Virus record (IMG/VR): IMGVR_UViG_3300028735_000013
Coordinates: 1 to 49,006 of that record
Length of the DNA: 49,006 nt
Direction: 5' to 3' (one strand)
Source of the DNA: a virus
The position numbers were made by a program, and so were the translations under genes. Positions 1 through 49,006 of this stretch are shown piece by piece. Numbering within the stretch: the stretch's first letter is position 1; each line of letters begins with the position of its first letter. The notes beneath the pieces were generated by a model. The model was given only the letters and a program-made list of their open reading frames with translations. It was not told where the DNA came from and searched no databases.

Positions 1-163
1 GGACGCCCGAACCGAGAGACGCGTCGATGTCCTCGATGTTGAACTTGGGGATGATCGTCATGTAGCTGGGATATCCCTTGTCATCATAGAGAACGGTCTG
101 CTTTCCGCCGCTCGCGGCCTCGACCGAGGCGCGCAAAGAATCCTTAGTGAAAATGACTGGCAT
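1..163 (-). CDS. Phage tail-associated protein, N-terminal fragment (C-terminus outside window)
   Basis: Only the first 54 or so residues are present; the gene runs off the left edge. The visible protein starts MPVIFTKDSLRASVEAASGG and continues with a Y-D-D-K-G-Y-P-S-Y-M segment followed by I-I-P-K-F-N-I-E-D-I-D. I associate this start with large phage tail or receptor-facing proteins that often end in a C-type-lectin or formylglycine-generating-enzyme-like fold, but that part lies outside the window, so this is recollection and inference. The start ATG overlaps the stop codon of the upstream gene (TAATG), consistent with translational coupling at the distal end of the tail-fibre genes. Confidence 0.55.
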   Translation of the reverse strand, partial: MPVIFTKDSLRASVEAASGGKQTVLYDDKGYPSYMTIIPKFNIEDIDASLGSGV

Positions 164-525
164 TATACTGCCTCCTTCTGCTGGTTATTGCTGCTCTCGA
201 CCGGATACGGCCAGAGTTTGAGTACCACGGCCTTCGTGTCGAGGGAGAGCGGAACGCTCTTTGTCTGCGGCTCGCCGTTGTCCCCCTCCTCTTCGACCGT
301 TTCATACCGCCTGGGCGGGATCTCCACGTCGGCGATATACCCGTTCTTTCCTTCGAGCCCGAGGATGGGGGTTCCGTCATCATTCGTGATGTTCAGGATC
401 GTCTGACTGTCCGCTTCCGCGGCGGCGAGGTCGATCTCAACCCCGGCTACCTTCAGGACCTTCGTTTCCTCGTCGAGGCTGTACGGCGCAACGGCCGTCC
501 CCTCAACCATCCGTATCATTTGCAT
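163..525 (-). CDS. Small protein of the tail-fibre cluster, unknown function
   Basis: A 120-residue acidic protein with no domain I can name. It has a clear ribosome binding site (GTAGGAGG, about 5 bases before the ATG) and overlaps the next gene by TAATG. The middle contains a segment with G-T-P-I-L-G-L-E-G-K-N-G-Y. The protein looks soluble, with no signal peptide or membrane segment. Its place between a fibre protein (535-1455) and the truncated gene at the left edge suggests a fibre-associated structural or assembly protein, by position only. Confidence 0.7.
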   Translation of the reverse strand: MQMIRMVEGTAVAPYSLDEETKVLKVAGVEIDLAAAEADSQTILNITNDDGTPILGLEGKNGYIADVEIPPRRYETVEEEGDNGEPQTKSVPLSLDTKAVVLKLWPYPVESSNNQQKEAV

Positions 526-534
526 GGATACCTC

Positions 535-1455
535 CTACAGGCTCGGCTTCGAAATCTCCCAGCGCACCGACAGGCTGTCGGCGACGCCGTTGTAGTAAAT
601 CTTGAACCCGTTGACGTTGCGGTCGCCGGGATAGATGTCACCGCGCTGGAATCCCGATCCTATGATGCTCACGAGGTCGAGGCTGATCGCGTAGTCCGCA
701 TCCGTGACGGGGAATGGCAGGACAACGTTGGCGTAGGGGGCTGAGGAGAAGAAGACCGGGAAGTTCGGCTCGAGCCTACGCACGTCGGTCAGGGTGACGA
801 GGGAGATGTAGGGATCATTCGCGTCGGTGTTGTTCGCCGGAACCGTGATGAGATAGAGCGGGATGCCGTTTGCAGGCACAGCCTCTCCTAGGTTCGTCGT
901 AGAGAACTGGATGACCCCGTTCGAGTCGACATAGAGATAGGCGTAGCAGGTCTTCGCCACGACATCGTTATTCGGCGGAACGATTGCGCCGTTGTCCAGC
1001 GCAAAGATAGGGGAAACCTGCCCTCCGGAGAACATCGACCCCGCAGCCAGCGAAAGGTTTCTCGTAGCCGTGGAGGATTTTGAAACCGAGCATCCGTTGA
1101 TAATTCCCCGGTTCTGAATCGCCACCAGGCCGGTCTGCTTTCGCTTCGTGCGCGACTTTTCAACCTCCCTGTTTGCGAGTCCACCAAGGCTCATGGCGGC
1201 CGTGATGGCCGCAAGAAGCGCGTTCTGGGTGTCCGAGTCCAGGGGCTCGAACTCATCGAGGCGCTCGTCGAGGCTCGCGCTCGAGCCGCGGGCGGCGACT
1301 ACCTCGTCCGCGATCTTTTTCAGATACTGGGTCCGGTTCGCAAGCTGCTTATGCGGCAGGTTGTCGATGCCGTTCTCGCCTCCGCCCACGGGGTCGGTCG
1401 TCTCGATCCGGTATATCCCCGCTTCGAAGGATGCGGATTCGCTTACATTGGCCAT
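535..1455 (-). CDS. Tail fibre / tail appendage protein
   Basis: 306 residues. The N-terminus contains G-I-D-N-L-P-H-K-Q-L-A-N-R-T-Q-Y-L-K (about residues 29-46), a segment very common in the base-anchoring part of phage tail fibres and appendages. After it come a possible trimeric coiled region (residues about 60-110) and a glycine-, serine- and asparagine-rich beta-like body with many hydrophobic-polar alternations, typical of fibre shafts. The start is supported by GGAGGGAGC just before ATG. It sits next to another fibre-like N-terminal protein (1466-1810). Probable role: part of the host-contact apparatus at the baseplate. The receptor cannot be read from the sequence. Confidence 0.75.
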   Translation of the reverse strand: MANVSESASFEAGIYRIETTDPVGGGENGIDNLPHKQLANRTQYLKKIADEVVAARGSSASLDERLDEFEPLDSDTQNALLAAITAAMSLGGLANREVEKSRTKRKQTGLVAIQNRGIINGCSVSKSSTATRNLSLAAGSMFSGGQVSPIFALDNGAIVPPNNDVVAKTCYAYLYVDSNGVIQFSTTNLGEAVPANGIPLYLITVPANNTDANDPYISLVTLTDVRRLEPNFPVFFSSAPYANVVLPFPVTDADYAISLDLVSIIGSGFQRGDIYPGDRNVNGFKIYYNGVADSLSVRWEISKPSL

Positions 1456-1465
1456 TGCTCCCTCC

Positions 1466-1810
1466 TTAGATGACTATGATGATGGTCCCGTCGATCGCCG
1501 TGTCCGAGTCTTTCACGACGGTATCCTTGACCTCCCGCGCGACGAGTGTACCGTCCTCGCAGAAGAATCCAATTTCCTTGATGGTTTTCCCGTTCGCTTC
1601 GTTATAGCCGAGGCTGTAGGTTATTTCAATCGAATCGTCGGACAGGACTCGATACCCGCTAATCTTCTTGACGTAGGCGTTCGTCAGCCCGGTGTCGTCA
1701 GGGGTCGCGGTTGTCCCGCCCTCCCCGAACCCCACCTTCGTGATTGCCTTCGCCGAGCTCGGCGCTACAGCTTGCGAGGCCAATACTCGTTTCAATGCCT
1801 TAGTCTGCAT
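1466..1810 (-). CDS. Short tail-collar-fibre-like protein
   Basis: 114 residues if started at MQTKALKRVLASQ. I chose this start because GGAGGTG lies 5 bases before it, whereas the ATG four codons upstream (1820-1822) has no ribosome binding site. The body contains I-T-K-V-G-F-G-E-G-G followed by P-D-D-T-G-L and then N-G-K-T-I-K-E-I-G-F-F-C-E-D-G-T-L. This matches the layout of the N-terminal domain of phage tail-collar fibre proteins (a glycine-rich G-x-G-G turn, then a conserved E-I-G-F/L...D-G-x-L strand). It probably forms a base or adaptor for the fibre encoded next to it. The family assignment is from remembered pattern only. Confidence 0.65.
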   Translation of the reverse strand: MQTKALKRVLASQAVAPSSAKAITKVGFGEGGTTATPDDTGLTNAYVKKISGYRVLSDDSIEITYSLGYNEANGKTIKEIGFFCEDGTLVAREVKDTVVKDSDTAIDGTIIIVI

Positions 1811-1821
1811 TTCCACCTCCA

Positions 1822-3366
1822 TTACACGTAATATTGAACCGTCTCGATCTGGTAGAAGGAGTAAACCCCATCGTGCAGAATCGCTCCGTTATGAGCCTGA
1901 ACACCATCATAGGCGGCCGCTCCTGTTTTCGTCATGACCAAGTTCTTCGTCACGCGGGCCCGGTCGACTCCAATCTCGATGCCTCGGTAGACGCCAGAAT
2001 GATTGAAGCGCGAATTGTGCATGATGCGTTCGTCGTGAAAGAAATTCCGAACCAGCTGCTCCCTGTAAGTCTTGCTGATCGCGACCGTATTCCGGGAATT
2101 CTGGAGACCATAGAGCTTCGCGTTTTTCGGGACGATTCTCTCCATGCGCAGACCGTTGAACAGGTACTGGCCATCGTGCTGAATGCTCCCATCGTGGCCG
2201 ATCGACCGAAAGACGACGCTTCCGTAGTTGAACTTGATGGTGCTGTCGTGCTTCTGGGACGTGTTGGCATCGAGCTTCGAGCTCCAGCTTATCGTCACGC
2301 GATCCCACGGGATGTTGAGGCGGCTGGCGAGGAGGGAAAGCTCGGAGTAAACCCCGGCTGGCCTAATACTCGAGAGAATCGTCTCGAGGTCGCTCGCAAT
2401 GTAGTATTTGAAGAATCCGTTGTGATTATAGGTATTGGTGTACTTTATTGAGCCGTCGTGAAAGACCTCGGGCGAGGCGGCGATGTAGACCTTGATCGCA
2501 GGATAGTTGACCTTCCCGAAACGGACCCCGTCGACAAGGACGCCATTCCCGTTCTTGTTTCTGAACCGGATATAAACATCGGTCGACGAGGGAAGCCTGA
2601 CCAGGAACTGGATTTTCTTGTAGAACCCGGCCGTTGTATCGTCGACGGTTTTCAGATAGGCGTATCTCGCCGTTGTCCAGACGCCCGAGTCGGCGTTCCA
2701 GTATTTCCCGTAGCGATCGCGAATTTCAAACTCGACATCGCCAGCCCCCTTCTTAGTGCTTGAGAAGAAAAAGAGGAAGGAGTAAAGCCCATCCGAACAT
2801 TCGGACAGCTTTTGCTCAATATATCCCGTGCTATTCGCAACCGCTGGATTTATAAAGAGCGCCGATCCACTCTCGAAGCTCTTCGAGTAAATAATCCTGA
2901 ATTCTGTATCGGGTGTGCTGAGAGTCCAGCCGTCCAGCTTATCGAAATTCCCGTTCTGAACGAGGTTGTCCACAGGGTAATTCTGGACAAGGTAGATATG
3001 GTCCCGATCGAAGAAATACGAGAATACGTCGAATATTACCTTGCAGGAATTCCAAGATGTATTCCCGTTTCGTTCAATCCGGGATTTGTACCTCGTCCTA
3101 AGGTAGTCGTCAGGCTCAGAATAATGACGCTGAATACTCGAAAAAATGGAGATGATGCTTTCGAGGAGAACGCTATCTGCATCATCAACCCGGCTCGTCT
3201 TTGAGTAGTAATCGATGAAGTCGAACACGTCCTTGATCGAGTTGGTCATGCCTCCAGAATCGCTGTCCTCGTCGGCGACGAGGGCCTTATAAACCTCATC
3301 GTCCTTGTTGAACGCCGAGGGCATGAAGCCGTTGATCGCACGAGAAACCGTCTTGGTCTCAGCCAT
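1822..3366 (-). CDS. Tail tip/baseplate protein with jelly-roll-like domain and HDG repeats
   Basis: 514 residues, starting with GGAGAG before ATG and overlapping the gpJ-like gene by TAATG. Residues 1-130 resemble the position and character of gpI-like baseplate periphery proteins (helical, with a W-N-S-C segment near 105). Residues about 134-290, beginning L-V-Q-N-G-N-F and ending V-R-F-G-K-V, look like a carbohydrate-binding jelly-roll module. The C-terminal 215 residues carry several H-D-G-x-I/x-H-N/D-G-x-Y/F units (near 303, 373, 390-405, 444-459 and 486-505). Inference: a baseplate-edge protein that joins the wedge to fibres and may bind glycans. The exact subfamily is not certain. Confidence 0.6.
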   Translation of the reverse strand: MAETKTVSRAINGFMPSAFNKDDEVYKALVADEDSDSGGMTNSIKDVFDFIDYYSKTSRVDDADSVLLESIISIFSSIQRHYSEPDDYLRTRYKSRIERNGNTSWNSCKVIFDVFSYFFDRDHIYLVQNYPVDNLVQNGNFDKLDGWTLSTPDTEFRIIYSKSFESGSALFINPAVANSTGYIEQKLSECSDGLYSFLFFFSSTKKGAGDVEFEIRDRYGKYWNADSGVWTTARYAYLKTVDDTTAGFYKKIQFLVRLPSSTDVYIRFRNKNGNGVLVDGVRFGKVNYPAIKVYIAASPEVFHDGSIKYTNTYNHNGFFKYYIASDLETILSSIRPAGVYSELSLLASRLNIPWDRVTISWSSKLDANTSQKHDSTIKFNYGSVVFRSIGHDGSIQHDGQYLFNGLRMERIVPKNAKLYGLQNSRNTVAISKTYREQLVRNFFHDERIMHNSRFNHSGVYRGIEIGVDRARVTKNLVMTKTGAAAYDGVQAHNGAILHDGVYSFYQIETVQYYV

Positions 3367-4427
3367 TACACGCTCTCCAGGGAGAGGGTCCCCATCCTGA
3401 TGATCTGCCTATCGGTCGGAGTGGTCGTATCCGGGGTCATGGAAATGACCTCGAGGACTCCGCTTTGATTCATAAGTATGTTGTAGACGACCTTCTTGTC
3501 GTAGGCCGTCCCTATATTCAAACCATTGATGTACTTGGTCAGCTTCGTTGTAATTTCGGATTCGATGAGCCCCTTGGGGATATTCCAGTTGATCCGAATC
3601 ACGATCGAAGGATTCACATTGATGATCGAAGGGGCGAGGGTTCGGCAGTTGAGCCCGCACGCCCGCGCGCCCTCCGTCTCTTCGTCTCCATCGAGGGCGG
3701 TCTGGATCGCTGTCTTGAGCGCGCTCGGGAGATAGCCGCTTCCATCCTCGGCGAACACCGTGAAGTTGTACCCGTCCTCCGGGGGGAAGTGCTCTACGAC
3801 TTTGACCGATTTTATGCCGTTGATCCCCAAGGCCGTGGAACGAATTCCGGGTACCGAAGACTTTCCCAGGCCATCGATGTAGTCCTGGAAGCGATTGTGG
3901 TATTCCTCGTCCGTTTCCTCATCCACGCCGCCCGTGAACGCAGCGTCATTCCGAACACTGTCCACACCGAGGAGCGTCCCTGATATGGTGTCGATCTTGC
4001 CGATCCCCACGTTTCCATCAGTTCCGACGGCCGTGCAGGTCACCATAACGGCAGAGGACTCCTTCGCCCCCGAAGCGATCTTCACCTCCGCCGCGGTAAT
4101 GAAGGCCACCCCCGAGCCCGTCTCAACCTGCGTTGACGCCGGGATGGCGACCTCGCTCGCAGAGGCAACATCCCGAGCAAAAACCACGTACCCCGATGCA
4201 GCCAGGCCTGACTTCTTCTTGAAGTTGAATTGGGCGTAGGCTATATTCTTCGAGTAGGTGTTCACGTTGGACATCGCCTTGAGATAGAGGGCCGCCACCT
4301 CACGCGCCAGCGCCTCAAGGATCGACGATATGACCGATCCGGCATTGAAGTCGGTGAGTTTATCCTGATGCGCAATGACGTAGTTGCGCATGTCTTCGTA
4401 GATGGTCTTGTAGGACTTCACTTCCAT
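3366..4427 (-). CDS. Baseplate J-like protein
   Basis: 353 residues with the features of the P2 gpJ / T4 gp6-type baseplate wedge family: an N-terminal helical part (with N-A-G-S-V-I-S-S-I-L-E-A-L near 25), a middle domain with P-A-S-T-Q-V-E-T-G-S-G-V-A-F, then G-G-V-D-E-E-T-D-E-E-Y-H-N-R, which is the family's hallmark (G-G-x-D-x-E-x-D-E-x-Y/L-R-x-R). Its neighbours are a gp25-like wedge protein upstream and a gpI-like position downstream, the usual wedge order. It forms the inner ring of the contractile baseplate. Confidence 0.92.
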   Translation of the reverse strand: MEVKSYKTIYEDMRNYVIAHQDKLTDFNAGSVISSILEALAREVAALYLKAMSNVNTYSKNIAYAQFNFKKKSGLAASGYVVFARDVASASEVAIPASTQVETGSGVAFITAAEVKIASGAKESSAVMVTCTAVGTDGNVGIGKIDTISGTLLGVDSVRNDAAFTGGVDEETDEEYHNRFQDYIDGLGKSSVPGIRSTALGINGIKSVKVVEHFPPEDGYNFTVFAEDGSGYLPSALKTAIQTALDGDEETEGARACGLNCRTLAPSIINVNPSIVIRINWNIPKGLIESEITTKLTKYINGLNIGTAYDKKVVYNILMNQSGVLEVISMTPDTTTPTDRQIIRMGTLSLESV

Positions 4428-6185
4428 TTATACTGCCCCCGCGAAACGACGCCTTACGCCGTCGTCAGTAGTATACAGGAATTCCACGGAAAGTTTGTCA
4501 CCAGCCCCCGTGAAAACCAGATTTTCGATCTTCGTGACCCTCGGGTCCTGCATAACAGTATCCTTGATCGATGTAGCGACATAGACAGCCGCCGCGGCGG
4601 CCGGCTCGCCGACGGATGAACGGATACCATAGGTGTTTAGCCTCACCCGGTTCCCAAGAGACTCAGAGAGCCTCATGAGAATTGCCTGATTCATGTTTTC
4701 GTAGTCGTCCACGACTGCCAGGTCCCCGTTATCGGCTACGGCTAGGCAGCCATCGTCATCGAGTTTGATGTCAATTCCGATCGTGTCGCGCCTGTTCTCG
4801 GGCGCAAAGACGTAGTTCGCCGTGTTGAGCGAGTTGTTGTCCAAAATCGGTATTTTGAGCTGCATCCCCGGCGTGATATCTGCATCGCCGGATAGGTCGT
4901 TGAAGAGCGCGATCATAGCTGCTTGGTCGGGATCTCCGAAAAAGCGGTTGGCTATCTCTTCGAGGGTCGTCTTGCTCGTGGCGATGGTCCGGATGCTCCC
5001 ATACGAGATGATCGCCACGTCGTTCCCTGACGCGTCCGGAATAATCCTGGCTTCGGGGGCCGTCGTAGAAATGGCCGCGACATAGACGAGGGCAGCTCCA
5101 TCCTCGGCATCCTGAAGAACGGTCTCTGTTTTGCCGGTGAAAAATGCTTCAAGGTTCCCCCATTCGCTTTTCGCTGCATCTTTCGTCGTATTCCATTTCT
5201 CATAGACTGAATCGGGAATTATCGTTCCATTTTCGTCGAACTCGTCGATCACGCTCTCTATCTGCTTCCTGACATCCGCAACGCCATCTACAACCGCAAG
5301 GGCCAGGTCGGCCGGCGAGGAGACGACATCCCAGAAGGTCTTGTAGACATCGAGCCCGAGAGAGATCGTCGACGTTACAATGCCGGTTCCAGTTTGAACC
5401 AGACCGACCACATTGTAGATAGTCCCCGTGATGAGAGCCTTGTAATACTCGTACTTTGCCTTAAAATCGTCGATTTTCTTCTGGACGCTCTTCAGGGAAG
5501 CCGATACCTTCTCGCTCCACTCGTACATGTCGACGAGGAACTGGAGGGCCTCGGTGGTCTTCGTGATTTCATCGTCGATCGTGTTCTCGATGATGCGCGG
5601 CGGCGGCGTCTTGGGAACCTTGCTTTTCCCGAGAATCCGGAGCCCCACGAACTCTATGGAGTAGGAATAAAAGTAAGGCCTGTCTTTGTTCTGGGATATT
5701 TTGAAATCCTTGAGTATGACTTCCCAAGAATCGGGATTGGCGACTGTCGATCCATTAAGCTCGGCGTCCACTACAGCAGCCAGGTTATACAGGTAGAATT
5801 TAGCCTCTCCATAATCGTCGGGGTGATTCTCCTTGTAGCGGATGATGGTGTCGCGGATGTAGTAAATCTCCTCTTTCCCGGTCATCCATAAATCGCCATG
5901 ACCCTTCCGGTAGATTTTCTTGATAGCCGAATTTCCGGTTGTTCCAGAGAGGACTATCTTGCAGGCTTCAGGCCCGTAATCGTCGATGAACATCCCGCCA
6001 AAAGTCTTGGTCTCCGAGACGCGCTGGGGATAGACGACCTCAACCGACTCCGGCGGCATTGAGAAGGTGAATAATTCGGGTTCAGTCCATGGACCGTCTA
6101 TCTCCAAGAGATAGGAGAGTTTCCAGATATCAGGATAGTGGAGCCAGTATTTGGTTGCATCATTTGAATTTCGCGTCGTCAGCAT
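4428..6185 (-). CDS. Fused baseplate protein: tube-adaptor domain, LysM-like domain, gp25-like wedge domain
   Basis: 585 residues with three recognisable parts. Residues 1-190 resemble phage proteins linking tape measure and baseplate (F-S-M-P-P-E-S-V-E-V near 41, then P-Q-R-V-S-E-T). A helical, coiled linker follows (about 190-380). Residues about 395-450 look LysM-like (L-E-E-I-A-N-R-F-F-G-D-P then P-G-M-Q-L-K-I-P). Residues about 470-585 match the T4 gp25 / lysozyme-like wedge family (D-L-A-V-V-D-D-Y-E-N-M-N-Q-A-I-L-x-R-L, then G-x-R near the middle). In most contractile phages these are separate genes, so this looks like a fusion. It ends one base before the gpJ-like start. Confidence 0.75.
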   Translation of the reverse strand: MLTTRNSNDATKYWLHYPDIWKLSYLLEIDGPWTEPELFTFSMPPESVEVVYPQRVSETKTFGGMFIDDYGPEACKIVLSGTTGNSAIKKIYRKGHGDLWMTGKEEIYYIRDTIIRYKENHPDDYGEAKFYLYNLAAVVDAELNGSTVANPDSWEVILKDFKISQNKDRPYFYSYSIEFVGLRILGKSKVPKTPPPRIIENTIDDEITKTTEALQFLVDMYEWSEKVSASLKSVQKKIDDFKAKYEYYKALITGTIYNVVGLVQTGTGIVTSTISLGLDVYKTFWDVVSSPADLALAVVDGVADVRKQIESVIDEFDENGTIIPDSVYEKWNTTKDAAKSEWGNLEAFFTGKTETVLQDAEDGAALVYVAAISTTAPEARIIPDASGNDVAIISYGSIRTIATSKTTLEEIANRFFGDPDQAAMIALFNDLSGDADITPGMQLKIPILDNNSLNTANYVFAPENRRDTIGIDIKLDDDGCLAVADNGDLAVVDDYENMNQAILMRLSESLGNRVRLNTYGIRSSVGEPAAAAAVYVATSIKDTVMQDPRVTKIENLVFTGAGDKLSVEFLYTTDDGVRRRFAGAV

Positions 6186-6192
6186 AGGCCCC

Positions 6193-6435
6193 TCAACTTA
6201 TAGTTCCAGAACCGGGCCCGGTCGTCGCGCCCGTCTGTGCCGCCGGAGATCCAGCGGTCGAAACAGGAATACCCGCCGAAACCGTGACCATCGCATTGGT
6301 CGTTATGTGCGAGAGAATCTCCCCCGCGATGTCCGTCCAAATCTGTGTCGCCTTGGCCTTCGCCTCTGCGGAAGCATCGGCATCCATTATTTTATTCGCA
6401 ATCGCGGCCCCGAGGACCGAAGCGCTCATTGCCAT
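6193..6435 (-). CDS. Small baseplate-cluster protein
   Basis: 80 residues, with a strong ribosome binding site (AGGAGG six bases before ATG). The alanine-rich N-terminal half contains W-T-D-I-A-G-E-I-L-S-H-I, and the C-terminal half is Gly/Ser/Thr/Pro-rich and probably extended. Small proteins of this kind, with an alanine-rich helix, a Trp and a low-complexity tail, are often found beside the spike gene in contractile phages. Function unknown. Possibly an assembly factor or tip-associated protein, by position only. Confidence 0.7.
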   Translation of the reverse strand: MAMSASVLGAAIANKIMDADASAEAKAKATQIWTDIAGEILSHITTNAMVTVSAGIPVSTAGSPAAQTGATTGPGSGTIS

Positions 6436-6446
6436 CCCCTTCCTCC

Positions 6447-7241
6447 TTACGTCCCCGCCACGGTCTGCCCAACGTGCGGCGCTCCGGTGATCGGACAGAA
6501 TGGAAGCGCGCAGAACGGGCCCTGGCCCGTTGGAGCCGCGTTCCCGTTCACCGTGAGCATCCCCCCGGTGATTTTGCCCTGGGTTGTGGTGATCGTTGCC
6601 CCTCCGGCGGCGAGCTCGACCTTGTTCCCATTATTGTCCTTCACGATGACGCCCGAGCCGTCCATCGTGATCTCGTTGCTGTTCTTGTCCGTGACTTTGG
6701 CTCCATTTTCGTCGATCACGAGCTTATTCCCGTTCCAGTCCGTCAAGTCGATCTTCTTCTCGCTCTTCTTGACGATCAGGATGAAGGAGTCATCGTCTTC
6801 GACTTGCAGGTCACCCTTCTCTTTGTCGTAGGTCTTCTTCCACCCGCCCTCTATAACAGAAAGTGCCTCGGTCTCCTTGTCCTTCACGAGGAAGTCGTCC
6901 TTCTGCTTTTCAGCTATCGGCAGGAAACAGGAGGCAAGAACAAAGCCTGAATCTATCTCGCCGCTAGGCATCATCACGAATACGATAGCACCCTTCGGTG
7001 GAAGATCGCGCGCCCCGAGAATCGGCTTTTCATCTATCGTGGTCCATTCCCGGCTCGCCACGGGAATATGCGTCACCTCATGGCCGGTAGCCAGCTGCAC
7101 ATCCACAGAATGATCGACAGAGTGGCGCTCGAGAACCTTGCCCCAAACGCCATACTTTGAAACGGGAGGATCGGATTGAATTCCCTGCCTGGGCGCGATT
7201 CCGGACTTAGCGCCGGTACTAATCGTGATTTTGCGTCCCAT
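6447..7241 (-). CDS. Baseplate central spike protein (gpV / gp5-like)
   Basis: 264 residues from the chosen ATG at 7241, which lies one base after the stop of the hub gene; an ATG six codons earlier (7259) would overlap the hub gene by 17 bases. Residues about 25-100 form an OB-fold-like domain (G-V-W-G-K-V-L-E-R ... H-I-P-V-A-S-R-E-W ... D-L-P-P-K-G-A-I-V-F-V-M-M-P), as in gpV and gp5. Residues about 150-235 are short repeats of the D-N-G-N-K-V-x-L type that usually form a triple beta-helix needle. The last 30 residues are PAAR-like or metal-tip-like, with C-A-L-P-F-C-P-I-T-G-A-P-H. It forms the membrane-piercing spike. Confidence 0.85.
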   Translation of the reverse strand: MGRKITISTGAKSGIAPRQGIQSDPPVSKYGVWGKVLERHSVDHSVDVQLATGHEVTHIPVASREWTTIDEKPILGARDLPPKGAIVFVMMPSGEIDSGFVLASCFLPIAEKQKDDFLVKDKETEALSVIEGGWKKTYDKEKGDLQVEDDDSFILIVKKSEKKIDLTDWNGNKLVIDENGAKVTDKNSNEITMDGSGVIVKDNNGNKVELAAGGATITTTQGKITGGMLTVNGNAAPTGQGPFCALPFCPITGAPHVGQTVAGT

Positions 7242-7242
7242 A

Positions 7243-8700
7243 TCAGCTACCCTGCCCATTCTCGCGATAGGTGGTCGCCTCGAATTCCTTGAGACGCTTC
7301 CCCAGATTCTTAATTGGCCCCAAGAGAGCCCCGCTCGAGCCGTACATGTATCCTCTCGTGACTTTCAACGTCGTTTTCGGAGAATCGCCATAGGTCCACT
7401 TGCGATCGATCTGCTCGATGTAGAATTCCCCTCCAAGAAACTGCGCCCGAGCCCCTACTACGGGGTACTTCATCACGGAATCGTCGTCTATGCTTATGAG
7501 ATTGATGGAGCCGCTTAGGAATTCATCGTTCTTGCAGTACCAGTTCTTCGTCATTGCAGCCACGTCGTTGAGGGCCTTCGGAATACTGTTCGGCTTATCA
7601 GGATCGCGCTTTAGAAAACGGATTGTAGTTCCGAGAGGACGATATCCGTACTTCAGCCACTTCTCTTCATCAATGGCTCCATTCTCTTTATATTTATCGA
7701 CGACCAAGGACATGTTGTCGGTAATGCTGAGATTTGGGGCAGTGGCGTAGAAATATGTGCTTACTTCGGAATCGTCGAAGCCGACATCGTAATCGGTAAG
7801 AGCTATCGGATGAATCTTGAACGAATCTAGCGCTGCCCAGTCTTCAGCCTCGAATGGAGCGGGGCGCGCGATGATGCAGTATTTTTGTTTATCGAAGTCC
7901 CATCGACCGAAAAGCTCACAGAGAGGCGATGGAACTATTTTTCGCCACATATCCCAGATGTTGTTCACGCCAGGCTGGTATAGGCTCGCAACGATGGGTA
8001 GAAGAGTCTCAAAGGTGTCGGCGATCTTGCTTTTATCGATCATCCGATCGAGGAGCGCTTTAATTGCCGACTGAGTGCTGCTACCTCCTTCTCCCGCATC
8101 TTTCAATGAGACGATCTTCATGAAGCTGTCATAGTAATAGTCCATAGTGGCCTTCATGGTTTTCTTTTCGTCCGTAGCACACTCTGCCTTCGTGGCCTGA
8201 TTCAATGCTGGTGCTGTCTTCCCAAGCCAGAACCGTGGGTCCACATTCAGCTGGAATAACTTCAGAAGGTCCCCGAAGCCATTCCCCGAAACGACGATCG
8301 TTCGCGTGGCCCCCTCCTGCCCCATCTTTGCCGAATACCTAACGCGATGCACGATACCGCAATACCTGATTACTCCGAACTCCTCGATGTACACGAGGTC
8401 CATGATGGCGATCTTGTCGATCCAGGTGAGGCCATTCTTATCGACCTCCGGAGTGAAGGAAAGCGAGAAGGGAGATTCGACATCGTAGACCGACTCGGAG
8501 TAGGAGTACGACAAGAGTGCGTCCGACATGGCCTCGTAGTTTTTTGCGCCTGCCCATTTCTCGCCCGCCTTGGCCTTGTCATCCTCCAATACCGGCTTCG
8601 GCATGAACTTGACGATGATATATTCAGGGCATGAGGAAGAGCTGTAGTCGGGGCGCTTGATTGTGATGGCGATATTCGGCTTTCGCTTAATGTAGTTCAC
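7243..8700 (-). CDS. Baseplate hub protein (gp27 / gpD-like)
   Basis: 485 residues. The start is GTG, supported by GGGAGGT five bases upstream. The N-terminal 140 residues have the hub character: a beta-rich domain with L-S-Y-S-Y-S-E-S-V-Y-D-V-E-S-P-F-S-L-S, then D-L-V-Y-I-E-E-F-G-V-I-R-Y-C-G-I-V-H, which is the x-F-x-G-x-V/I pattern of tail-hub proteins. It precedes the spike gene directly (overlap within a few bases) and follows the tape measure gene, the normal order. Predicted role: a trimeric hub that joins the tube end to the spike. Confidence 0.75.
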   Translation of the reverse strand: MNYIKRKPNIAITIKRPDYSSSSCPEYIIVKFMPKPVLEDDKAKAGEKWAGAKNYEAMSDALLSYSYSESVYDVESPFSLSFTPEVDKNGLTWIDKIAIMDLVYIEEFGVIRYCGIVHRVRYSAKMGQEGATRTIVVSGNGFGDLLKLFQLNVDPRFWLGKTAPALNQATKAECATDEKKTMKATMDYYYDSFMKIVSLKDAGEGGSSTQSAIKALLDRMIDKSKIADTFETLLPIVASLYQPGVNNIWDMWRKIVPSPLCELFGRWDFDKQKYCIIARPAPFEAEDWAALDSFKIHPIALTDYDVGFDDSEVSTYFYATAPNLSITDNMSLVVDKYKENGAIDEEKWLKYGYRPLGTTIRFLKRDPDKPNSIPKALNDVAAMTKNWYCKNDEFLSGSINLISIDDDSVMKYPVVGARAQFLGGEFYIEQIDRKWTYGDSPKTTLKVTRGYMYGSSGALLGPIKNLGKRLKEFEATTYRENGQGS

Positions 8701-8703
8701 AGC

Positions 8704-11133
8704 CTACCTCCCATCCACCACAACTTGAATCTCGCTCGCTTCCTTGAGGGCCTTTGGGATACTGACGCCGAGGTCGGCAAGTTGCTTCACGAGCTCCTTG
8801 AGAATCGCTAGATATTCAGCCTCAGAGATTTGGGTATCTTTATCCCCGGTCTTCTTCGATCTCGCCTGATCGAATAGCGGCTTAACGGCTCCATACTGGA
8901 GATAGCTTCCATACCCAGTGATGAGCTGGGTCACAGCGTCTTGGGCCTTCCCATTTCTCGATTTAGAGAAGGTCATTCGATTCGTCAGGAAATCGTTGGT
9001 GAACATGTCCATCATATTGCGATTAGGGTCCGTGTCGGGGTTACTTGACGCCCCCGGCCTTCGATAGCGATTGCGATAGCCCTGATAGATCTCTTCCCAC
9101 TCGCCTACCGTGAAACCATCCTTCCCCTTACTCCGGAGCTCGGACTTCAGGAATCCGAACATCTCGCTTGCCTGGAACGAGGTTATACCATTGCCCCAAG
9201 TATCCTTGAGTGATCCTGCAAGGGCCTGAGCATTCGCATCACCGCCTTCAAAGGCCCTTTCGAATTCTGGCCCGAGGCCGAGAAGCTTCACATAATCCTT
9301 CTTCGGGATATCAACGCCTGGCGCCTCGCCTACCCGTTTCTTAAAGGGCCCTTCAAAGTCGGGGAAGTCCTTCACATCCTTCAGGTCTGAATAGAGGTCC
9401 CCATAGGACTCAGGATGCGTATAGATATAAAGCCTCTGGGCCGGGGAGAGCCCCTGCCAGGCGGACTGGACTCTACCGGCGCTCTCGCCATAGTCGCCTA
9501 TTCCATTCCGGTCTTTGTCCGGCTGCCCTTTCCCGCTGTAGGCGGAAGCGAAAAGACGCTCTACGCGACCACGCTCGCTCATATCGGAATCACGCACAAA
9601 ATATTGATCGAGGACCCCTTTGTTCTCCGCCTTGTAGGCCTCGAACATTTTGCTCCCCGCCACTCCTCCAAGAATTCCTTCGAGGAATTTTAGCGCCTGT
9701 CCCTTGTATTCGATGAAATTCTTCCCAGTGTTGGCCAGGTCAAGCTTGATCTGTTCGGTATTCGAGAGGAGATCTTGCTCTGACGAGCCTGCGTTCTTGG
9801 GTTCGACCGCCGCCGCAGTGGCGTCCTTGAGACGGCCAGCCTTCCAGGCCGAATAGACTTCCTCGGCGCCAGTGGCGTTCAGCCCAAAAAGTTTCATGGT
9901 CTGGAGAATGGTTTCGGTTCTGTCTCCGCCAGCAAGCTGGGACTCCACGATACCCATCGCCTTATCCATGAGTTTCGGCGTGAGGCCGCGGTCGAGCTGT
10001 TTCGAGACCGTAATGTAGTCGGAAGGGTCGATCGAGGTCTTGCCGGACTTCGCGACCTGCTCGGCGGCCTCGTCCTCGAGGACTCCCTGCATGGCGCGGT
10101 ACATGATTACGTCGTAGTCGGAATTGAGGTTGCTCGCCCCCACCACTACGTCGTTCATTTTCTGGAATCGCTGGGCCCCGAGCTCGCCTTTCCAGGTAGT
10201 CCCGATCGCGGCCAGCATGTTTTGGGTTCGCGTGACTTCTCCGAATCCCTTCACCACGCCCCTGGAGAGCCCCTCCTCGAAGATCCTGAGAGTCGCATTG
10301 AGGTATTCTTGGAACTGCCCGGACTGCATCCCCGACGCGAGGGTCCCGCCATAGGCGAGAGCGAGCGAATCCCCTTCGAGGCCATACCGCTTCGAGAGCG
10401 CTTCTGTCTCGGTGAGGTCTCCTCGGTCGGCGCCCGTCGCGCGCTGGTACCGAAAAATCTTGTTCTCGGCGCCCCAGGTGTCATCCTTCGTTAGGCCCTT
10501 GTGCCCGAGCTCTGTCGCGAGCTGGATGCCTTCCTCCATGGAGTACCCGTATTGGAGCGCCTGCTCGGCCGATCGATTGAGAGCCTCGGAGAAGGCGACG
10601 CTGTTCTTCTTCGCATCATTCCCGAGCATCCCGAGCGTGGCGGCCAAGTCCATGGACGGCTTCATCACCTTCTCGAACTGCTCAGAGAGCTTGTTCGCCC
10701 CCGCGGCGAGAGCAACGACGCCACCTACCACGGCGCCGCCGACAAGAAGGCCTGTGGGGAGCCCCTTGATGGAATCCAGGAGGCCCATGGAATCGCCGGC
10801 GGCCCCCAGCGCCGCTCCCGCGGCGTTCCCGCTGCCGGCCGATCCTATATAACCCTGTCCTCGGTTGAGAAAGCGGGATACCCCCTGAACCGTGCGAAGG
10901 ACCGGGCTTCGGCGCTCATTTTCGTCATCGCCGCCCACCTTGGCCTCGGCAAGCATCTGCTTTCGCATCTTGAGCATAAGTTCGCCATATTTCTCAGCAT
11001 TCCCAGATTCACCGGCCATCGTGGCTTTTTCCATCGCCCGGCCGAGAGAATCTAGGGCCCTGGTGAGCTGATTGGCGTTCGATACGGCATCGCCGGTTTC
11101 GAGCGATGCACGTATGGCTACTTCATTATTCAT
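8704..11133 (-). CDS. Tail tape measure protein
   Basis: 809 residues. It has a helical N-terminus rich in Ala, Glu, Lys and Met; a Gly/Ala-rich hydrophobic stretch near residues 125-150 (G-L-L-V-G-G-A-V-V-G-G-V-V-A-L-A) typical of the membrane-active segment of tape measure proteins; and a long helical body. It follows the two overlapping chaperone frames with an ATGA overlap and precedes the hub gene, the conserved position for this gene. At 809 residues it would predict a tail of roughly 120 nm by the usual 1.5 angstrom per residue rule, which is an inference. No peptidase domain was recognised. Confidence 0.85.
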   Translation of the reverse strand: MNNEVAIRASLETGDAVSNANQLTRALDSLGRAMEKATMAGESGNAEKYGELMLKMRKQMLAEAKVGGDDENERRSPVLRTVQGVSRFLNRGQGYIGSAGSGNAAGAALGAAGDSMGLLDSIKGLPTGLLVGGAVVGGVVALAAGANKLSEQFEKVMKPSMDLAATLGMLGNDAKKNSVAFSEALNRSAEQALQYGYSMEEGIQLATELGHKGLTKDDTWGAENKIFRYQRATGADRGDLTETEALSKRYGLEGDSLALAYGGTLASGMQSGQFQEYLNATLRIFEEGLSRGVVKGFGEVTRTQNMLAAIGTTWKGELGAQRFQKMNDVVVGASNLNSDYDVIMYRAMQGVLEDEAAEQVAKSGKTSIDPSDYITVSKQLDRGLTPKLMDKAMGIVESQLAGGDRTETILQTMKLFGLNATGAEEVYSAWKAGRLKDATAAAVEPKNAGSSEQDLLSNTEQIKLDLANTGKNFIEYKGQALKFLEGILGGVAGSKMFEAYKAENKGVLDQYFVRDSDMSERGRVERLFASAYSGKGQPDKDRNGIGDYGESAGRVQSAWQGLSPAQRLYIYTHPESYGDLYSDLKDVKDFPDFEGPFKKRVGEAPGVDIPKKDYVKLLGLGPEFERAFEGGDANAQALAGSLKDTWGNGITSFQASEMFGFLKSELRSKGKDGFTVGEWEEIYQGYRNRYRRPGASSNPDTDPNRNMMDMFTNDFLTNRMTFSKSRNGKAQDAVTQLITGYGSYLQYGAVKPLFDQARSKKTGDKDTQISEAEYLAILKELVKQLADLGVSIPKALKEASEIQVVVDGR

Positions 11134-11462
11134 TCAAACGACCTCGTAATCTTCTCAATATCCTCATCCGAATACCCGATCTGCCTGAGCTCGTCTGGGT
11201 CGAACGAGGGCTTCATGTCCTCATTGGCACTCTTCTCTCGGTATGCCTTTCTGGTCATTTCTTCATCGTAATCAAGCCAATACTGAAAAAGGACGGTTAT
11301 TTGCTCTTCGGTCAGCCGCTCAACTCTTGGGTCCGTAGGCAAGACCCTGAAATGCTCCATCACCCACAGGCGCTGGAGCCGGCGTTGATCCGCTTCTTTG
11401 AGGAGCTTCGCCAAGTCGGGATTCCTGAATTCGCTTTCCCACCTCTCCACGAAACGTGCCAA
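11130..11462 (-). CDS. Tail assembly chaperone, downstream frame (probably made by frameshift)
   Basis: Up to 110 residues if read from a TTG at 11462, ending in the tape measure start codon. There is no good ribosome binding site before the TTG, before a GTG, or before the internal ATG near residue 35. This frame overlaps the end of the 183-residue frame by 143 bases and is open only after a TAG near 11478. This is the classic layout of phage tail chaperone pairs (lambda G/GT, P2 E/E'), where the second product is an extension made by ribosomal frameshifting. The helical, charged protein (K-L-L-K-E-A-D-Q-R-R-L-Q-R-L-W) fits the T-like part that binds the tape measure. Confidence 0.7.
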   Translation of the reverse strand: MARFVERWESEFRNPDLAKLLKEADQRRLQRLWVMEHFRVLPTDPRVERLTEEQITVLFQYWLDYDEEMTRKAYREKSANEDMKPSFDPDELRQIGYSDEDIEKITRSFE

Positions 11463-11871
11463 CCAGGCGATAGAGATCTACAACATGCTCTTCGTCCGGG
11501 CACTCCTCCCAGCTCCAGCCCGAATTCTCCGCTTTGGCTTTCTTGAACCAGTCGGGCCCATCGATAATTACGACATCCAGGGTTGACCAGATGAGGTTGT
11601 TGTAATTGGCGTATTCGTCGAACGACTCGGCAGGAATTCCATTCCTTCTCATCGCCCTGCGCTGATCGATTTTGAACCGATCGCGACCGGAAGGGTATCT
11701 GATCCGGTAAGTGCCTCGCTTCGTCTCAACCGTGCGTTCTATGGCCTTTCCGGAGAGAAGGACCTCGAGAACATCGATACCAGGGGTTTCGACCGTCTTG
11801 GGTGTCTTCTCGGCCTCCCTTGACTCTTCCTTGGGCTTCTCCACGATGTCGAATTCGAGTTCGTCGCTCAT
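11320..11871 (-). CDS. Tail assembly chaperone, upstream frame
   Basis: 183 residues with an acidic, low-complexity N-terminus, then a compact domain (D-V-L-E-V-L-L-S-G-K-A-I-E-R, R-G-T-Y-R-I-R-Y-P-S-G-R-D-R-F-K-I-D) as in the E/G-type tail chaperones that sit between tube and tape measure. The last 40 residues become Gly/Pro/Ala/Ser-rich, which suggests the frame is drifting beyond the functional part and that a share of ribosomes leave it for the overlapping frame. AGGAGC precedes the ATG. It probably coats the tape measure during tail assembly. Confidence 0.8.
   Translation of the reverse strand: MSDELEFDIVEKPKEESREAEKTPKTVETPGIDVLEVLLSGKAIERTVETKRGTYRIRYPSGRDRFKIDQRRAMRRNGIPAESFDEYANYNNLIWSTLDVVIIDGPDWFKKAKAENSGWSWEECPDEEHVVDLYRLVGTFRGEVGKRIQESRLGEAPQRSGSTPAPAPVGDGAFQGLAYGPKS
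11443..11454 (-). promoter_or_regulatory. Candidate frameshift site joining the chaperone frames
   Basis: The downstream frame is +1 (equivalently -2) relative to the upstream frame, so the usual -1 slippery heptamer does not apply. Two candidates lie close together. At 11454-11451 a TTT codon is followed by C, allowing Phe-tRNA to move +1 onto TTC. At 11447-11443 the bases GAGAG would allow Glu-tRNA on GAG to move back two bases onto another GAG. Both lead directly into the open downstream frame. Which one is used, if either, cannot be decided from the sequence. Confidence 0.4.
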
Positions 11872-11915
11872 GATCGCTCCTATGGCTTTTTACTCCCCTG
11901 CCGGATGGCAAGGAA

Positions 11916-11946
11916 GGCGGCCGAGCCCTTCGGGAGCCCGGCCGCC
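11916..11946 (-). other. Strong intergenic hairpin between tube and chaperone genes
   Basis: A 31-base inverted repeat with eight perfect outer pairs (GGCGGCCG / CGGCCGCC) and further inner pairing around a short loop. It sits in the 82-base gap after the tube gene. In the transcribed direction it is followed by CTTCCTTGCC and not by a run of U, so it is not a convincing intrinsic terminator. It more likely protects the 3' end of the abundant tube/sheath message or partly reduces downstream expression, as is common behind highly expressed tail-tube genes. The function is inferred. Confidence 0.55.
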
Positions 11947-11953
11947 GGGGAAA

Positions 11954-12439
11954 TTACAGGGTCCGCTCCAGGGCGCGAAGCTGGATGTTGGCCTTCGCGT
12001 AGGCGTTGCCATCGATGTTCATCCCATCGTCCGTGACGATGACGCCCGAGAAGGCCGCGAGAACGACCTTCTCCTTCTTGTTGTAGAAGTCGAGATACTG
12101 GAAGCCCTTCGGCTTCCCGGCCTCCATCACGTCCGTCCTGGTCGGAAGGAGCTCGGAGAGCGTGACACTTCCGCCGCCCTCATACTGCTTCGATCCGGTT
12201 ACGCGCTTGGCCGGGATGAAAGTCCCGATGGTGATTTCGCAGTTGTAACCGTTCGGATCGATCGAGACAGGACCGAGGTGGCCGATAACCACTGCGTCCT
12301 GGACCTGAAAATTCTCCGAGTAGGAGACGTTCGTTGCGAGCCCGATCGTCTTTTCCGGGGTTGCGGAATTGACACCGACGCGGACTTCTACGTTGGCGCC
12401 GGTCGCTATGATCTGCTCTTTGATATTGGGCAGGGCCAT
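11954..12439 (-). CDS. Tail tube protein
   Basis: 161 residues, directly after the sheath gene and before the chaperone frames, the standard slot of the inner tube protein. The protein is small, beta-rich and acidic-neutral, with segments such as D-P-N-G-Y-N-C-E-I-T-I-G-T-F-I-P and F-Q-Y-L-D-F-Y-N-K-K that fit a tube beta-sandwich. GGAGG lies before the ATG. Many copies polymerise into the rigid inner tube through which DNA passes. No closer family can be named from sequence alone. Confidence 0.82.
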   Translation of the reverse strand: MALPNIKEQIIATGANVEVRVGVNSATPEKTIGLATNVSYSENFQVQDAVVIGHLGPVSIDPNGYNCEITIGTFIPAKRVTGSKQYEGGGSVTLSELLPTRTDVMEAGKPKGFQYLDFYNKKEKVVLAAFSGVIVTDDGMNIDGNAYAKANIQLRALERTL

Positions 12440-12449
12440 TCAATCCTCC

Positions 12450-14186
12450 TTAGACCGAGACGGATTCGGTCGATCCGTCGTAGACGTGCTGATTCGCGGT
12501 GATGAAGAAGAAGTTCTTCGGCGCCGTGAGATAGGTGTGATACTCGATATAGGTCGCGCTTCCGCTTCTGCGGATCACGAGGCCCCAGGCGAGCTTCCCT
12601 TCGTCGGTCTTCACGATCAGGCCCTCTCCGTACCAGGCTTTCACCTTGGTCCAGAAGATCGCCTCCTCGGTTCCGCCCGACGCATCGTCGCCGGCAGTGC
12701 CCACGCTTCTCGAGATGGCGTCCCGAAGATCGCGGGCCATGTAGTTCGACTCGCGCTTCATGGAGCGCTCGCAGCGCTGGAGCTCGTTCCCCTGGTAGGT
12801 CGTGAGCGAGCGAATCGTGGCCAGGCGGTTGTCCTGGCTCTTTCCGCCCGCGGTGACTCCGGCCTGGATGAGCTTCACGAGGTCGCCCTTCTTGAGGTCG
12901 ACTTCCCAGGAGAGGATGTCCACGCTCTTGTTGGTCATCGGCTCGTTGATCGCGAGAGCGACCTCCTGGCCGATAAGCTTCGCAGCATACATCGCCGGGG
13001 AATAGGTCTTTTTCTTCGAGTAGTCGAACACGTCGTAGTGATAGAAGCCGGGATAGGCTATGGAGCCGGTGTCCGACGCGAGGTTCTTTGCCCGCGCGAC
13101 GGCCTGATCCACCGACTCGCCAGCCGCGCCGCCCACGAGGAACATCCTCTCCTTGCGGCCCTCGACGGAGGACATATTGATGCAGTGGTTCCTGATAAGG
13201 ATGTGGACCGCCTCATCGGTCGCCGACGTGCCGATTATCTGCACGTCCTCGCTCTCGAGCGCGAGGAGCGTGGCGGTGTACTCGGTCACCGTGCAGGCTC
13301 CATGCGTTCCGCCGCTGAAATAGGCCCAGTCCGTATCGTTATCCGGAACGACCCTCGTGGGGGCCGCGTCTACGAAGACGGCGGAATCCACGTAGGGGAT
13401 CTTCTCGAGCGTGTCGATAATGGCCTGGAGGTTGGAATAGGCCACATAGGGCGCGGCCTTGATGGCTTGGCCCGTAACACCATCGAGCTCGGTCGATTTC
13501 TCCGTCGCCACCCCCGTCTTGATCACGCAGGTGTAGGCAGCGTGATCGTTGATGTAATTCACGAGGTCCTCGATCGTCGGGAAGGAGGCGAAGTCGACAT
13601 TGAGGTTGTCGGCCGCAGCTCCGGTGATCGTGGTGGTAAGGTTGGCCTTGGTTATGCTGAGAACCGCCGCGGTCCCCGTTCCGACATACTGGATCTCCAG
13701 CGAGGGGCGGATGATGTTGTCGATGACCGACTCGCTGGTCCCAAACACGAAGGTGAGCTTCTTGGAGCCCGCCGCAGTGCCGGCCTCGAGCTTCATCTTG
13801 AGCTGGTTCGTGTGGAGGCCCCAGTCCCAGGACTTCACCGTCACGAGGTCAGTGACCCCCGTCCTAAGGACTCGGCTCGCCTGGGTTCCAGGATTGACGC
13901 GCATCGCGCCGACCGCCTGGGGGACGAGATCGTTTCCGGGGGAGAAGGCGCACAGAACGGCCTCGAGGAGAGGCCCTCCCCTGAGCGCATCGATCGCCTC
14001 CGAGGGGGAATAGTAGAAATTGAGCGTGTTCGGCTTGCCGCCCTTGGCTTCACCGATGAACACGGCCCGATTCGCAGAGACTCCTCCGCCCGCGCTCTTC
14101 ACGAAATTCGTGCGAGAGTACGCGCCGGGGATATAGTGTTCCGTCCGCTGTCCGGCCGACTGGAACGGTACGCTGTCGACACCCAT
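12450..14186 (-). CDS. Contractile tail sheath protein
   Basis: 578 residues. The N-terminus has the sheath pattern (P-G-A-Y-S-R-T-N-F-V then A-N-R-A-V-F-I-G-E-A-K-G-G) and the C-terminal third contains S-L-T-T-Y-Q-G-N, R-E-S-N-Y-M-A-R-D-L-R-D and L-V-I-K/R-R-like beta strands of the conserved sheath core. A strong ribosome binding site (AAGGAGG) precedes the ATG. It is followed 10 bases on by the tube gene. Role: forms the outer contractile sheath. Its presence is the main evidence for a myovirus. A 685-codon open frame on the opposite strand here is a compositional shadow. Confidence 0.93.
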   Translation of the reverse strand: MGVDSVPFQSAGQRTEHYIPGAYSRTNFVKSAGGGVSANRAVFIGEAKGGKPNTLNFYYSPSEAIDALRGGPLLEAVLCAFSPGNDLVPQAVGAMRVNPGTQASRVLRTGVTDLVTVKSWDWGLHTNQLKMKLEAGTAAGSKKLTFVFGTSESVIDNIIRPSLEIQYVGTGTAAVLSITKANLTTTITGAAADNLNVDFASFPTIEDLVNYINDHAAYTCVIKTGVATEKSTELDGVTGQAIKAAPYVAYSNLQAIIDTLEKIPYVDSAVFVDAAPTRVVPDNDTDWAYFSGGTHGACTVTEYTATLLALESEDVQIIGTSATDEAVHILIRNHCINMSSVEGRKERMFLVGGAAGESVDQAVARAKNLASDTGSIAYPGFYHYDVFDYSKKKTYSPAMYAAKLIGQEVALAINEPMTNKSVDILSWEVDLKKGDLVKLIQAGVTAGGKSQDNRLATIRSLTTYQGNELQRCERSMKRESNYMARDLRDAISRSVGTAGDDASGGTEEAIFWTKVKAWYGEGLIVKTDEGKLAWGLVIRRSGSATYIEYHTYLTAPKNFFFITANQHVYDGSTESVSV

Positions 14187-14201
14187 GAATTACCTCCTTG
14201 C

Positions 14202-14396
14202 TCAGTAAACCCTGCGGTTGATGACCGAATCGACCTCGGCGGCCCACTCGGCTTCTGTCTTGATCTTGCCTCGATAAAGGACCTTGAACATATCGTCAAT
14301 GCCCTTGCCCTTCGCGTTCTTAGCCAGGTAGCGGCCGATGTCCATGACTGGGACGGCTACTTCCTCTACGACTTCCTCGTCATCACGCTTTGCCAT
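14202..14396 (-). CDS. Small acidic protein upstream of sheath, unknown function
   Basis: 64 residues with an acidic start (D-D-E-E-V-V-E-E-V) and a basic, helical second half (G-R-Y-L-A-K-N-A-K-G-K-G). GGAGGT precedes the ATG, and the start overlaps the end of the 235-residue gene. Small proteins are often found before the sheath gene in contractile phages, but no domain is recognised here. Confidence 0.65.
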   Translation of the reverse strand: MAKRDDEEVVEEVAVPVMDIGRYLAKNAKGKGIDDMFKVLYRGKIKTEAEWAAEVDSVINRRVY

Positions 14397-15090
14397 GCAA
14401 TACCTCCGCCCATACTGAATCGTTGAGCTCCGTGAGATCAGAGTCGAGAATCGTCTGCTCGACCCAATAATCCGCCTCGAATGAGACCTGGCCTCCGTAT
14501 AGAATCTGCCCGAAGTCGAGGTTGTAGTTCCCGCTTCGCTGCCCTCGGATGGTGTCTTCGAACACCGTTATGCCGTGCGCTTTGTCCAGCTCCACGCGCT
14601 TGGGCCCGCAGAGGAAGAGCTCGACGAGGTTATAGAGCTCGTTCTTGAGCTGGATGTTCTCGCTCCAAACCTCGATAGTCATGCGGTCCCGCCTGGGCCC
14701 GAACCCCGTGACTCCGTAGAGCGCGGAGTTGGTGGCGAAGTAGGTCTTGAGCCATTCGAGAGCGCCTGAGGCAATCTGATACCCCGCGCCAGCAATTTGG
14801 TCCACGTCGGTTGGTTCAAGGGTGCAGGCCTTCCACTCATGAACCTCGGCGAGCTGTGGAACCTTCTCATCGCTTCCAGATACCACAGTGATCGAAGGGA
14901 AAAGCTGGCCATCGTACACGGATCCGTTCGACTGCTGGTTCAAAAGTAGCGCAAACGGGTGCTCATTGGATACCCTAACACTCCCTACCACCGGATACAG
15001 CTCATCGAAGCGAACGTCCGCGAGGTACTTCTTGAGTTCCTCGATGAGTACGTCTTCGATTATTGCGCCCTTGTTCATAATTAGAATCAT
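14383..15090 (-). CDS. Putative tail terminator / tail completion protein
   Basis: 235 residues. It is mixed alpha/beta, with an N-terminal helix (G-A-I-I-E-D-V-L-I-E-E-L-K-K-Y-L), a middle beta sheet, and a C-terminal part that contains T-I-R-G-Q-R-S-G-N-Y and D-Y-W-V-E-Q-T. The gene order (neck genes, this gene, small gene, sheath, tube) matches that of a tail terminator or tail-to-head joining protein. The start overlaps the upstream gene by ATGA and has GGAGG upstream. The call rests mainly on position and size. Confidence 0.55.
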   Translation of the reverse strand: MILIMNKGAIIEDVLIEELKKYLADVRFDELYPVVGSVRVSNEHPFALLLNQQSNGSVYDGQLFPSITVVSGSDEKVPQLAEVHEWKACTLEPTDVDQIAGAGYQIASGALEWLKTYFATNSALYGVTGFGPRRDRMTIEVWSENIQLKNELYNLVELFLCGPKRVELDKAHGITVFEDTIRGQRSGNYNLDFGQILYGGQVSFEADYWVEQTILDSDLTELNDSVWAEVLHGKA

Positions 15091-15935
15091 CCGTTTATGT
15101 CCTCCATGAGCCCATCGTCGACCGCTGCCTGAAGAGCTTCTCTATACATAGTTGCTAGATTCGGTGCTACTTTCCTCGCGGCCGTCGCGGGACGTATCCA
15201 CGAATTGGCGGGCGATTCCGCTGAGATAATCCGAAATGTGAAGTACATAGAATTACGTGGATTTGCAGAGTCCGGAAAAGACGACATGCCTTCTTCATTC
15301 CCGCCCACCCCTCTGAGCATTGCTCCCCACCCCCGCTTCCCTTCCTCTCCCTGATATTCCGCACGCTGGACCATTTCCCCCCAAAAATTAGATTCTTCGT
15401 GAGTAGTTTCAGTAACAGTAGTGCGCTCCCATATTTTTGCTCTTCTCTGAGCAAGTATCGTTTTGTAAATTTGATCGGGGATAATGTTCCGGAAATGCCC
15501 CTCCCAGGCACCCGGAGTCCCCCATCTGAAGGGGACTATGAGGTAGGGAACCCAGCGCGGATTGGTTTTGGTGCCCTTATTCGCCACGCGCCCCTTGTCG
15601 CCATAGGGATGGGTTTGCTTCATGTCGAGCTGAGGGGTCCCGTTCTCGATGCCAGCGGCCATCTTCGAGTCGTTATAGACCGTGTAGTCTAATGGTCCAT
15701 TCTTACGGACCTTCACGCCTGCCACATATTGGGGAGAAGCACGCTTAAGTGGTTCTACTCCGGCAATTTGCTGTTGTCCAGCGGCAAAGGCGCGCCATGT
15801 ATTTGCCATCTCATTAACCACAGTCTGGAAGTTTTCCTGTGTTGCAGGAAACCCTCCATCTACACGGAGGCTTCTCATTCCAGCTACAATTTCGGCTAGA
15901 TATGAGTTTTTTGGCACAATAGAGAGCCTGATCAT
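15087..15935 (-). CDS. Neck / tail-completion structural protein
   Basis: 282 residues, joined by ATGA overlaps to both neighbours. It contains Y-V-A-G-V-K-V-R-K-N-G-P-L-D-Y-T-V-Y-N-D, then I-E-N-G-T-P-Q-L-D-M-K, which is the N-x-x-x-x-A-x-x-I-E-x-G-x-P pattern seen in HK97 gp10-like and Mu-like virion assembly proteins, and later V-P-F-R-W-G-T-P. It probably acts at the head-tail joint. The C-terminal half is not recognised. Confidence 0.55.
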   Translation of the reverse strand: MIRLSIVPKNSYLAEIVAGMRSLRVDGGFPATQENFQTVVNEMANTWRAFAAGQQQIAGVEPLKRASPQYVAGVKVRKNGPLDYTVYNDSKMAAGIENGTPQLDMKQTHPYGDKGRVANKGTKTNPRWVPYLIVPFRWGTPGAWEGHFRNIIPDQIYKTILAQRRAKIWERTTVTETTHEESNFWGEMVQRAEYQGEEGKRGWGAMLRGVGGNEEGMSSFPDSANPRNSMYFTFRIISAESPANSWIRPATAARKVAPNLATMYREALQAAVDDGLMEDING

Positions 15936-17077
15936 ATCGCCTTCCTCTCCGCATACGTCGAGAGAAGCTTCAGAGCGACGCGACGCGGAAGATTCTGGTT
16001 CTCGCCCGACCTTACGTTCGGAAATTCCTTAACAACCCGGTAGGTTGGGTTGAACTCGTAGAACACGAAATATGCGGCACCAATGGCCGGTCGTTTTGTC
16101 CCCAGCCAACGTATTTTGTTCGTCCCCCAAAGCATATAGTCCACATTCGGCAGATAGATCGTGGCACCGCTCTCAATTGCCGGGATAGAGCTGATATAGA
16201 ACTCTGGAAGCGCGTCGATATCTCCCGATCCATGAGATATAATGCGCTTTCCGACCTGGGTGGCGGAAAGGAGCGTTACTATGTCGCCCTCACCAACTTT
16301 GTAACTCTCCGGGAATGACATGCTCGCATCGCCCTGCGCCATTTCCAGGAACCGGGCGTCCGACTCGCGGTATTGCTGACCCGTGACAACGAAGAAGGCT
16401 GGCTCGATGTACTCGACATCCATCGCCACGACGGCATCGCCCGTGTTGGGATCATTGGCGACAGCCGAGAAAGCCAGATTCCTTCTCGTCATGGAAACCG
16501 GATAGTCGACATCAATGGTTTCGTTCCTGAGCGCCCCGATGGTTACTATGTCCGCGTTCGTCTCCTTGTCGGCCGCTATCCCGGCGGCGCCAACCACTGA
16601 GAGCCCGTCGAGAGAGAAACAGCCATTCCCCAGGTAGGTAGCTATGGACCGATCGAGCTTCTTTACGAGGGGCTTCACGATTGCCAGGTCAAGACGTTCT
16701 CCTTTTGCGGGAGTCCTTGCCCCGGACAGGCGGACGAAGCGACCATATCGACCAACCTCTTTGAACAGTCCGCCCTTGTAGTCATGAGCCTCGAGTACTG
16801 TGGCTCCCGAGTATGACTCGGGGAGTTCGACGACAACGTCATCCATGACCAAAAGAGAGAGCGTCTCCTCGATGGTTTTCTGGAATCGATACTGCCATCC
16901 CTCGCCACCACAGAGGCGACACTGGATATCGGGGCGACCATTCTTAAGCGTACATGAGCATCGGATGGCCTGAAGCCATCGAACCCACTGCCCGTGACGC
17001 TCTATGAGAGCCTCGTAGTTATCCTTTCCGAGACTTAGATGGATCGGAGAATTCTTGCCGAGCCCCTGGTTCTTCAT
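15932..17077 (-). CDS. Structural protein of the neck region with a Cys-rich zinc-binding-like motif
   Basis: 381 residues. Near the N-terminus (about 39-60) there is C-S-C followed, about a dozen residues later, by C-R-L-C-G-G-E-G-W, which looks like a small zinc knuckle. The rest is beta-rich, with repeated short strands and segments such as A-T-I-Y-L-P-N-V-D-Y-M-L-W-G. It overlaps both neighbours by ATGA and lies among head-tail joining genes. I do not recognise a family. A role as a connector or adaptor is inferred from position. Confidence 0.6.
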   Translation of the reverse strand: MKNQGLGKNSPIHLSLGKDNYEALIERHGQWVRWLQAIRCSCTLKNGRPDIQCRLCGGEGWQYRFQKTIEETLSLLVMDDVVVELPESYSGATVLEAHDYKGGLFKEVGRYGRFVRLSGARTPAKGERLDLAIVKPLVKKLDRSIATYLGNGCFSLDGLSVVGAAGIAADKETNADIVTIGALRNETIDVDYPVSMTRRNLAFSAVANDPNTGDAVVAMDVEYIEPAFFVVTGQQYRESDARFLEMAQGDASMSFPESYKVGEGDIVTLLSATQVGKRIISHGSGDIDALPEFYISSIPAIESGATIYLPNVDYMLWGTNKIRWLGTKRPAIGAAYFVFYEFNPTYRVVKEFPNVRSGENQNLPRRVALKLLSTYAERKAI

Positions 17078-17694
17078 ATCGATAGCTCCTCATAGAAGAC
17101 AGGCTGGACTGTATTCCCTGTCCTGACCAAAGGGAAACCACGGCGAGAGAATCCCTCAACAACGCCATTACGCTGGCCCACGCGCACGCGCGACCCTTTC
17201 TTGAGCTTAAGCATGGCGGTTTTTCGGTTGTTTAGCGTTACCACGGCTTTGTCGGTCTTCTCATGGTACTCACGCTGATAGTCTACGGAGTCCTGGGGGT
17301 TGTCCTTCATCTTCTTGAGGTACCAAGCGGTCTGGTAGTCGACCTCGATGTCCTCCTCTTTCGTATCCCGGTCGAACTGGTAGTTCTTGTATTTCGCCTC
17401 GATTCTCTTAGCGAGCTCGGGATCATAAGTCTCCACGTGGCCAATGAGTGGCTTAATCTGGTAATCATCCACCCCTCGATCGAGGTGATCGAAGTAGCCG
17501 CGGTCGTCGTTCTTGGATGGTCCCCCGGCGGAGTCCCCGGTGAAGAGGTCCGCCTGCCCCTTGAGGTGACCTTCGTTCCGGTCTTCAGGGGATACCCAAT
17601 ATGTCGTGGATCGACCATCTACACGGGTGATCTTCTCGGGCACGAGTCGCCCATACTCCTTCGACTTGGCTATCATAGGGATACATAATGTCAT
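17074..17694 (-). CDS. Protein with the shared LVP-WV-QxDLF module, unknown function
   Basis: 206 residues. The N-terminus (residues about 4-51) contains I-P-M-I-A-K-S-K, then R-L-V-P-E-K-I-T-R-V-D-G, T-Y-W-V-S-P-E-D, and ends in Q-A-D-L-F at 47-51. The same arrangement occurs in the giant proteins at 33376-38913 and 27832-32919 and in the protein at 41255-42469. The C-terminus (about 165-205) has a basic KOW/SH3-like look (L-K-K-G-S-R-V-R-V-G-Q-R-N-G-V-V). The pentapeptide fits the beta-clamp-binding consensus. The gene lies oddly among neck genes. A packaged or injected accessory protein is plausible but unproven. Confidence 0.65.
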   Translation of the reverse strand: MTLCIPMIAKSKEYGRLVPEKITRVDGRSTTYWVSPEDRNEGHLKGQADLFTGDSAGGPSKNDDRGYFDHLDRGVDDYQIKPLIGHVETYDPELAKRIEAKYKNYQFDRDTKEEDIEVDYQTAWYLKKMKDNPQDSVDYQREYHEKTDKAVVTLNNRKTAMLKLKKGSRVRVGQRNGVVEGFSRRGFPLVRTGNTVQPVFYEELSI

Positions 17695-17695
17695 A

Positions 17696-18811
17696 CTATA
17701 TGCTCCCCATGACAGTGTAGCCGAATTTACTGCGGTTTTCCTTTAGGTATGTTTCGATGTCCTTAAGATAGACCTGGATACGCGCCCCGAAGTAGGCGTT
17801 TGTCGCGCTCTGAGTCGAACTGAACGATTCCGAAACACCATCCATAGACAGCGAAGACGAAGAGAATCCAGCGATTAACCCATCTCCAATAATGTTGAGC
17901 AACTTACAGGCCGCAACTTTCCCGATCACGTCTCGTAAATCATTGGGGATTAGGCCCGCATTCTCAAAGCCTGCGGTATAGTCAACTTTGTAGCCGTGCG
18001 GGTAATCGCCATTCATCCAGCTCAGTCCCATAGTCATGGCGGCTGGAGCGATCCTGAATTGCCCATTTTCCCCCGCCTTGGGGTAGAAGCTTACGACCCC
18101 CTTGCGGTGATCAAGGCGAGCCCAAGAGAATAAGTCGAGGACTTTCTGATCGGCGATCCCAAAGAGCTCAAAACGGTCGAGGGAGAGCACCGGCCGCCGT
18201 CGAAGCACAATGCGCCCCGTTCTATTCCAGAGGTCATGCCGGTAGGTATAGGGGTCTTCAGCTTCATCGTAGTCGCGCCCTAATGATAGTTCTGGGCCAG
18301 GCTGGCATTTGATCCGCGTTTTGAGCAAGGTAACCTTTAGGGCCCGCTCCATTTCGGCTACCGCTGATCGTATCTTTGTTCTAACCTGGGCGTCGGAAAA
18401 GATATCTCCGTTCGATGCTCGGAAGTCGACGCCCCAAAGATACGTGTAACGAAGATCATCCGCAGTCAGTATTTCACCGAAAAGGCCGTCAGGCGGGCTG
18501 TAGTTTTCAAATGTCCAACCAACGCGGCCGGACCCGATCTTTACCCAGTCCGAAAAGGCGTAATTGGAGAGCGTCCCCGAGTCGATGGCATAGCGGTACT
18601 GGTAGATACCGTCGGCCACATCGTAGTCGGTGAATCTATTCGACGTTATGGGAGAATATCCGGAATTGGAGAAGATGGCACCATCCCAGGTAAGCCACGT
18701 ACCATCCTCGCGCTTACGTTCCACTCTGTAGCCGATGAAACCGGCCACCCCGGAAGCGTCCTCAAGCGTGAGGATAATGTCGTTGTTGCTGGAGATGGCG
18801 CGAATTTCCAT
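17696..18811 (-). CDS. Head-tail connector-like protein with N-terminal fibronectin/Ig-like domain
   Basis: 371 residues. Residues about 1-95 have the rhythm of a fibronectin type III or Ig-like domain (G-Y-R-V-E-R-K near 27, Y-Q-Y-R-Y-A-I-D near 70, then a short S-D-W-V strand). The remainder has helical and beta segments such as I-P-N-D-L-R-D-V-I-G-K-V-A-A-C-K-L-L-N-I, which resembles gp6-type head-tail connectors. It follows the capsid and two small genes and precedes other neck genes. Role inferred: neck/connector with a surface-exposed N-terminal domain. Confidence 0.6.
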   Translation of the reverse strand: MEIRAISSNNDIILTLEDASGVAGFIGYRVERKREDGTWLTWDGAIFSNSGYSPITSNRFTDYDVADGIYQYRYAIDSGTLSNYAFSDWVKIGSGRVGWTFENYSPPDGLFGEILTADDLRYTYLWGVDFRASNGDIFSDAQVRTKIRSAVAEMERALKVTLLKTRIKCQPGPELSLGRDYDEAEDPYTYRHDLWNRTGRIVLRRRPVLSLDRFELFGIADQKVLDLFSWARLDHRKGVVSFYPKAGENGQFRIAPAAMTMGLSWMNGDYPHGYKVDYTAGFENAGLIPNDLRDVIGKVAACKLLNIIGDGLIAGFSSSSLSMDGVSESFSSTQSATNAYFGARIQVYLKDIETYLKENRSKFGYTVMGSI

Positions 18812-18814
18812 AGC

Positions 18815-19066
18815 CTATGCCTTCTCGTATCCGGGGACCTGGGCGAGATAATCGAAGTCGGGCCCCTCGACGGAGGCGACCCCCTTCTCGTCGAAGTCGA
18901 TCGGATGACCGCTGACCGCGAAGACGCACTGTCCAGCCATGGTCTTGTTCTTGATCTTCCCGCCCGAGGCCTTCTTGGTGACCACAGGTTCGGTGGCCGG
19001 CGTGGTAGCGGCGGCCTGGTCCTGCCCCTCCGCGGGGGTCGTCTGTTCAGTGCTTCCGTGTGCCAT
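18815..19066 (-). CDS. Small head-cluster protein, unknown function
   Basis: 83 residues. The first 35 are low-complexity (Gln, Thr, Ala, Pro), followed by a basic stretch (K-K-A-S-G-G-K-I-K-N-K-T) and a short folded-looking end (V-F-A-V-S-G-H-P-I-D-F-D-E-K-G-V-A). TAGGAG precedes the ATG. Its place after the capsid gene would allow a head decoration or connector-accessory role, but nothing in the sequence proves this. Confidence 0.65.
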   Translation of the reverse strand: MAHGSTEQTTPAEGQDQAAATTPATEPVVTKKASGGKIKNKTMAGQCVFAVSGHPIDFDEKGVASVEGPDFDYLAQVPGYEKA

Positions 19067-19075
19067 GCAAGACTC

Positions 19076-19270
19076 CTACAGCTTATCCACCGCGGGGCTC
19101 GTCACCACATTCGTGACGTCGGCAGCGGTATGGGTCCCGGACCCCATCGCGCAGTGCGCGTTGTGGTCTGCTTTCAGCTCATTGACGAGGGTTATCGTCG
19201 CTTCCAGCCTCGTCGAGAGCGCTTTGAGCGCCGGGCAGGCCCGGCACATCTTGTCCTTCAGTTCGGGCAT
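19076..19270 (-). CDS. Small Cys-containing protein after capsid gene
   Basis: 64 residues with three cysteines (C-R-A-C-P near the start, C-A-M in the middle) and a central helix (R-L-E-A-T-I-T-L-V-N-E-L-K-A-D). AAGGAG lies seven bases before the ATG. It lies just after the hairpin that follows the capsid gene. No family is recognised. Confidence 0.6.
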   Translation of the reverse strand: MPELKDKMCRACPALKALSTRLEATITLVNELKADHNAHCAMGSGTHTAADVTNVVTSPAVDKL

Positions 19271-19293
19271 CTTTCTTCTCCTTCCTTAAGGGA

Positions 19294-19321
19294 AGCCCGA
19301 CCCGCCGAAGCGGACCGGGCT
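19294..19321 (-). terminator. Hairpin after the capsid gene (weak terminator or processing site)
   Basis: A 28-base inverted repeat (AGCCCG ... CGGGCT with inner GCCG/CGGC-type pairs around TTCG) begins six bases after the capsid stop codon. In the transcribed direction it is followed by TCCCTTAAGG and not by a U run, so it is a poor intrinsic terminator. Partial termination or protection of the very abundant capsid message would make sense, since the small gene after it keeps its own ribosome binding site. Confidence 0.4.
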
Positions 19322-19326
19322 GTAGA

Positions 19327-20742
19327 TTAGTTATAGAAGCCGTCGTTCGTGTAACCGACGTTCTTTACTACGCCGTGGTACCACGGCACCTTCACATCCG
19401 GTGTTCCGAAGAGCACGATGAGGAAGGGCGTGACCGCCGCGCGGGTCGGGTAAAGGTCGAACTTCATGAGCGGGAGGAACTGGTCGAACTGGACACTCGG
19501 CTCAAGCGCGTCATGGCTGAGATACAGTATCTCGCCGGTACCCGGCAGGTCCTCGTTCTGGTCGAGCACGACAGTGGTCGCGGCGCCCGAGTCGCCGACG
19601 CGAACCATCTCCCGAACGTCGGCGCCGCTTCCGGCGTCTTTCTTCGAGCGACAGATGATGTAGCCGGTCCCCTTCTTAGCCCCGGGCGTGATCGTAATCT
19701 TTGCTTCCTTACCGCTGGCGAGGGCAAGGGATGCGACGGCAGCTCCTGCGGAGACGCCATACTCGTTGATCGCGAAGACCTGATAATAGTAGGTCCCAGC
19801 CGATGCGGAGTCGAATCCGCGACCGCCGTTGGGGGTAAGATCCTGGGCCGCCAGGGCGAAGGTGGGTGCATCCGGGCGCTTGGAGGTGTCGCCGGAGGCG
19901 GCAACCTTGCCCTTCACGTAGAACATCTTATCCGGTCCCGCTTCTTTCCCTGCGATCTTGATATCGCTGGAGAAGGGGGTTGGATACTCCAGCACGACCT
20001 GCGCTCCGCGGCGATCGTCCGGGTTGAAGCGGAGCCTATCCTTCGCAAGCTTCTGGAAATCCTGCGCGATCATGGAAGGCATGAACGCATGGGAGAGGCT
20101 TCCGCCGTTCTCGAAGACCTGACGGGCAATCTCCGTGATGGAATCCTCCCCGGCGGCATCTGACATCTTGGCTCCACGGAGATCCACAAGGTTTCGGCGA
20201 CTCGCGTTCGCCTTGACCTGCTTAATCACGGAATCGAATTGGACGGGTACTACCGCGCTGTCAGCCTGGAATATGCCATACTCGCAGCCCTTGAGAACGG
20301 TCAGCGTTCCCGCGAGCTTTTCGGAGGCCACAGCGTCCTCGATGGTTTTGGCGACCTGCATCTGGAGCGTGACTTCGCGATAGGTCTGCATGTACTTCAT
20401 GGGCCGGGTCACGCGCTCGAGAGACTGGCTGGAATCTCCAGCGTCGCCACCCTCGCTCGTGAAAATGTTCATGAAATCACCGGCGTCGTTTCGGCGGGTG
20501 TATTCATGCACGGTCGATCCAACTTTAGGCTTCGAGAGAAGGTTCATTAGCTTGAAATCCTCCTGCTTGGCCGCGAGAGCATTGACCATGGTCATCTCGA
20601 TGTCCTGCGGGATAAGAGCTCGGCCGCCAGTCATGGCCGCAGAGTCGGTCCCGTACCCCGCAGAGAGCGCCTTCTGGAGTTCGCCTTCAGTGACGGATCC
20701 GAACATGTATTCGCTGGCATTGGTGGGTTCTAGGAAGTTCAT
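19327..20742 (-). CDS. Major capsid protein with inserted Ig/FN3-like domain
   Basis: 471 residues, in the HK97-type position after the protease/scaffold gene and with AAGGAGG before ATG. The N-terminus (to about 50) includes A-G-Y-G-T-D-S-A-A-M-T-G-G-R-A, which is repeated in the protease protein. The core has helical and beta parts typical of capsids (D-D-R-R-G-A-Q-V-V-L-E-Y-P near 245; A-V-T-P-F-L-I-V-L-F-G-T-P near the end). Between about 285 and 395 there is an insertion with G-T-Y-Y-Y-Q-V-F-A-I-N-E-Y-G-V, the mark of a fibronectin-like or Ig-like surface domain. It forms the icosahedral shell. Confidence 0.85.
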   Translation of the reverse strand: MNFLEPTNASEYMFGSVTEGELQKALSAGYGTDSAAMTGGRALIPQDIEMTMVNALAAKQEDFKLMNLLSKPKVGSTVHEYTRRNDAGDFMNIFTSEGGDAGDSSQSLERVTRPMKYMQTYREVTLQMQVAKTIEDAVASEKLAGTLTVLKGCEYGIFQADSAVVPVQFDSVIKQVKANASRRNLVDLRGAKMSDAAGEDSITEIARQVFENGGSLSHAFMPSMIAQDFQKLAKDRLRFNPDDRRGAQVVLEYPTPFSSDIKIAGKEAGPDKMFYVKGKVAASGDTSKRPDAPTFALAAQDLTPNGGRGFDSASAGTYYYQVFAINEYGVSAGAAVASLALASGKEAKITITPGAKKGTGYIICRSKKDAGSGADVREMVRVGDSGAATTVVLDQNEDLPGTGEILYLSHDALEPSVQFDQFLPLMKFDLYPTRAAVTPFLIVLFGTPDVKVPWYHGVVKNVGYTNDGFYN

Positions 20743-20757
20743 ATTGTTCTCCCCTCC

Positions 20758-21426
20758 TTACATGGACTTGATGAGACGGAGCGTGCCGTCGTTGAGGGGC
20801 GCCCCTTTGTTTAAACGCTCCTCGATGATCGCCGCTTCCTGGGCTGACATCTTTCCGCTTTGGACGGCCTGCATGGACTTCTGGATGATCTCCTGACGGG
20901 TCATCGAGGTCTGTTTGCCGTCGGAGCCCACAAAACTGCGCTCCTGCTTGTTTATGATTGCCTGACGAGGGGCCGGTGCATCAGCTAGGCTCTTAACGAG
21001 CTTGCCGGTATTGACGATGGCTCCGCCCATGGATTTCTGGAAGGCGACCATATCTCCTACGGACTTCTCAAGAGCTGACATTCGCCTGGAGATACCCTTC
21101 GTTAAATTGTCTAGGTACGGTGTCACTTCGAGGAAGTCGGATGACGACTCCCGCATCTCGTCGTACAAAGACTGGGATTTCTGCATTCCCTTCTTGGGAC
21201 CCTTCGCGGTCGGTTTGAAGTCCTCCGGATCGGTCTCGGGCTCGTCAAGATCGTGCTCGTCGTCATTATCAGGGGCCCCAACGGCCTCATCCGGAGGAAG
21301 CTCGGAGAAGCCTTCATCGGTCTCCTTCTCTTCCTCGACCTTCCCTTTCTTGGGCTGATTCTTCATGGCCTTTTCGAGAGTCTCGATGGACTCATCGAAT
21401 GCCTTCTCGAGTTCATGGTCGTTCAT
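20758..21426 (-). CDS. Nested scaffold protein (internal in-frame start)
   Basis: Inside the protease gene and in the same frame, an ATG at 21424-21426 is preceded by a near-perfect AAGGAGG five bases upstream. Translation from it would give a 222-residue protein beginning M-N-D-H-E-L-E-K-A-F, acidic and coiled, with the same C-terminus as the protease. This is the arrangement of lambda C/Nu3, where the scaffold is made from an internal start. The ribosome site is directly visible. Use of the start is an inference. Confidence 0.6.
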   Translation of the reverse strand: MNDHELEKAFDESIETLEKAMKNQPKKGKVEEEKETDEGFSELPPDEAVGAPDNDDEHDLDEPETDPEDFKPTAKGPKKGMQKSQSLYDEMRESSSDFLEVTPYLDNLTKGISRRMSALEKSVGDMVAFQKSMGGAIVNTGKLVKSLADAPAPRQAIINKQERSFVGSDGKQTSMTRQEIIQKSMQAVQSGKMSAQEAAIIEERLNKGAPLNDGTLRLIKSM

Positions 21427-22233
21427 AAGAACCTCCTTCTTCATCTTCTCTTTGCGTGAAATTACATCGCGCAGAATTGACTTTGCCTCTTCGGGTGAGC
21501 ACCCCCGATTCTTCAAGAGCTGTTCGGCTTCGTCTTCATTGCTCACGTCTCCATAGGCCATGGCCATGACAACGGCGTAAACATCGGGCTTGCGCCGTTT
21601 GCCGCCGTCCAGGTCGGACGGGATCATGGCCCGGCCTCCGGTCATCGCGGAGGAATCGGTTCCGAATCCCGCCTGTAGGGATTTAACGAACGCAGCGCTC
21701 GATAGCGCCACGGGTTCGAGCGTTTGGTTGACTGGTTTGAAGGTTATCGCAAGCTCATCCCAGAGGACCCTTACGACCTTTTCGATCGCCTGGCCGATTC
21801 GGGAATCCCAGCCCGAGACTACCTCAGGCCGCTTGCCACCGACGGAGGTCTTCAACCTCGTCGATCCGTCCTTGAGCTTTTTCACGATCTCGCGGGCGAT
21901 CGAATTCGACTTATAGAGCTTCGCCTTGACAAAAGTACGGTCGCCATCCGACCACACATCGATGGGCTCGCCAATGATGTACTTTTCCGGGGACCAGTTC
22001 GGGTCCTCGGGGTCGGGTCGAAGGTGTCTATGGTCATAAGAGATAACACCATTCGCAAGGAAGTATTCTTTCGAGCCGAGGAGCGCACGCTGAAGCACGA
22101 CCTGACCGTCGAAGTCCAAGTTCTCGTTCGACGCTTCGGCTTCGATGATCCAGTTTCCATGGTCGTCGGTTTCGATGGCCTTCGACAGGCTCAGCTCTAG
22201 ATAGACACGTTCTCTAAGATCGATGTCGTTCAT
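20758..22233 (-). CDS. Prohead protease with C-terminal scaffold region
   Basis: 491 residues from the ATG at 22233, chosen because GGAGAAG lies just upstream; an ATG 12 codons earlier has no such site. The N-terminal 170 residues fit the HK97-type prohead serine protease: I-S-Y-D-H-R-H near 64-70 gives the catalytic His, and L-K-T-S-V-G-G near 127-133 gives the catalytic Ser. Residues about 186-207 repeat a capsid N-terminal sequence. From about 265 on the protein is highly charged and coiled, rich in Glu, Lys and Asp, like a scaffold. It cleaves scaffold and probably the capsid N-terminus during head maturation. Confidence 0.82.
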   Translation of the reverse strand: MNDIDLRERVYLELSLSKAIETDDHGNWIIEAEASNENLDFDGQVVLQRALLGSKEYFLANGVISYDHRHLRPDPEDPNWSPEKYIIGEPIDVWSDGDRTFVKAKLYKSNSIAREIVKKLKDGSTRLKTSVGGKRPEVVSGWDSRIGQAIEKVVRVLWDELAITFKPVNQTLEPVALSSAAFVKSLQAGFGTDSSAMTGGRAMIPSDLDGGKRRKPDVYAVVMAMAYGDVSNEDEAEQLLKNRGCSPEEAKSILRDVISRKEKMKKEVLMNDHELEKAFDESIETLEKAMKNQPKKGKVEEEKETDEGFSELPPDEAVGAPDNDDEHDLDEPETDPEDFKPTAKGPKKGMQKSQSLYDEMRESSSDFLEVTPYLDNLTKGISRRMSALEKSVGDMVAFQKSMGGAIVNTGKLVKSLADAPAPRQAIINKQERSFVGSDGKQTSMTRQEIIQKSMQAVQSGKMSAQEAAIIEERLNKGAPLNDGTLRLIKSM

Positions 22234-22246
22234 ACTTCTCCATGGC

Positions 22247-22290
22247 GCTGAAAAAGAAAAGGGCCGCATGCCCCGAGGGGTATGCGGCCC
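22247..22290 (-). terminator. Intrinsic terminator / attenuator in the leader of the head genes
   Basis: A hairpin of 30 bases (GGGCCGCATACCCC / GGGGCATGCGGCCC in the transcribed direction, 13-14 pairs) is followed at once by TTTTCTTTTT, a clear intrinsic terminator for minus-strand transcription. It lies only 14 bases before the protease start and overlaps no gene. The bases in front of it (22305-22279) resemble those before the terminator at 46766-46815. Since the protease and capsid must be transcribed through it, it may be an attenuator or target of antitermination. Confidence 0.8.
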
Positions 22291-22322
22291 GAATCTCCAT
22301 TCGACGCCGAAATTCTGCTCTA

Positions 22323-22351
22323 AATGTACAAGTTAAGATTGAAGCAAACAA
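22323..22351 (-). promoter_or_regulatory. Possible promoter for the head genes
   Basis: In the short gap upstream of the terminator there is TTGTTT, a 17-base spacer and TACATT, which would start transcription near 22316. A perfect TTGACA also occurs at 22364-22359, overlapping the stop codon of the upstream gene, but no good -10 box lies at the right distance. The gap is the only non-coding stretch here and is AT-rich. Evidence is modest. Confidence 0.35.
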
Positions 22352-22360
22352 GGGTAGATG

Positions 22361-22585
22361 TCAAGAGATCATTTTGCGACCTCGCAGTGCGGCCCTGTAT
22401 GCGGCCTCGGCGGCTTCATCCCCTCCCTGGGCTCTTCGCCTAAGGATCTCCACGTTCACCTGGTTGTCATCGAATACCGCCTCCATGGCGGCCTCGATCT
22501 CCTTCCCCTTCACCCCGGCTTCGGCCCGGCGCCGCCCGATGCGCGCGAGGAGCCCGTATAGCTCATCCCGTCTGTCCTGCTTCAT
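22361..22585 (-). CDS. Small basic helical protein, unknown function
   Basis: 74 residues from MKQDRRDELYGLL, the start chosen because GGAGG lies five bases upstream and the ATG overlaps the previous stop as ATGA. A longer open frame extends upstream but its sequence there is Arg/Ser/Thr-rich nonsense lying over the two real genes. The protein is mostly charged helix (R-R-R-A-E-A-G-V-K-G-K-E-I-E-A-A-M-E) and may bind a partner or nucleic acid. It ends at the promoter/terminator gap. No family is recognised. Confidence 0.65.
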   Translation of the reverse strand: MKQDRRDELYGLLARIGRRRAEAGVKGKEIEAAMEAVFDDNQVNVEILRRRAQGGDEAAEAAYRAALRGRKMIS

Positions 22586-22869
22586 GCTGTCCTCCATTCG
22601 CCACGCTCGAGCCAGCCATGCCAAATGTGCTTCTCGGCCCACTCGCGAGGCGAGTTCGGATAGCCGCCTCGCCCCCAGAAAATCGAGGGGCTCACCGTGA
22701 TCGTACCGTCTTCCCACGTTGAGACATCGGCGGTCAGAAGGAAACCGTCGTCGTCGCGCGGGACCGGGGCGGCGACCTGCCAGTGGCCGTCCTTGTCCTT
22801 CCAGTAGTCGCCGGGCTCGACGGGTGAGCTTGTGATATTGTCCGGATTCTCTATGCGTCGGCCCTTCAT
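22582..22869 (-). CDS. Small protein of the injected-protein block, unknown function
   Basis: 95 residues, overlapping both neighbours by ATGA. It contains P-G-D-Y-W-K-D-K-D-G-H-W-Q-V-A-A-P near 19-35 and several tryptophans toward the C-terminus (W-G-R-G-G-Y ... W-A-E-K-H-I-W-H-G-W-L-E-R). It looks like a compact beta-rich soluble protein. The tight coupling to the 1653-residue helicase suggests a partner or regulator of that protein, but this is only inference from context. Confidence 0.7.
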   Translation of the reverse strand: MKGRRIENPDNITSSPVEPGDYWKDKDGHWQVAAPVPRDDDGFLLTADVSTWEDGTITVSPSIFWGRGGYPNSPREWAEKHIWHGWLERGEWRTA

Positions 22870-25800
22870 GCCGCCTTCTCCTTGTCGATCCCCTGGTTGT
22901 AGCGGTCCTGTCTAACGGCCGCGATCGTTGCCGCGAGGCCCGTGTCGTCGAGTACGCCAGGATCCTCCTCGAAAATACTCCCAAGGGCCTTCTTACGCTG
23001 AATGCGCTCCCACTTCTTATCTTCGTGTTCCGTGTCGGACACGATATCGTGGTACTCGATCTCCTTGTGGGCCTGCCCCATGCGGTCGATGCGGCCTTCA
23101 CGCTGTTGCTTCACCCACGATGTCTGGGGAAGATCGAAGTTTATGAGGTATGCAGCGTTTTGTAGGTTGAGCCCTGTCGCTCCTGCGTCCGAACATAGGA
23201 TAACGTCGTAGATTCGGTCCTTCGGGTTCGGAGGGTTGAAACCGACCTTAACCTTCTCTTTATCGGCGCCGTTCATGCTACCCTGGATGATCCCGACCCG
23301 GTATCCTTTCGAAGATAGAGCGGCCCGGAGGTTCTCCACGGTCTGGATGTTGTGGGCAAAGATGACGCCGGGTTTCCGGTCCCCCGCCTTACTCGCCGTC
23401 TTCTGGTTGTCCTCGCCGTAGACCTTTTTCTCGATTATATCGACCGCGCGGGTGATCTTGGCGTTTTTCTTCCAGTCGTACTGGTTGACGACGCGGTTTA
23501 GGGCCTCTTCTTTGATCGTCCCGGAAGACTCCTGGAGGCGGCGCGCAATCTCCTCATGCTTCGCCTCGGGCTGATTCTTAAACGAGCTCGGGGACAGGGC
23601 TTTCATAGCCTCCACGTCAACCGCCCCTGATCGCTGCGCCTTGCTCGCCCGTTGGAACATCTCCTCGACCTTGGCATACTCAGCCGCCTGATCCCCGGTC
23701 AGAGGAACGACCTCTTTCTTGGAAACCTTCTTGACCCCCGTCACGGTGGGGCTCGCATAGTTGTAGCGCGAGATGAGCCGTTGGAGGGACCGACGAGCAA
23801 AATCCGAATCGACACCATATCGCTTGATGAACTCGTTTCGGTCAGTAAAACGGTCAGGAGCTACTTTATGGAGCACATCGAAGGCCTCGGAGATATCGTT
23901 CTTGACTGGCGTGGCGGTCTGGTTCATGAAGTACGTGACGTTCTGGTTCAGTGCGTCGATGACGTTCGAGAGCGTCGTGTCCTCTTTCCCCTTCCGGTTC
24001 GTCGTGTAGTGGGCCTCGTCCACGGTGAGCATGTCAAAGGAGATCCCCTCCTTCTTGAGGGCCTCGCCGAGTAGGCGCCGGCGCTCCTCAGGCGATTGGT
24101 CGTTGAAATGGGCCTTCATCGCCTCCGGGTCCATGCCGTTGTGCTTGGCCATGAGGTGCACCATGTCATCCCGGAGGGACTGGTGCGTGAAGACCACCAT
24201 ATCGAGCTTTCCGTCCTTCATGGCCTGGATGCGGTCGTCTCGGGAGAGCGAGGGGTCCGACTTCACCCGGTACTTACCCGGTTCGCAAAAGACGTTCACC
24301 TCGTTGCCGAACTGAGAAAGAACTACCGAGGGGACCGCGAAGATTGCACGCTTCGCCTTACCCTTCGACTTCAGCTCCGTGAAGGCGCCGATCGAGATGA
24401 TCGTCTTCCCTTTTCCGGTTCCGAAGGTGAGGTTCATCCGCTTCGTCGCCTCGAACATCTTGATAGCTCGCTGGCGCTCGCCATTCGCCTGCATTGTGGA
24501 TACGGCGTATCGTTGCCCACGGAGCTGATTCCTCGAAAGTTCGGGAATGATTGAGGCGAGCTGGGTCTCCGCGCGCTTCCCGATCGAGAGAATCTCGGTC
24601 CCGTCGTCCTGCTTGAGGTCCTCTCCACCGAACATATCACCCTGAGCCGCCTCGGCGCGCTTCTTCTCCTCGATGTACTCCCCAAGCTTATCCTTCCACG
24701 ATCCCGAGGCGAAGCGCCCGTGGGAACGGTTCGCTAGCTCTCCACCAGCCTCTCCCATCTCGCGCTTGAAGCGTTCGATATAAGAGTCCCGAACATCTTT
24801 ATGGAGCATCCCGAGTACGTGATCCTGGGCGTTCCTGATCTTTTCGACCTTCGTGGCAAGCTTTTTCCCCGTCACCCGGCCATAGTTCTTGATGAAGCGC
24901 TCTGTGAAGTCCCCACGGATACGGTCGATGATGGCGGCCTGGGCCCGGTCGGTATCTCCGTGCATCCGGACATATTCCCCCCAGGGACTCTTCTCCTGAC
25001 GGATCTCTCCCGCATTGAATTCCTCCTCAGTATGCCCGGACATCCACTTAAGGTAGTGATCCTTCATCTGACTACGGTAAAGCTCTTCCAACTTTCCAGG
25101 GAGCTCTTCCTCGAGCTTCTTCACCTCGCGTTCCGCCGCAGCCGCGTCGGTGACCATGGACGGGTCACGTAAGTCGTCGATCTCATCGAAGAGCTCCCTG
25201 GCCCCGTCCACGTTCGCCCGATACGTCGCCCAGTTGCCGGGTACGACTCGAGCCAGAGGAGGGATGTCCTTCTCGCCGAACATGTCTTCCGTCGAATGGT
25301 GCTCGATGAGGTCCTGACGGATTACCGCAAAGGCCGCCTCCTCGCTTCCCCCGTTCTCCCCTTTGAGGAACTTCGCCCAGACCCCCTGCCGGGACGCCGC
25401 CTTGCCCTCCGCGATGTCCTGACCGGACGTGGCCTCAGCCATACTTCCCTTGTAGATGTTCCTCTCCCAGTATCGTCGGAGGTCTGTCTGATCCTGCGGA
25501 GTAAGGTCTTCCAGAAGCTTGAAGGCGAAGGCCCCTTCGGGCATCTCGCCGAGGGTCCGGTGAACGGCCTCCTCGGTCTTGTGGATCGCCTCCGCGTCAT
25601 CCCCGAGGCTCTGGTTATCCACGTCGCCAGCCGGAGCCTCGGCGTCGGGACCGGGGTCGACGAAACTCTCGGCGTCTCGACGAACGAGGCCCGCCGGTAG
25701 CCAGTTCTCCTCGTCACGCTCCCCGGCCTTGATGGCTTCGACCTCCTCCTCGATCCGGAGTTCCTCGGCATCGACCGGGTGGATTAGCTTGTCAGGGGTA

Positions 25801-27827
25801 TTTATAGTTACCACCTTGCTTCCGCCGACCGAATCAATGGCATAATCTTCTTTCGACAACCCGAGGGCGTGCATCCTGATGATCGCATCCTCATTCGAGA
25901 TATCCCCGAGGTTTACCTCCAGGCTTTTCGGGTCTTTCGATCCTTTGAGTTCCAGGACCATGGCTGCGGAGGCTTCGAGGCTTCCCAGGGCCTGGCCGAT
26001 TATGCGATTCGCCTCGTCGAGGTAGGAAAGTCGTGACTCGTTGAGCTCGGCCGCGGCCGCGAGGTCGGCGGGGTTGGCCGCGATCTCTTCCTTGATCGAT
26101 TCGGCTCGCGCGAGGAGGTCCTTCCCCCTCTCGATGGCCTCGGAGGCGATGGTCTCGTTGACAGCTTCGTGGTAGCGCTCCATGCCATCCGCGAAGTCCT
26201 TGTAGTCCTCCGGCGACATCAGCCGACGCGCCATCATTGCAAGAAGCTTAGAGCTTGCCCCGACTCCGAGAATGTCGACAGTATCCCGATCGAGTCCTTC
26301 CGTCTTCATAGCCGCCAAGGCTATGGAGTTGAAACCGGAGTAGTTGCCGTTGGCGACCCACTTCTCAGCGCCGCCGGGGTTCTTCGCGATCGCGTCGAGA
26401 AGGGAGGAGTGGACGGCCGCCTGGCGCTCCGTCTTGATTCTCTCGGCCTCGCTCTCGAGGTCAGCGTCCAGGAGCTCGTGGAAATCCAGCGTGACGCCCT
26501 TGCCGTAGGCGAGGTCCTCGACTGAATCGGCGGCTTCGTCGGGCGTCCCGTCGAGCTTGATTTGGGCCCCGCCGTCCCTCTTCTTGTCGAGCTCGGCGAG
26601 TTTTTTCTTCATCGCCAGGTAGCGCTTCAAGACCTCCGTCTTCTTGTCCACATCCTCTATCGGAGCCCGCGGCGTCTCTTCGATCTCATACATGTCGTTC
26701 TTGACATCATTTATTCGCCGGTTCGCCTCAATACCACGTGTAATCAAGGAAGCGAGGTTGGGATTATCTTTGGAGATCTCCGCCATACGCTTGGAAAACA
26801 TTTCGTTCTTTGCCCGCTTCAACGCCTCCTCATCAAGGCCTCCCTTCTTTTCGGCGCTATCCCGGTATCCCGCCACGAATCCCTTCCCGCGGCCTGAATT
26901 CTCCTTTCTCAGAACCTCCACAGCCCCAGTATTCCCGCCGAGGCCAGCTTCCACCTGTGCGCGGAGGTCCGCGTCGCCGATGAGCTCGCGCTGAATCTGT
27001 CTCACAGCATCCTTAGCCGAGGCCATGAAGTTCGACCGCTGGCTCTTGATGGCGCGCTCTTCGGCCTTTTTGTTAACCTCTAGCTCCTTCTCCAGCCGCT
27101 TCACAGCATCCTTGTCCCCATCTTCCTCGGCCTGCGTCATCTTTTCTAGGATAGCTTTCCGTGATTTTGCGAAGTCTTCCTCGATCGGAGACGGGTCCCA
27201 CCCCATAAGGTCAGCCATGTAGGAGGTGAACTCCTCTTCGGCCTCAGCTTGGGCCTTCTTCTCTTCCGACTCGGCCTGCTTTTGCAGTTCCTTAGCCGCC
27301 TTTTTCTGGGACTTATACTCCTTCCTCTCGTCAGCGCTCATTCGAGAGATTTCCTCTTGCTCTCGGAGCTTTTCCTCAAGCTTCTTCCGCTTCTTGTCTT
27401 CCTTCCGTTGCTCCATCGCCTGGGCATACTCATCTTTGCTCTTGATCTTGTTCAGCTTGAGACCGTTGAGCTTCCCGCCAGCCCCCGCAATTACGTGAGC
27501 CGTTCCCTTGCCGGTGTCCTGGATCATGACAGGGGTTCCATCCTCGGCACCATTGGGATGAACCGTGATCCACCGCGCACCCCGCGGGAGAGCACTCTTC
27601 GCCTTCGGGTAGGCACCCTGGCGCTCTCCTCCGGTCCCGGCACCGATGGACTCGGCCTTCTGAAGGCGGATATACTCCCGCGCCACGCGGAGGGACTTCT
27701 GCATGGCGAAATACTCTCGGATCGAGAGTTCGGTGTACCCATCGGGCTCTACGTCCATGACGCCGGACTTCCGAAGCTGTTCGAGACCCTCGGGACTATA
27801 TGCGTAGCTTTCAATTTTGTAGAACAT
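22866..27827 (-). CDS. Giant SF2/SNF2-like helicase protein with coiled-coil region
   Basis: 1653 residues. Residues about 130-300 are an extended Lys/Glu-rich coiled coil. Near residues 80-100 is a segment A-R-W-I-T-V-H-P-N-G seen in phage polyvalent proteins. The C-terminal 520 residues form an SF2 helicase: Walker A G-T-G-K-G-K-T near 1137, V-D-E-A-H near 1267, N-Q-T-A-T-P in motif III, and Q-R-E-G-R-I-D-R-M-G-Q in motif VI near 1577. This last motif is typical of SNF2-like proteins. A Q-G-D-M-F pentapeptide lies near 1060. Likely injected with DNA, to act on host or phage DNA or on restriction complexes as DarB does. The middle is not recognised. Confidence 0.8.
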   Translation of the reverse strand: MFYKIESYAYSPEGLEQLRKSGVMDVEPDGYTELSIREYFAMQKSLRVAREYIRLQKAESIGAGTGGERQGAYPKAKSALPRGARWITVHPNGAEDGTPVMIQDTGKGTAHVIAGAGGKLNGLKLNKIKSKDEYAQAMEQRKEDKKRKKLEEKLREQEEISRMSADERKEYKSQKKAAKELQKQAESEEKKAQAEAEEEFTSYMADLMGWDPSPIEEDFAKSRKAILEKMTQAEEDGDKDAVKRLEKELEVNKKAEERAIKSQRSNFMASAKDAVRQIQRELIGDADLRAQVEAGLGGNTGAVEVLRKENSGRGKGFVAGYRDSAEKKGGLDEEALKRAKNEMFSKRMAEISKDNPNLASLITRGIEANRRINDVKNDMYEIEETPRAPIEDVDKKTEVLKRYLAMKKKLAELDKKRDGGAQIKLDGTPDEAADSVEDLAYGKGVTLDFHELLDADLESEAERIKTERQAAVHSSLLDAIAKNPGGAEKWVANGNYSGFNSIALAAMKTEGLDRDTVDILGVGASSKLLAMMARRLMSPEDYKDFADGMERYHEAVNETIASEAIERGKDLLARAESIKEEIAANPADLAAAAELNESRLSYLDEANRIIGQALGSLEASAAMVLELKGSKDPKSLEVNLGDISNEDAIIRMHALGLSKEDYAIDSVGGSKVVTINTPDKLIHPVDAEELRIEEEVEAIKAGERDEENWLPAGLVRRDAESFVDPGPDAEAPAGDVDNQSLGDDAEAIHKTEEAVHRTLGEMPEGAFAFKLLEDLTPQDQTDLRRYWERNIYKGSMAEATSGQDIAEGKAASRQGVWAKFLKGENGGSEEAAFAVIRQDLIEHHSTEDMFGEKDIPPLARVVPGNWATYRANVDGARELFDEIDDLRDPSMVTDAAAAEREVKKLEEELPGKLEELYRSQMKDHYLKWMSGHTEEEFNAGEIRQEKSPWGEYVRMHGDTDRAQAAIIDRIRGDFTERFIKNYGRVTGKKLATKVEKIRNAQDHVLGMLHKDVRDSYIERFKREMGEAGGELANRSHGRFASGSWKDKLGEYIEEKKRAEAAQGDMFGGEDLKQDDGTEILSIGKRAETQLASIIPELSRNQLRGQRYAVSTMQANGERQRAIKMFEATKRMNLTFGTGKGKTIISIGAFTELKSKGKAKRAIFAVPSVVLSQFGNEVNVFCEPGKYRVKSDPSLSRDDRIQAMKDGKLDMVVFTHQSLRDDMVHLMAKHNGMDPEAMKAHFNDQSPEERRRLLGEALKKEGISFDMLTVDEAHYTTNRKGKEDTTLSNVIDALNQNVTYFMNQTATPVKNDISEAFDVLHKVAPDRFTDRNEFIKRYGVDSDFARRSLQRLISRYNYASPTVTGVKKVSKKEVVPLTGDQAAEYAKVEEMFQRASKAQRSGAVDVEAMKALSPSSFKNQPEAKHEEIARRLQESSGTIKEEALNRVVNQYDWKKNAKITRAVDIIEKKVYGEDNQKTASKAGDRKPGVIFAHNIQTVENLRAALSSKGYRVGIIQGSMNGADKEKVKVGFNPPNPKDRIYDVILCSDAGATGLNLQNAAYLINFDLPQTSWVKQQREGRIDRMGQAHKEIEYHDIVSDTEHEDKKWERIQRKKALGSIFEEDPGVLDDTGLAATIAAVRQDRYNQGIDKEKAA

Positions 27828-27831
27828 ATGT

Positions 27832-30800
27832 TCACCTCACGATCAGCTTTTTGCCGTGATTAGCCTTTTTGAAGGCCTCTTCCTTGAAATCCTCGATACT
27901 CGCCTCATCCATCCAACCGAAGAATCCTGGCCGGTCATACTGCTTCAAGTAGGCTTCTTTTGCCTCCTTGGGGCTGTCGAAGCCGAGCATGACCTTGTCC
28001 TCATCGTACTTTCCTGTAACCGGGTCGTTCTGGTGGACAACAAAGACCTTTTCCGACTCGGGATTTGGGCCGATGTAGCAATTATGAGTAAAAAACCCGT
28101 TGGCAATATATGTTCCGGCGTCTGTCTGAATAGCAATGTGCTCACCTGTATATTCTTCAATTTTAGCAACCACTGACTTTTCAAATTTGAGGGATTGACC
28201 AAGGAAGTTCCTCTTCTTGAAGATGGCTGGCTTCACTATTTGGGTGAACTGAAGACCCGCGTTATCGGAATTCCATTCAGAATCAAGGAACAAGGTGTTG
28301 CCTCGAACCTTCCCTTTCATACCAATCTTCAATAGGGCAACCATGCAGTCGTTGAATGTATTTTCCTTGTCCTTGGCCTGGCATATCTGAACTTCTTTTC
28401 TTAGGTTCAAACACCCGTCAGTATCGTATAATCCAGCAAGAAACCCGCGACACCAGTCATAATCATCCAAGCGTTTCAAGGTAATAAAATCCCTAGTGAA
28501 ACCTACCTTGTTCACCCCGCGTATCGAAAGTTTTGCTATTTTCATAGTCGAAAGCACAATTCTTCCGCTTGCATCGATAGGTGCAATTGTTTGATTAGGA
28601 TGGCGGACTAACACATCCGAGGTCTTGAGCCCAAGTGCATCCCAGTATTCTTTGACCCTGATTAGCATTTCGATACTTTCAACACCCTTGGCAATGTCGC
28701 AGTATACTTGCCTCCCTGAGTCAAAATTTGATGATCCATCACCTTTGTACGCTCCGTAAAGGTATCCTGCCATATACTCTGGCGACTCACCCCGGTTGAT
28801 CGGCCTGTACAGCGAAATAAGTCGATCACCGATGCGAAGATCATCGGCGCGCTTCCACTCCTTATCCCGCTTGTTGATAAAAACATAGTGAAGATGGCCC
28901 TTCGTCGTTTCAATTATTCGACCGTCGTCAAGGATTATCCTGAGCATAGGCGAAGAAGATCGAGCGATGTTTACGACTTTCACTCCCTGATGCTTCCTAT
29001 GCCCGATAAGGCTCTTGTTTGGTTTTTCCTCTGAACCTATCAGCACGTCGCCAATCGCAATATCCCCGGCCCTCTTTTCCAAATAATCTAGCGTAAGGAT
29101 TTTAGTATCGGGCGATACGCAATCCAAGTGTTCTTTGTCCTTCCCGACAGTCCCTCGGATATACCCATAATCAAAATTCATCTTCGTTTTCCACTCGTGA
29201 CCGTCCTTGTCAACACCACGCCGCACGCTGCCCTTCCGGTTCTCGATGCTAATATCCATGCCATGGAGCTTCTCCCTGCCCTGGAGCTTATACCCGCTCC
29301 ATGTTGCGGACTTCTCCAGGCCGAGAGCTTTGAGGAACTCATTGTCCTCAATAAAGAACCGCTCGACGAGAGGGAGGACCTTCGCCTCGTAGACTTCCTG
29401 CTTAGGATGGTTCCCTTTCTTGTTCCAGGTCTCTTGGTATTCAGCCTGGGCCCCGCGCTTTGTGGCGAAAAACTGCTCGAGCGCGCGGGCGAAGCATTCG
29501 CAGGTCCGGTTCTGGTAGTCCGATTTTTGATCCTTCGCCATGCTCGAACGGAAGGTACGCGCTATCTGTCCGGGGAGCGATGACCAGTCGTCCGAGGCGT
29601 AGAAATGGCGCCCTCCCCGCGTGCCGAGGTAGTTGTCCATGAAGTGCGCCCACTCGTGCGCGAGCGTGAACCCAAAGCCCGTCTCCCCGTTCTGCATGGT
29701 GACGCCGATCGCGTGGTGTGCAGGAGAATAGACACCGACCGCGTTTCTGGCGTGCATGAGCACCTTCCCGGAATGGCTGATTTTAAGACCGAATCCTTTG
29801 GCCATGGAGGAGCGATCCCCGTAGACGCCATATACAGCGTCCAGGGCGGTCTTAATGTCCTGAATCTCCTTCGTATTTATCTCGTCGCCATTCTGGCGTT
29901 TCACGAGTACACCATAGTCATCCAAAAGGTTCTTGCGAGCACCCTTGTCCCCGTAGGATGTCTCCTGCCCCTTGGTGTAGGAGGAATAGTTCTCTTCAAT
30001 CTGTATTTTCATGTCGGAGAGCTTCTGCTTCATGTCGACGACGGCCTCGCGGATAGGTTTCCATCTTTCCGCCCCCTGCATGTCGAGAATGGCAGAGGCC
30101 ATGGAGAGCGTCGAGCTCATGGCCTTATTCTCCCCGAGCATCCTTACAGTGGTTTTCTTGGGCCTCATGCCGGAATAGAGCTTTGCCTGCTTTTCGTCAT
30201 ATCCCTTCGCGTGGGCCTTTGCTCGCTTCAGGTAGTAGTCCTGCATCGCGGCTAGGACATCGACCCCGACTCGGGCGTATAGCACCCCCAAAGGTCCCTT
30301 CCCCTCGCCCAGTCGAACCATATAGTCACTATCGCCGAGTTTCACGGCCTCAATGCGGTTACCTACACTGCCGAAGTACCTGTCGTCGATACGAGGTATC
30401 CAACCAGGAGAAGGCTTCTCCAGAATGTCCTTCTCGGGTACGAGGCTGATCTTGACCGGGATCACGTCCCGGTAATCGAGGTACTCCACCGTGTCTCCCT
30501 TCACGCGCCGCGGCTCGAAGGTGTAGGGCTCTGTGGGCTTCTCTTCCAGCTTTGCGCCGAAGAGCTGGGCCTCAGTCGCGGCCCGCGTCTCGGGCGAGGC
30601 CTTGGCCATAAGGGCGGCCACCTTGTCAGGCTCCCTCTCGGGGATGATCTCCTTGATGTCCTCGGGCTTCACGGCGAGCGTTTCCTTGTCCGTAAGGATA
30701 TAGAACACCCCGTCGGTGAAGTGGCTGATCTTCCCGATGGCATTCTTCCCGTTCTTCCCCTTGAACGACACCTTGGCGCCGTTCTTGAGCTGGGCGAGGA

Positions 30801-32919
30801 GCTTCTGGCGCCAGAGGGCCTCCTCGACATCCGCCTCGGCAAACATATCGAGCTGGGCCACGAGAGGCTTGTCTTTCGTGGCCTCCCCAGGGAGGACCCA
30901 CACGGTCGTCTCGAAGCGTGTCCCGTCCCTCGTCACGAAGATATTTTTCGGTACCAGCTTCGGATTCTTTCTCGATTTCTCCAGCATGGGAATGATGAAA
31001 AGGGCTTTTTTGAGCGGCTCCGACTCTTGCATATCGCTATTAGCGGTGGTATACTCTGAGGTGGAGGGTCTAGAAATGCCCGATTTTGAATCCGATTCAG
31101 TCGAATACTTTGAACGCGACGACACTCCCTTCGTCGAGGATCGCGCGACCGGTGATATTTTCTGGGTGTTTTCTAATAAGCCTTTCGAGAAAATGCCCAG
31201 AAACCTTGGAGCAAACGTCTGGGCCGAATCTCGTCTGCACGGCCACATCATCGACCGGGCTGAAGCGCTTCGGCTTGCTGTTGCGATGGGCCGGTAACAC
31301 TGCATAGATTTTTCAGTCCTTCCGCTTCTTGCTCGCTCTATAGCTTCCGCCAAATGTTTTTTTGTCTTATCTTTCAACTTCCCAATTATCCCTGATATTA
31401 CTCTCTCGGATTCTATGACGAATGGACGGGCGATTTCAAATGATGACGACCTTCGCTCGGCATAGGCTTTGGGCGATTGACTTGCCATCCACGCCTCTTG
31501 ATAAAGCGCCAGTTGAGCGCTTCCCAAATAATCGAGTACTTCTTTGTCCGCATTTTCTAACGCCTTTGCCTCGCGCCATATCTCATAGAACAGATGGCCT
31601 TCCTCCTTGGCTTCAGCCATCGCCTTTGTGGTTAGCTGGACCTCGGATATCATCCCATTCGGCAGCTTCACGTTCATGTTTATGTCACGGTACCCGACCG
31701 GTGATTGGGGAGTGGCAAAGTTATTCTTCAGCCTCATCACCCGTGGGTCGGCCATGAAGAACTCCACGGCGGACGCGAGGGACTCGAGTCCATCGAATAT
31801 CAATGTATGGCCATCGAAGTCGTAGACCTGGGAAGCGTCGGAAGCCCCATCCTCGCGCATCTTCTCTTCGACGCGGCCGCGGTCCTTCAGCTTGTTCCGC
31901 GACTGTACTTCTATCGCCCCGAGCTTCTTCGCGGCCGCCTCGATGGACGCCTTGAAGCCCTCCCTGGCGTCCTCAGCCAGACGGTAGAGTTCCCCGATGT
32001 CCCCGGAAGGCTGTACGAGGTTCTTCTTGTCGATCTTTTTCTGGTAGTTTGGGTCAAGTAGGCGAGCCACCTGCTCTGAAGAATGCCGTGGAGAGAAGGA
32101 CTCCTCTCCCTCCTTCTGTCTCGGAGCGGCCTTGCCATCTCCAGGCCGAACCAAGCGCATCTGCTTGACAACGGATCCGTCCTTTCGGTGCACGTCGACT
32201 ACCCGCCGGACCAGGTGGGAGAGGTCGCGCGCTTTCGCTAGAATAGGAATCGCGAGAAGCGTCGAGATTGCCTTCTTTAGACCAAGCCTCTTCGCCGATT
32301 CGATAGCCGCCGGCTCGTCAACCAGGCCGGCCTCGATAAGCTTCTTGTAGTAGTCGGGGTCTTCCTTGAGGTGATCCTCGGCGATCTTGCGGGCCTCCGC
32401 GCGGCCCTCGTGGTGCTCCATCTCGACCTTAATCCCCACGGCTAGCTCGGGGTTGTGGGTTTCGGCTACACCGAGAAGCTCCTTTTCCGTCAAGAGGCCC
32501 GCTGAGGATACCGCCTTCCACATGGGGCTCGATTTCTGAATGACGAGCTTCTTCGCGACTTCCCTGCGCTCCATCTTGGACTGAGGCCGAACATCGTCGA
32601 ACTTAGAGACGATCGCTAGCTTCCCGTCCTTAAGCCCTACGCCGAGTACTACTCCACGCTGCCAGTCGCCGCCGGCCTCGAAATAGGCGATGTCCTTCCC
32701 ATAGCGGATCAGCTCGCAGTTCTCGAGGTCGAGTCCCTGAGGGAATCCATCCAGGTCTTTCAGTTTGCTCTTGTTGCCGTAGATGTCGATCTTCCCATCT
32801 TCCCCCGCGAACAGCTTCATGAAGGCCGTGTAGAATCGGCTATCCAGCCTCCCCTTGGGGATCGATTTCGCGAGGCTCTCCTCGTTGTCGGTGTTCTTCC
32901 TGATATACAATCCGGGCAT
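27832..32919 (-). CDS. Giant multidomain (polyvalent-type) protein: RelA/SpoT-like, metallopeptidase, intein-split pyrophosphatase-like
   Basis: 1695 residues as one open frame; GGAGG before ATG. Residues about 300-500 resemble a RelA/SpoT nucleotidyltransferase (D-F-D-G-H-T-L-I-F near 368; G-Y-R-D-I-N-M-N-V near 407; E-V-Q-L-T-T near 424). A shared module ending Q-L-D-M-F lies at about 650-693. A zincin H-E-W-A-H-F near 1087 marks an LPD-type peptidase. The C-terminus (G-Y-I-R-G-T-V-G ... D + C-Y-I-G-P) is an inorganic-pyrophosphatase-like domain interrupted by an intein. Residues about 543-629 are Ser/Arg-rich and lie over a plus-strand gene, so the frame may really be two genes, the second starting near 31032, although that ATG has no ribosome site. 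Domain calls are from remembered motifs. Confidence 0.7.
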   Translation of the reverse strand: MPGLYIRKNTDNEESLAKSIPKGRLDSRFYTAFMKLFAGEDGKIDIYGNKSKLKDLDGFPQGLDLENCELIRYGKDIAYFEAGGDWQRGVVLGVGLKDGKLAIVSKFDDVRPQSKMERREVAKKLVIQKSSPMWKAVSSAGLLTEKELLGVAETHNPELAVGIKVEMEHHEGRAEARKIAEDHLKEDPDYYKKLIEAGLVDEPAAIESAKRLGLKKAISTLLAIPILAKARDLSHLVRRVVDVHRKDGSVVKQMRLVRPGDGKAAPRQKEGEESFSPRHSSEQVARLLDPNYQKKIDKKNLVQPSGDIGELYRLAEDAREGFKASIEAAAKKLGAIEVQSRNKLKDRGRVEEKMREDGASDASQVYDFDGHTLIFDGLESLASAVEFFMADPRVMRLKNNFATPQSPVGYRDINMNVKLPNGMISEVQLTTKAMAEAKEEGHLFYEIWREAKALENADKEVLDYLGSAQLALYQEAWMASQSPKAYAERRSSSFEIARPFVIESERVISGIIGKLKDKTKKHLAEAIERARSGRTEKSMQCYRPIATASRSASARSMMWPCRRDSAQTFAPRFLGIFSKGLLENTQKISPVARSSTKGVSSRSKYSTESDSKSGISRPSTSEYTTANSDMQESEPLKKALFIIPMLEKSRKNPKLVPKNIFVTRDGTRFETTVWVLPGEATKDKPLVAQLDMFAEADVEEALWRQKLLAQLKNGAKVSFKGKNGKNAIGKISHFTDGVFYILTDKETLAVKPEDIKEIIPEREPDKVAALMAKASPETRAATEAQLFGAKLEEKPTEPYTFEPRRVKGDTVEYLDYRDVIPVKISLVPEKDILEKPSPGWIPRIDDRYFGSVGNRIEAVKLGDSDYMVRLGEGKGPLGVLYARVGVDVLAAMQDYYLKRAKAHAKGYDEKQAKLYSGMRPKKTTVRMLGENKAMSSTLSMASAILDMQGAERWKPIREAVVDMKQKLSDMKIQIEENYSSYTKGQETSYGDKGARKNLLDDYGVLVKRQNGDEINTKEIQDIKTALDAVYGVYGDRSSMAKGFGLKISHSGKVLMHARNAVGVYSPAHHAIGVTMQNGETGFGFTLAHEWAHFMDNYLGTRGGRHFYASDDWSSLPGQIARTFRSSMAKDQKSDYQNRTCECFARALEQFFATKRGAQAEYQETWNKKGNHPKQEVYEAKVLPLVERFFIEDNEFLKALGLEKSATWSGYKLQGREKLHGMDISIENRKGSVRRGVDKDGHEWKTKMNFDYGYIRGTVGKDKEHLDCVSPDTKILTLDYLEKRAGDIAIGDVLIGSEEKPNKSLIGHRKHQGVKVVNIARSSSPMLRIILDDGRIIETTKGHLHYVFINKRDKEWKRADDLRIGDRLISLYRPINRGESPEYMAGYLYGAYKGDGSSNFDSGRQVYCDIAKGVESIEMLIRVKEYWDALGLKTSDVLVRHPNQTIAPIDASGRIVLSTMKIAKLSIRGVNKVGFTRDFITLKRLDDYDWCRGFLAGLYDTDGCLNLRKEVQICQAKDKENTFNDCMVALLKIGMKGKVRGNTLFLDSEWNSDNAGLQFTQIVKPAIFKKRNFLGQSLKFEKSVVAKIEEYTGEHIAIQTDAGTYIANGFFTHNCYIGPNPESEKVFVVHQNDPVTGKYDEDKVMLGFDSPKEAKEAYLKQYDRPGFFGWMDEASIEDFKEEAFKKANHGKKLIVR
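28081..29121 (-). mobile_element. Intein with LAGLIDADG-type endonuclease (in pyrophosphatase-like domain)
   Basis: 347 in-frame residues. It begins with C-V-S-P-D-T-K-I-L-T (block A) and ends F-F-T-H-N, followed by Cys+1 of the host protein. Block B is recognisable as T-T-K-G-H-L-H-Y. Two dodecapeptide-like motifs are seen: Y-L-Y-G-A-Y-K-G-D-G-S near residue 130 and F-L-A-G-L-Y-D-T-D-G-C near 235. Removal restores the host sequence K-E-H-L-D-C-Y-I-G-P, which fits the domain. The intein is probably self-splicing and, if the endonuclease is active, mobile. It looks somewhat more AT-rich than its host gene. Confidence 0.92.
31027..31055 (+). promoter_or_regulatory. Sigma70-like promoter on the plus strand
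   Basis: TTGCAT, a spacer of exactly 17 bases, then TATACT. This is four of six bases at -35 and five of six at -10, with ideal spacing. Transcription would start near 31062, just before GGAGGG and the ATG at 31076. It is the only good plus-strand promoter with a gene behind it that I found, and it runs against the whole surrounding region. Confidence 0.6.
31076..31297 (+). CDS. Small plus-strand gene embedded in a minus-strand gene, unknown function
   Basis: 73 residues, beginning M-P-D-F-E-S-D-S-V-E-Y-F. GGAGGG lies seven bases upstream and a promoter just before that. The protein has a natural mix of residues: an acidic start, an aromatic centre (D-I-F-W-V-F-S-N-K-P-F) and a helical end (R-A-E-A-L-R-L-A-V-A-M-G-R). 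The antisense minus-strand translation is Ser/Arg-rich and featureless, so this strand is the more likely coding one. A small regulator or an expressed accessory gene (moron-like) is possible; no family is recognised. Confidence 0.6.
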   Translation: MPDFESDSVEYFERDDTPFVEDRATGDIFWVFSNKPFEKMPRNLGANVWAESRLHGHIIDRAEALRLAVAMGR

Positions 32920-32961
32920 ATTGGCCTCCGTGCACGTTGGTAATAGGTTTTTTCTATGGCT

Positions 32962-32982
32962 CGGGCGCCCCGGCGGCGCCCG
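32962..32982 (-). other. GC-rich intergenic hairpin
   Basis: CGGGCGCC and GGCGCCCG form an eight-base stem with a five-base loop in the 69-base gap between the 127-residue gene and the 1695-residue frame. Imperfect flanks (AATAGG and CCTATT) could lengthen it. In the direction of transcription it is followed by A residues, not U, so it is not an intrinsic terminator. It may be an RNA-processing or stability element. Confidence 0.4.
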
Positions 32983-32988
32983 ACCTAT

Positions 32989-33372
32989 TCAGAATCCCGC
33001 GTTCTCGTCGAAAAGCGTATATGAATGGTCGACTCCATCGGGATCGGTCCATGAATGGTCGCTGACGTAGGCCTCTTGGCGGCCGTGGTAGTAGACCCCG
33101 GCCAGGACAGACCTGAAGAGGTCGCCGTGCCAGGCTCGCTCTTTCATGAGATCGTCGCTATAGGAGCCCATGAACCACGCCGCCTTGTCCGGGTAGAACT
33201 GCCGGAGGGCATCCTTCACGGCCCACCAGTAGACCCCGAAGCTCTTGTAGATGCGGCTGTTCTTTTTCAGCATATCCCCGATGTTGAGGGCTATCTGCTT
33301 TAGGTACTCGTCGCCCCCCGGAACCCGGAGCTTCTTGACTAGTCCATCCACGAATTCGTTGTCGTAGAACAT
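32989..33372 (-). CDS. Small protein within the injected-protein block, unknown function
   Basis: 127 residues, starting four bases after the stop of the 1846-residue protein gene with GGAGG upstream. The protein is helical in the first half (D-E-Y-L-K-Q-I-A-L-N-I-G-D-M-L), aromatic in the centre (Y-W-W-A-V-K-D-A-L-R-Q-F-Y-P-D-K-A-A-W-F), and ends in an acidic aromatic tail. No domain is known to me. Its position between two giant proteins suggests a partner, chaperone or co-packaged protein. Confidence 0.7.
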   Translation of the reverse strand: MFYDNEFVDGLVKKLRVPGGDEYLKQIALNIGDMLKKNSRIYKSFGVYWWAVKDALRQFYPDKAAWFMGSYSDDLMKERAWHGDLFRSVLAGVYYHGRQEAYVSDHSWTDPDGVDHSYTLFDENAGF

Positions 33373-33375
33373 GCT

Positions 33376-36300
33376 TCAACCCTCCTTTATTATTATACCC
33401 AATCGTGGGCCGCTTCGATAGATCATGTGTATCGACTTCTCGACTTTCAGACGCTTTCTGAACGCATATCCCGACCTTCCATGGTCGTACTCGACTTCAT
33501 ATTCCGGATTCATGGCGATGATTCCCTGAAGAACGTATGGAGAGGGCACGTCCTGGACTCCCTGGAGCTTCATTCGCTCTGCGATGTCCTCAACTGGTTT
33601 CCATTTATCCGAGGCCATAGAGTCAATGTATTCGGCCTCCTTGCGGGCCCTATAGGCCTTCATGACCGACCCCTTGAGCGCCTCAGCAATACCAGTCTGC
33701 TCGAAGACCGGATCGTTTACTGCGCCTCCATCCGACTCAGCCTCTCCAGAGCGCACGGCTGCGATTATCCGCGCCCGGTCCTCGGCGACATAGGGGTTTA
33801 GTACATCCTTAATGTCTTTCTTGGAGAATGACCACCCCTTCGAGGCGATCTCAACCTTCCCATCAGCGTTGACCTTGCAATACCGGGTCTCCCGGCTGGT
33901 CGATAACCACAGCATATCCCGATAATGGTCTCGCTTGAAATCCTCCGCCTGTCCAGCGAAGTCCGCTGGGGAGTAGAGAGATTTTAGCCTGACCAGATCT
34001 TCCTTTGTCGGGCTTGCGACGTGTACCAAGTGCTCCCCGCCGCCCTGCTTCCACTCCTCCCAATGGGGAGTCCACCCTTCCCCCTCCTGGGAAGCGGGCT
34101 TCAAGAGCATTGTCTGCTTCTTATGGTTGATTGTCATGGCGACAAAGGGTCCGCTCCTCATCATGAACACATCGCCCGGTTTGTAAACCCTACGCTCCGC
34201 CTTGTCGTAGATGAAGTCTGGCGGGTCATCTTTGAGGAGCTCAAGATTATGGAATTCCGGGTTGTTCCTTAGGGCCTCCTCCATATTGTAGAGCTTCCGG
34301 AGGCGGTTCTGATACTGGACGGTTCCCTTGTCCCCCTCGAACCCGCGGATTGATCCTCGCATGAGGCTGAGAGCCGCGAGCGTCTGGTGGACTTTCTGGG
34401 CGTTCGCCTCCTTGATCTTCCCGGCCTTTATCTTCTCCATCTCCGCGCGCCGCTCGTTGGCCTTCTCCTTGTCACCCCACTCCTCCGTGAGGGCGAGGAG
34501 GAGCTCGTCGGGATCTACGAATGAGTCATCGTTCGGATTGGTGAAGACGTTAGACTTGGTGCGGAGGAGCTGGTCGATCCAGTTCGCTTTGTTCTGAACG
34601 AGGTTGACCGAGTAGTTATCGATCGTCCCTGCGGTGAGATAGGTATTGAGCGCCACGGACGCCTGCTTGTTCCCCTGGCGGTCGATGCGTCCGTTCCGCT
34701 GGATTAAGTCCGACGGACGATAGGGGATGTCGAAGTGGTGCAGGGCGGCGCTGTTTTCCTGGAGGTTCACCCCTTCCCCAAGGGTTGGTGTCGTCCCAAT
34801 GATTACTTTGTACTTCCCGGAATTGTAGCCGTCGATTGCAGCGGATACCTCCCTTTCTAGCGCCGTGTCGTTCTTCTTCCCCCCGGCCTTCGTGATGCCG
34901 TTCACCACGACAATCTCGGATTCCTTGAATCCCTGTGCGACGAGGGCGGCCCTGATCTTGTCGTGCATGTTGAAAGATCCGTCGCCCGATAGGACTCGAT
35001 CGCAGAATACGACCTGCCCGCCTCCCGTCGCCTTGAAGCTCTCCATGGCGTTCTCGGCGAGCTTTGACAGCTTCGGATTCTGCCATCCGGCATACTTCGA
35101 TGGATTGTAGAGCTCGAGGTCAAGCGAGGCCGTCCGCATTCGAGAGTAGAAGGTGAGGAAGTTCTGGCCGGGATACTTCTCGTCCTTTCCGTCACTATCC
35201 AGGGACTTGAACTCCTCGAGCTGGGCCGAAAGGTCGCGAAGCACACCCGTCTGATCTTCCTGCATGGGAATGACATTTGGGTTGTTGTTAGCTTTCGGCT
35301 TCGGGAGTCCGATCTTCGTGGGATCGTTTTGGAGGTCGGTATACTTGAAGAACATATCCTGGAGGGTTCGCAGGTTCTTGAAGCCCTTGAGGACCTTCGC
35401 GTCTATGGTCTTGCCCGTGCCCCAGTCACACTTCGGCTGCACCTCGAAATCGGCGAAATTCCGGATGAAGTCGTCGATCGTCCTGATGTTCAGGCGGTCG
35501 AGCTCCTCCGGTGCGACGTGCATGAGCATGTTGTAGTATTCGAGCGGGCTGTTCGTGAGTGGCGTGGCGGTAAGAAGGAAGACGTTCTTGCCGTCATGAC
35601 CCCGCCGGATGAACTCGCTCTTCTTGAATAGGCTCATAGCGCGGTCCGATCGCCGACCGTCATTCATTCCGGTCTCTCTTGAGAGGCTCGAGCTGAAGAG
35701 GTTCTTGTAGTTGTGGGCCTCGTCCACGAACAGGGCATCGCAGCCGAAGTCCTCGAAGTTGATGGTCTGATTCGTCTTCCCGGCTTCGAGCTTCCCGCGG
35801 GCGGCCTCCTTGTCCTGCTCAACCTTCCGGGAGCTCTTCGCGGCCGCCTTGTCCATGATCTGGCCGGCCACGATGTCGTCGGTGATGCGCTGGTCCTCCT
35901 CGGGCCTAAGCTGTATCTCGGAGGCCGCGGACTCGGGGAGGATGATCACGTCGAAGTCCCCATTCGCGAGCTCCTGGTACATCTTGTATCGCTTCACCTG
36001 GCTCGAGTATCCCTCCGTCTCGGGGTCCACGGCTCCCACTTTGAGGCCAGGCATGGCTTTGGCGATCTCCTTTACCCAATCCTTCACCTTATTGTTTGGG
36101 ACCTGGACCATGGGCCGCTTAATCTTCCCCTCCTGCCGGAGGAGTCCGATTAGGCCGATCGCGGCAAGGGTCTTCCCAAAGCCCGTCCCGAGCGCCGTAA
36201 TCCCCTTTCCGGCTCGGTAAAGGTGGTGAATGGACTGCCATTGATGCCCTCCCAGGACGATCTTGGGGCTCCACCCGTCTATTCTAACAGCATAGGTCTT

Positions 36301-38913
36301 CGTCGGAGCCCCGATTTCCGAGTTGAACTTCCGGTTGTAGAGTTCTTCAAGTTGCTTCCTAACCTCTGGGTTGTTCGACACCCAGTTTTTGAAGTTATCC
36401 TCAGCGTTCCGGTTGAAGGTCTCGGTGTCGATCCTGCTTGAGCGCTGTTTTTGCATGTTGAGAAAGTAAACGAGCTCATGATTGTAGTCCTGCCAGTCCC
36501 CGGCGGCTACGGTGCGCCCCTTCTCGCGCCAACTCTTCCCCCGGATGTATTGGTCCTCGTCGTAGATGACACCCCATTTCCCATCCTCGTTTCTAGCAAG
36601 GTGTAAGTCACCGAAGGAGTACCCAAAGTTCATTCCGTTGCCGTCCCGAGCCCACTGGTCAATGACATCATCGGGTATCCACGAGGACTGAGGTGTGAAA
36701 TCTGCTTCCTCAATCGGAACCCAGCCGACGGCCTTCTCTAACTCATCCACGCCATACTGCCATTTCTCCCGCTCGGTCACGAACTTCTCTCCAGGGTGCG
36801 TCTCTATCGCTTTACGAAGGGCGTCCACCTTATCCCAGGCGTTTCCTGCGATGAAGTCCTCCCGGAGTTCCCAGGTGCCTTCAGGCGTGAGGAAGGCGTC
36901 GGGGCTCTCCTGGAGGGAGGCCTTGAGCCCCTCGAAGTCGTTCGGGAAGTAGGCGCGGAGCTGCTTCGGCGTGGCCTCGATCATGTTCCTCTGGAGGGTG
37001 AGGAGGGCCGTGACCGCCGGATTGTGCCCGTCGACGATCTCGATCTCCTTCGCATAGACGTTCTGCTTCGTGAGAAGGTCGTCGTCTATGCCCACGAGGC
37101 CCTCGTAGACGCCCGCCAGGGCCGCGTTGGCGTTGAGGACCTTCCGGATATCCTTGTCCTCTCGCGGCGCCACGCCATAGGCCTCATCGTAGGCCTGGAG
37201 GAGGCGCCGGGCCTCCCTCTGGAGGTCGTCCACGGGCTCGTCGGCCCTCATGGCGTCCCGGATGCCCTTGACGGCCTCGGCTATCGCCTTGACGCGCTCG
37301 AGCTTTTCGGCCGCCACCTCGTCGGCGCCTTTCACGCGCTCCCAGCGATGGTTCGCGTTCAAGCGGTAGGCCCGGCCGCCCTCGCTTTTCGTGGCTCCCA
37401 CGGTCAGGGTCTTGGCCGCGACAGCCTCCGCCTCGCCCTCGGTGAGCGCGAGCTCGTCGCCCTTCTTCTTGGGCGCCGCTGTGCCTTCCTTCGTCATCGA
37501 ACGCAGCCGGTCGAGGTCCTCCACCGTCATGTCCGCCTCGGGCTCGAAGCGCACCGCGGCCGCGTCCATATCGGCGAGCGAGAGCTCCCCCTCTACCACG
37601 TCTCGACCCCAGTTTCCGGCGCCCTCCGCGAGCGCACCGAGGATGTGCTCCGGCTTCTCCTTGTAGTAGGTTCCCTCGACCCATGTCTCATTCCAAAACC
37701 CGGCGGCCTTGATACCCTTATCGTCCAGCTGAGCGAGGCGCTGTCGAATTTCCTCAGGGTACTTCCGGAAAAAGATGATATCCGGTTGAACGCCAGTCTG
37801 CGTATGCTTGAAGGATCCATTTGGCAGCCTTACGGCTCCCATGAACTGACCTTTTTTGAGCATCTCGGCGCGCCAGTCCCGATTCCCCTTACCATCCATC
37901 ACACCAGGGTGAACGATCAGCGCCATAGATCCTCCATCGGCAAGAGCGTCCAAAGACCTGGAGAGGAAATAGCGGTCAAGACTTTTCTCCTCAGGCATAT
38001 CCATAAAGGAGGTGAGTACCGACCGATCCCCAAATGGTGCATTCCCGACAACGCGCGAAAACTGGAGTTTATTACAAAGATTGAACTGCTCGAAGCTCCC
38101 GGAATGTATCGCTGCGCGTCCCTGTAAAATCGAGGCGGCTGCTGCCGTCCTTTTATCGAGCTCCACACCATGAAGATCTAGTCCTTCCGGAGCAACTTCG
38201 AAAAACACGCCCGTCCCACACGATGGCTCGAGGACCGACTCGCCGATCTTAACCGGGACTATCTTGTCAAGCATCTTCCACGTCATCTTTGCCACCGGAG
38301 GAGAGGTAAAGAAGTCGTAGAGGACTCCGCGCTCGTCGTCCGCCTTCACTCCGCCGAAGCCCGAGTACCTCCGGACCTTATCAATGTCCTCATCTGAGAG
38401 CTCGTCGCGCGGTTTAAGAAGGATCTCGGCTACCTCCTGGTTTAGCTTCGACCTCGCCGATGGGGCTAGGTGTTTACCTTTGCTCCCCCATGATCCGTAA
38501 TCTCTGAACGGAGTCTCCTTGATGGATACTGACATGTTACGCCTCTTCGCGTCATCCGGGGAGGACTCCTTCTCGGTCTTCTTAAGCTCTACGAGGTCGC
38601 CGTAGCCCTTATCCTGCTTGTGATCCTTACTGCCCAGTTTTGGTCTCTCCGTCTTGACCACCGGCGTCAGCTCCTTGGGTTTTTCTATACCTAGTTTCGG
38701 CTCATCTATCGATGGGGTATCGACGTCGAAGAGGTCGAACTGGGCCGCCCGGGGCTTCTCAGCTTTGGCCTCGCTGGGGAGTACCCATACTCTTTTCTGA
38801 AATACTGCTCCATCCTCATGGATGGTAACAATCTTCGGAACCAGTCGGGGGCTACGCCTAGCTTTGAAAATTCTTAATCGTGCGTTGTAAAAAAATTCCT
38901 GCAAGAAGCTCAT
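33376..38913 (-). CDS. DarB-like giant protein: adenine methylase joined to SNF2-like helicase
   Basis: 1845 residues from the ATG at 38913 (GGGGG five bases upstream; an in-frame TTG directly before it is also possible). Residues about 10-62 carry the shared N-terminal module ending Q-F-D-L-F. The methylase has E-P-S-C-G-T-G near 228 (SAM motif I) and G-N-A-P-F-G near 289, an N-x-P-F form of the N6-adenine motif. The helicase has G-T-G-F-G-K-T near 910, V-D-E-A-H near 1063, T-A-T-P, and N-G-R-I-D-R-Q-G near 1405. This layout is that of DarB-like phage anti-restriction proteins, which are packaged and injected. Probable role: protection of incoming DNA. Confidence 0.85.
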   Translation of the reverse strand: MSFLQEFFYNARLRIFKARRSPRLVPKIVTIHEDGAVFQKRVWVLPSEAKAEKPRAAQFDLFDVDTPSIDEPKLGIEKPKELTPVVKTERPKLGSKDHKQDKGYGDLVELKKTEKESSPDDAKRRNMSVSIKETPFRDYGSWGSKGKHLAPSARSKLNQEVAEILLKPRDELSDEDIDKVRRYSGFGGVKADDERGVLYDFFTSPPVAKMTWKMLDKIVPVKIGESVLEPSCGTGVFFEVAPEGLDLHGVELDKRTAAAASILQGRAAIHSGSFEQFNLCNKLQFSRVVGNAPFGDRSVLTSFMDMPEEKSLDRYFLSRSLDALADGGSMALIVHPGVMDGKGNRDWRAEMLKKGQFMGAVRLPNGSFKHTQTGVQPDIIFFRKYPEEIRQRLAQLDDKGIKAAGFWNETWVEGTYYKEKPEHILGALAEGAGNWGRDVVEGELSLADMDAAAVRFEPEADMTVEDLDRLRSMTKEGTAAPKKKGDELALTEGEAEAVAAKTLTVGATKSEGGRAYRLNANHRWERVKGADEVAAEKLERVKAIAEAVKGIRDAMRADEPVDDLQREARRLLQAYDEAYGVAPREDKDIRKVLNANAALAGVYEGLVGIDDDLLTKQNVYAKEIEIVDGHNPAVTALLTLQRNMIEATPKQLRAYFPNDFEGLKASLQESPDAFLTPEGTWELREDFIAGNAWDKVDALRKAIETHPGEKFVTEREKWQYGVDELEKAVGWVPIEEADFTPQSSWIPDDVIDQWARDGNGMNFGYSFGDLHLARNEDGKWGVIYDEDQYIRGKSWREKGRTVAAGDWQDYNHELVYFLNMQKQRSSRIDTETFNRNAEDNFKNWVSNNPEVRKQLEELYNRKFNSEIGAPTKTYAVRIDGWSPKIVLGGHQWQSIHHLYRAGKGITALGTGFGKTLAAIGLIGLLRQEGKIKRPMVQVPNNKVKDWVKEIAKAMPGLKVGAVDPETEGYSSQVKRYKMYQELANGDFDVIILPESAASEIQLRPEEDQRITDDIVAGQIMDKAAAKSSRKVEQDKEAARGKLEAGKTNQTINFEDFGCDALFVDEAHNYKNLFSSSLSRETGMNDGRRSDRAMSLFKKSEFIRRGHDGKNVFLLTATPLTNSPLEYYNMLMHVAPEELDRLNIRTIDDFIRNFADFEVQPKCDWGTGKTIDAKVLKGFKNLRTLQDMFFKYTDLQNDPTKIGLPKPKANNNPNVIPMQEDQTGVLRDLSAQLEEFKSLDSDGKDEKYPGQNFLTFYSRMRTASLDLELYNPSKYAGWQNPKLSKLAENAMESFKATGGGQVVFCDRVLSGDGSFNMHDKIRAALVAQGFKESEIVVVNGITKAGGKKNDTALEREVSAAIDGYNSGKYKVIIGTTPTLGEGVNLQENSAALHHFDIPYRPSDLIQRNGRIDRQGNKQASVALNTYLTAGTIDNYSVNLVQNKANWIDQLLRTKSNVFTNPNDDSFVDPDELLLALTEEWGDKEKANERRAEMEKIKAGKIKEANAQKVHQTLAALSLMRGSIRGFEGDKGTVQYQNRLRKLYNMEEALRNNPEFHNLELLKDDPPDFIYDKAERRVYKPGDVFMMRSGPFVAMTINHKKQTMLLKPASQEGEGWTPHWEEWKQGGGEHLVHVASPTKEDLVRLKSLYSPADFAGQAEDFKRDHYRDMLWLSTSRETRYCKVNADGKVEIASKGWSFSKKDIKDVLNPYVAEDRARIIAAVRSGEAESDGGAVNDPVFEQTGIAEALKGSVMKAYRARKEAEYIDSMASDKWKPVEDIAERMKLQGVQDVPSPYVLQGIIAMNPEYEVEYDHGRSGYAFRKRLKVEKSIHMIYRSGPRLGIIIKEG

Positions 38914-38922
38914 CAAAACCCC

Positions 38923-41253
38923 CTAGCTGTTATACAGCTCGTTTATCCGCTCCATGTACCCAGGTGTTTTATCCGAAGGATTCTTTATCCCCTTTCCGGC
39001 GAATTCCTGCTTGGCCTTATCAACAGCCTCGCCCCATTTTTTTTGCTGGCCTTTCAGCTTCGCCATGGCCGCATCAAAGGTCGTAACCTTCTCTTTCTTG
39101 CCCGGTGGCGTCCATCGTGCCCATGAACCTCGACAATTCCCAGACCATGCAACTTTCCCGTTCCTCTTTACAAGCAAAAAATGCCACTTCTCTAGCTCAA
39201 CATCATATACCATGCCGTCATATTGTATTATTTTAGGGGCATGAGAAGGTTTGCCGTTCTTAGAAGGTTTTTCCTTTGCAAAGTAATGTCTGAATTTCGA
39301 TTTTTTAATATTTATATTATAGCAATTAGTTTTGAGCACATAACTACCATTCTTGAATTTAGACAGAACACCCTTTTGCCTATGAACCCATACTGAAGGC
39401 ATCCAGCCCGCTTTCACAATCAATTCACACATATCAGCCATCATCTTTGGAGAGGAAGTTCGAATAGTTATTTCTTGCGAATCATCCGAATATGATTTTG
39501 CATGATGCTGCCCATTTCGATGAGAGCCATCACCCAAACTAAAAGCATCTAGGAATTCTCGAATATATTCAGGTGTAAGATTCTTGATAAAATCAGGTAT
39601 ATATTTTTGCTCAGCATGAACGCCAATATATTCCTTGAAATGCTCTGTAGCGGCACCATAAAGATATACCGCACCATTGGCATGCTTTAATAGTTTAGCC
39701 ATAGAAGGTAAATCGTTTGTGATTCTTCCAGGGAATTTTTGCGTAAGTTTAATCTCGCGTCTTCGTGTATTCCCCTCTGAAAGAAACCATGCCCATAGCC
39801 TTACATAGTCTCTATAAGATATTTCAACGCCGCCAACTTCAATTGTTTTAGGCGGTTCTGTTCCAGCCCATTCACCAATTGCCATTGGCAAATAATAAAC
39901 AGCGCGCTTGATAATATCTTTTGCTGGCTCCTCTTTTAAAATCTTCTGCTTCCAAAGGTTGCGTGTTGTAAAAAGCATGTGATGATCAGGCGTAACTAGC
40001 ATGTCATAATTAAGGCCGTTGAAATGGATCATTTCGCCTGTATAGTGATAAGCTATCTTTTGCGTATATCCCACAAAGCCTACTTCAAGCGTGTCTGGAT
40101 TTATCGCCATAATCTTTTCGCTGCCGGTCAGGTCTTTGAATAACATCCAACCCGCATCAGTCAAAACTTCAGTATCATCAGAATAACACCATGGATGCTG
40201 CGCCCCAGCCGCTACCCAATTATCATTCGCCTTCCGCCCTACTCTTGTCTTGCCTTCCCATATCGCAATCTTGGCATAGGGATCGTCTATCTTCTCATCA
40301 TTGAGCGGAACATCAGACCATAGCGCGACAACGCCATTGATTTTCCTGCAATGCGGGCAGGTGGCCTTATCAAGCACTTCAATGCGTTGGTAATAGAGCT
40401 TTTCGCCTGGTTCGGCCATACTTCGCTGGTCTTTGAGGAACGCCGTATTCATGTTGTCGGCAACTTCGGTTTCAACGATTCGCTGCCAGTCGCGGTTCAG
40501 GCTTCCCATCTTGTCAAACAACTCTTGCGCAACTTCGGATTTTGACTTTTTGTCGATAATCCCGCGCATAAGCGTTTGTCGGATGGCTTTCTTGGTATCC
40601 TCGCTCGCGGATCGCACATACTGCGCCGCGCTTTCCTGCGCTATCTGAAGCCTGCCTAAATCATAATCTGAAAGTGGGAATAGCTTATTCAAATTTTTGA
40701 TATCCTCTGATATCCAGTCCAGGCTTCTCCCTCGATAGGCTGCATCCTGTAAATGCAATTTCGATACAGCTTCCCATGTATTGTATTTAAGCATCCGATT
40801 GAGAATTCTGCCTGTGGAAACGGCATCGAGCACGATTCTCTGCCCTGCATTATCGAGCTTGCGATTTAGGAATTTTTCAATAGCGCCGATAAATTCTTTC
40901 CATTGACGCATTGAAATAGGCTGGCCTGTCTCCGGAGAATAAAGAATCTTGCCTTTCCAAATGAGCGGCTCATCATCAATCGCCTTGGAAAACGTCGTTA
41001 CCAATGGCATATCTAATGCATTGCAAATGGTCTTATACGCCTGATCCAGTATGCCGGCAAAGTACAACACCCATTTTTGCACAAGGTCATCGTGAATCTG
41101 ATACGCCGAACGTTCCTTCTCATCTTCTTTTTCCCGCTGCTTGAACGTGATAGGAACGCCAAGCGCTTTGGCAAGCGCCTTTGTCGCGAGTAGGTATTTA
41201 TGTCTTCGGTTCGCCGCGCTAACATCACGCACGGTCAAGTGTACGTTTGCCAT
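38923..41253 (-). CDS. MuF / SPP1 gp7-like head morphogenesis protein, interrupted by an intein
   Basis: 776 residues, 425 without the intein. Before the intein is a helical region, then E-V-A-D-N-M-N-T-A-F and C-P-H-C-R-K-I-N-G-V. After it the host protein continues C-R-G-S-W-A-R-W, so splicing restores H-P-W-C-R-G-S-W. The C-x-x-C ... H-P-x-C-R pattern is the hallmark of the MuF/SPP1 gp7 minor head family. It follows the portal with one gene between, the usual neighbourhood. These proteins sit at the portal and can be injected. No separate toxin domain is seen at the short C-terminus. Confidence 0.88.
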   Translation of the reverse strand: MANVHLTVRDVSAANRRHKYLLATKALAKALGVPITFKQREKEDEKERSAYQIHDDLVQKWVLYFAGILDQAYKTICNALDMPLVTTFSKAIDDEPLIWKGKILYSPETGQPISMRQWKEFIGAIEKFLNRKLDNAGQRIVLDAVSTGRILNRMLKYNTWEAVSKLHLQDAAYRGRSLDWISEDIKNLNKLFPLSDYDLGRLQIAQESAAQYVRSASEDTKKAIRQTLMRGIIDKKSKSEVAQELFDKMGSLNRDWQRIVETEVADNMNTAFLKDQRSMAEPGEKLYYQRIEVLDKATCPHCRKINGVVALWSDVPLNDEKIDDPYAKIAIWEGKTRVGRKANDNWVAAGAQHPWCYSDDTEVLTDAGWMLFKDLTGSEKIMAINPDTLEVGFVGYTQKIAYHYTGEMIHFNGLNYDMLVTPDHHMLFTTRNLWKQKILKEEPAKDIIKRAVYYLPMAIGEWAGTEPPKTIEVGGVEISYRDYVRLWAWFLSEGNTRRREIKLTQKFPGRITNDLPSMAKLLKHANGAVYLYGAATEHFKEYIGVHAEQKYIPDFIKNLTPEYIREFLDAFSLGDGSHRNGQHHAKSYSDDSQEITIRTSSPKMMADMCELIVKAGWMPSVWVHRQKGVLSKFKNGSYVLKTNCYNINIKKSKFRHYFAKEKPSKNGKPSHAPKIIQYDGMVYDVELEKWHFLLVKRNGKVAWSGNCRGSWARWTPPGKKEKVTTFDAAMAKLKGQQKKWGEAVDKAKQEFAGKGIKNPSDKTPGYMERINELYNS
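39136..40188 (-). mobile_element. Intein with LAGLIDADG-type endonuclease (in MuF-like protein)
   Basis: 351 in-frame residues starting C-Y-S-D-D-T-E-V-L-T and ending K-V-A-W-S-G-N before Cys+1. Block B is T-P-D-H-H-M-L-F. Endonuclease-like motifs are L-W-A-W-F-L-S-E-G-N near 130 and F-L-D-A-F-S-L-G-D-G-S near 215. The penultimate residue is Gly in place of the usual His, a known variation that can affect splicing rate. The DNA is visibly AT-rich compared with the region as a whole, consistent with horizontal gain. It lies exactly at a conserved metal-site motif of the host protein. Confidence 0.92.
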
Positions 41254-41254
41254 G

Positions 41255-42469
41255 CTACATCCTGGCTATTTTAATCAACCTTGCTGACATATTGCGCCAT
41301 CTAATGCCTGCCCCAGAACGCAAGAAACTGGAAATCAGGTTCTTTTTAGATTGTGCTGTTATATCGTCATTTTGCTTGGCTATCCAGCCTTTGTACTCTT
41401 CTTTGAACCCGCTTATAAGGCGGTTTAGTACTTCAGGGCTATCTGCCATTTTATCAATCGGTAACACCTCTTTGATTTCGGCAAGCGTTAAATAATTGGG
41501 GTCTTTTATCGACTTGGCTATCGTTTCTGGCTCTTTCTCTTTTTGTTTCTTTAGATAATCTTTATATGCATCCATCACAAAAAGAGCACCGCCAACAATG
41601 TCGTTTTCGTAAGCCCACTTCGCAGCCCCAAGCATAAACCTTTCAATGTCTGCATATTTATCGCTTCCGGCGTACCTTGCAATAGAGCTATCAACAATAT
41701 TGAATATATCTGTTATCGTTTCATCGGTATTCGCTGGAGGCCCATTCTTTTTTTTGCCTATAAAAGTAGTCTCCTCGAATGGCAACTTCTTCCCATCTTT
41801 GTCCAAATGGCGCGGATCGGTCTTCATGCGTCTCAAGCCTTCCGGCAAAGGCTCTTCACCTGGATTAGCATTATTGCCGTTGGCAACCTCCCATATATCT
41901 CCCTTTTTATTTATATAATCCCTTTCCTTCATGGGTGCAGTGTACATATTCAGCTCATACTTCCCGTTTTCTAGCCCGTATACTTGGAAGTGCACAATCT
42001 TTTTCGCCGGATTTCCGTCTTTATCATAAAGCGCAAGCATATACTTGTTAGTCTTTGAGACCCCAGGCTTCGCTTGCCCGATCGTTACTTCGTTGAAAAG
42101 GTCATCCTTATCAACATAAAGCCCTTTGTCGGCTAGATTACCCAACGTCTCGCTTACTGCCTCTGATAACGTATCATGGTAGACTTTGTATGAGCTCCCT
42201 TTCTTTTTCTTCTGTTCTTGCTGTGGCGCAGCTATCTCCGGATCGTCATAGCCAGGCTCAAACAGATCGCCCTGCATAACAGAATATTTGCCTTGCTTGG
42301 CTTCCTCCGGCAAAACCCACGCCATGCGCTGGAACGTGCCACGCTGCCCTTGCACCGTTATCGGTTTCCGCACAAGTTTAGGATTGTGCCGCGCCTTCAA
42401 AAATTGGCTATAAAGCGGCCCAAGTTTAATCACAAACATTGTCGGCTTGTTATTTCCAGATTCCATCAT
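41255..42469 (-). CDS. Accessory virion-associated protein with shared N-terminal module, unknown function
   Basis: 404 residues. The N-terminus (about 20-70) has F-L-K-A-R-H-N-P-K-L-V-R-K, A-W-V-L-P-E-E-A-K and then Q-G-D-L-F, the same layout as in the giant proteins. The next part (about 90-175) includes H-F-Q-V-Y-G near 163 and Y-E-L-N-M-Y shortly after, a pattern I have seen in other phage proteins without known function. The C-terminal half is helical. It lies between portal and MuF genes and has lower GC content than the portal. Likely packaged with the MuF protein, by position. Confidence 0.7.
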   Translation of the reverse strand: MMESGNNKPTMFVIKLGPLYSQFLKARHNPKLVRKPITVQGQRGTFQRMAWVLPEEAKQGKYSVMQGDLFEPGYDDPEIAAPQQEQKKKKGSSYKVYHDTLSEAVSETLGNLADKGLYVDKDDLFNEVTIGQAKPGVSKTNKYMLALYDKDGNPAKKIVHFQVYGLENGKYELNMYTAPMKERDYINKKGDIWEVANGNNANPGEEPLPEGLRRMKTDPRHLDKDGKKLPFEETTFIGKKKNGPPANTDETITDIFNIVDSSIARYAGSDKYADIERFMLGAAKWAYENDIVGGALFVMDAYKDYLKKQKEKEPETIAKSIKDPNYLTLAEIKEVLPIDKMADSPEVLNRLISGFKEEYKGWIAKQNDDITAQSKKNLISSFLRSGAGIRWRNMSARLIKIARM

Positions 42470-42480
42470 ACCCCACGCTC

Positions 42481-44223
42481 CTACACGATAATCTCTATCA
42501 CGTCGTCCGAGATAGACTTCCCCATCTCGTCGAAGATACTCCGCTTACTGCCCGCCGCCGGGCCCACAGTCCGACGCTCGCCCCCGCCTAGCCACGACTG
42601 ATCCGCCGTTTCCCGGCCGCCGTCCTGGGGCCTCCCGGCTCCCACCTCTGGGCTATCTCTCCCATCGTCACCCATAAGGAGGTTCTTGTAGGCAGCCATG
42701 GCGTCCTCAGAGCCCCCTTTGCCCTCCTCGTCGACTCCATTGTAATCCTCGATCTCTGTAGGCGTAGCATCTTCGTTAATGCCGTCCTGCCCGCTTTGAT
42801 CCTGCCCCTGGGCCGCCATGACCATCTGCACGACATAAGGATTGAGTGGGATCTTGGACCATGGCTGGTTGAAGGGCTTCTGATCCCTTTCAGCCAACAA
42901 TTGGTCAATCGACTTAATAGACCGGAGCTCCGCCTCCATGGTCGTGTTCTTCAAGCTTGGGTCATCCTTTTCATAGCCGATGAACTCGAAGTCGAAGCGC
43001 GGGTCCAGGCGGTCAAGGATTTTCTGATAATGCGATTCCAAAAAGGACAAGACCGCCGCAAGGCCGCGAGACTTCGAGGCTTCTATTCGGGGAGCCGGGT
43101 TTTCTGGAATGACCGATGTGCTCTTCGAGGTCCGGATTCCGAGCTCCTCAAGGTCGATTCCAAAAAGGGCCGCCACACTCGACCACAAGAACTCCGTCCA
43201 CTGACTGAATTCCATGTCCTTGTTAGATCCTTGGAGGGAAACCCACTCAAACTTTCTCCCCTCGCTTCCGTTACCCGTACTCCCTGCGGGGATGATCGGT
43301 ACGCGCCACTTCGACATGGGCCCACCGGACATGATGTTGACTAGATAGTCCTCGATCATCTCGACCTCTTCCATGTCCGCGTCACCCTGGAGCAATAGCA
43401 TTCCCCGGGGCAGGCGGTCCTCTGTGAAGAAGCCCATGTTGTACATGAAGGAGTTAATCATACCAGTTATTAGGTCGATTGCCTGCTCGACCACGGAATA
43501 ACCGTAGCCCGCATGCTCTATGTCCGTTCTGGGATTCTGGTAGTCAAATATCAAGTCGTTCCGGGTGTAGTAGGCCGTTACCTGGAGGTCGACCTCCTGT
43601 ACGAATCGGATGCGATCGTCTCCGTTGTAGCCCTCCTCGGAACACTTGTAGATCGTTGCAGGGTCAACAGCCCAGAAGGCATAAAGCTTACCCGCCTGCG
43701 TCCGCTGAAGCTCCGTGGTCACTTGGTCGAGGGTGAGGAGGTCCCGGATTACCTTGGCCGAGAAGTTCGTAAGGTCATCCTCGCGGTCCGGATCGCTTCC
43801 AAATCCGGTCCTAAGGAAGAAGTCCGTGTAGACCTTCATAAGCTCCTTGTCGCGCGCCGAGGGGGCCCTCTCGCTTTCCTTCAGGCGAATTTTGAAACCG
43901 CGGATATTGTTGTCGGTTGACGGCTTTAAGAAGGGCCGTGCCTGGTTGATCTGGTGCCCAATGATGGCGTTGATAATCCACGCCCGCTCGGCTACAACAC
44001 GAAGGATTCGATAGTCCAGCTTCCGGTTTGGCTCAATAACATTCCGCGTTCCCTTGTACATGAGGCGGCTGTAAGGGTTCAGCATGACCGACCTGATCGG
44101 TTCGATAGCTTTCTCTGGGGTGGCCGCAGACTTGGCCGGCACGAGATCCTTGGTCTCCGTCTTCGTGACGCGCGACTTCGCAAGGAATCTAAGAATTTCG
44201 TCCTGAGATATGCGGTTCTTCAT
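42481..44223 (-). CDS. Portal protein
   Basis: 580 residues. Typical portal features include the Y-S-R-L-M-Y-K-G start region, I-N-A-I-I-G-H-Q-I-N-Q near 86, Y-G-Y-S-V-V-E-Q-A-I-D-L-I near 235, and a long C-terminal helix with Gly/Asp/Glu-rich tail. The start overlaps the large terminase stop by ATGA. It forms the dodecameric ring at one vertex through which DNA is packaged and ejected. The call rests on conserved motifs and on gene order (terminase, portal, MuF). Confidence 0.9.
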   Translation of the reverse strand: MKNRISQDEILRFLAKSRVTKTETKDLVPAKSAATPEKAIEPIRSVMLNPYSRLMYKGTRNVIEPNRKLDYRILRVVAERAWIINAIIGHQINQARPFLKPSTDNNIRGFKIRLKESERAPSARDKELMKVYTDFFLRTGFGSDPDREDDLTNFSAKVIRDLLTLDQVTTELQRTQAGKLYAFWAVDPATIYKCSEEGYNGDDRIRFVQEVDLQVTAYYTRNDLIFDYQNPRTDIEHAGYGYSVVEQAIDLITGMINSFMYNMGFFTEDRLPRGMLLLQGDADMEEVEMIEDYLVNIMSGGPMSKWRVPIIPAGSTGNGSEGRKFEWVSLQGSNKDMEFSQWTEFLWSSVAALFGIDLEELGIRTSKSTSVIPENPAPRIEASKSRGLAAVLSFLESHYQKILDRLDPRFDFEFIGYEKDDPSLKNTTMEAELRSIKSIDQLLAERDQKPFNQPWSKIPLNPYVVQMVMAAQGQDQSGQDGINEDATPTEIEDYNGVDEEGKGGSEDAMAAYKNLLMGDDGRDSPEVGAGRPQDGGRETADQSWLGGGERRTVGPAAGSKRSIFDEMGKSISDDVIEIIV

Positions 44224-45797
44224 CGTATCCTCCCGAGTCTCGCCAATACGCCTGGTGCGACATATCTTTTCGTCGTCACCTTCGCAGGCTTGCCCTTTTT
44301 CTCTTCGTATTGCTTATAGAAACCGCCATTTCCGGCGGACTTTGCGGTGTCGGTAATGGCAAAATTCGCCAAAGCCCACGCCCAGAAACTATCGGCGTGA
44401 CCTTGTTCGTCCCTCTGGGCGTCATAGCGAAATCGGCCCGCCAGGGTCGTCATACGCTTTATGGAGTGGATTTGCTTATGGAACTTCGGGTCGTTCTGAA
44501 GTAGGAATTCCCGCTTCTCCAGCCCCACACGGACGCCTATAGCGAGGGTTTCCTTGGACTCGGGGCTAAATATCACTCCCTCAATCTTCGAGGCCCCAAA
44601 CTCGTCCTGGAGCTTCTCGCAGAGCGGCTCCCCTTGGCCCGTCTGGTCCATACATCCTCGGACTACAGGGAGGTTCTTCATGATCTTCCGAATTACGTCG
44701 AGCTGGGTCTCAAACTTCGTGTTCGTCATCTCGATCTCGGCAACGCTACGCTTCTTCCCGTCATTCGTGACGCCGATCACGAAAACCACGGCCGCATCGC
44801 GGCGTCGAGCCACGTCGTAGCCAAGGAATATCCTACCGTGGACCTCCGGATCGTAGCCGAGGAGGAGCGAGTCCACATCCTTAAAGACGTGGATTTCGAT
44901 ATCAACCTCTTCGTCATCTTCCCCGAGCTCCTTCACGCGATCTTCGGGCCTCATGCCCGGCGTATTGGCATGTATCAGGTCCAGGGTGATGTAACTACTC
45001 GCGCTATCGACGAAGGAGCACTCGAATTCCTGCTGGAAGTCATCCAAAAACATGGAATTAAAGATACTTTTGATGGATTCCGACCCAAAGATGTTTACCC
45101 GCTCTTCCGTCTCCATGTTTGGGCAGAACTTAACCGCATCATCGACGTTTGTGCATAATGATCCAGCAAACCACCATGGCACCACAAACCGAGCATACTC
45201 TGAGTATTTCTGTTTTTCCGTGGCGATCTCATAGAAAGTCCCAACCTTCCCAAGCGGCGTGCTTCCCACCTCGACGCAACCCCCTCGGGCTATGACAGGG
45301 AGCCCGGCCGTATAGATGATCCGGGCCTTATTTGATGGGTAGATACCCATCTCGTCGAAGGAGATATCGCCTCCTTTCCCCCGTGGAGGCCGGCAGGCGA
45401 TTGATATCAGCCGACTTGTCGTCTTCCCGTCGAAATCCAAGAACTCGAGCTGGGTCTTCGTATCGGATACGATCTTCTTTTTGTACTTCTTTGGGATGCT
45501 GTTGTAGAATTCCTTAACGTAGACGATCTTTTCCTTAGCGTCATCCTCATTGTAGGATACAAACTGCTTCACATATTTTATCCTGCCCGGATCCATGGCC
45601 TTCACGAATCCTTTTAAGCCTGTAGCGAATGAGAAGCCGGTGCGGCGTGATTTTAGGATACAGGAATATTTGTAGTTAGCCTTGATGAACTTCTCCTGCC
45701 AGAAGTCAAGGTCGATATCCTTCCCATCCACCTTGATAAAGGCGTCTATGTAGTTGAGGCGTTCCTCGGGCGTCCAAAGCTTGCCGGTCATCGCCAT
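44220..45797 (-). CDS. terL: Terminase large subunit
   Basis: 525 residues. The ATPase part has L-K-S-R-R-T-G-F-S near 48-56 (variant Walker A of terminases) and I-S-F-D-E-M near 144 (Walker B with catalytic Glu). The nuclease part has L-G-Y-D-V-A-R-R-R-D near 324 and C-M-D-Q-T-G-Q-G near 379, which supply acidic metal-binding residues of the RNase H-like fold. It pumps DNA into the prohead and cuts it. It lies between the small terminase and the portal. The translation start could be either of two nearby ATGs, and the ribosome site is weak. Confidence 0.93.
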   Translation of the reverse strand: MAMTGKLWTPEERLNYIDAFIKVDGKDIDLDFWQEKFIKANYKYSCILKSRRTGFSFATGLKGFVKAMDPGRIKYVKQFVSYNEDDAKEKIVYVKEFYNSIPKKYKKKIVSDTKTQLEFLDFDGKTTSRLISIACRPPRGKGGDISFDEMGIYPSNKARIIYTAGLPVIARGGCVEVGSTPLGKVGTFYEIATEKQKYSEYARFVVPWWFAGSLCTNVDDAVKFCPNMETEERVNIFGSESIKSIFNSMFLDDFQQEFECSFVDSASSYITLDLIHANTPGMRPEDRVKELGEDDEEVDIEIHVFKDVDSLLLGYDPEVHGRIFLGYDVARRRDAAVVFVIGVTNDGKKRSVAEIEMTNTKFETQLDVIRKIMKNLPVVRGCMDQTGQGEPLCEKLQDEFGASKIEGVIFSPESKETLAIGVRVGLEKREFLLQNDPKFHKQIHSIKRMTTLAGRFRYDAQRDEQGHADSFWAWALANFAITDTAKSAGNGGFYKQYEEKKGKPAKVTTKRYVAPGVLARLGRIR

Positions 45798-45807
45798 TTT
45801 AACTTCA

Positions 45808-45831
45808 AGGTGTATACTTTTGTATTCACCT
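45808..45831 (-). other. Inverted repeat in the gap between terminase genes
   Basis: AGGTGTATAC and GTATTCACCT face each other across four bases in the 32-base gap between small and large terminase genes, overlapping the stop of the former by two bases. It could form a modest hairpin, act as a protein binding site, or affect large-terminase translation, since that gene has a weak ribosome site. There is no U run after it. Confidence 0.35.
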
Positions 45832-46597
45832 ATTCTTCCTCCGGGAGACTTCTAGAGGCATCAAGGAAGCCAGCCGCAGCCTCAGCAGTCTGGTCCTTCT
45901 TCTTCCGCACGGTCGTCTTGACCGAAAGCTTATCCTTGATAATTTCAGCCGTGGTTTCTATATCGAAACCGTCTTCTCCTTTTTCGCCAAAGGCTTTATG
46001 ATACATATTCACAAGGTCGTCCATACTCTTCTCGCGGTTGGCCATGATGTAGACCTTCATCCCACGCTGAGCGCGATAGTCGACCGAATCGATAGCCTGG
46101 CGCTGTTCGTCCGAGAGCTCGTCGAGGTCCTTAAGAACCTCTTTTTGGTATTGCTGCTTCGTTTCCGGGTCGATGAGTGTTACCTTCTTGAAATAGTCCT
46201 TGATGTCGTAGTGGACCCGGCGTCTCTTCATCTCGAGAATTCGGTGGTATTCCTCTTCCAAGTCGCCCTTGATAGTATTATCGACCACCCGGCGGATAAC
46301 CTTGGCTACCTCGGGATCGTGGCGGAGCTTGTAGCCCATCTGGCGGCTCTGCCCTTTTGAATACCCCGCCTTCACCGCCGACTCCGATGACCGCATATAG
46401 GAAGAGCTACCAGGGTAAGTATACCAGAAGATAAAGCGCTTCCGCATAACCGTTAGCTTCGCGTCTCCCCAGTCAATGGAGTCCAAGTCGAGGACCTCCC
46501 CGCCCGGGAGGGCGTTCTCCTGTTTCCCCTTCCTTCGGGCCCTAGCCCCTTGCGCGGAATCGGCGCTGGCGGGGTCAGCCTTATTCTTTATTGGCAT
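45830..46597 (-). CDS. terS: Terminase small subunit
   Basis: 255 residues. Near residues 70-95 is Y-M-R-S-S-E-S-A-V-K-A-G-Y-S-K-G-Q-S, the DNA-binding helix-turn-helix segment (A-x-x-A-G-Y-S) characteristic of small terminases. Later come R-R-V-D-N-T-I-K-like helices, a central coiled-coil domain, and a C-terminal charged tail. It precedes the large subunit gene. It recognises the phage DNA to start packaging. Its start overlaps the zinc-ribbon gene upstream by about 17 bases. Confidence 0.85.
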   Translation of the reverse strand: MPIKNKADPASADSAQGARARRKGKQENALPGGEVLDLDSIDWGDAKLTVMRKRFIFWYTYPGSSSYMRSSESAVKAGYSKGQSRQMGYKLRHDPEVAKVIRRVVDNTIKGDLEEEYHRILEMKRRRVHYDIKDYFKKVTLIDPETKQQYQKEVLKDLDELSDEQRQAIDSVDYRAQRGMKVYIMANREKSMDDLVNMYHKAFGEKGEDGFDIETTAEIIKDKLSVKTTVRKKKDQTAEAAAGFLDASRSLPEEE

Positions 46598-46751
46598 TGC
46601 CCCTGTCCTTACATTGATGGCGGAGGTATCCCCGAGCCTTGCGCCCGGTCTTCGTGATGATGGTCACAAGGGTATCGTCGACGATGATGATATCGTCGGA
46701 AATGGCGCTATTGATGTACTTTACCTTCCCGCCGCAATTTTTGCAGACCAT
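46581..46751 (-). CDS. Small zinc-ribbon-like protein
   Basis: 56 residues beginning M-V-C-K-N-C-G-G-K-V-K-Y, a Cys-x-x-Cys knuckle, with a further Cys near the end (H-Q-C-K-D-R). The centre is a strand-rich stretch D-I-I-I-V-D-D-T. GAGGTGG lies close upstream of the ATG. It comes just after the terminator at 46766-46815 and overlaps the terminase small subunit start. It could bind zinc and nucleic acid. Its function is unknown, but its position argues for a role in late regulation or packaging. Confidence 0.55.
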   Translation of the reverse strand: MVCKNCGGKVKYINSAISDDIIIVDDTLVTIITKTGRKARGYLRHQCKDRGNANKE

Positions 46752-46765
46752 CCTACCACCTCGCG

Positions 46766-46815
46766 TAAAACAAAACGGGCCGACACCGCCGCTGCTTGAG
46801 CGTGGTATCGGCCCG
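46766..46815 (-). terminator. Intrinsic terminator upstream of the packaging genes
   Basis: In the transcribed direction, CGGGCCGATACCACGC and GCGGCGGTGTCGGCCCG form a long stem, followed at once by TTTTGTTTTA. It lies between the 46896-47120 gene and the terminase group and sits 15 bases before the zinc-ribbon start. The preceding 22 bases (46825-46804) resemble those before the 22247-22290 terminator. A lone TATACT at 46861-46866 could start transcripts that then meet it. Confidence 0.82.
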
Positions 46816-46895
46816 ATCCTTCGACTCGGCGCCTTGCGCTATTCGTTTCTCTTCAAAGCTAGTATAGCTGGAAATTACCTGGACGAGAAAGGATG

Positions 46896-47120
46896 TTAAG
46901 CCCCTCCGCTTTCATTCCGGCGACGGATTATCAGAACCTTTTTTTTTATCCCTTCGCCCTTCTTGTAGGCCTCGGCTATCTCCCCAGGCTTCCACTCGAG
47001 GGCATCGCAGACCGACACGACATCTCCTTTCTGGAAACGGATCGTAACGCTCCCGAAAACCTCTTGCTGGCACAGATCGTCGAGGTAGTCATGTATTTCC
47101 TGTTTCGCCGGCTGTCCCAT
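46896..47120 (-). CDS. Small protein of the packaging-end cluster, unknown function
   Basis: 74 residues from M-G-Q-P-A-K-Q-E-I-H-D-Y, the start chosen because AAGGAG lies five bases upstream; an ATG one codon earlier is possible. The middle contains Q-E-V-F-G-S-V-T-I-R-F-Q-K-G-D-V-V-S-V, then W-K-P-G-E-I, and a basic end. It looks like a compact mixed fold. It overlaps the end of the previous gene. It might bind nucleic acid given the basic C-terminus, but this is not supported by a known motif. Confidence 0.65.
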   Translation of the reverse strand: MGQPAKQEIHDYLDDLCQQEVFGSVTIRFQKGDVVSVCDALEWKPGEIAEAYKKGEGIKKKVLIIRRRNESGGA

Positions 47121-47274
47121 CATCGCTCCTTGGACAGACATGCGGCCGCGCCCCTCGCACAATCCGCCCGCTGGCCGTGATTATCTCTATCTCTTCTCTT
47201 TCAACCATTATTGGTTCATTGTCGTGCATTGTCCATAGTATCAGGGCGCCACAGTGAGGGCATTTCGCGTCCAT
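47089..47274 (-). CDS. Small zinc-ribbon-like protein
   Basis: 61 residues. It has C-P-H-C-G near the start (Cys-x-x-Cys-Gly) and a later P-H-V-C-P, so three or four ligands for a small zinc site. The intervening part is acidic (E-R-E-E-I-E-I-I). The start overlaps the upstream stop as TAATG. It is one of several small Cys-containing proteins at this end of the window. Probable nucleic-acid or protein binding; no specific role can be given. Confidence 0.68.
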   Translation of the reverse strand: MDAKCPHCGALILWTMHDNEPIMVEREEIEIITASGRIVRGARPHVCPRSDDGTAGETGNT

Positions 47275-47669
47275 TACGCTTCGGATCCCCCCGCCATGCC
47301 TTCCCCTACATCCACAGTGACCGCGCCAGGGATAATTCCCTCGGCGGAGACTTTAGCTTCCAAGCTCGCAACGAGACCGGCGATGTACCGGGCAACGATG
47401 TACTGGTGAGTCCCTGGCATGGCGTCAACCAGCCCGAGCTCACGGAGAGACTTCTCGACCCCGCCCATGTCCTGAACCTCAGGAGGCATTGATACCAGCG
47501 CGGGAGCCATACCGAGAAAGGCGCCGATCTCTCGATGCACGAGGGCGAGTGCCAATATGAGGTCCCGGGGATATTTTGAATTGGTATCGATCTGGACCTT
47601 CATGAGCTCCTCTACTTCGGCCTTGATACTCTTTAGTATCCAGTTCACGGACGCCCCTGTATGTGCCAT
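47274..47669 (-). CDS. Small helical protein behind a strong promoter, unknown function
   Basis: 131 residues from M-A-H-T-G-A-S-V, chosen because GGAGG lies five bases upstream; an ATG four codons earlier is less well placed. The protein is largely helical (I-L-K-S-I-K-A-E-V-E-E-L-M, L-A-L-A-L-V-H-R-E-I-G-A-F-L-G) with a hydrophobic middle. It is the first gene after the promoter at 47706-47734. No family is known to me. It might be a structural accessory or a regulator. Confidence 0.7.
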   Translation of the reverse strand: MAHTGASVNWILKSIKAEVEELMKVQIDTNSKYPRDLILALALVHREIGAFLGMAPALVSMPPEVQDMGGVEKSLRELGLVDAMPGTHQYIVARYIAGLVASLEAKVSAEGIIPGAVTVDVGEGMAGGSEA

Positions 47670-47705
47670 TTCCGCCTCCATTTTCCTCTTGGAAAACTCA
47701 AATTC

Positions 47706-47734
47706 ATTATATCAGAATAAGCAATTATCTTCAA
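47706..47734 (-). promoter_or_regulatory. Strong sigma70-like promoter
   Basis: TTGAAG, 17 bases, then a perfect TATAAT, in an AT-rich gap of about 75 bases that stands out from the GC-rich surroundings. Transcription would begin near 47699 and run to the left into the 131-residue gene and onward to the packaging genes. This is the best minus-strand promoter found in the window. Phage control by host sigma70 RNA polymerase at this point is likely. Confidence 0.7.
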
Positions 47735-47745
47735 TCAGTTCAACA

Positions 47746-48042
47746 TCATTTACCGTGCATCGCCTCCTTTATTATCCTTTCCCATTCCTTTGGTTTTACC
47801 TTTTCGAATATCTCTTCCTTGGAGAACAGGATAAGCTTGTGCCCCCTTGGGCATGTAAGCTCAATGCGGCGTATCTTGTCCATGCCCCAGAGCGCGGTCA
47901 AAATCGTCCGCCCATCGTCCAGTCGGTTGATCACCGACATGCGGCCACATACCGGGCAGATATACCAGAGATCCCGCTGCTTCGAAAACCCTGGCTCCGC
48001 CTTAGGTGCCCGCCTTATTTCCAACCCGAATAGCTTCACCAT
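47746..48042 (-). CDS. Small zinc-ribbon-like protein
   Basis: 98 residues from M-V-K-L-F-G-L-E-I. A longer upstream reading is Arg/Gly/Ser-rich and lies over the deoxyribosyltransferase-like gene, so it is rejected. Visible motif: Y-I-C-P-V-C-G near 30, and later L-T-C-P-R-G-H, consistent with a zinc ribbon in which the last ligand is His. The C-terminus is a charged helix (K-P-K-E-W-E-R-I-I-K). GGAGG lies close before the ATG. Function unknown. Confidence 0.68.
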   Translation of the reverse strand: MVKLFGLEIRRAPKAEPGFSKQRDLWYICPVCGRMSVINRLDDGRTILTALWGMDKIRRIELTCPRGHKLILFSKEEIFEKVKPKEWERIIKEAMHGK

Positions 48043-48362
48043 CGTCCTCCATTTGCAACCCAGGACCGAACGTCGAAAAGGTCGAGTACCGGGATACCCA
48101 TTCCTTTCGCGAATTCCACCTCCACCCGAGCGCCTCGGCTTTCCATCGAGCCAGGCAGCGAGACGAGGGCGTCGGCCCCGCGAAGAGCCCGAAGATCGTA
48201 AAGCATCCAGTCCGCCCAATTCCAGCCGTACTCCCCGGCGAAGGTTGATGGATCGATGACCTCGACTTCATCCCCAAGGTGGCAGAGGTACTCCGCCGCC
48301 TGAGAGAATTTCTCCTTGTAATCTGGGATCCCCGTGATTGGCCCCGATAGGTAGAGTTTCAT
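48036..48362 (-). CDS. Nucleoside 2-deoxyribosyltransferase-like protein (DUF4406-type)
   Basis: 108 residues. It begins M-K-L-Y-L-S-G-P-I-T-G and continues with F-x-x-A-A-E-Y-L, then D-L-R-A-L-R-G-A-D-A-L-V-S-L-P-G-S-M-E-S-R-G-A, followed by V-E-F-A-K-G-M-G-I-P-V. This matches the DUF4406 / nucleoside deoxyribosyltransferase-like fold (nucleotide-binding Y-x-S-G-P motif and the catalytic-type Glu after R-G-A). It overlaps the upstream methyltransferase by ATGA. Possible role: altering nucleotide pools or a base. The substrate cannot be told. Confidence 0.8.
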   Translation of the reverse strand: MKLYLSGPITGIPDYKEKFSQAAEYLCHLGDEVEVIDPSTFAGEYGWNWADWMLYDLRALRGADALVSLPGSMESRGARVEVEFAKGMGIPVLDLFDVRSWVANGGRW

Positions 48363-49006
48363 AAGTTCACCCCTGACACCTCGTCGAAAAGCTGGGCCTC
48401 CGGCTCATGTTCAAGGCGCCAACCGTCACGGCGTATCACGTCTGCGTCATTATCTATCCAACGGATGACTGGCGCGCTCCTAGTCGGCGCACCCTGGTGC
48501 TCCCAGACATACCAGGCCCACGAGATCATGCCCGTATGGTACTTCCCGTCCATCCGCACTCCGTCATCAAGCATAGCTCGGCGAACGAAGACGTTGAACG
48601 AGACGAGCGGCCACTCGTCCACTACGTCGAAGACCTCCCGGAAGCGGGCCGACCCGTGGAGATAGTCGATCGGCAGGAGAAGGGCAAACCGACGGCGCGC
48701 AACAGCCTTGCACTTCTTAATGAAGTCCAGGGAGAGGGAGAAGGGCGGATTCGTGATGATCGTCTCCACCTTCCGGTCCTCGAGAAGGAAGTCGATTCCG
48801 TCCTTGATGTCGTAAGCCATGATTCGAGCTCCAGGATAGCGCCGCTCGAGTACCTGCACGATCGCCCCCTCTCCGCAAGCCGGTTCCATGACCGGGAAGT
48901 CGGCCACCTCCAGCGGCATGATATCAAGGAGTCGCTCCGTCATCGATAGTGGCGTCTGGTAGAAATCGTTGGCCTTCCTCTGGCCCAAGTTGTTACGCGA
49001 GAAGTT
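48359..49006 (-). CDS. DNA adenine methyltransferase, partial (5' end outside window)
   Basis: At least 215 residues; the frame stays open to the window edge, so the true start is probably beyond it (a TTG at 48988 is the only nearby start and has no ribosome site). Motifs: N-D-F-Y-Q-T-P near the start of the visible part, M-E-P-A-C-G-E-G-A-I-V (SAM-binding motif I), and I-I-T-N-P-P-F-S-L (N-P-P-F catalytic motif of N6-adenine enzymes). It probably methylates phage DNA, for self-protection or regulation. No restriction partner is visible. Confidence 0.82.
   Translation of the reverse strand, partial: NFSRNNLGQRKANDFYQTPLSMTERLLDIMPLEVADFPVMEPACGEGAIVQVLERRYPGARIMAYDIKDGIDFLLEDRKVETIITNPPFSLSLDFIKKCKAVARRRFALLLPIDYLHGSARFREVFDVVDEWPLVSFNVFVRRAMLDDGVRMDGKYHTGMISWAWYVWEHQGAPTRSAPVIRWIDNDADVIRRDGWRLEHEPEAQLFDEVSGVNL

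Follow-up and report, generated by a model that had tools for sequence, protein, structure and literature searches.

A repeated hairpin-terminator element ahead of phage late operons and its possible role in gating late-gene expression

Introduction

Control of phage late genes by antitermination usually involves a single Q site and a single operon, and to our knowledge the timing of late-gene expression in phages of Spirochaetota has been little studied. In the Q (PMC6606751), AlpA (PMC7969949) and LoaP (PMC12691694) systems, RNA polymerase is let past a terminator situated between a promoter and the genes that it serves. In the temperate phages lambda and 21 the late genes lie behind a terminator (tR') that follows the late promoter (PR'), and they are released by the antiterminator Q, which reads DNA between the −35 and −10 elements (qut/QBE) in combination with a sigma pause and serves one operon. 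AlpA of Pseudomonas aeruginosa is one factor acting on two operons, each with a promoter and a downstream intrinsic terminator, and its element also lies between −35 and −10. LoaP, a NusG paralogue, acts on the dfn and mln leaders of Bacillus velezensis, in which a promoter, a recognition hairpin and an intrinsic terminator precede the first gene; these hairpins have UNCG loops, are near-identical at several operons, and lie well upstream of the terminator. The putL RNA of HK022 is about 70 nt long and forms two stem-loops (PMC9378689); putL and putR lie near phage promoters in early operons, are not themselves terminators, and are proposed to act on the elongating polymerase, in a factor-independent manner and through the beta' zinc-binding domain.

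The window described here is the whole stretch of viral DNA that was analysed, 49,006 nucleotides of the IMG/VR record IMGVR_UViG_3300028735_000013, which is a fragment. In this group of phages, by contrast with the usual control through one Q site, between two and five separate late operons are each preceded by a copy of one transcribed element.

Results

Two copies of one element are present on the minus strand of the window, at 22251-22317 (copy 2, the head copy) and 46767-46842 (copy 1, the packaging copy), with covariance model scores of 78.9 and 64 bits, respectively. Further strong copies are absent from the window according to the same model, the next-best matches scoring 23.4 bits, on the opposite strand of one of the two copies, and 13.2 bits. 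The pattern GTCGAA-N(0-8)-TCGGGCC occurs twice in the window compared with 0.04 occurrences expected from dinucleotide shuffles, none of which contained two. Apart from these two sites, no strong intrinsic terminator is found on the minus strand of the 49 kb, where the next-ranked candidates have poor U tracts. In the transcribed direction of each copy, a variable leader separates a sigma70-like promoter from a GGYGC box, which is followed by a small hairpin with a purine loop (P1); the intrinsic terminator and its U tract come next, and then a ribosome site and the start of a late gene. The parts are located as follows.

22335-22364, minus strand: predicted head-operon promoter, TTGACA (22364-22359), 18 nt, AATCTT (22340-22335), in the top 1.2% of 85-nt windows, with a promoter-like site at the equivalent position in all relatives
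22304-22308, minus strand: conserved GGYGC-type box (GGCGT here), identified in alignments
22289-22304, minus strand: mini-hairpin P1, UCGAAU-GGAG-AUUCGG, with compensatory changes in relatives
22251-22290, minus strand: intrinsic terminator of the head copy, stem 22290-22261 (−23.1 kcal/mol), U tract 22260-22251
46861-46866, minus strand: −10 element TATACT of the predicted packaging-operon promoter, −35 uncertain
46767-46842, minus strand: packaging copy, with GGCGCCGA box (46833-46826), P1, terminator 46815-46776 (−29.6 kcal/mol) and U tract

An earlier note on this DNA, made from the letters alone, had described a repeated leader followed by a terminator, and the sequences quoted there for both stretches do read so on the minus strand. 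The string GGGCCGCATACC, which had been taken as leader before the hairpin, is in fact the 5' arm of the terminator stem, and the by-eye match of two GTCGAA strings paired shifted, non-homologous positions; in alignments the homologous box of the two copies is GGCGTCGA / GGCGCCGA, a few bases upstream. The covariance model yields the two strong copies in the window and more in relatives. The placement of the repeat before late genes is confirmed by the genes behind the two copies.

20758-22233, minus strand: head maturation protease (phrog_1028, E 4.9e-17), first behind copy 2
19327-20742, minus strand: major capsid protein (phrog_752, E 1.8e-52), next gene of the putatively gated operon
46581-46751, minus strand: zinc-ribbon-like ORF of 56 aa without family match, first behind copy 1
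45830-46597, minus strand: terminase small subunit (phrog_641), second behind copy 1
44220-45797, minus strand: terminase large subunit
42481-44223, minus strand: portal protein, following the terminase genes

Three very large ORFs (1653, 1695 and 1846 aa) lie on the minus strand between the packaging and head genes, at 22866-38916 of the window, and a comparable giant ORF in G376 has matches to DarB-like antirestriction, helicase and methyltransferase families. Upstream of the packaging copy, a small minus-strand ORF (46896-47162) contains an A9 run (TAAAAAAAAAGGTTCTGATA) that L010 and L078 share almost base for base despite diverging flanks and that is absent in G001; this run is possibly a slippage site.

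The earlier proposal that a promoter precedes the terminator is supported by promoter-like sites at both copies and at 15 of the 15 sites scored overall. At each, a −35/−10 pair is present in the 85 nt before GGYGC and ranks in the top 0.2-4% of random windows from the same locus, where the 15 sites are related copies and so are not fully independent, one of them (G014) is a diverged site, and the promoter matrix represents general knowledge of E. coli promoters. The −35 of the head operon overlaps the stop codon of the upstream ORF, and promoter scoring at the packaging site ranked another −35/−10 pair best. The protease start codon in the window lies only 17 nt past the U tract, which excludes a normal promoter between them; across sites the start codons lie 17 to about 60 nt past the U tract, leaving no room for a usual promoter at most of them. 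Sites elsewhere in G006 and G007 have the ordinary order of terminator and then promoter, indicating that the reverse order is not forced in these genomes.

Relatives of the phage were found at 71-95% capsid identity. Relatives in two metagenome-assembled genomes (MAGs), an uncultured Spirochaetes bacterium (L072, 88%) and a Spirochaetales bacterium (L073, 57%), point with the others to hosts in Spirochaetota, and the integrase, CI-type repressor, KilAC antirepressor and RecT genes carried by relatives indicate a temperate phage. The element amounts to about 20 sites in eight phages, and a model search of whole records places the relatives' copies before packaging, protease/capsid and holin-like genes. 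The third site of G001 stands ahead of a holin-like gene, about 24.6 kb beyond the protease site in the downstream direction; the end of the window would fall some 2 kb short of this lysis site. All three sites are present in G013 and in record G001, and the packaging copy is missing in G002, G007 and the L007 record.

Scanning 393 Spirochaetota genomes with a model based on 14 sites gave strong matches in G013 and at two copies in G376, a genome that had been left out of the model. One of these two precedes a homologue of the window protease, as judged by eye, and the other the DarB-like giant gene; the remaining G376 copies are located ahead of a holin-like gene and two tail genes (roles assigned by eye), which brings the total to five, and all five have a promoter-like sequence. 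A third model, obtained by refitting, was applied to 395 genomes of the class (a set partly overlapping the 393) and matched only G376 and G013. No other strong match was obtained in about 780 Spirochaetota genome scans (partly overlapping sets, with several genomes being fragments and model E-values rough), suggesting that the element is phage-specific. A weaker match, of 33 bits, was added to the last alignment; it lies in G383, with an integrase on one side and an excisionase-like gene on the other.

Directly upstream of the lysis copy in L066 (G001:1-6000) are a reverse transcriptase ORF (YMDD, IGNLMSQ) and an Avd-like ORF, at 2093-3094 and 3481-3879 on the minus strand, which constitute a diversity-generating retroelement positioned just beyond the low end of the window. 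Reverse transcriptase, bAvd and Mtd domains also occur among the scanned ORFs of relatives.

The fourth-position G of the GGYGC box is present in 19 of 19 sites, and the first two G residues in all but two. Copies of the element within a phage are 69-100% identical, with three pairs at 100%; the head and lysis copies are exactly identical in G001 and likewise in G013, as are two copies in G376. The promoter spacers and leaders mostly do not rise above shuffle level when the copies of a phage are compared, which argues that selection or gene conversion acts on the transcribed element. Judged from these sequence comparisons, the conserved information sits in the transcribed element and not in the promoter spacer.

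Covariation is partial. It is found among sites in the terminator stem, and in P1 together with the terminator foot both partners have changed in five pairs among the 14 sites compared, P1 contributing three of these pairs; this value was reached in 0 of 500 shuffles. The P1 hairpin is clear in the window phage (W), G001, G002, G003 and G007 and weak or broken in G004 and G376. Mini-stems of 3 bp are found at 49% of ordinary terminators and of at least 4 bp at 19%. Swaps of P1 arms between phages are only moderately significant (236/20000), with two rows out of register. We regard P1 as probable rather than proven. In the clear cases one or two bases belong both to its 3' strand and to the foot of the terminator stem; in the head copy of the window the final two bases of P1 are the first two of that stem. 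The P1 loops are GGAG, GAAG, AAGAC and similar. Other pairings were considered as well. A conserved antiterminator fold involving the leader upstream of GGYGC was rejected because the leader is not conserved between copies, and pairing of the P1 loop with the U tract was not counted, as a purine-rich and a U-rich stretch will inevitably pair. Only some copies, as judged by eye, allow GGYGC to pair with GCGCC past the U tract.

Discussion

The attenuation or antitermination favored by the earlier note best explains the conserved order of parts, although its comparison with qut does not hold, as recognition of the Q type in the promoter spacer is not found. A terminator placed between a promoter and its genes suggests that expression probably waits for read-through. 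With a probability of roughly 0.6, we infer a gate on late genes in which promoter-proximal terminators would hold a late regulon, regulated read-through would release it, and the signal would reside in the transcribed element. Host RNA polymerase would start at the sigma70-type promoter, transcribe the short leader with GGYGC and P1, and by default be stopped by the strong intrinsic terminator before the first late gene, so that an RNA of roughly 55-95 nt would be released. A factor, most probably encoded by the phage, would recognize the GGYGC-P1 RNA late in the lytic cycle and bring about read-through, switching on two to five operons at once (packaging, head, lysis, and sometimes tail). 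The gate terminator would also end the preceding operon. Because part of the P1 3' strand also belongs to the foot of the terminator stem, a plausible detail is that a factor holding P1 closed would keep the terminator from zipping up beside its U tract. Weighing against the gate are the weakness of P1 in G004 and G376, the frequency of short stems at ordinary terminators, the missing packaging copy in some relatives, and the negative search for known antiterminators in the fragmentary phage records.

A more far-reaching form of the proposal is that one trans-acting factor reads a hairpin interlocked with a promoter-proximal terminator at several or all late operons, which would constitute a termination-level regulon and a new class of late-gene control. 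This form is tentative, and the odds are somewhat against it; if it is true, the packaging, head, tail and lysis genes are one regulon switched at termination. The antiterminator families NusG, sigma-70 region 2, Antiterm and antitermQ gave no match in the phage records, which are fragments, and the early genes of two relatives include no known antiterminator among the families shown. A 110-aa early protein common to four phages is a possible candidate for the factor, as are small conserved proteins encoded close to the packaging operon. Both host MAGs encode a second NusG-domain protein (G013:C155:36824-37123 and G014:C38:85157-85432), which might take part in leader antitermination as a host factor. 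With their natural variants and sharp conservation boundary, the copies provide a ready reporter set and a route to the antiterminator.

Comparison with the described systems yields partial likenesses, and for Q, AlpA and LoaP alike a defining feature is missing here. As in Q systems, a terminator lies between the late promoter and the late genes, both being predicted here. However, no conserved site is found between −35 and −10, where spacer identity within a phage is about at shuffle level; it is the transcribed element that is conserved, and several operons are involved rather than one. The Q families PF03589 and PF06530 gave no match in six phage records, which are incomplete, Q proteins moreover being diverse. 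The locus resembles the AlpA system in having a promoter and a downstream intrinsic terminator at more than one operon, but lacks a conserved element between −35 and −10; the shuffle-level spacers argue against a site of either the Q or the AlpA type. The LoaP leaders are similar in the order of promoter, hairpin and terminator and in the near identity of hairpins at several operons. They differ in that the P1 loop is purine-rich and is not a UNCG tetraloop, the hairpin abuts the terminator, and no NusG was found in the phage records (fragments). The boxA-boxB layout of lambda nut is not apparent, judging from the non-conserved leader before GGYGC. Rfam gave no match at gathering score, and matches at relaxed thresholds were far below the gathering scores of their families.

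The resemblance to HK022 put, by layout, raises the alternative of an autonomous RNA, in which nascent GGYGC-P1, with or without the terminator hairpin, would bind polymerase directly and dispense with a phage protein. Two adjacent hairpins near a promoter do recall putL, and the negative search for an antiterminator gene in the phage records is in keeping with such an RNA. Nevertheless, the hairpin that abuts P1 is a terminator with a U tract, unlike put, and if read-through were constitutive, the conserved terminators would serve no purpose in a temperate phage unless its promoters were repressed; the alternative is unlikely. Slightly less probable still is that the terminators are plain insulators that end the previous operon, with a fixed, leaky read-through sufficing for late expression and the box only tuning terminator strength. 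The copies lie at operon boundaries, and no other strong terminator occurs on the minus strand of the window, which agrees with insulation. Insulation nonetheless leaves unexplained why the promoter precedes the terminator at all sites, why the GGYGC box lies outside the stem, and why the P1-loop sequence is shared among the copies of a phage.

The unit of promoter, structured RNA and terminator is also a complete small-RNA gene, and its copies are near-identical within a phage, so that each could produce a regulatory RNA of 55-95 nt whose place before late genes is secondary. This explanation is very doubtful given that the element abuts the ribosome site of the first gene of the late operon, that a phage has up to five copies, each with its own promoter, and that no other promoter is visible for the downstream gene. 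Least probable is a late promoter or activator site in DNA for a phage transcription factor, overlapping the hairpin and with transcription starting after the terminator: conserved sequence does stand directly before each late gene, as in the late promoters of Mu and P2, but the hairpin arms covary, the U tract and the upstream sigma70 promoters are conserved, no sigma factor was found in the phage records, and the U tract of the window is only 17 nt from the start codon.

The proposed gate on late genes may be compared with arrangements in more distant phages. The exact pattern GTCGAA..CGGGCCG..ATACC had 29 matches in viral contigs, which are attributed to chance, as no locus fits the model. 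In phages L090-L099, at 35% capsid identity, a strong terminator occupies the equivalent position ahead of the protease gene, about 1.6-1.8 kb upstream of the capsid gene, and several of these phages have a AGAGGYCAAAGAA leader and an extended −10; their mini-hairpins of 3-4 bp are within chance expectation and were not accepted as P1. A Com-like zinc-ribbon gene (PF10122) ends just before the terminator in several of these phages. The cultured relatives Touem01, Jeremy and PHB04 (L135, L137 and L139) also have a terminator before the protease, followed by a conserved GTCGTGAC(G/A)GCA block; the position of this block after the terminator indicates a different layout, and it is possibly a late promoter or operator.

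What the first reader, a model, noticed from the sequence alone, without database searches (positions are those of the whole stretch)
31020..31300. Plus-strand gene with its own promoter embedded in a 5 kb minus-strand gene
On the plus strand there is TTGCAT-17 bases-TATACT, then GGAGGG seven bases before an ATG, then a 73-codon frame with natural amino-acid composition. All other genes in the window are on the minus strand. The minus-strand translation across the same bases (residues about 543-629 of the 1695-residue frame) is Ser/Arg-rich and resembles no protein. Either a moron-like gene has been inserted between two polyvalent genes and the minus frame stays open by chance, or this is a real overprinted pair. 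In both cases the 1695-residue product may be misannotated. The second half begins with the same module that begins the other giant proteins, which supports an original gene boundary there. Against a clean split, I see no ribosome site before the candidate second start at 31032.
Basis: partly seen in the sequence, partly recalled or inferred. Interest (0 to 1): 0.8.

Follow-up and report, generated by a model that had tools for sequence, protein, structure and literature searches.

The report
Antidote gene hidden opposite its toxin
A small gene on the plus strand of this phage is probably the antidote to a RelA-like toxin domain encoded on the minus strand: in five related loci the two are read from the two strands of the same DNA, and in this phage a second copy of the stretch has pulled them apart.

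Summary
In detail: promoter, ribosome site and a 73-codon plus-strand frame lie inside a 1,695-codon minus-strand frame. It is a real gene. Five relatives (three phage contigs, two bacterial MAG contigs) carry a homologous small gene with the same start signals. In all five it lies wholly antisense to the tail of a RelA/SpoT-type domain, and codon tests show selection on both strands there.

The minus-strand domain is closest, among solved structures, to the (p)ppApp-synthetase toxin Tas1 (6OX6 chain A). AlphaFold models of two of the small proteins both find 6OX6 chain B, the immunity protein Tis1, as top PDB hit. So this is most likely a toxin-immunity pair whose immunity gene is encoded antisense inside the toxin gene.

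The window is the exception. One copy of the segment is toxin tail (plus frame broken); a second encodes the small gene and is meaningless on the minus strand.

Nothing is shown experimentally. The Tis1 match is weak in absolute score. The separated segment is a divergent allele, so when and how the separation arose is unknown.

The parts
31076..31297 (+). 73-aa small gene (P0001), probable Tis1-like immunity protein; 'copy 2' of the duplicated segment
   Evidence: Homologs in L007, L018, L006, L030, L031; plus conservation given minus z=4.0; AF2 model top PDB hit 6OX6 chain B
31027..31055 (+). sigma70-type promoter TTGCAT-17-TATACT
   Evidence: Similar elements ahead of all six homologs although the minus protein there is poorly conserved
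31063..31068 (+). Shine-Dalgarno GGAGGG, 7 bases before ATG
27832..32919 (-). 1,695-aa polyvalent protein: DUF5661, toxin domain, linker, LVPK/WVLP module, second half matching phrog_22901, inorganic pyrophosphatase domain split by an intein
31477..32022 (-). RelA/SpoT-type toxin core (residues 300-481), closest to Tas1 among solved structures
   Evidence: Pfam RelA_SpoT in 6/6 members; 6OX6 chain A E=1.7e-8
31303..31476 (-). toxin tail ('copy 1'); in five relatives the equivalent DNA also encodes the small gene in antisense; here that frame has TAG at 31463
31076..31302 (-). Ser/Arg-rich linker read from the minus strand of the small gene; not under selection
   Evidence: z=-0.8

Best explanation
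The plus-strand gene encodes a small immunity protein (Tis1-like) for a (p)ppApp-synthetase toxin domain (Tas1/Apk-like) that the opposite strand encodes inside a large phage polyvalent protein. In relatives the immunity gene lies wholly antisense to the toxin's C-terminal tail, with its own sigma70-type promoter and ribosome site, so toxin and antidote share DNA and move as one cassette even where the toxin sits in the middle of a giant protein with no downstream slot. In the window a second copy of the segment separates them: one copy serves as toxin tail, the other as immunity gene, and the minus strand of the latter is only a linker, kept open because the two halves of the polyvalent protein are fused. 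Inferred mode of action: the small protein, made independently of the late operon, binds the toxin and blocks nucleotide access in the producing cell; the toxin acts on the ATP/ADP of a competitor or a newly infected cell. Shown here: gene homology, start signals, dual-frame selection, sequence and fold resemblances. Inferred: toxicity, neutralisation, delivery, duplication mechanism.
For: Six homologous small genes, five fully antisense to the toxin tail. Synonymous-recoding test: plus-frame similarity exceeds what the minus protein forces (z about 10-11.5), and the reverse z is about 6; L007 z 6.9, L018 z 7.5, controls 0.1-2.0, window toxin-tail copy 2.1. Transversions at minus four-fold sites are fewer where the plus codon is two-fold (14/79) than four-fold (23/57). 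Toxin profile: best PDB match Tas1, E=1.7e-8 versus 6e-5 for the next. Two AF2 models of the small protein: top PDB match Tis1 (probability 0.69 and 0.98; VIA Z 5.7 and 5.4, next rows 3.4 and 3.7). Distant relatives of the toxin carry toxin - ~70-aa ORF on one strand, followed by an HD_4 hydrolase in PHB04 and similar frames in most others, the order published for apk2-iapK-aph1 (PMC12226406). The four phage contigs searched hold no HD_4 hydrolase, leaving the antisense gene as the obvious immunity candidate.
Against: Fold matches are weak in absolute terms (E 0.46 and 0.11; Z under 8), the models rest on six sequences, and only one of the five models per run was fairly confident. No sequence match to Tis1, and only an inconclusive one to the same-strand small ORFs. 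In the window's toxin-tail copy 16/17 four-fold sites differ from L007 against 42-45% in the adjacent toxin core, so the segment is a divergent or imported allele and duplication in this phage is not shown; the two copies cannot be aligned to each other directly. No expression data.
Confidence: 0.72

Rival explanations
1. The small gene is a real antisense gene but not an immunity protein; it regulates the late operon, or its transcript represses the polyvalent gene by interference.
For: It has a strong-looking promoter facing a late operon; its fold match is weak in absolute terms.
Against: Two independent searches converge on the two chains of one toxin-immunity complex; in every locus found it lies with this toxin domain; protein-level selection makes an RNA-only role unlikely.
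Confidence: 0.17
2. In the window the immunity gene was inserted from elsewhere (moron-like or by recombination) rather than formed by tandem duplication of the overlapping segment. This concerns the route only and does not exclude the best explanation of function.
For: Saturated synonymous sites in the tail copy, and a sharp identity drop at the start codon while the promoter stretch is ~90% identical to L007.
Against: Both copies match the same single segment of L007, in register.
Confidence: 0.4
3. The plus frame is a chance open frame mirrored from a conserved minus protein.
For: Third positions face each other, so minus conservation is partly mirrored in the plus frame.
Against: Plus similarity far exceeds the mirrored expectation, start signals are conserved, and in the window's second copy only the plus frame is conserved.
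Confidence: 0.03

Closest known systems
Tas1-Tis1 (Apk1) toxin-immunity pair of a type VI secretion system (PDB 6OX6)
   Same: Best solved sequence match of the toxin domain and top fold match of the small protein are the two chains of this complex.
   Different: Here the toxin domain sits in phage polyvalent proteins and the small gene is antisense to the toxin gene; sequence similarity of the small protein to Tis1 is not detectable.
Phage MuF toxins Apk2 with IapK and Aph1 (PMC12226406, PMC11699363)
   Same: Phage-borne adenosine 3'-pyrophosphokinase-type toxin domain in the head-gene region with a small immunity gene.
   Different: Published immunity genes follow the toxin, together with an Aph1 hydrolase; here the gene is antisense and overlapping, no HD_4 hydrolase was found in the phage contigs, and Pfam found no MuF domain.
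RelA/SpoT domains of phage polyvalent proteins (PMC5512222)
   Same: RelA/SpoT domain with InPase and other polyvalent domains; the paper notes them in spirochaete (pro)phages, and L030 is a Treponema MAG.
   Different: A word search of that paper found no mention of antisense or opposite strand.
Antisense overlapping genes of E. coli such as ano (PMC5960689; review PMC7457138)
   Same: Small gene embedded antisense in a longer gene.
   Different: Those are mostly genes of unclear role; here both products have proposed partners, and a separated state exists.

Membership tests
Tas1/Apk-type (p)ppApp-synthetase toxins | RelA/SpoT (SYNTH) domain | tested here: met
   PF04607 in all six members; window 27.5 bits against cut-off 27
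Tas1/Apk-type (p)ppApp-synthetase toxins | closer to Tas1 than to housekeeping alarmone synthetases | tested here: met
   6OX6 chain A E=1.7e-8; next YwaC 5.7e-5, Rel 1e-3
Tas1/Apk-type (p)ppApp-synthetase toxins | catalytic Asp, Tyr and Glu and Apk-type syn2/syn3 signatures (..T, GxN) | tested here: inconclusive
   YD..GHT, GYR, E-V/I-Q conserved; syn3 is GVN in L030 but DIN/DVN elsewhere
Tas1/Apk-type (p)ppApp-synthetase toxins | makes (p)ppApp and is toxic | not testable with these tools
   needs biochemistry
Tis1/IapK immunity proteins | Tis1 fold | tested here: inconclusive
   top PDB hit for two models but E 0.46/0.11 and Z 5.7/5.4
Tis1/IapK immunity proteins | sequence homology to Tis1 or IapK-like ORFs | tested here: inconclusive
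   no PDB sequence hit; hhalign E=0.012 over 15 columns to same-strand ORFs
Tis1/IapK immunity proteins | genetically linked to cognate toxin | tested here: met
   all six loci
Tis1/IapK immunity proteins | neutralises the toxin | not testable with these tools
   needs co-expression
Antisense overlapping (dual-coding) gene pair | both frames under selection in the overlap | tested here: met
   in relatives; in the window the overlap has been resolved
MuF polymorphic toxins | N-terminal MuF domain | tested here: not met
   no MuF match in P0002
Phage polyvalent proteins | several polyvalent domains in one large protein in the head-gene region | tested here: met
   InPase, DUF5661, RelA_SpoT between portal and major head protein genes; L018 adds ART-PolyVal, LPD1, LPD3

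The most novel reading that the evidence does not exclude
A toxin domain that carries its own antidote on the opposite strand of the same DNA: an antisense-nested toxin-immunity cassette that can sit in the middle of giant phage proteins, with one natural case in which a second copy separated the two genes so that each strand's constraint can be read apart.
Probability: 0.65. Interest if true: 0.9.

Novelty: new variant of a known kind. Interest (0 to 1): 0.8.

Why it matters
Immunity genes of this toxin class are described as following their toxin. A nested antisense arrangement would explain how a toxin domain can be shuffled into the middle of a giant protein and still bring its protection along, and it gives a rare antisense gene pair with testable functions on both strands. 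The window's separated state offers a direct test of what each strand needs. It also gives a lead to function for a small gene that no protein family library recognises.

Tried and rejected
Direct homology searches with the window protein alone in viral contigs, phage records, Pfam and PHROGs gave nothing; homologs came only through the flanks and then profiles. An HD_4 hydrolase was sought as alternative immunity and not found in the phage contigs. More members were sought in 68 and 394 genomes around the two MAGs: none. The promoter pattern scan of viral contigs found only two known homologs plus unrelated loci. 'Faster evolution after release from overlap' was considered and not claimed, because synonymous sites of the segment are saturated. 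The similarity of the copy-2 minus strand to relatives is fully explained by plus conservation. The Bordetella phage PHB04 small ORF as a homolog of the antisense gene remained inconclusive. Fold search against viral models gave no clear match. A first codon comparison used a wrong offset and was discarded; one search replaces it.

Full report
On the plus strand TTGCAT 31027-31032, a 17-base spacer, TATACT 31050-31055, GGAGGG 31063-31068 and ATG 31076 precede a 73-codon frame that ends at 31297. The minus strand is open across it as part of a 1,695-codon frame, 27832-32919. The window is a virus record of 49,006 bases. Searches with the 73-aa protein alone found nothing.

A close relative gave the first step. 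Contig IMGVR_UViG_3300048575_000392 (L002/L007) encodes both halves of the minus protein at 84-87% identity, fused in one 1,281-codon frame, but lacks about 200 bases of the segment. Its promoter, ribosome site and ATG are present, and the plus frame that follows encodes 68 aa homologous to the window protein over its whole length (score 129; the part after residue 25 beats all 5,000 shuffles). In that relative the frame is antisense to the C-terminal tail of the RelA/SpoT-type domain, which the window encodes at a different place. A profile of the two, and profiles of the toxin domain, then found the same arrangement in L006, L018, and two bacterial MAG contigs, L030 from Treponema and L031 from Hydrogenedentes. 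In all five the small gene lies wholly inside the toxin gene on the other strand, preceded by TTGnnn (TTACGC in L030), 17-18 bases, TATACT or TATGCT, GGAGG and ATGCC. In L018 the toxin module sits in a different polyvalent protein (ART-PolyVal, InPase, LPD1, LPD3), so the pair appears to move as a unit.

Is the antisense gene more than a mirror of a conserved minus protein? The two frames have third codon positions facing each other, so mirroring is a serious concern. I kept each minus protein fixed, recoded its codons at random by local usage, and measured the similarity of the plus frames: observed similarity is about 10-11.5 standard deviations above expectation; the reverse test gives about 6. 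Sliding the test along the toxin gene shows a peak at the small gene in the right frame, with a background of 0-3. Per sequence, L007 scores 6.9 and L018 7.5, controls 0.1-2.0, and the window's toxin-tail copy 2.1, which is about control level; that copy has TAG at 31463 in the plus frame. Transversions at minus four-fold sites are rarer where the plus codon is two-fold (14/79) than four-fold (23/57) (pairs of sequences are not independent). In the window's second copy the plus frame is conserved given the minus (z 4.0) and the minus is not conserved given the plus (z -0.8). So both strands are constrained in the relatives, and in the window each copy serves one strand.

What the pair is. All six minus domains match Pfam RelA_SpoT. 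Their profile's best match among solved structures is Tas1, the type VI effector that makes (p)ppApp (6OX6 chain A, E=1.7e-8), ahead of YwaC and Rel enzymes. AlphaFold models of the window small protein (pLDDT 75.8) and of the L031 one (78.7) were searched against 350,542 PDB chains; the top hit of both is 6OX6 chain B, Tis1, the immunity protein of Tas1 (probability 0.69 and 0.98; VIA Z 5.7 and 5.4 with the next rows at 3.4 and 3.7). Each score alone is weak, and the tool warns that Z under 8 can be a common arrangement. That two searches from opposite strands converge on the two chains of one complex is the strong point. Published work says Tis1-like proteins block the acceptor site of (p)ppApp synthetases (PMC11782079), and that phage apk2 genes are followed by iapK and aph1 (PMC12226406). 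More distant phage homologs found here (L043-L051, L053-L055, and Bordetella phage PHB04, L014/L052) show a toxin followed on the same strand by a ~70-aa ORF, with an HD_4 hydrolase next in PHB04 and similar-looking frames in most of the others. The outgroup toxins aligned lack most of the ~60-residue tail segment that in our clade is antisense to the small gene. That suggests, but does not prove, that the small gene is the older partner and the toxin tail was written over it. Homology between the antisense genes and the same-strand small ORFs is not established.

The window's own history. Toxin core 31477-32022, tail copy 31303-31476, then the small gene 31076-31297. The simplest reading is a tandem duplication of the overlap: the inner copy lost promoter and start and kept the toxin tail; the outer kept promoter, start and small gene. 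Caution: four-fold sites of the tail copy differ from L007 at 16 of 17, against 42-45% in the neighbouring core and 10-25% in the flanks. The segment is therefore a divergent allele, possibly imported by recombination, and the two copies are too diverged to align to each other directly. I do not claim that it arose in this phage, nor that evolution sped up after separation.

Novelty. RelA/SpoT domains in polyvalent proteins are known (PMC5512222), as are antisense overlapping genes in bacteria (PMC7457138, PMC5960689). In the open literature searched I found no toxin-immunity pair encoded antisense on the same DNA; subscription journals are mostly not covered. I class it as a new variant of a known kind.

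Noticed in passing
28081-29121 (minus; residues 1267-1613 of P0002): An intein with a LAGLIDADG endonuclease domain splits the inorganic pyrophosphatase domain; relative L007 appears to lack it (its frame is about 414 codons shorter).
   Followed up: partly
17074-17694, 27832-31032, 33376-38916, 41255-42469 (minus): A similar module (PKLVPK...V.RDG...WVLPxEA) begins several large proteins and also follows the toxin module in L006 and L018; it may be a packaging or processing signal.
   Followed up: no
L043-L055, L014: Phage homologs of the toxin are followed on the same strand by a conserved ~70-aa ORF (IENEGALFRGPARGVPQEVW...) and, in PHB04 and probably most others, an HD_4-type hydrolase; the small ORF has no Pfam match and may be an uncharacterised immunity family.
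   Followed up: partly
18812-19326, 22270-22865, 46598-47273: Gaps of 515-676 bases between minus genes without a recognised gene on either strand; plus frames tested there match no PHROG.
   Followed up: partly
L004 and L005, upstream of the second-half gene (near 5,700-5,950): A short conserved same-strand frame (MDILKVDPDYDCADTD.RFE..PK) lies in the gap where the window has the fused linker.
   Followed up: no
39000-42000: G+C drops to 41-47% against mostly 52-63% around it, suggesting recent acquisition of that stretch.
   Followed up: no
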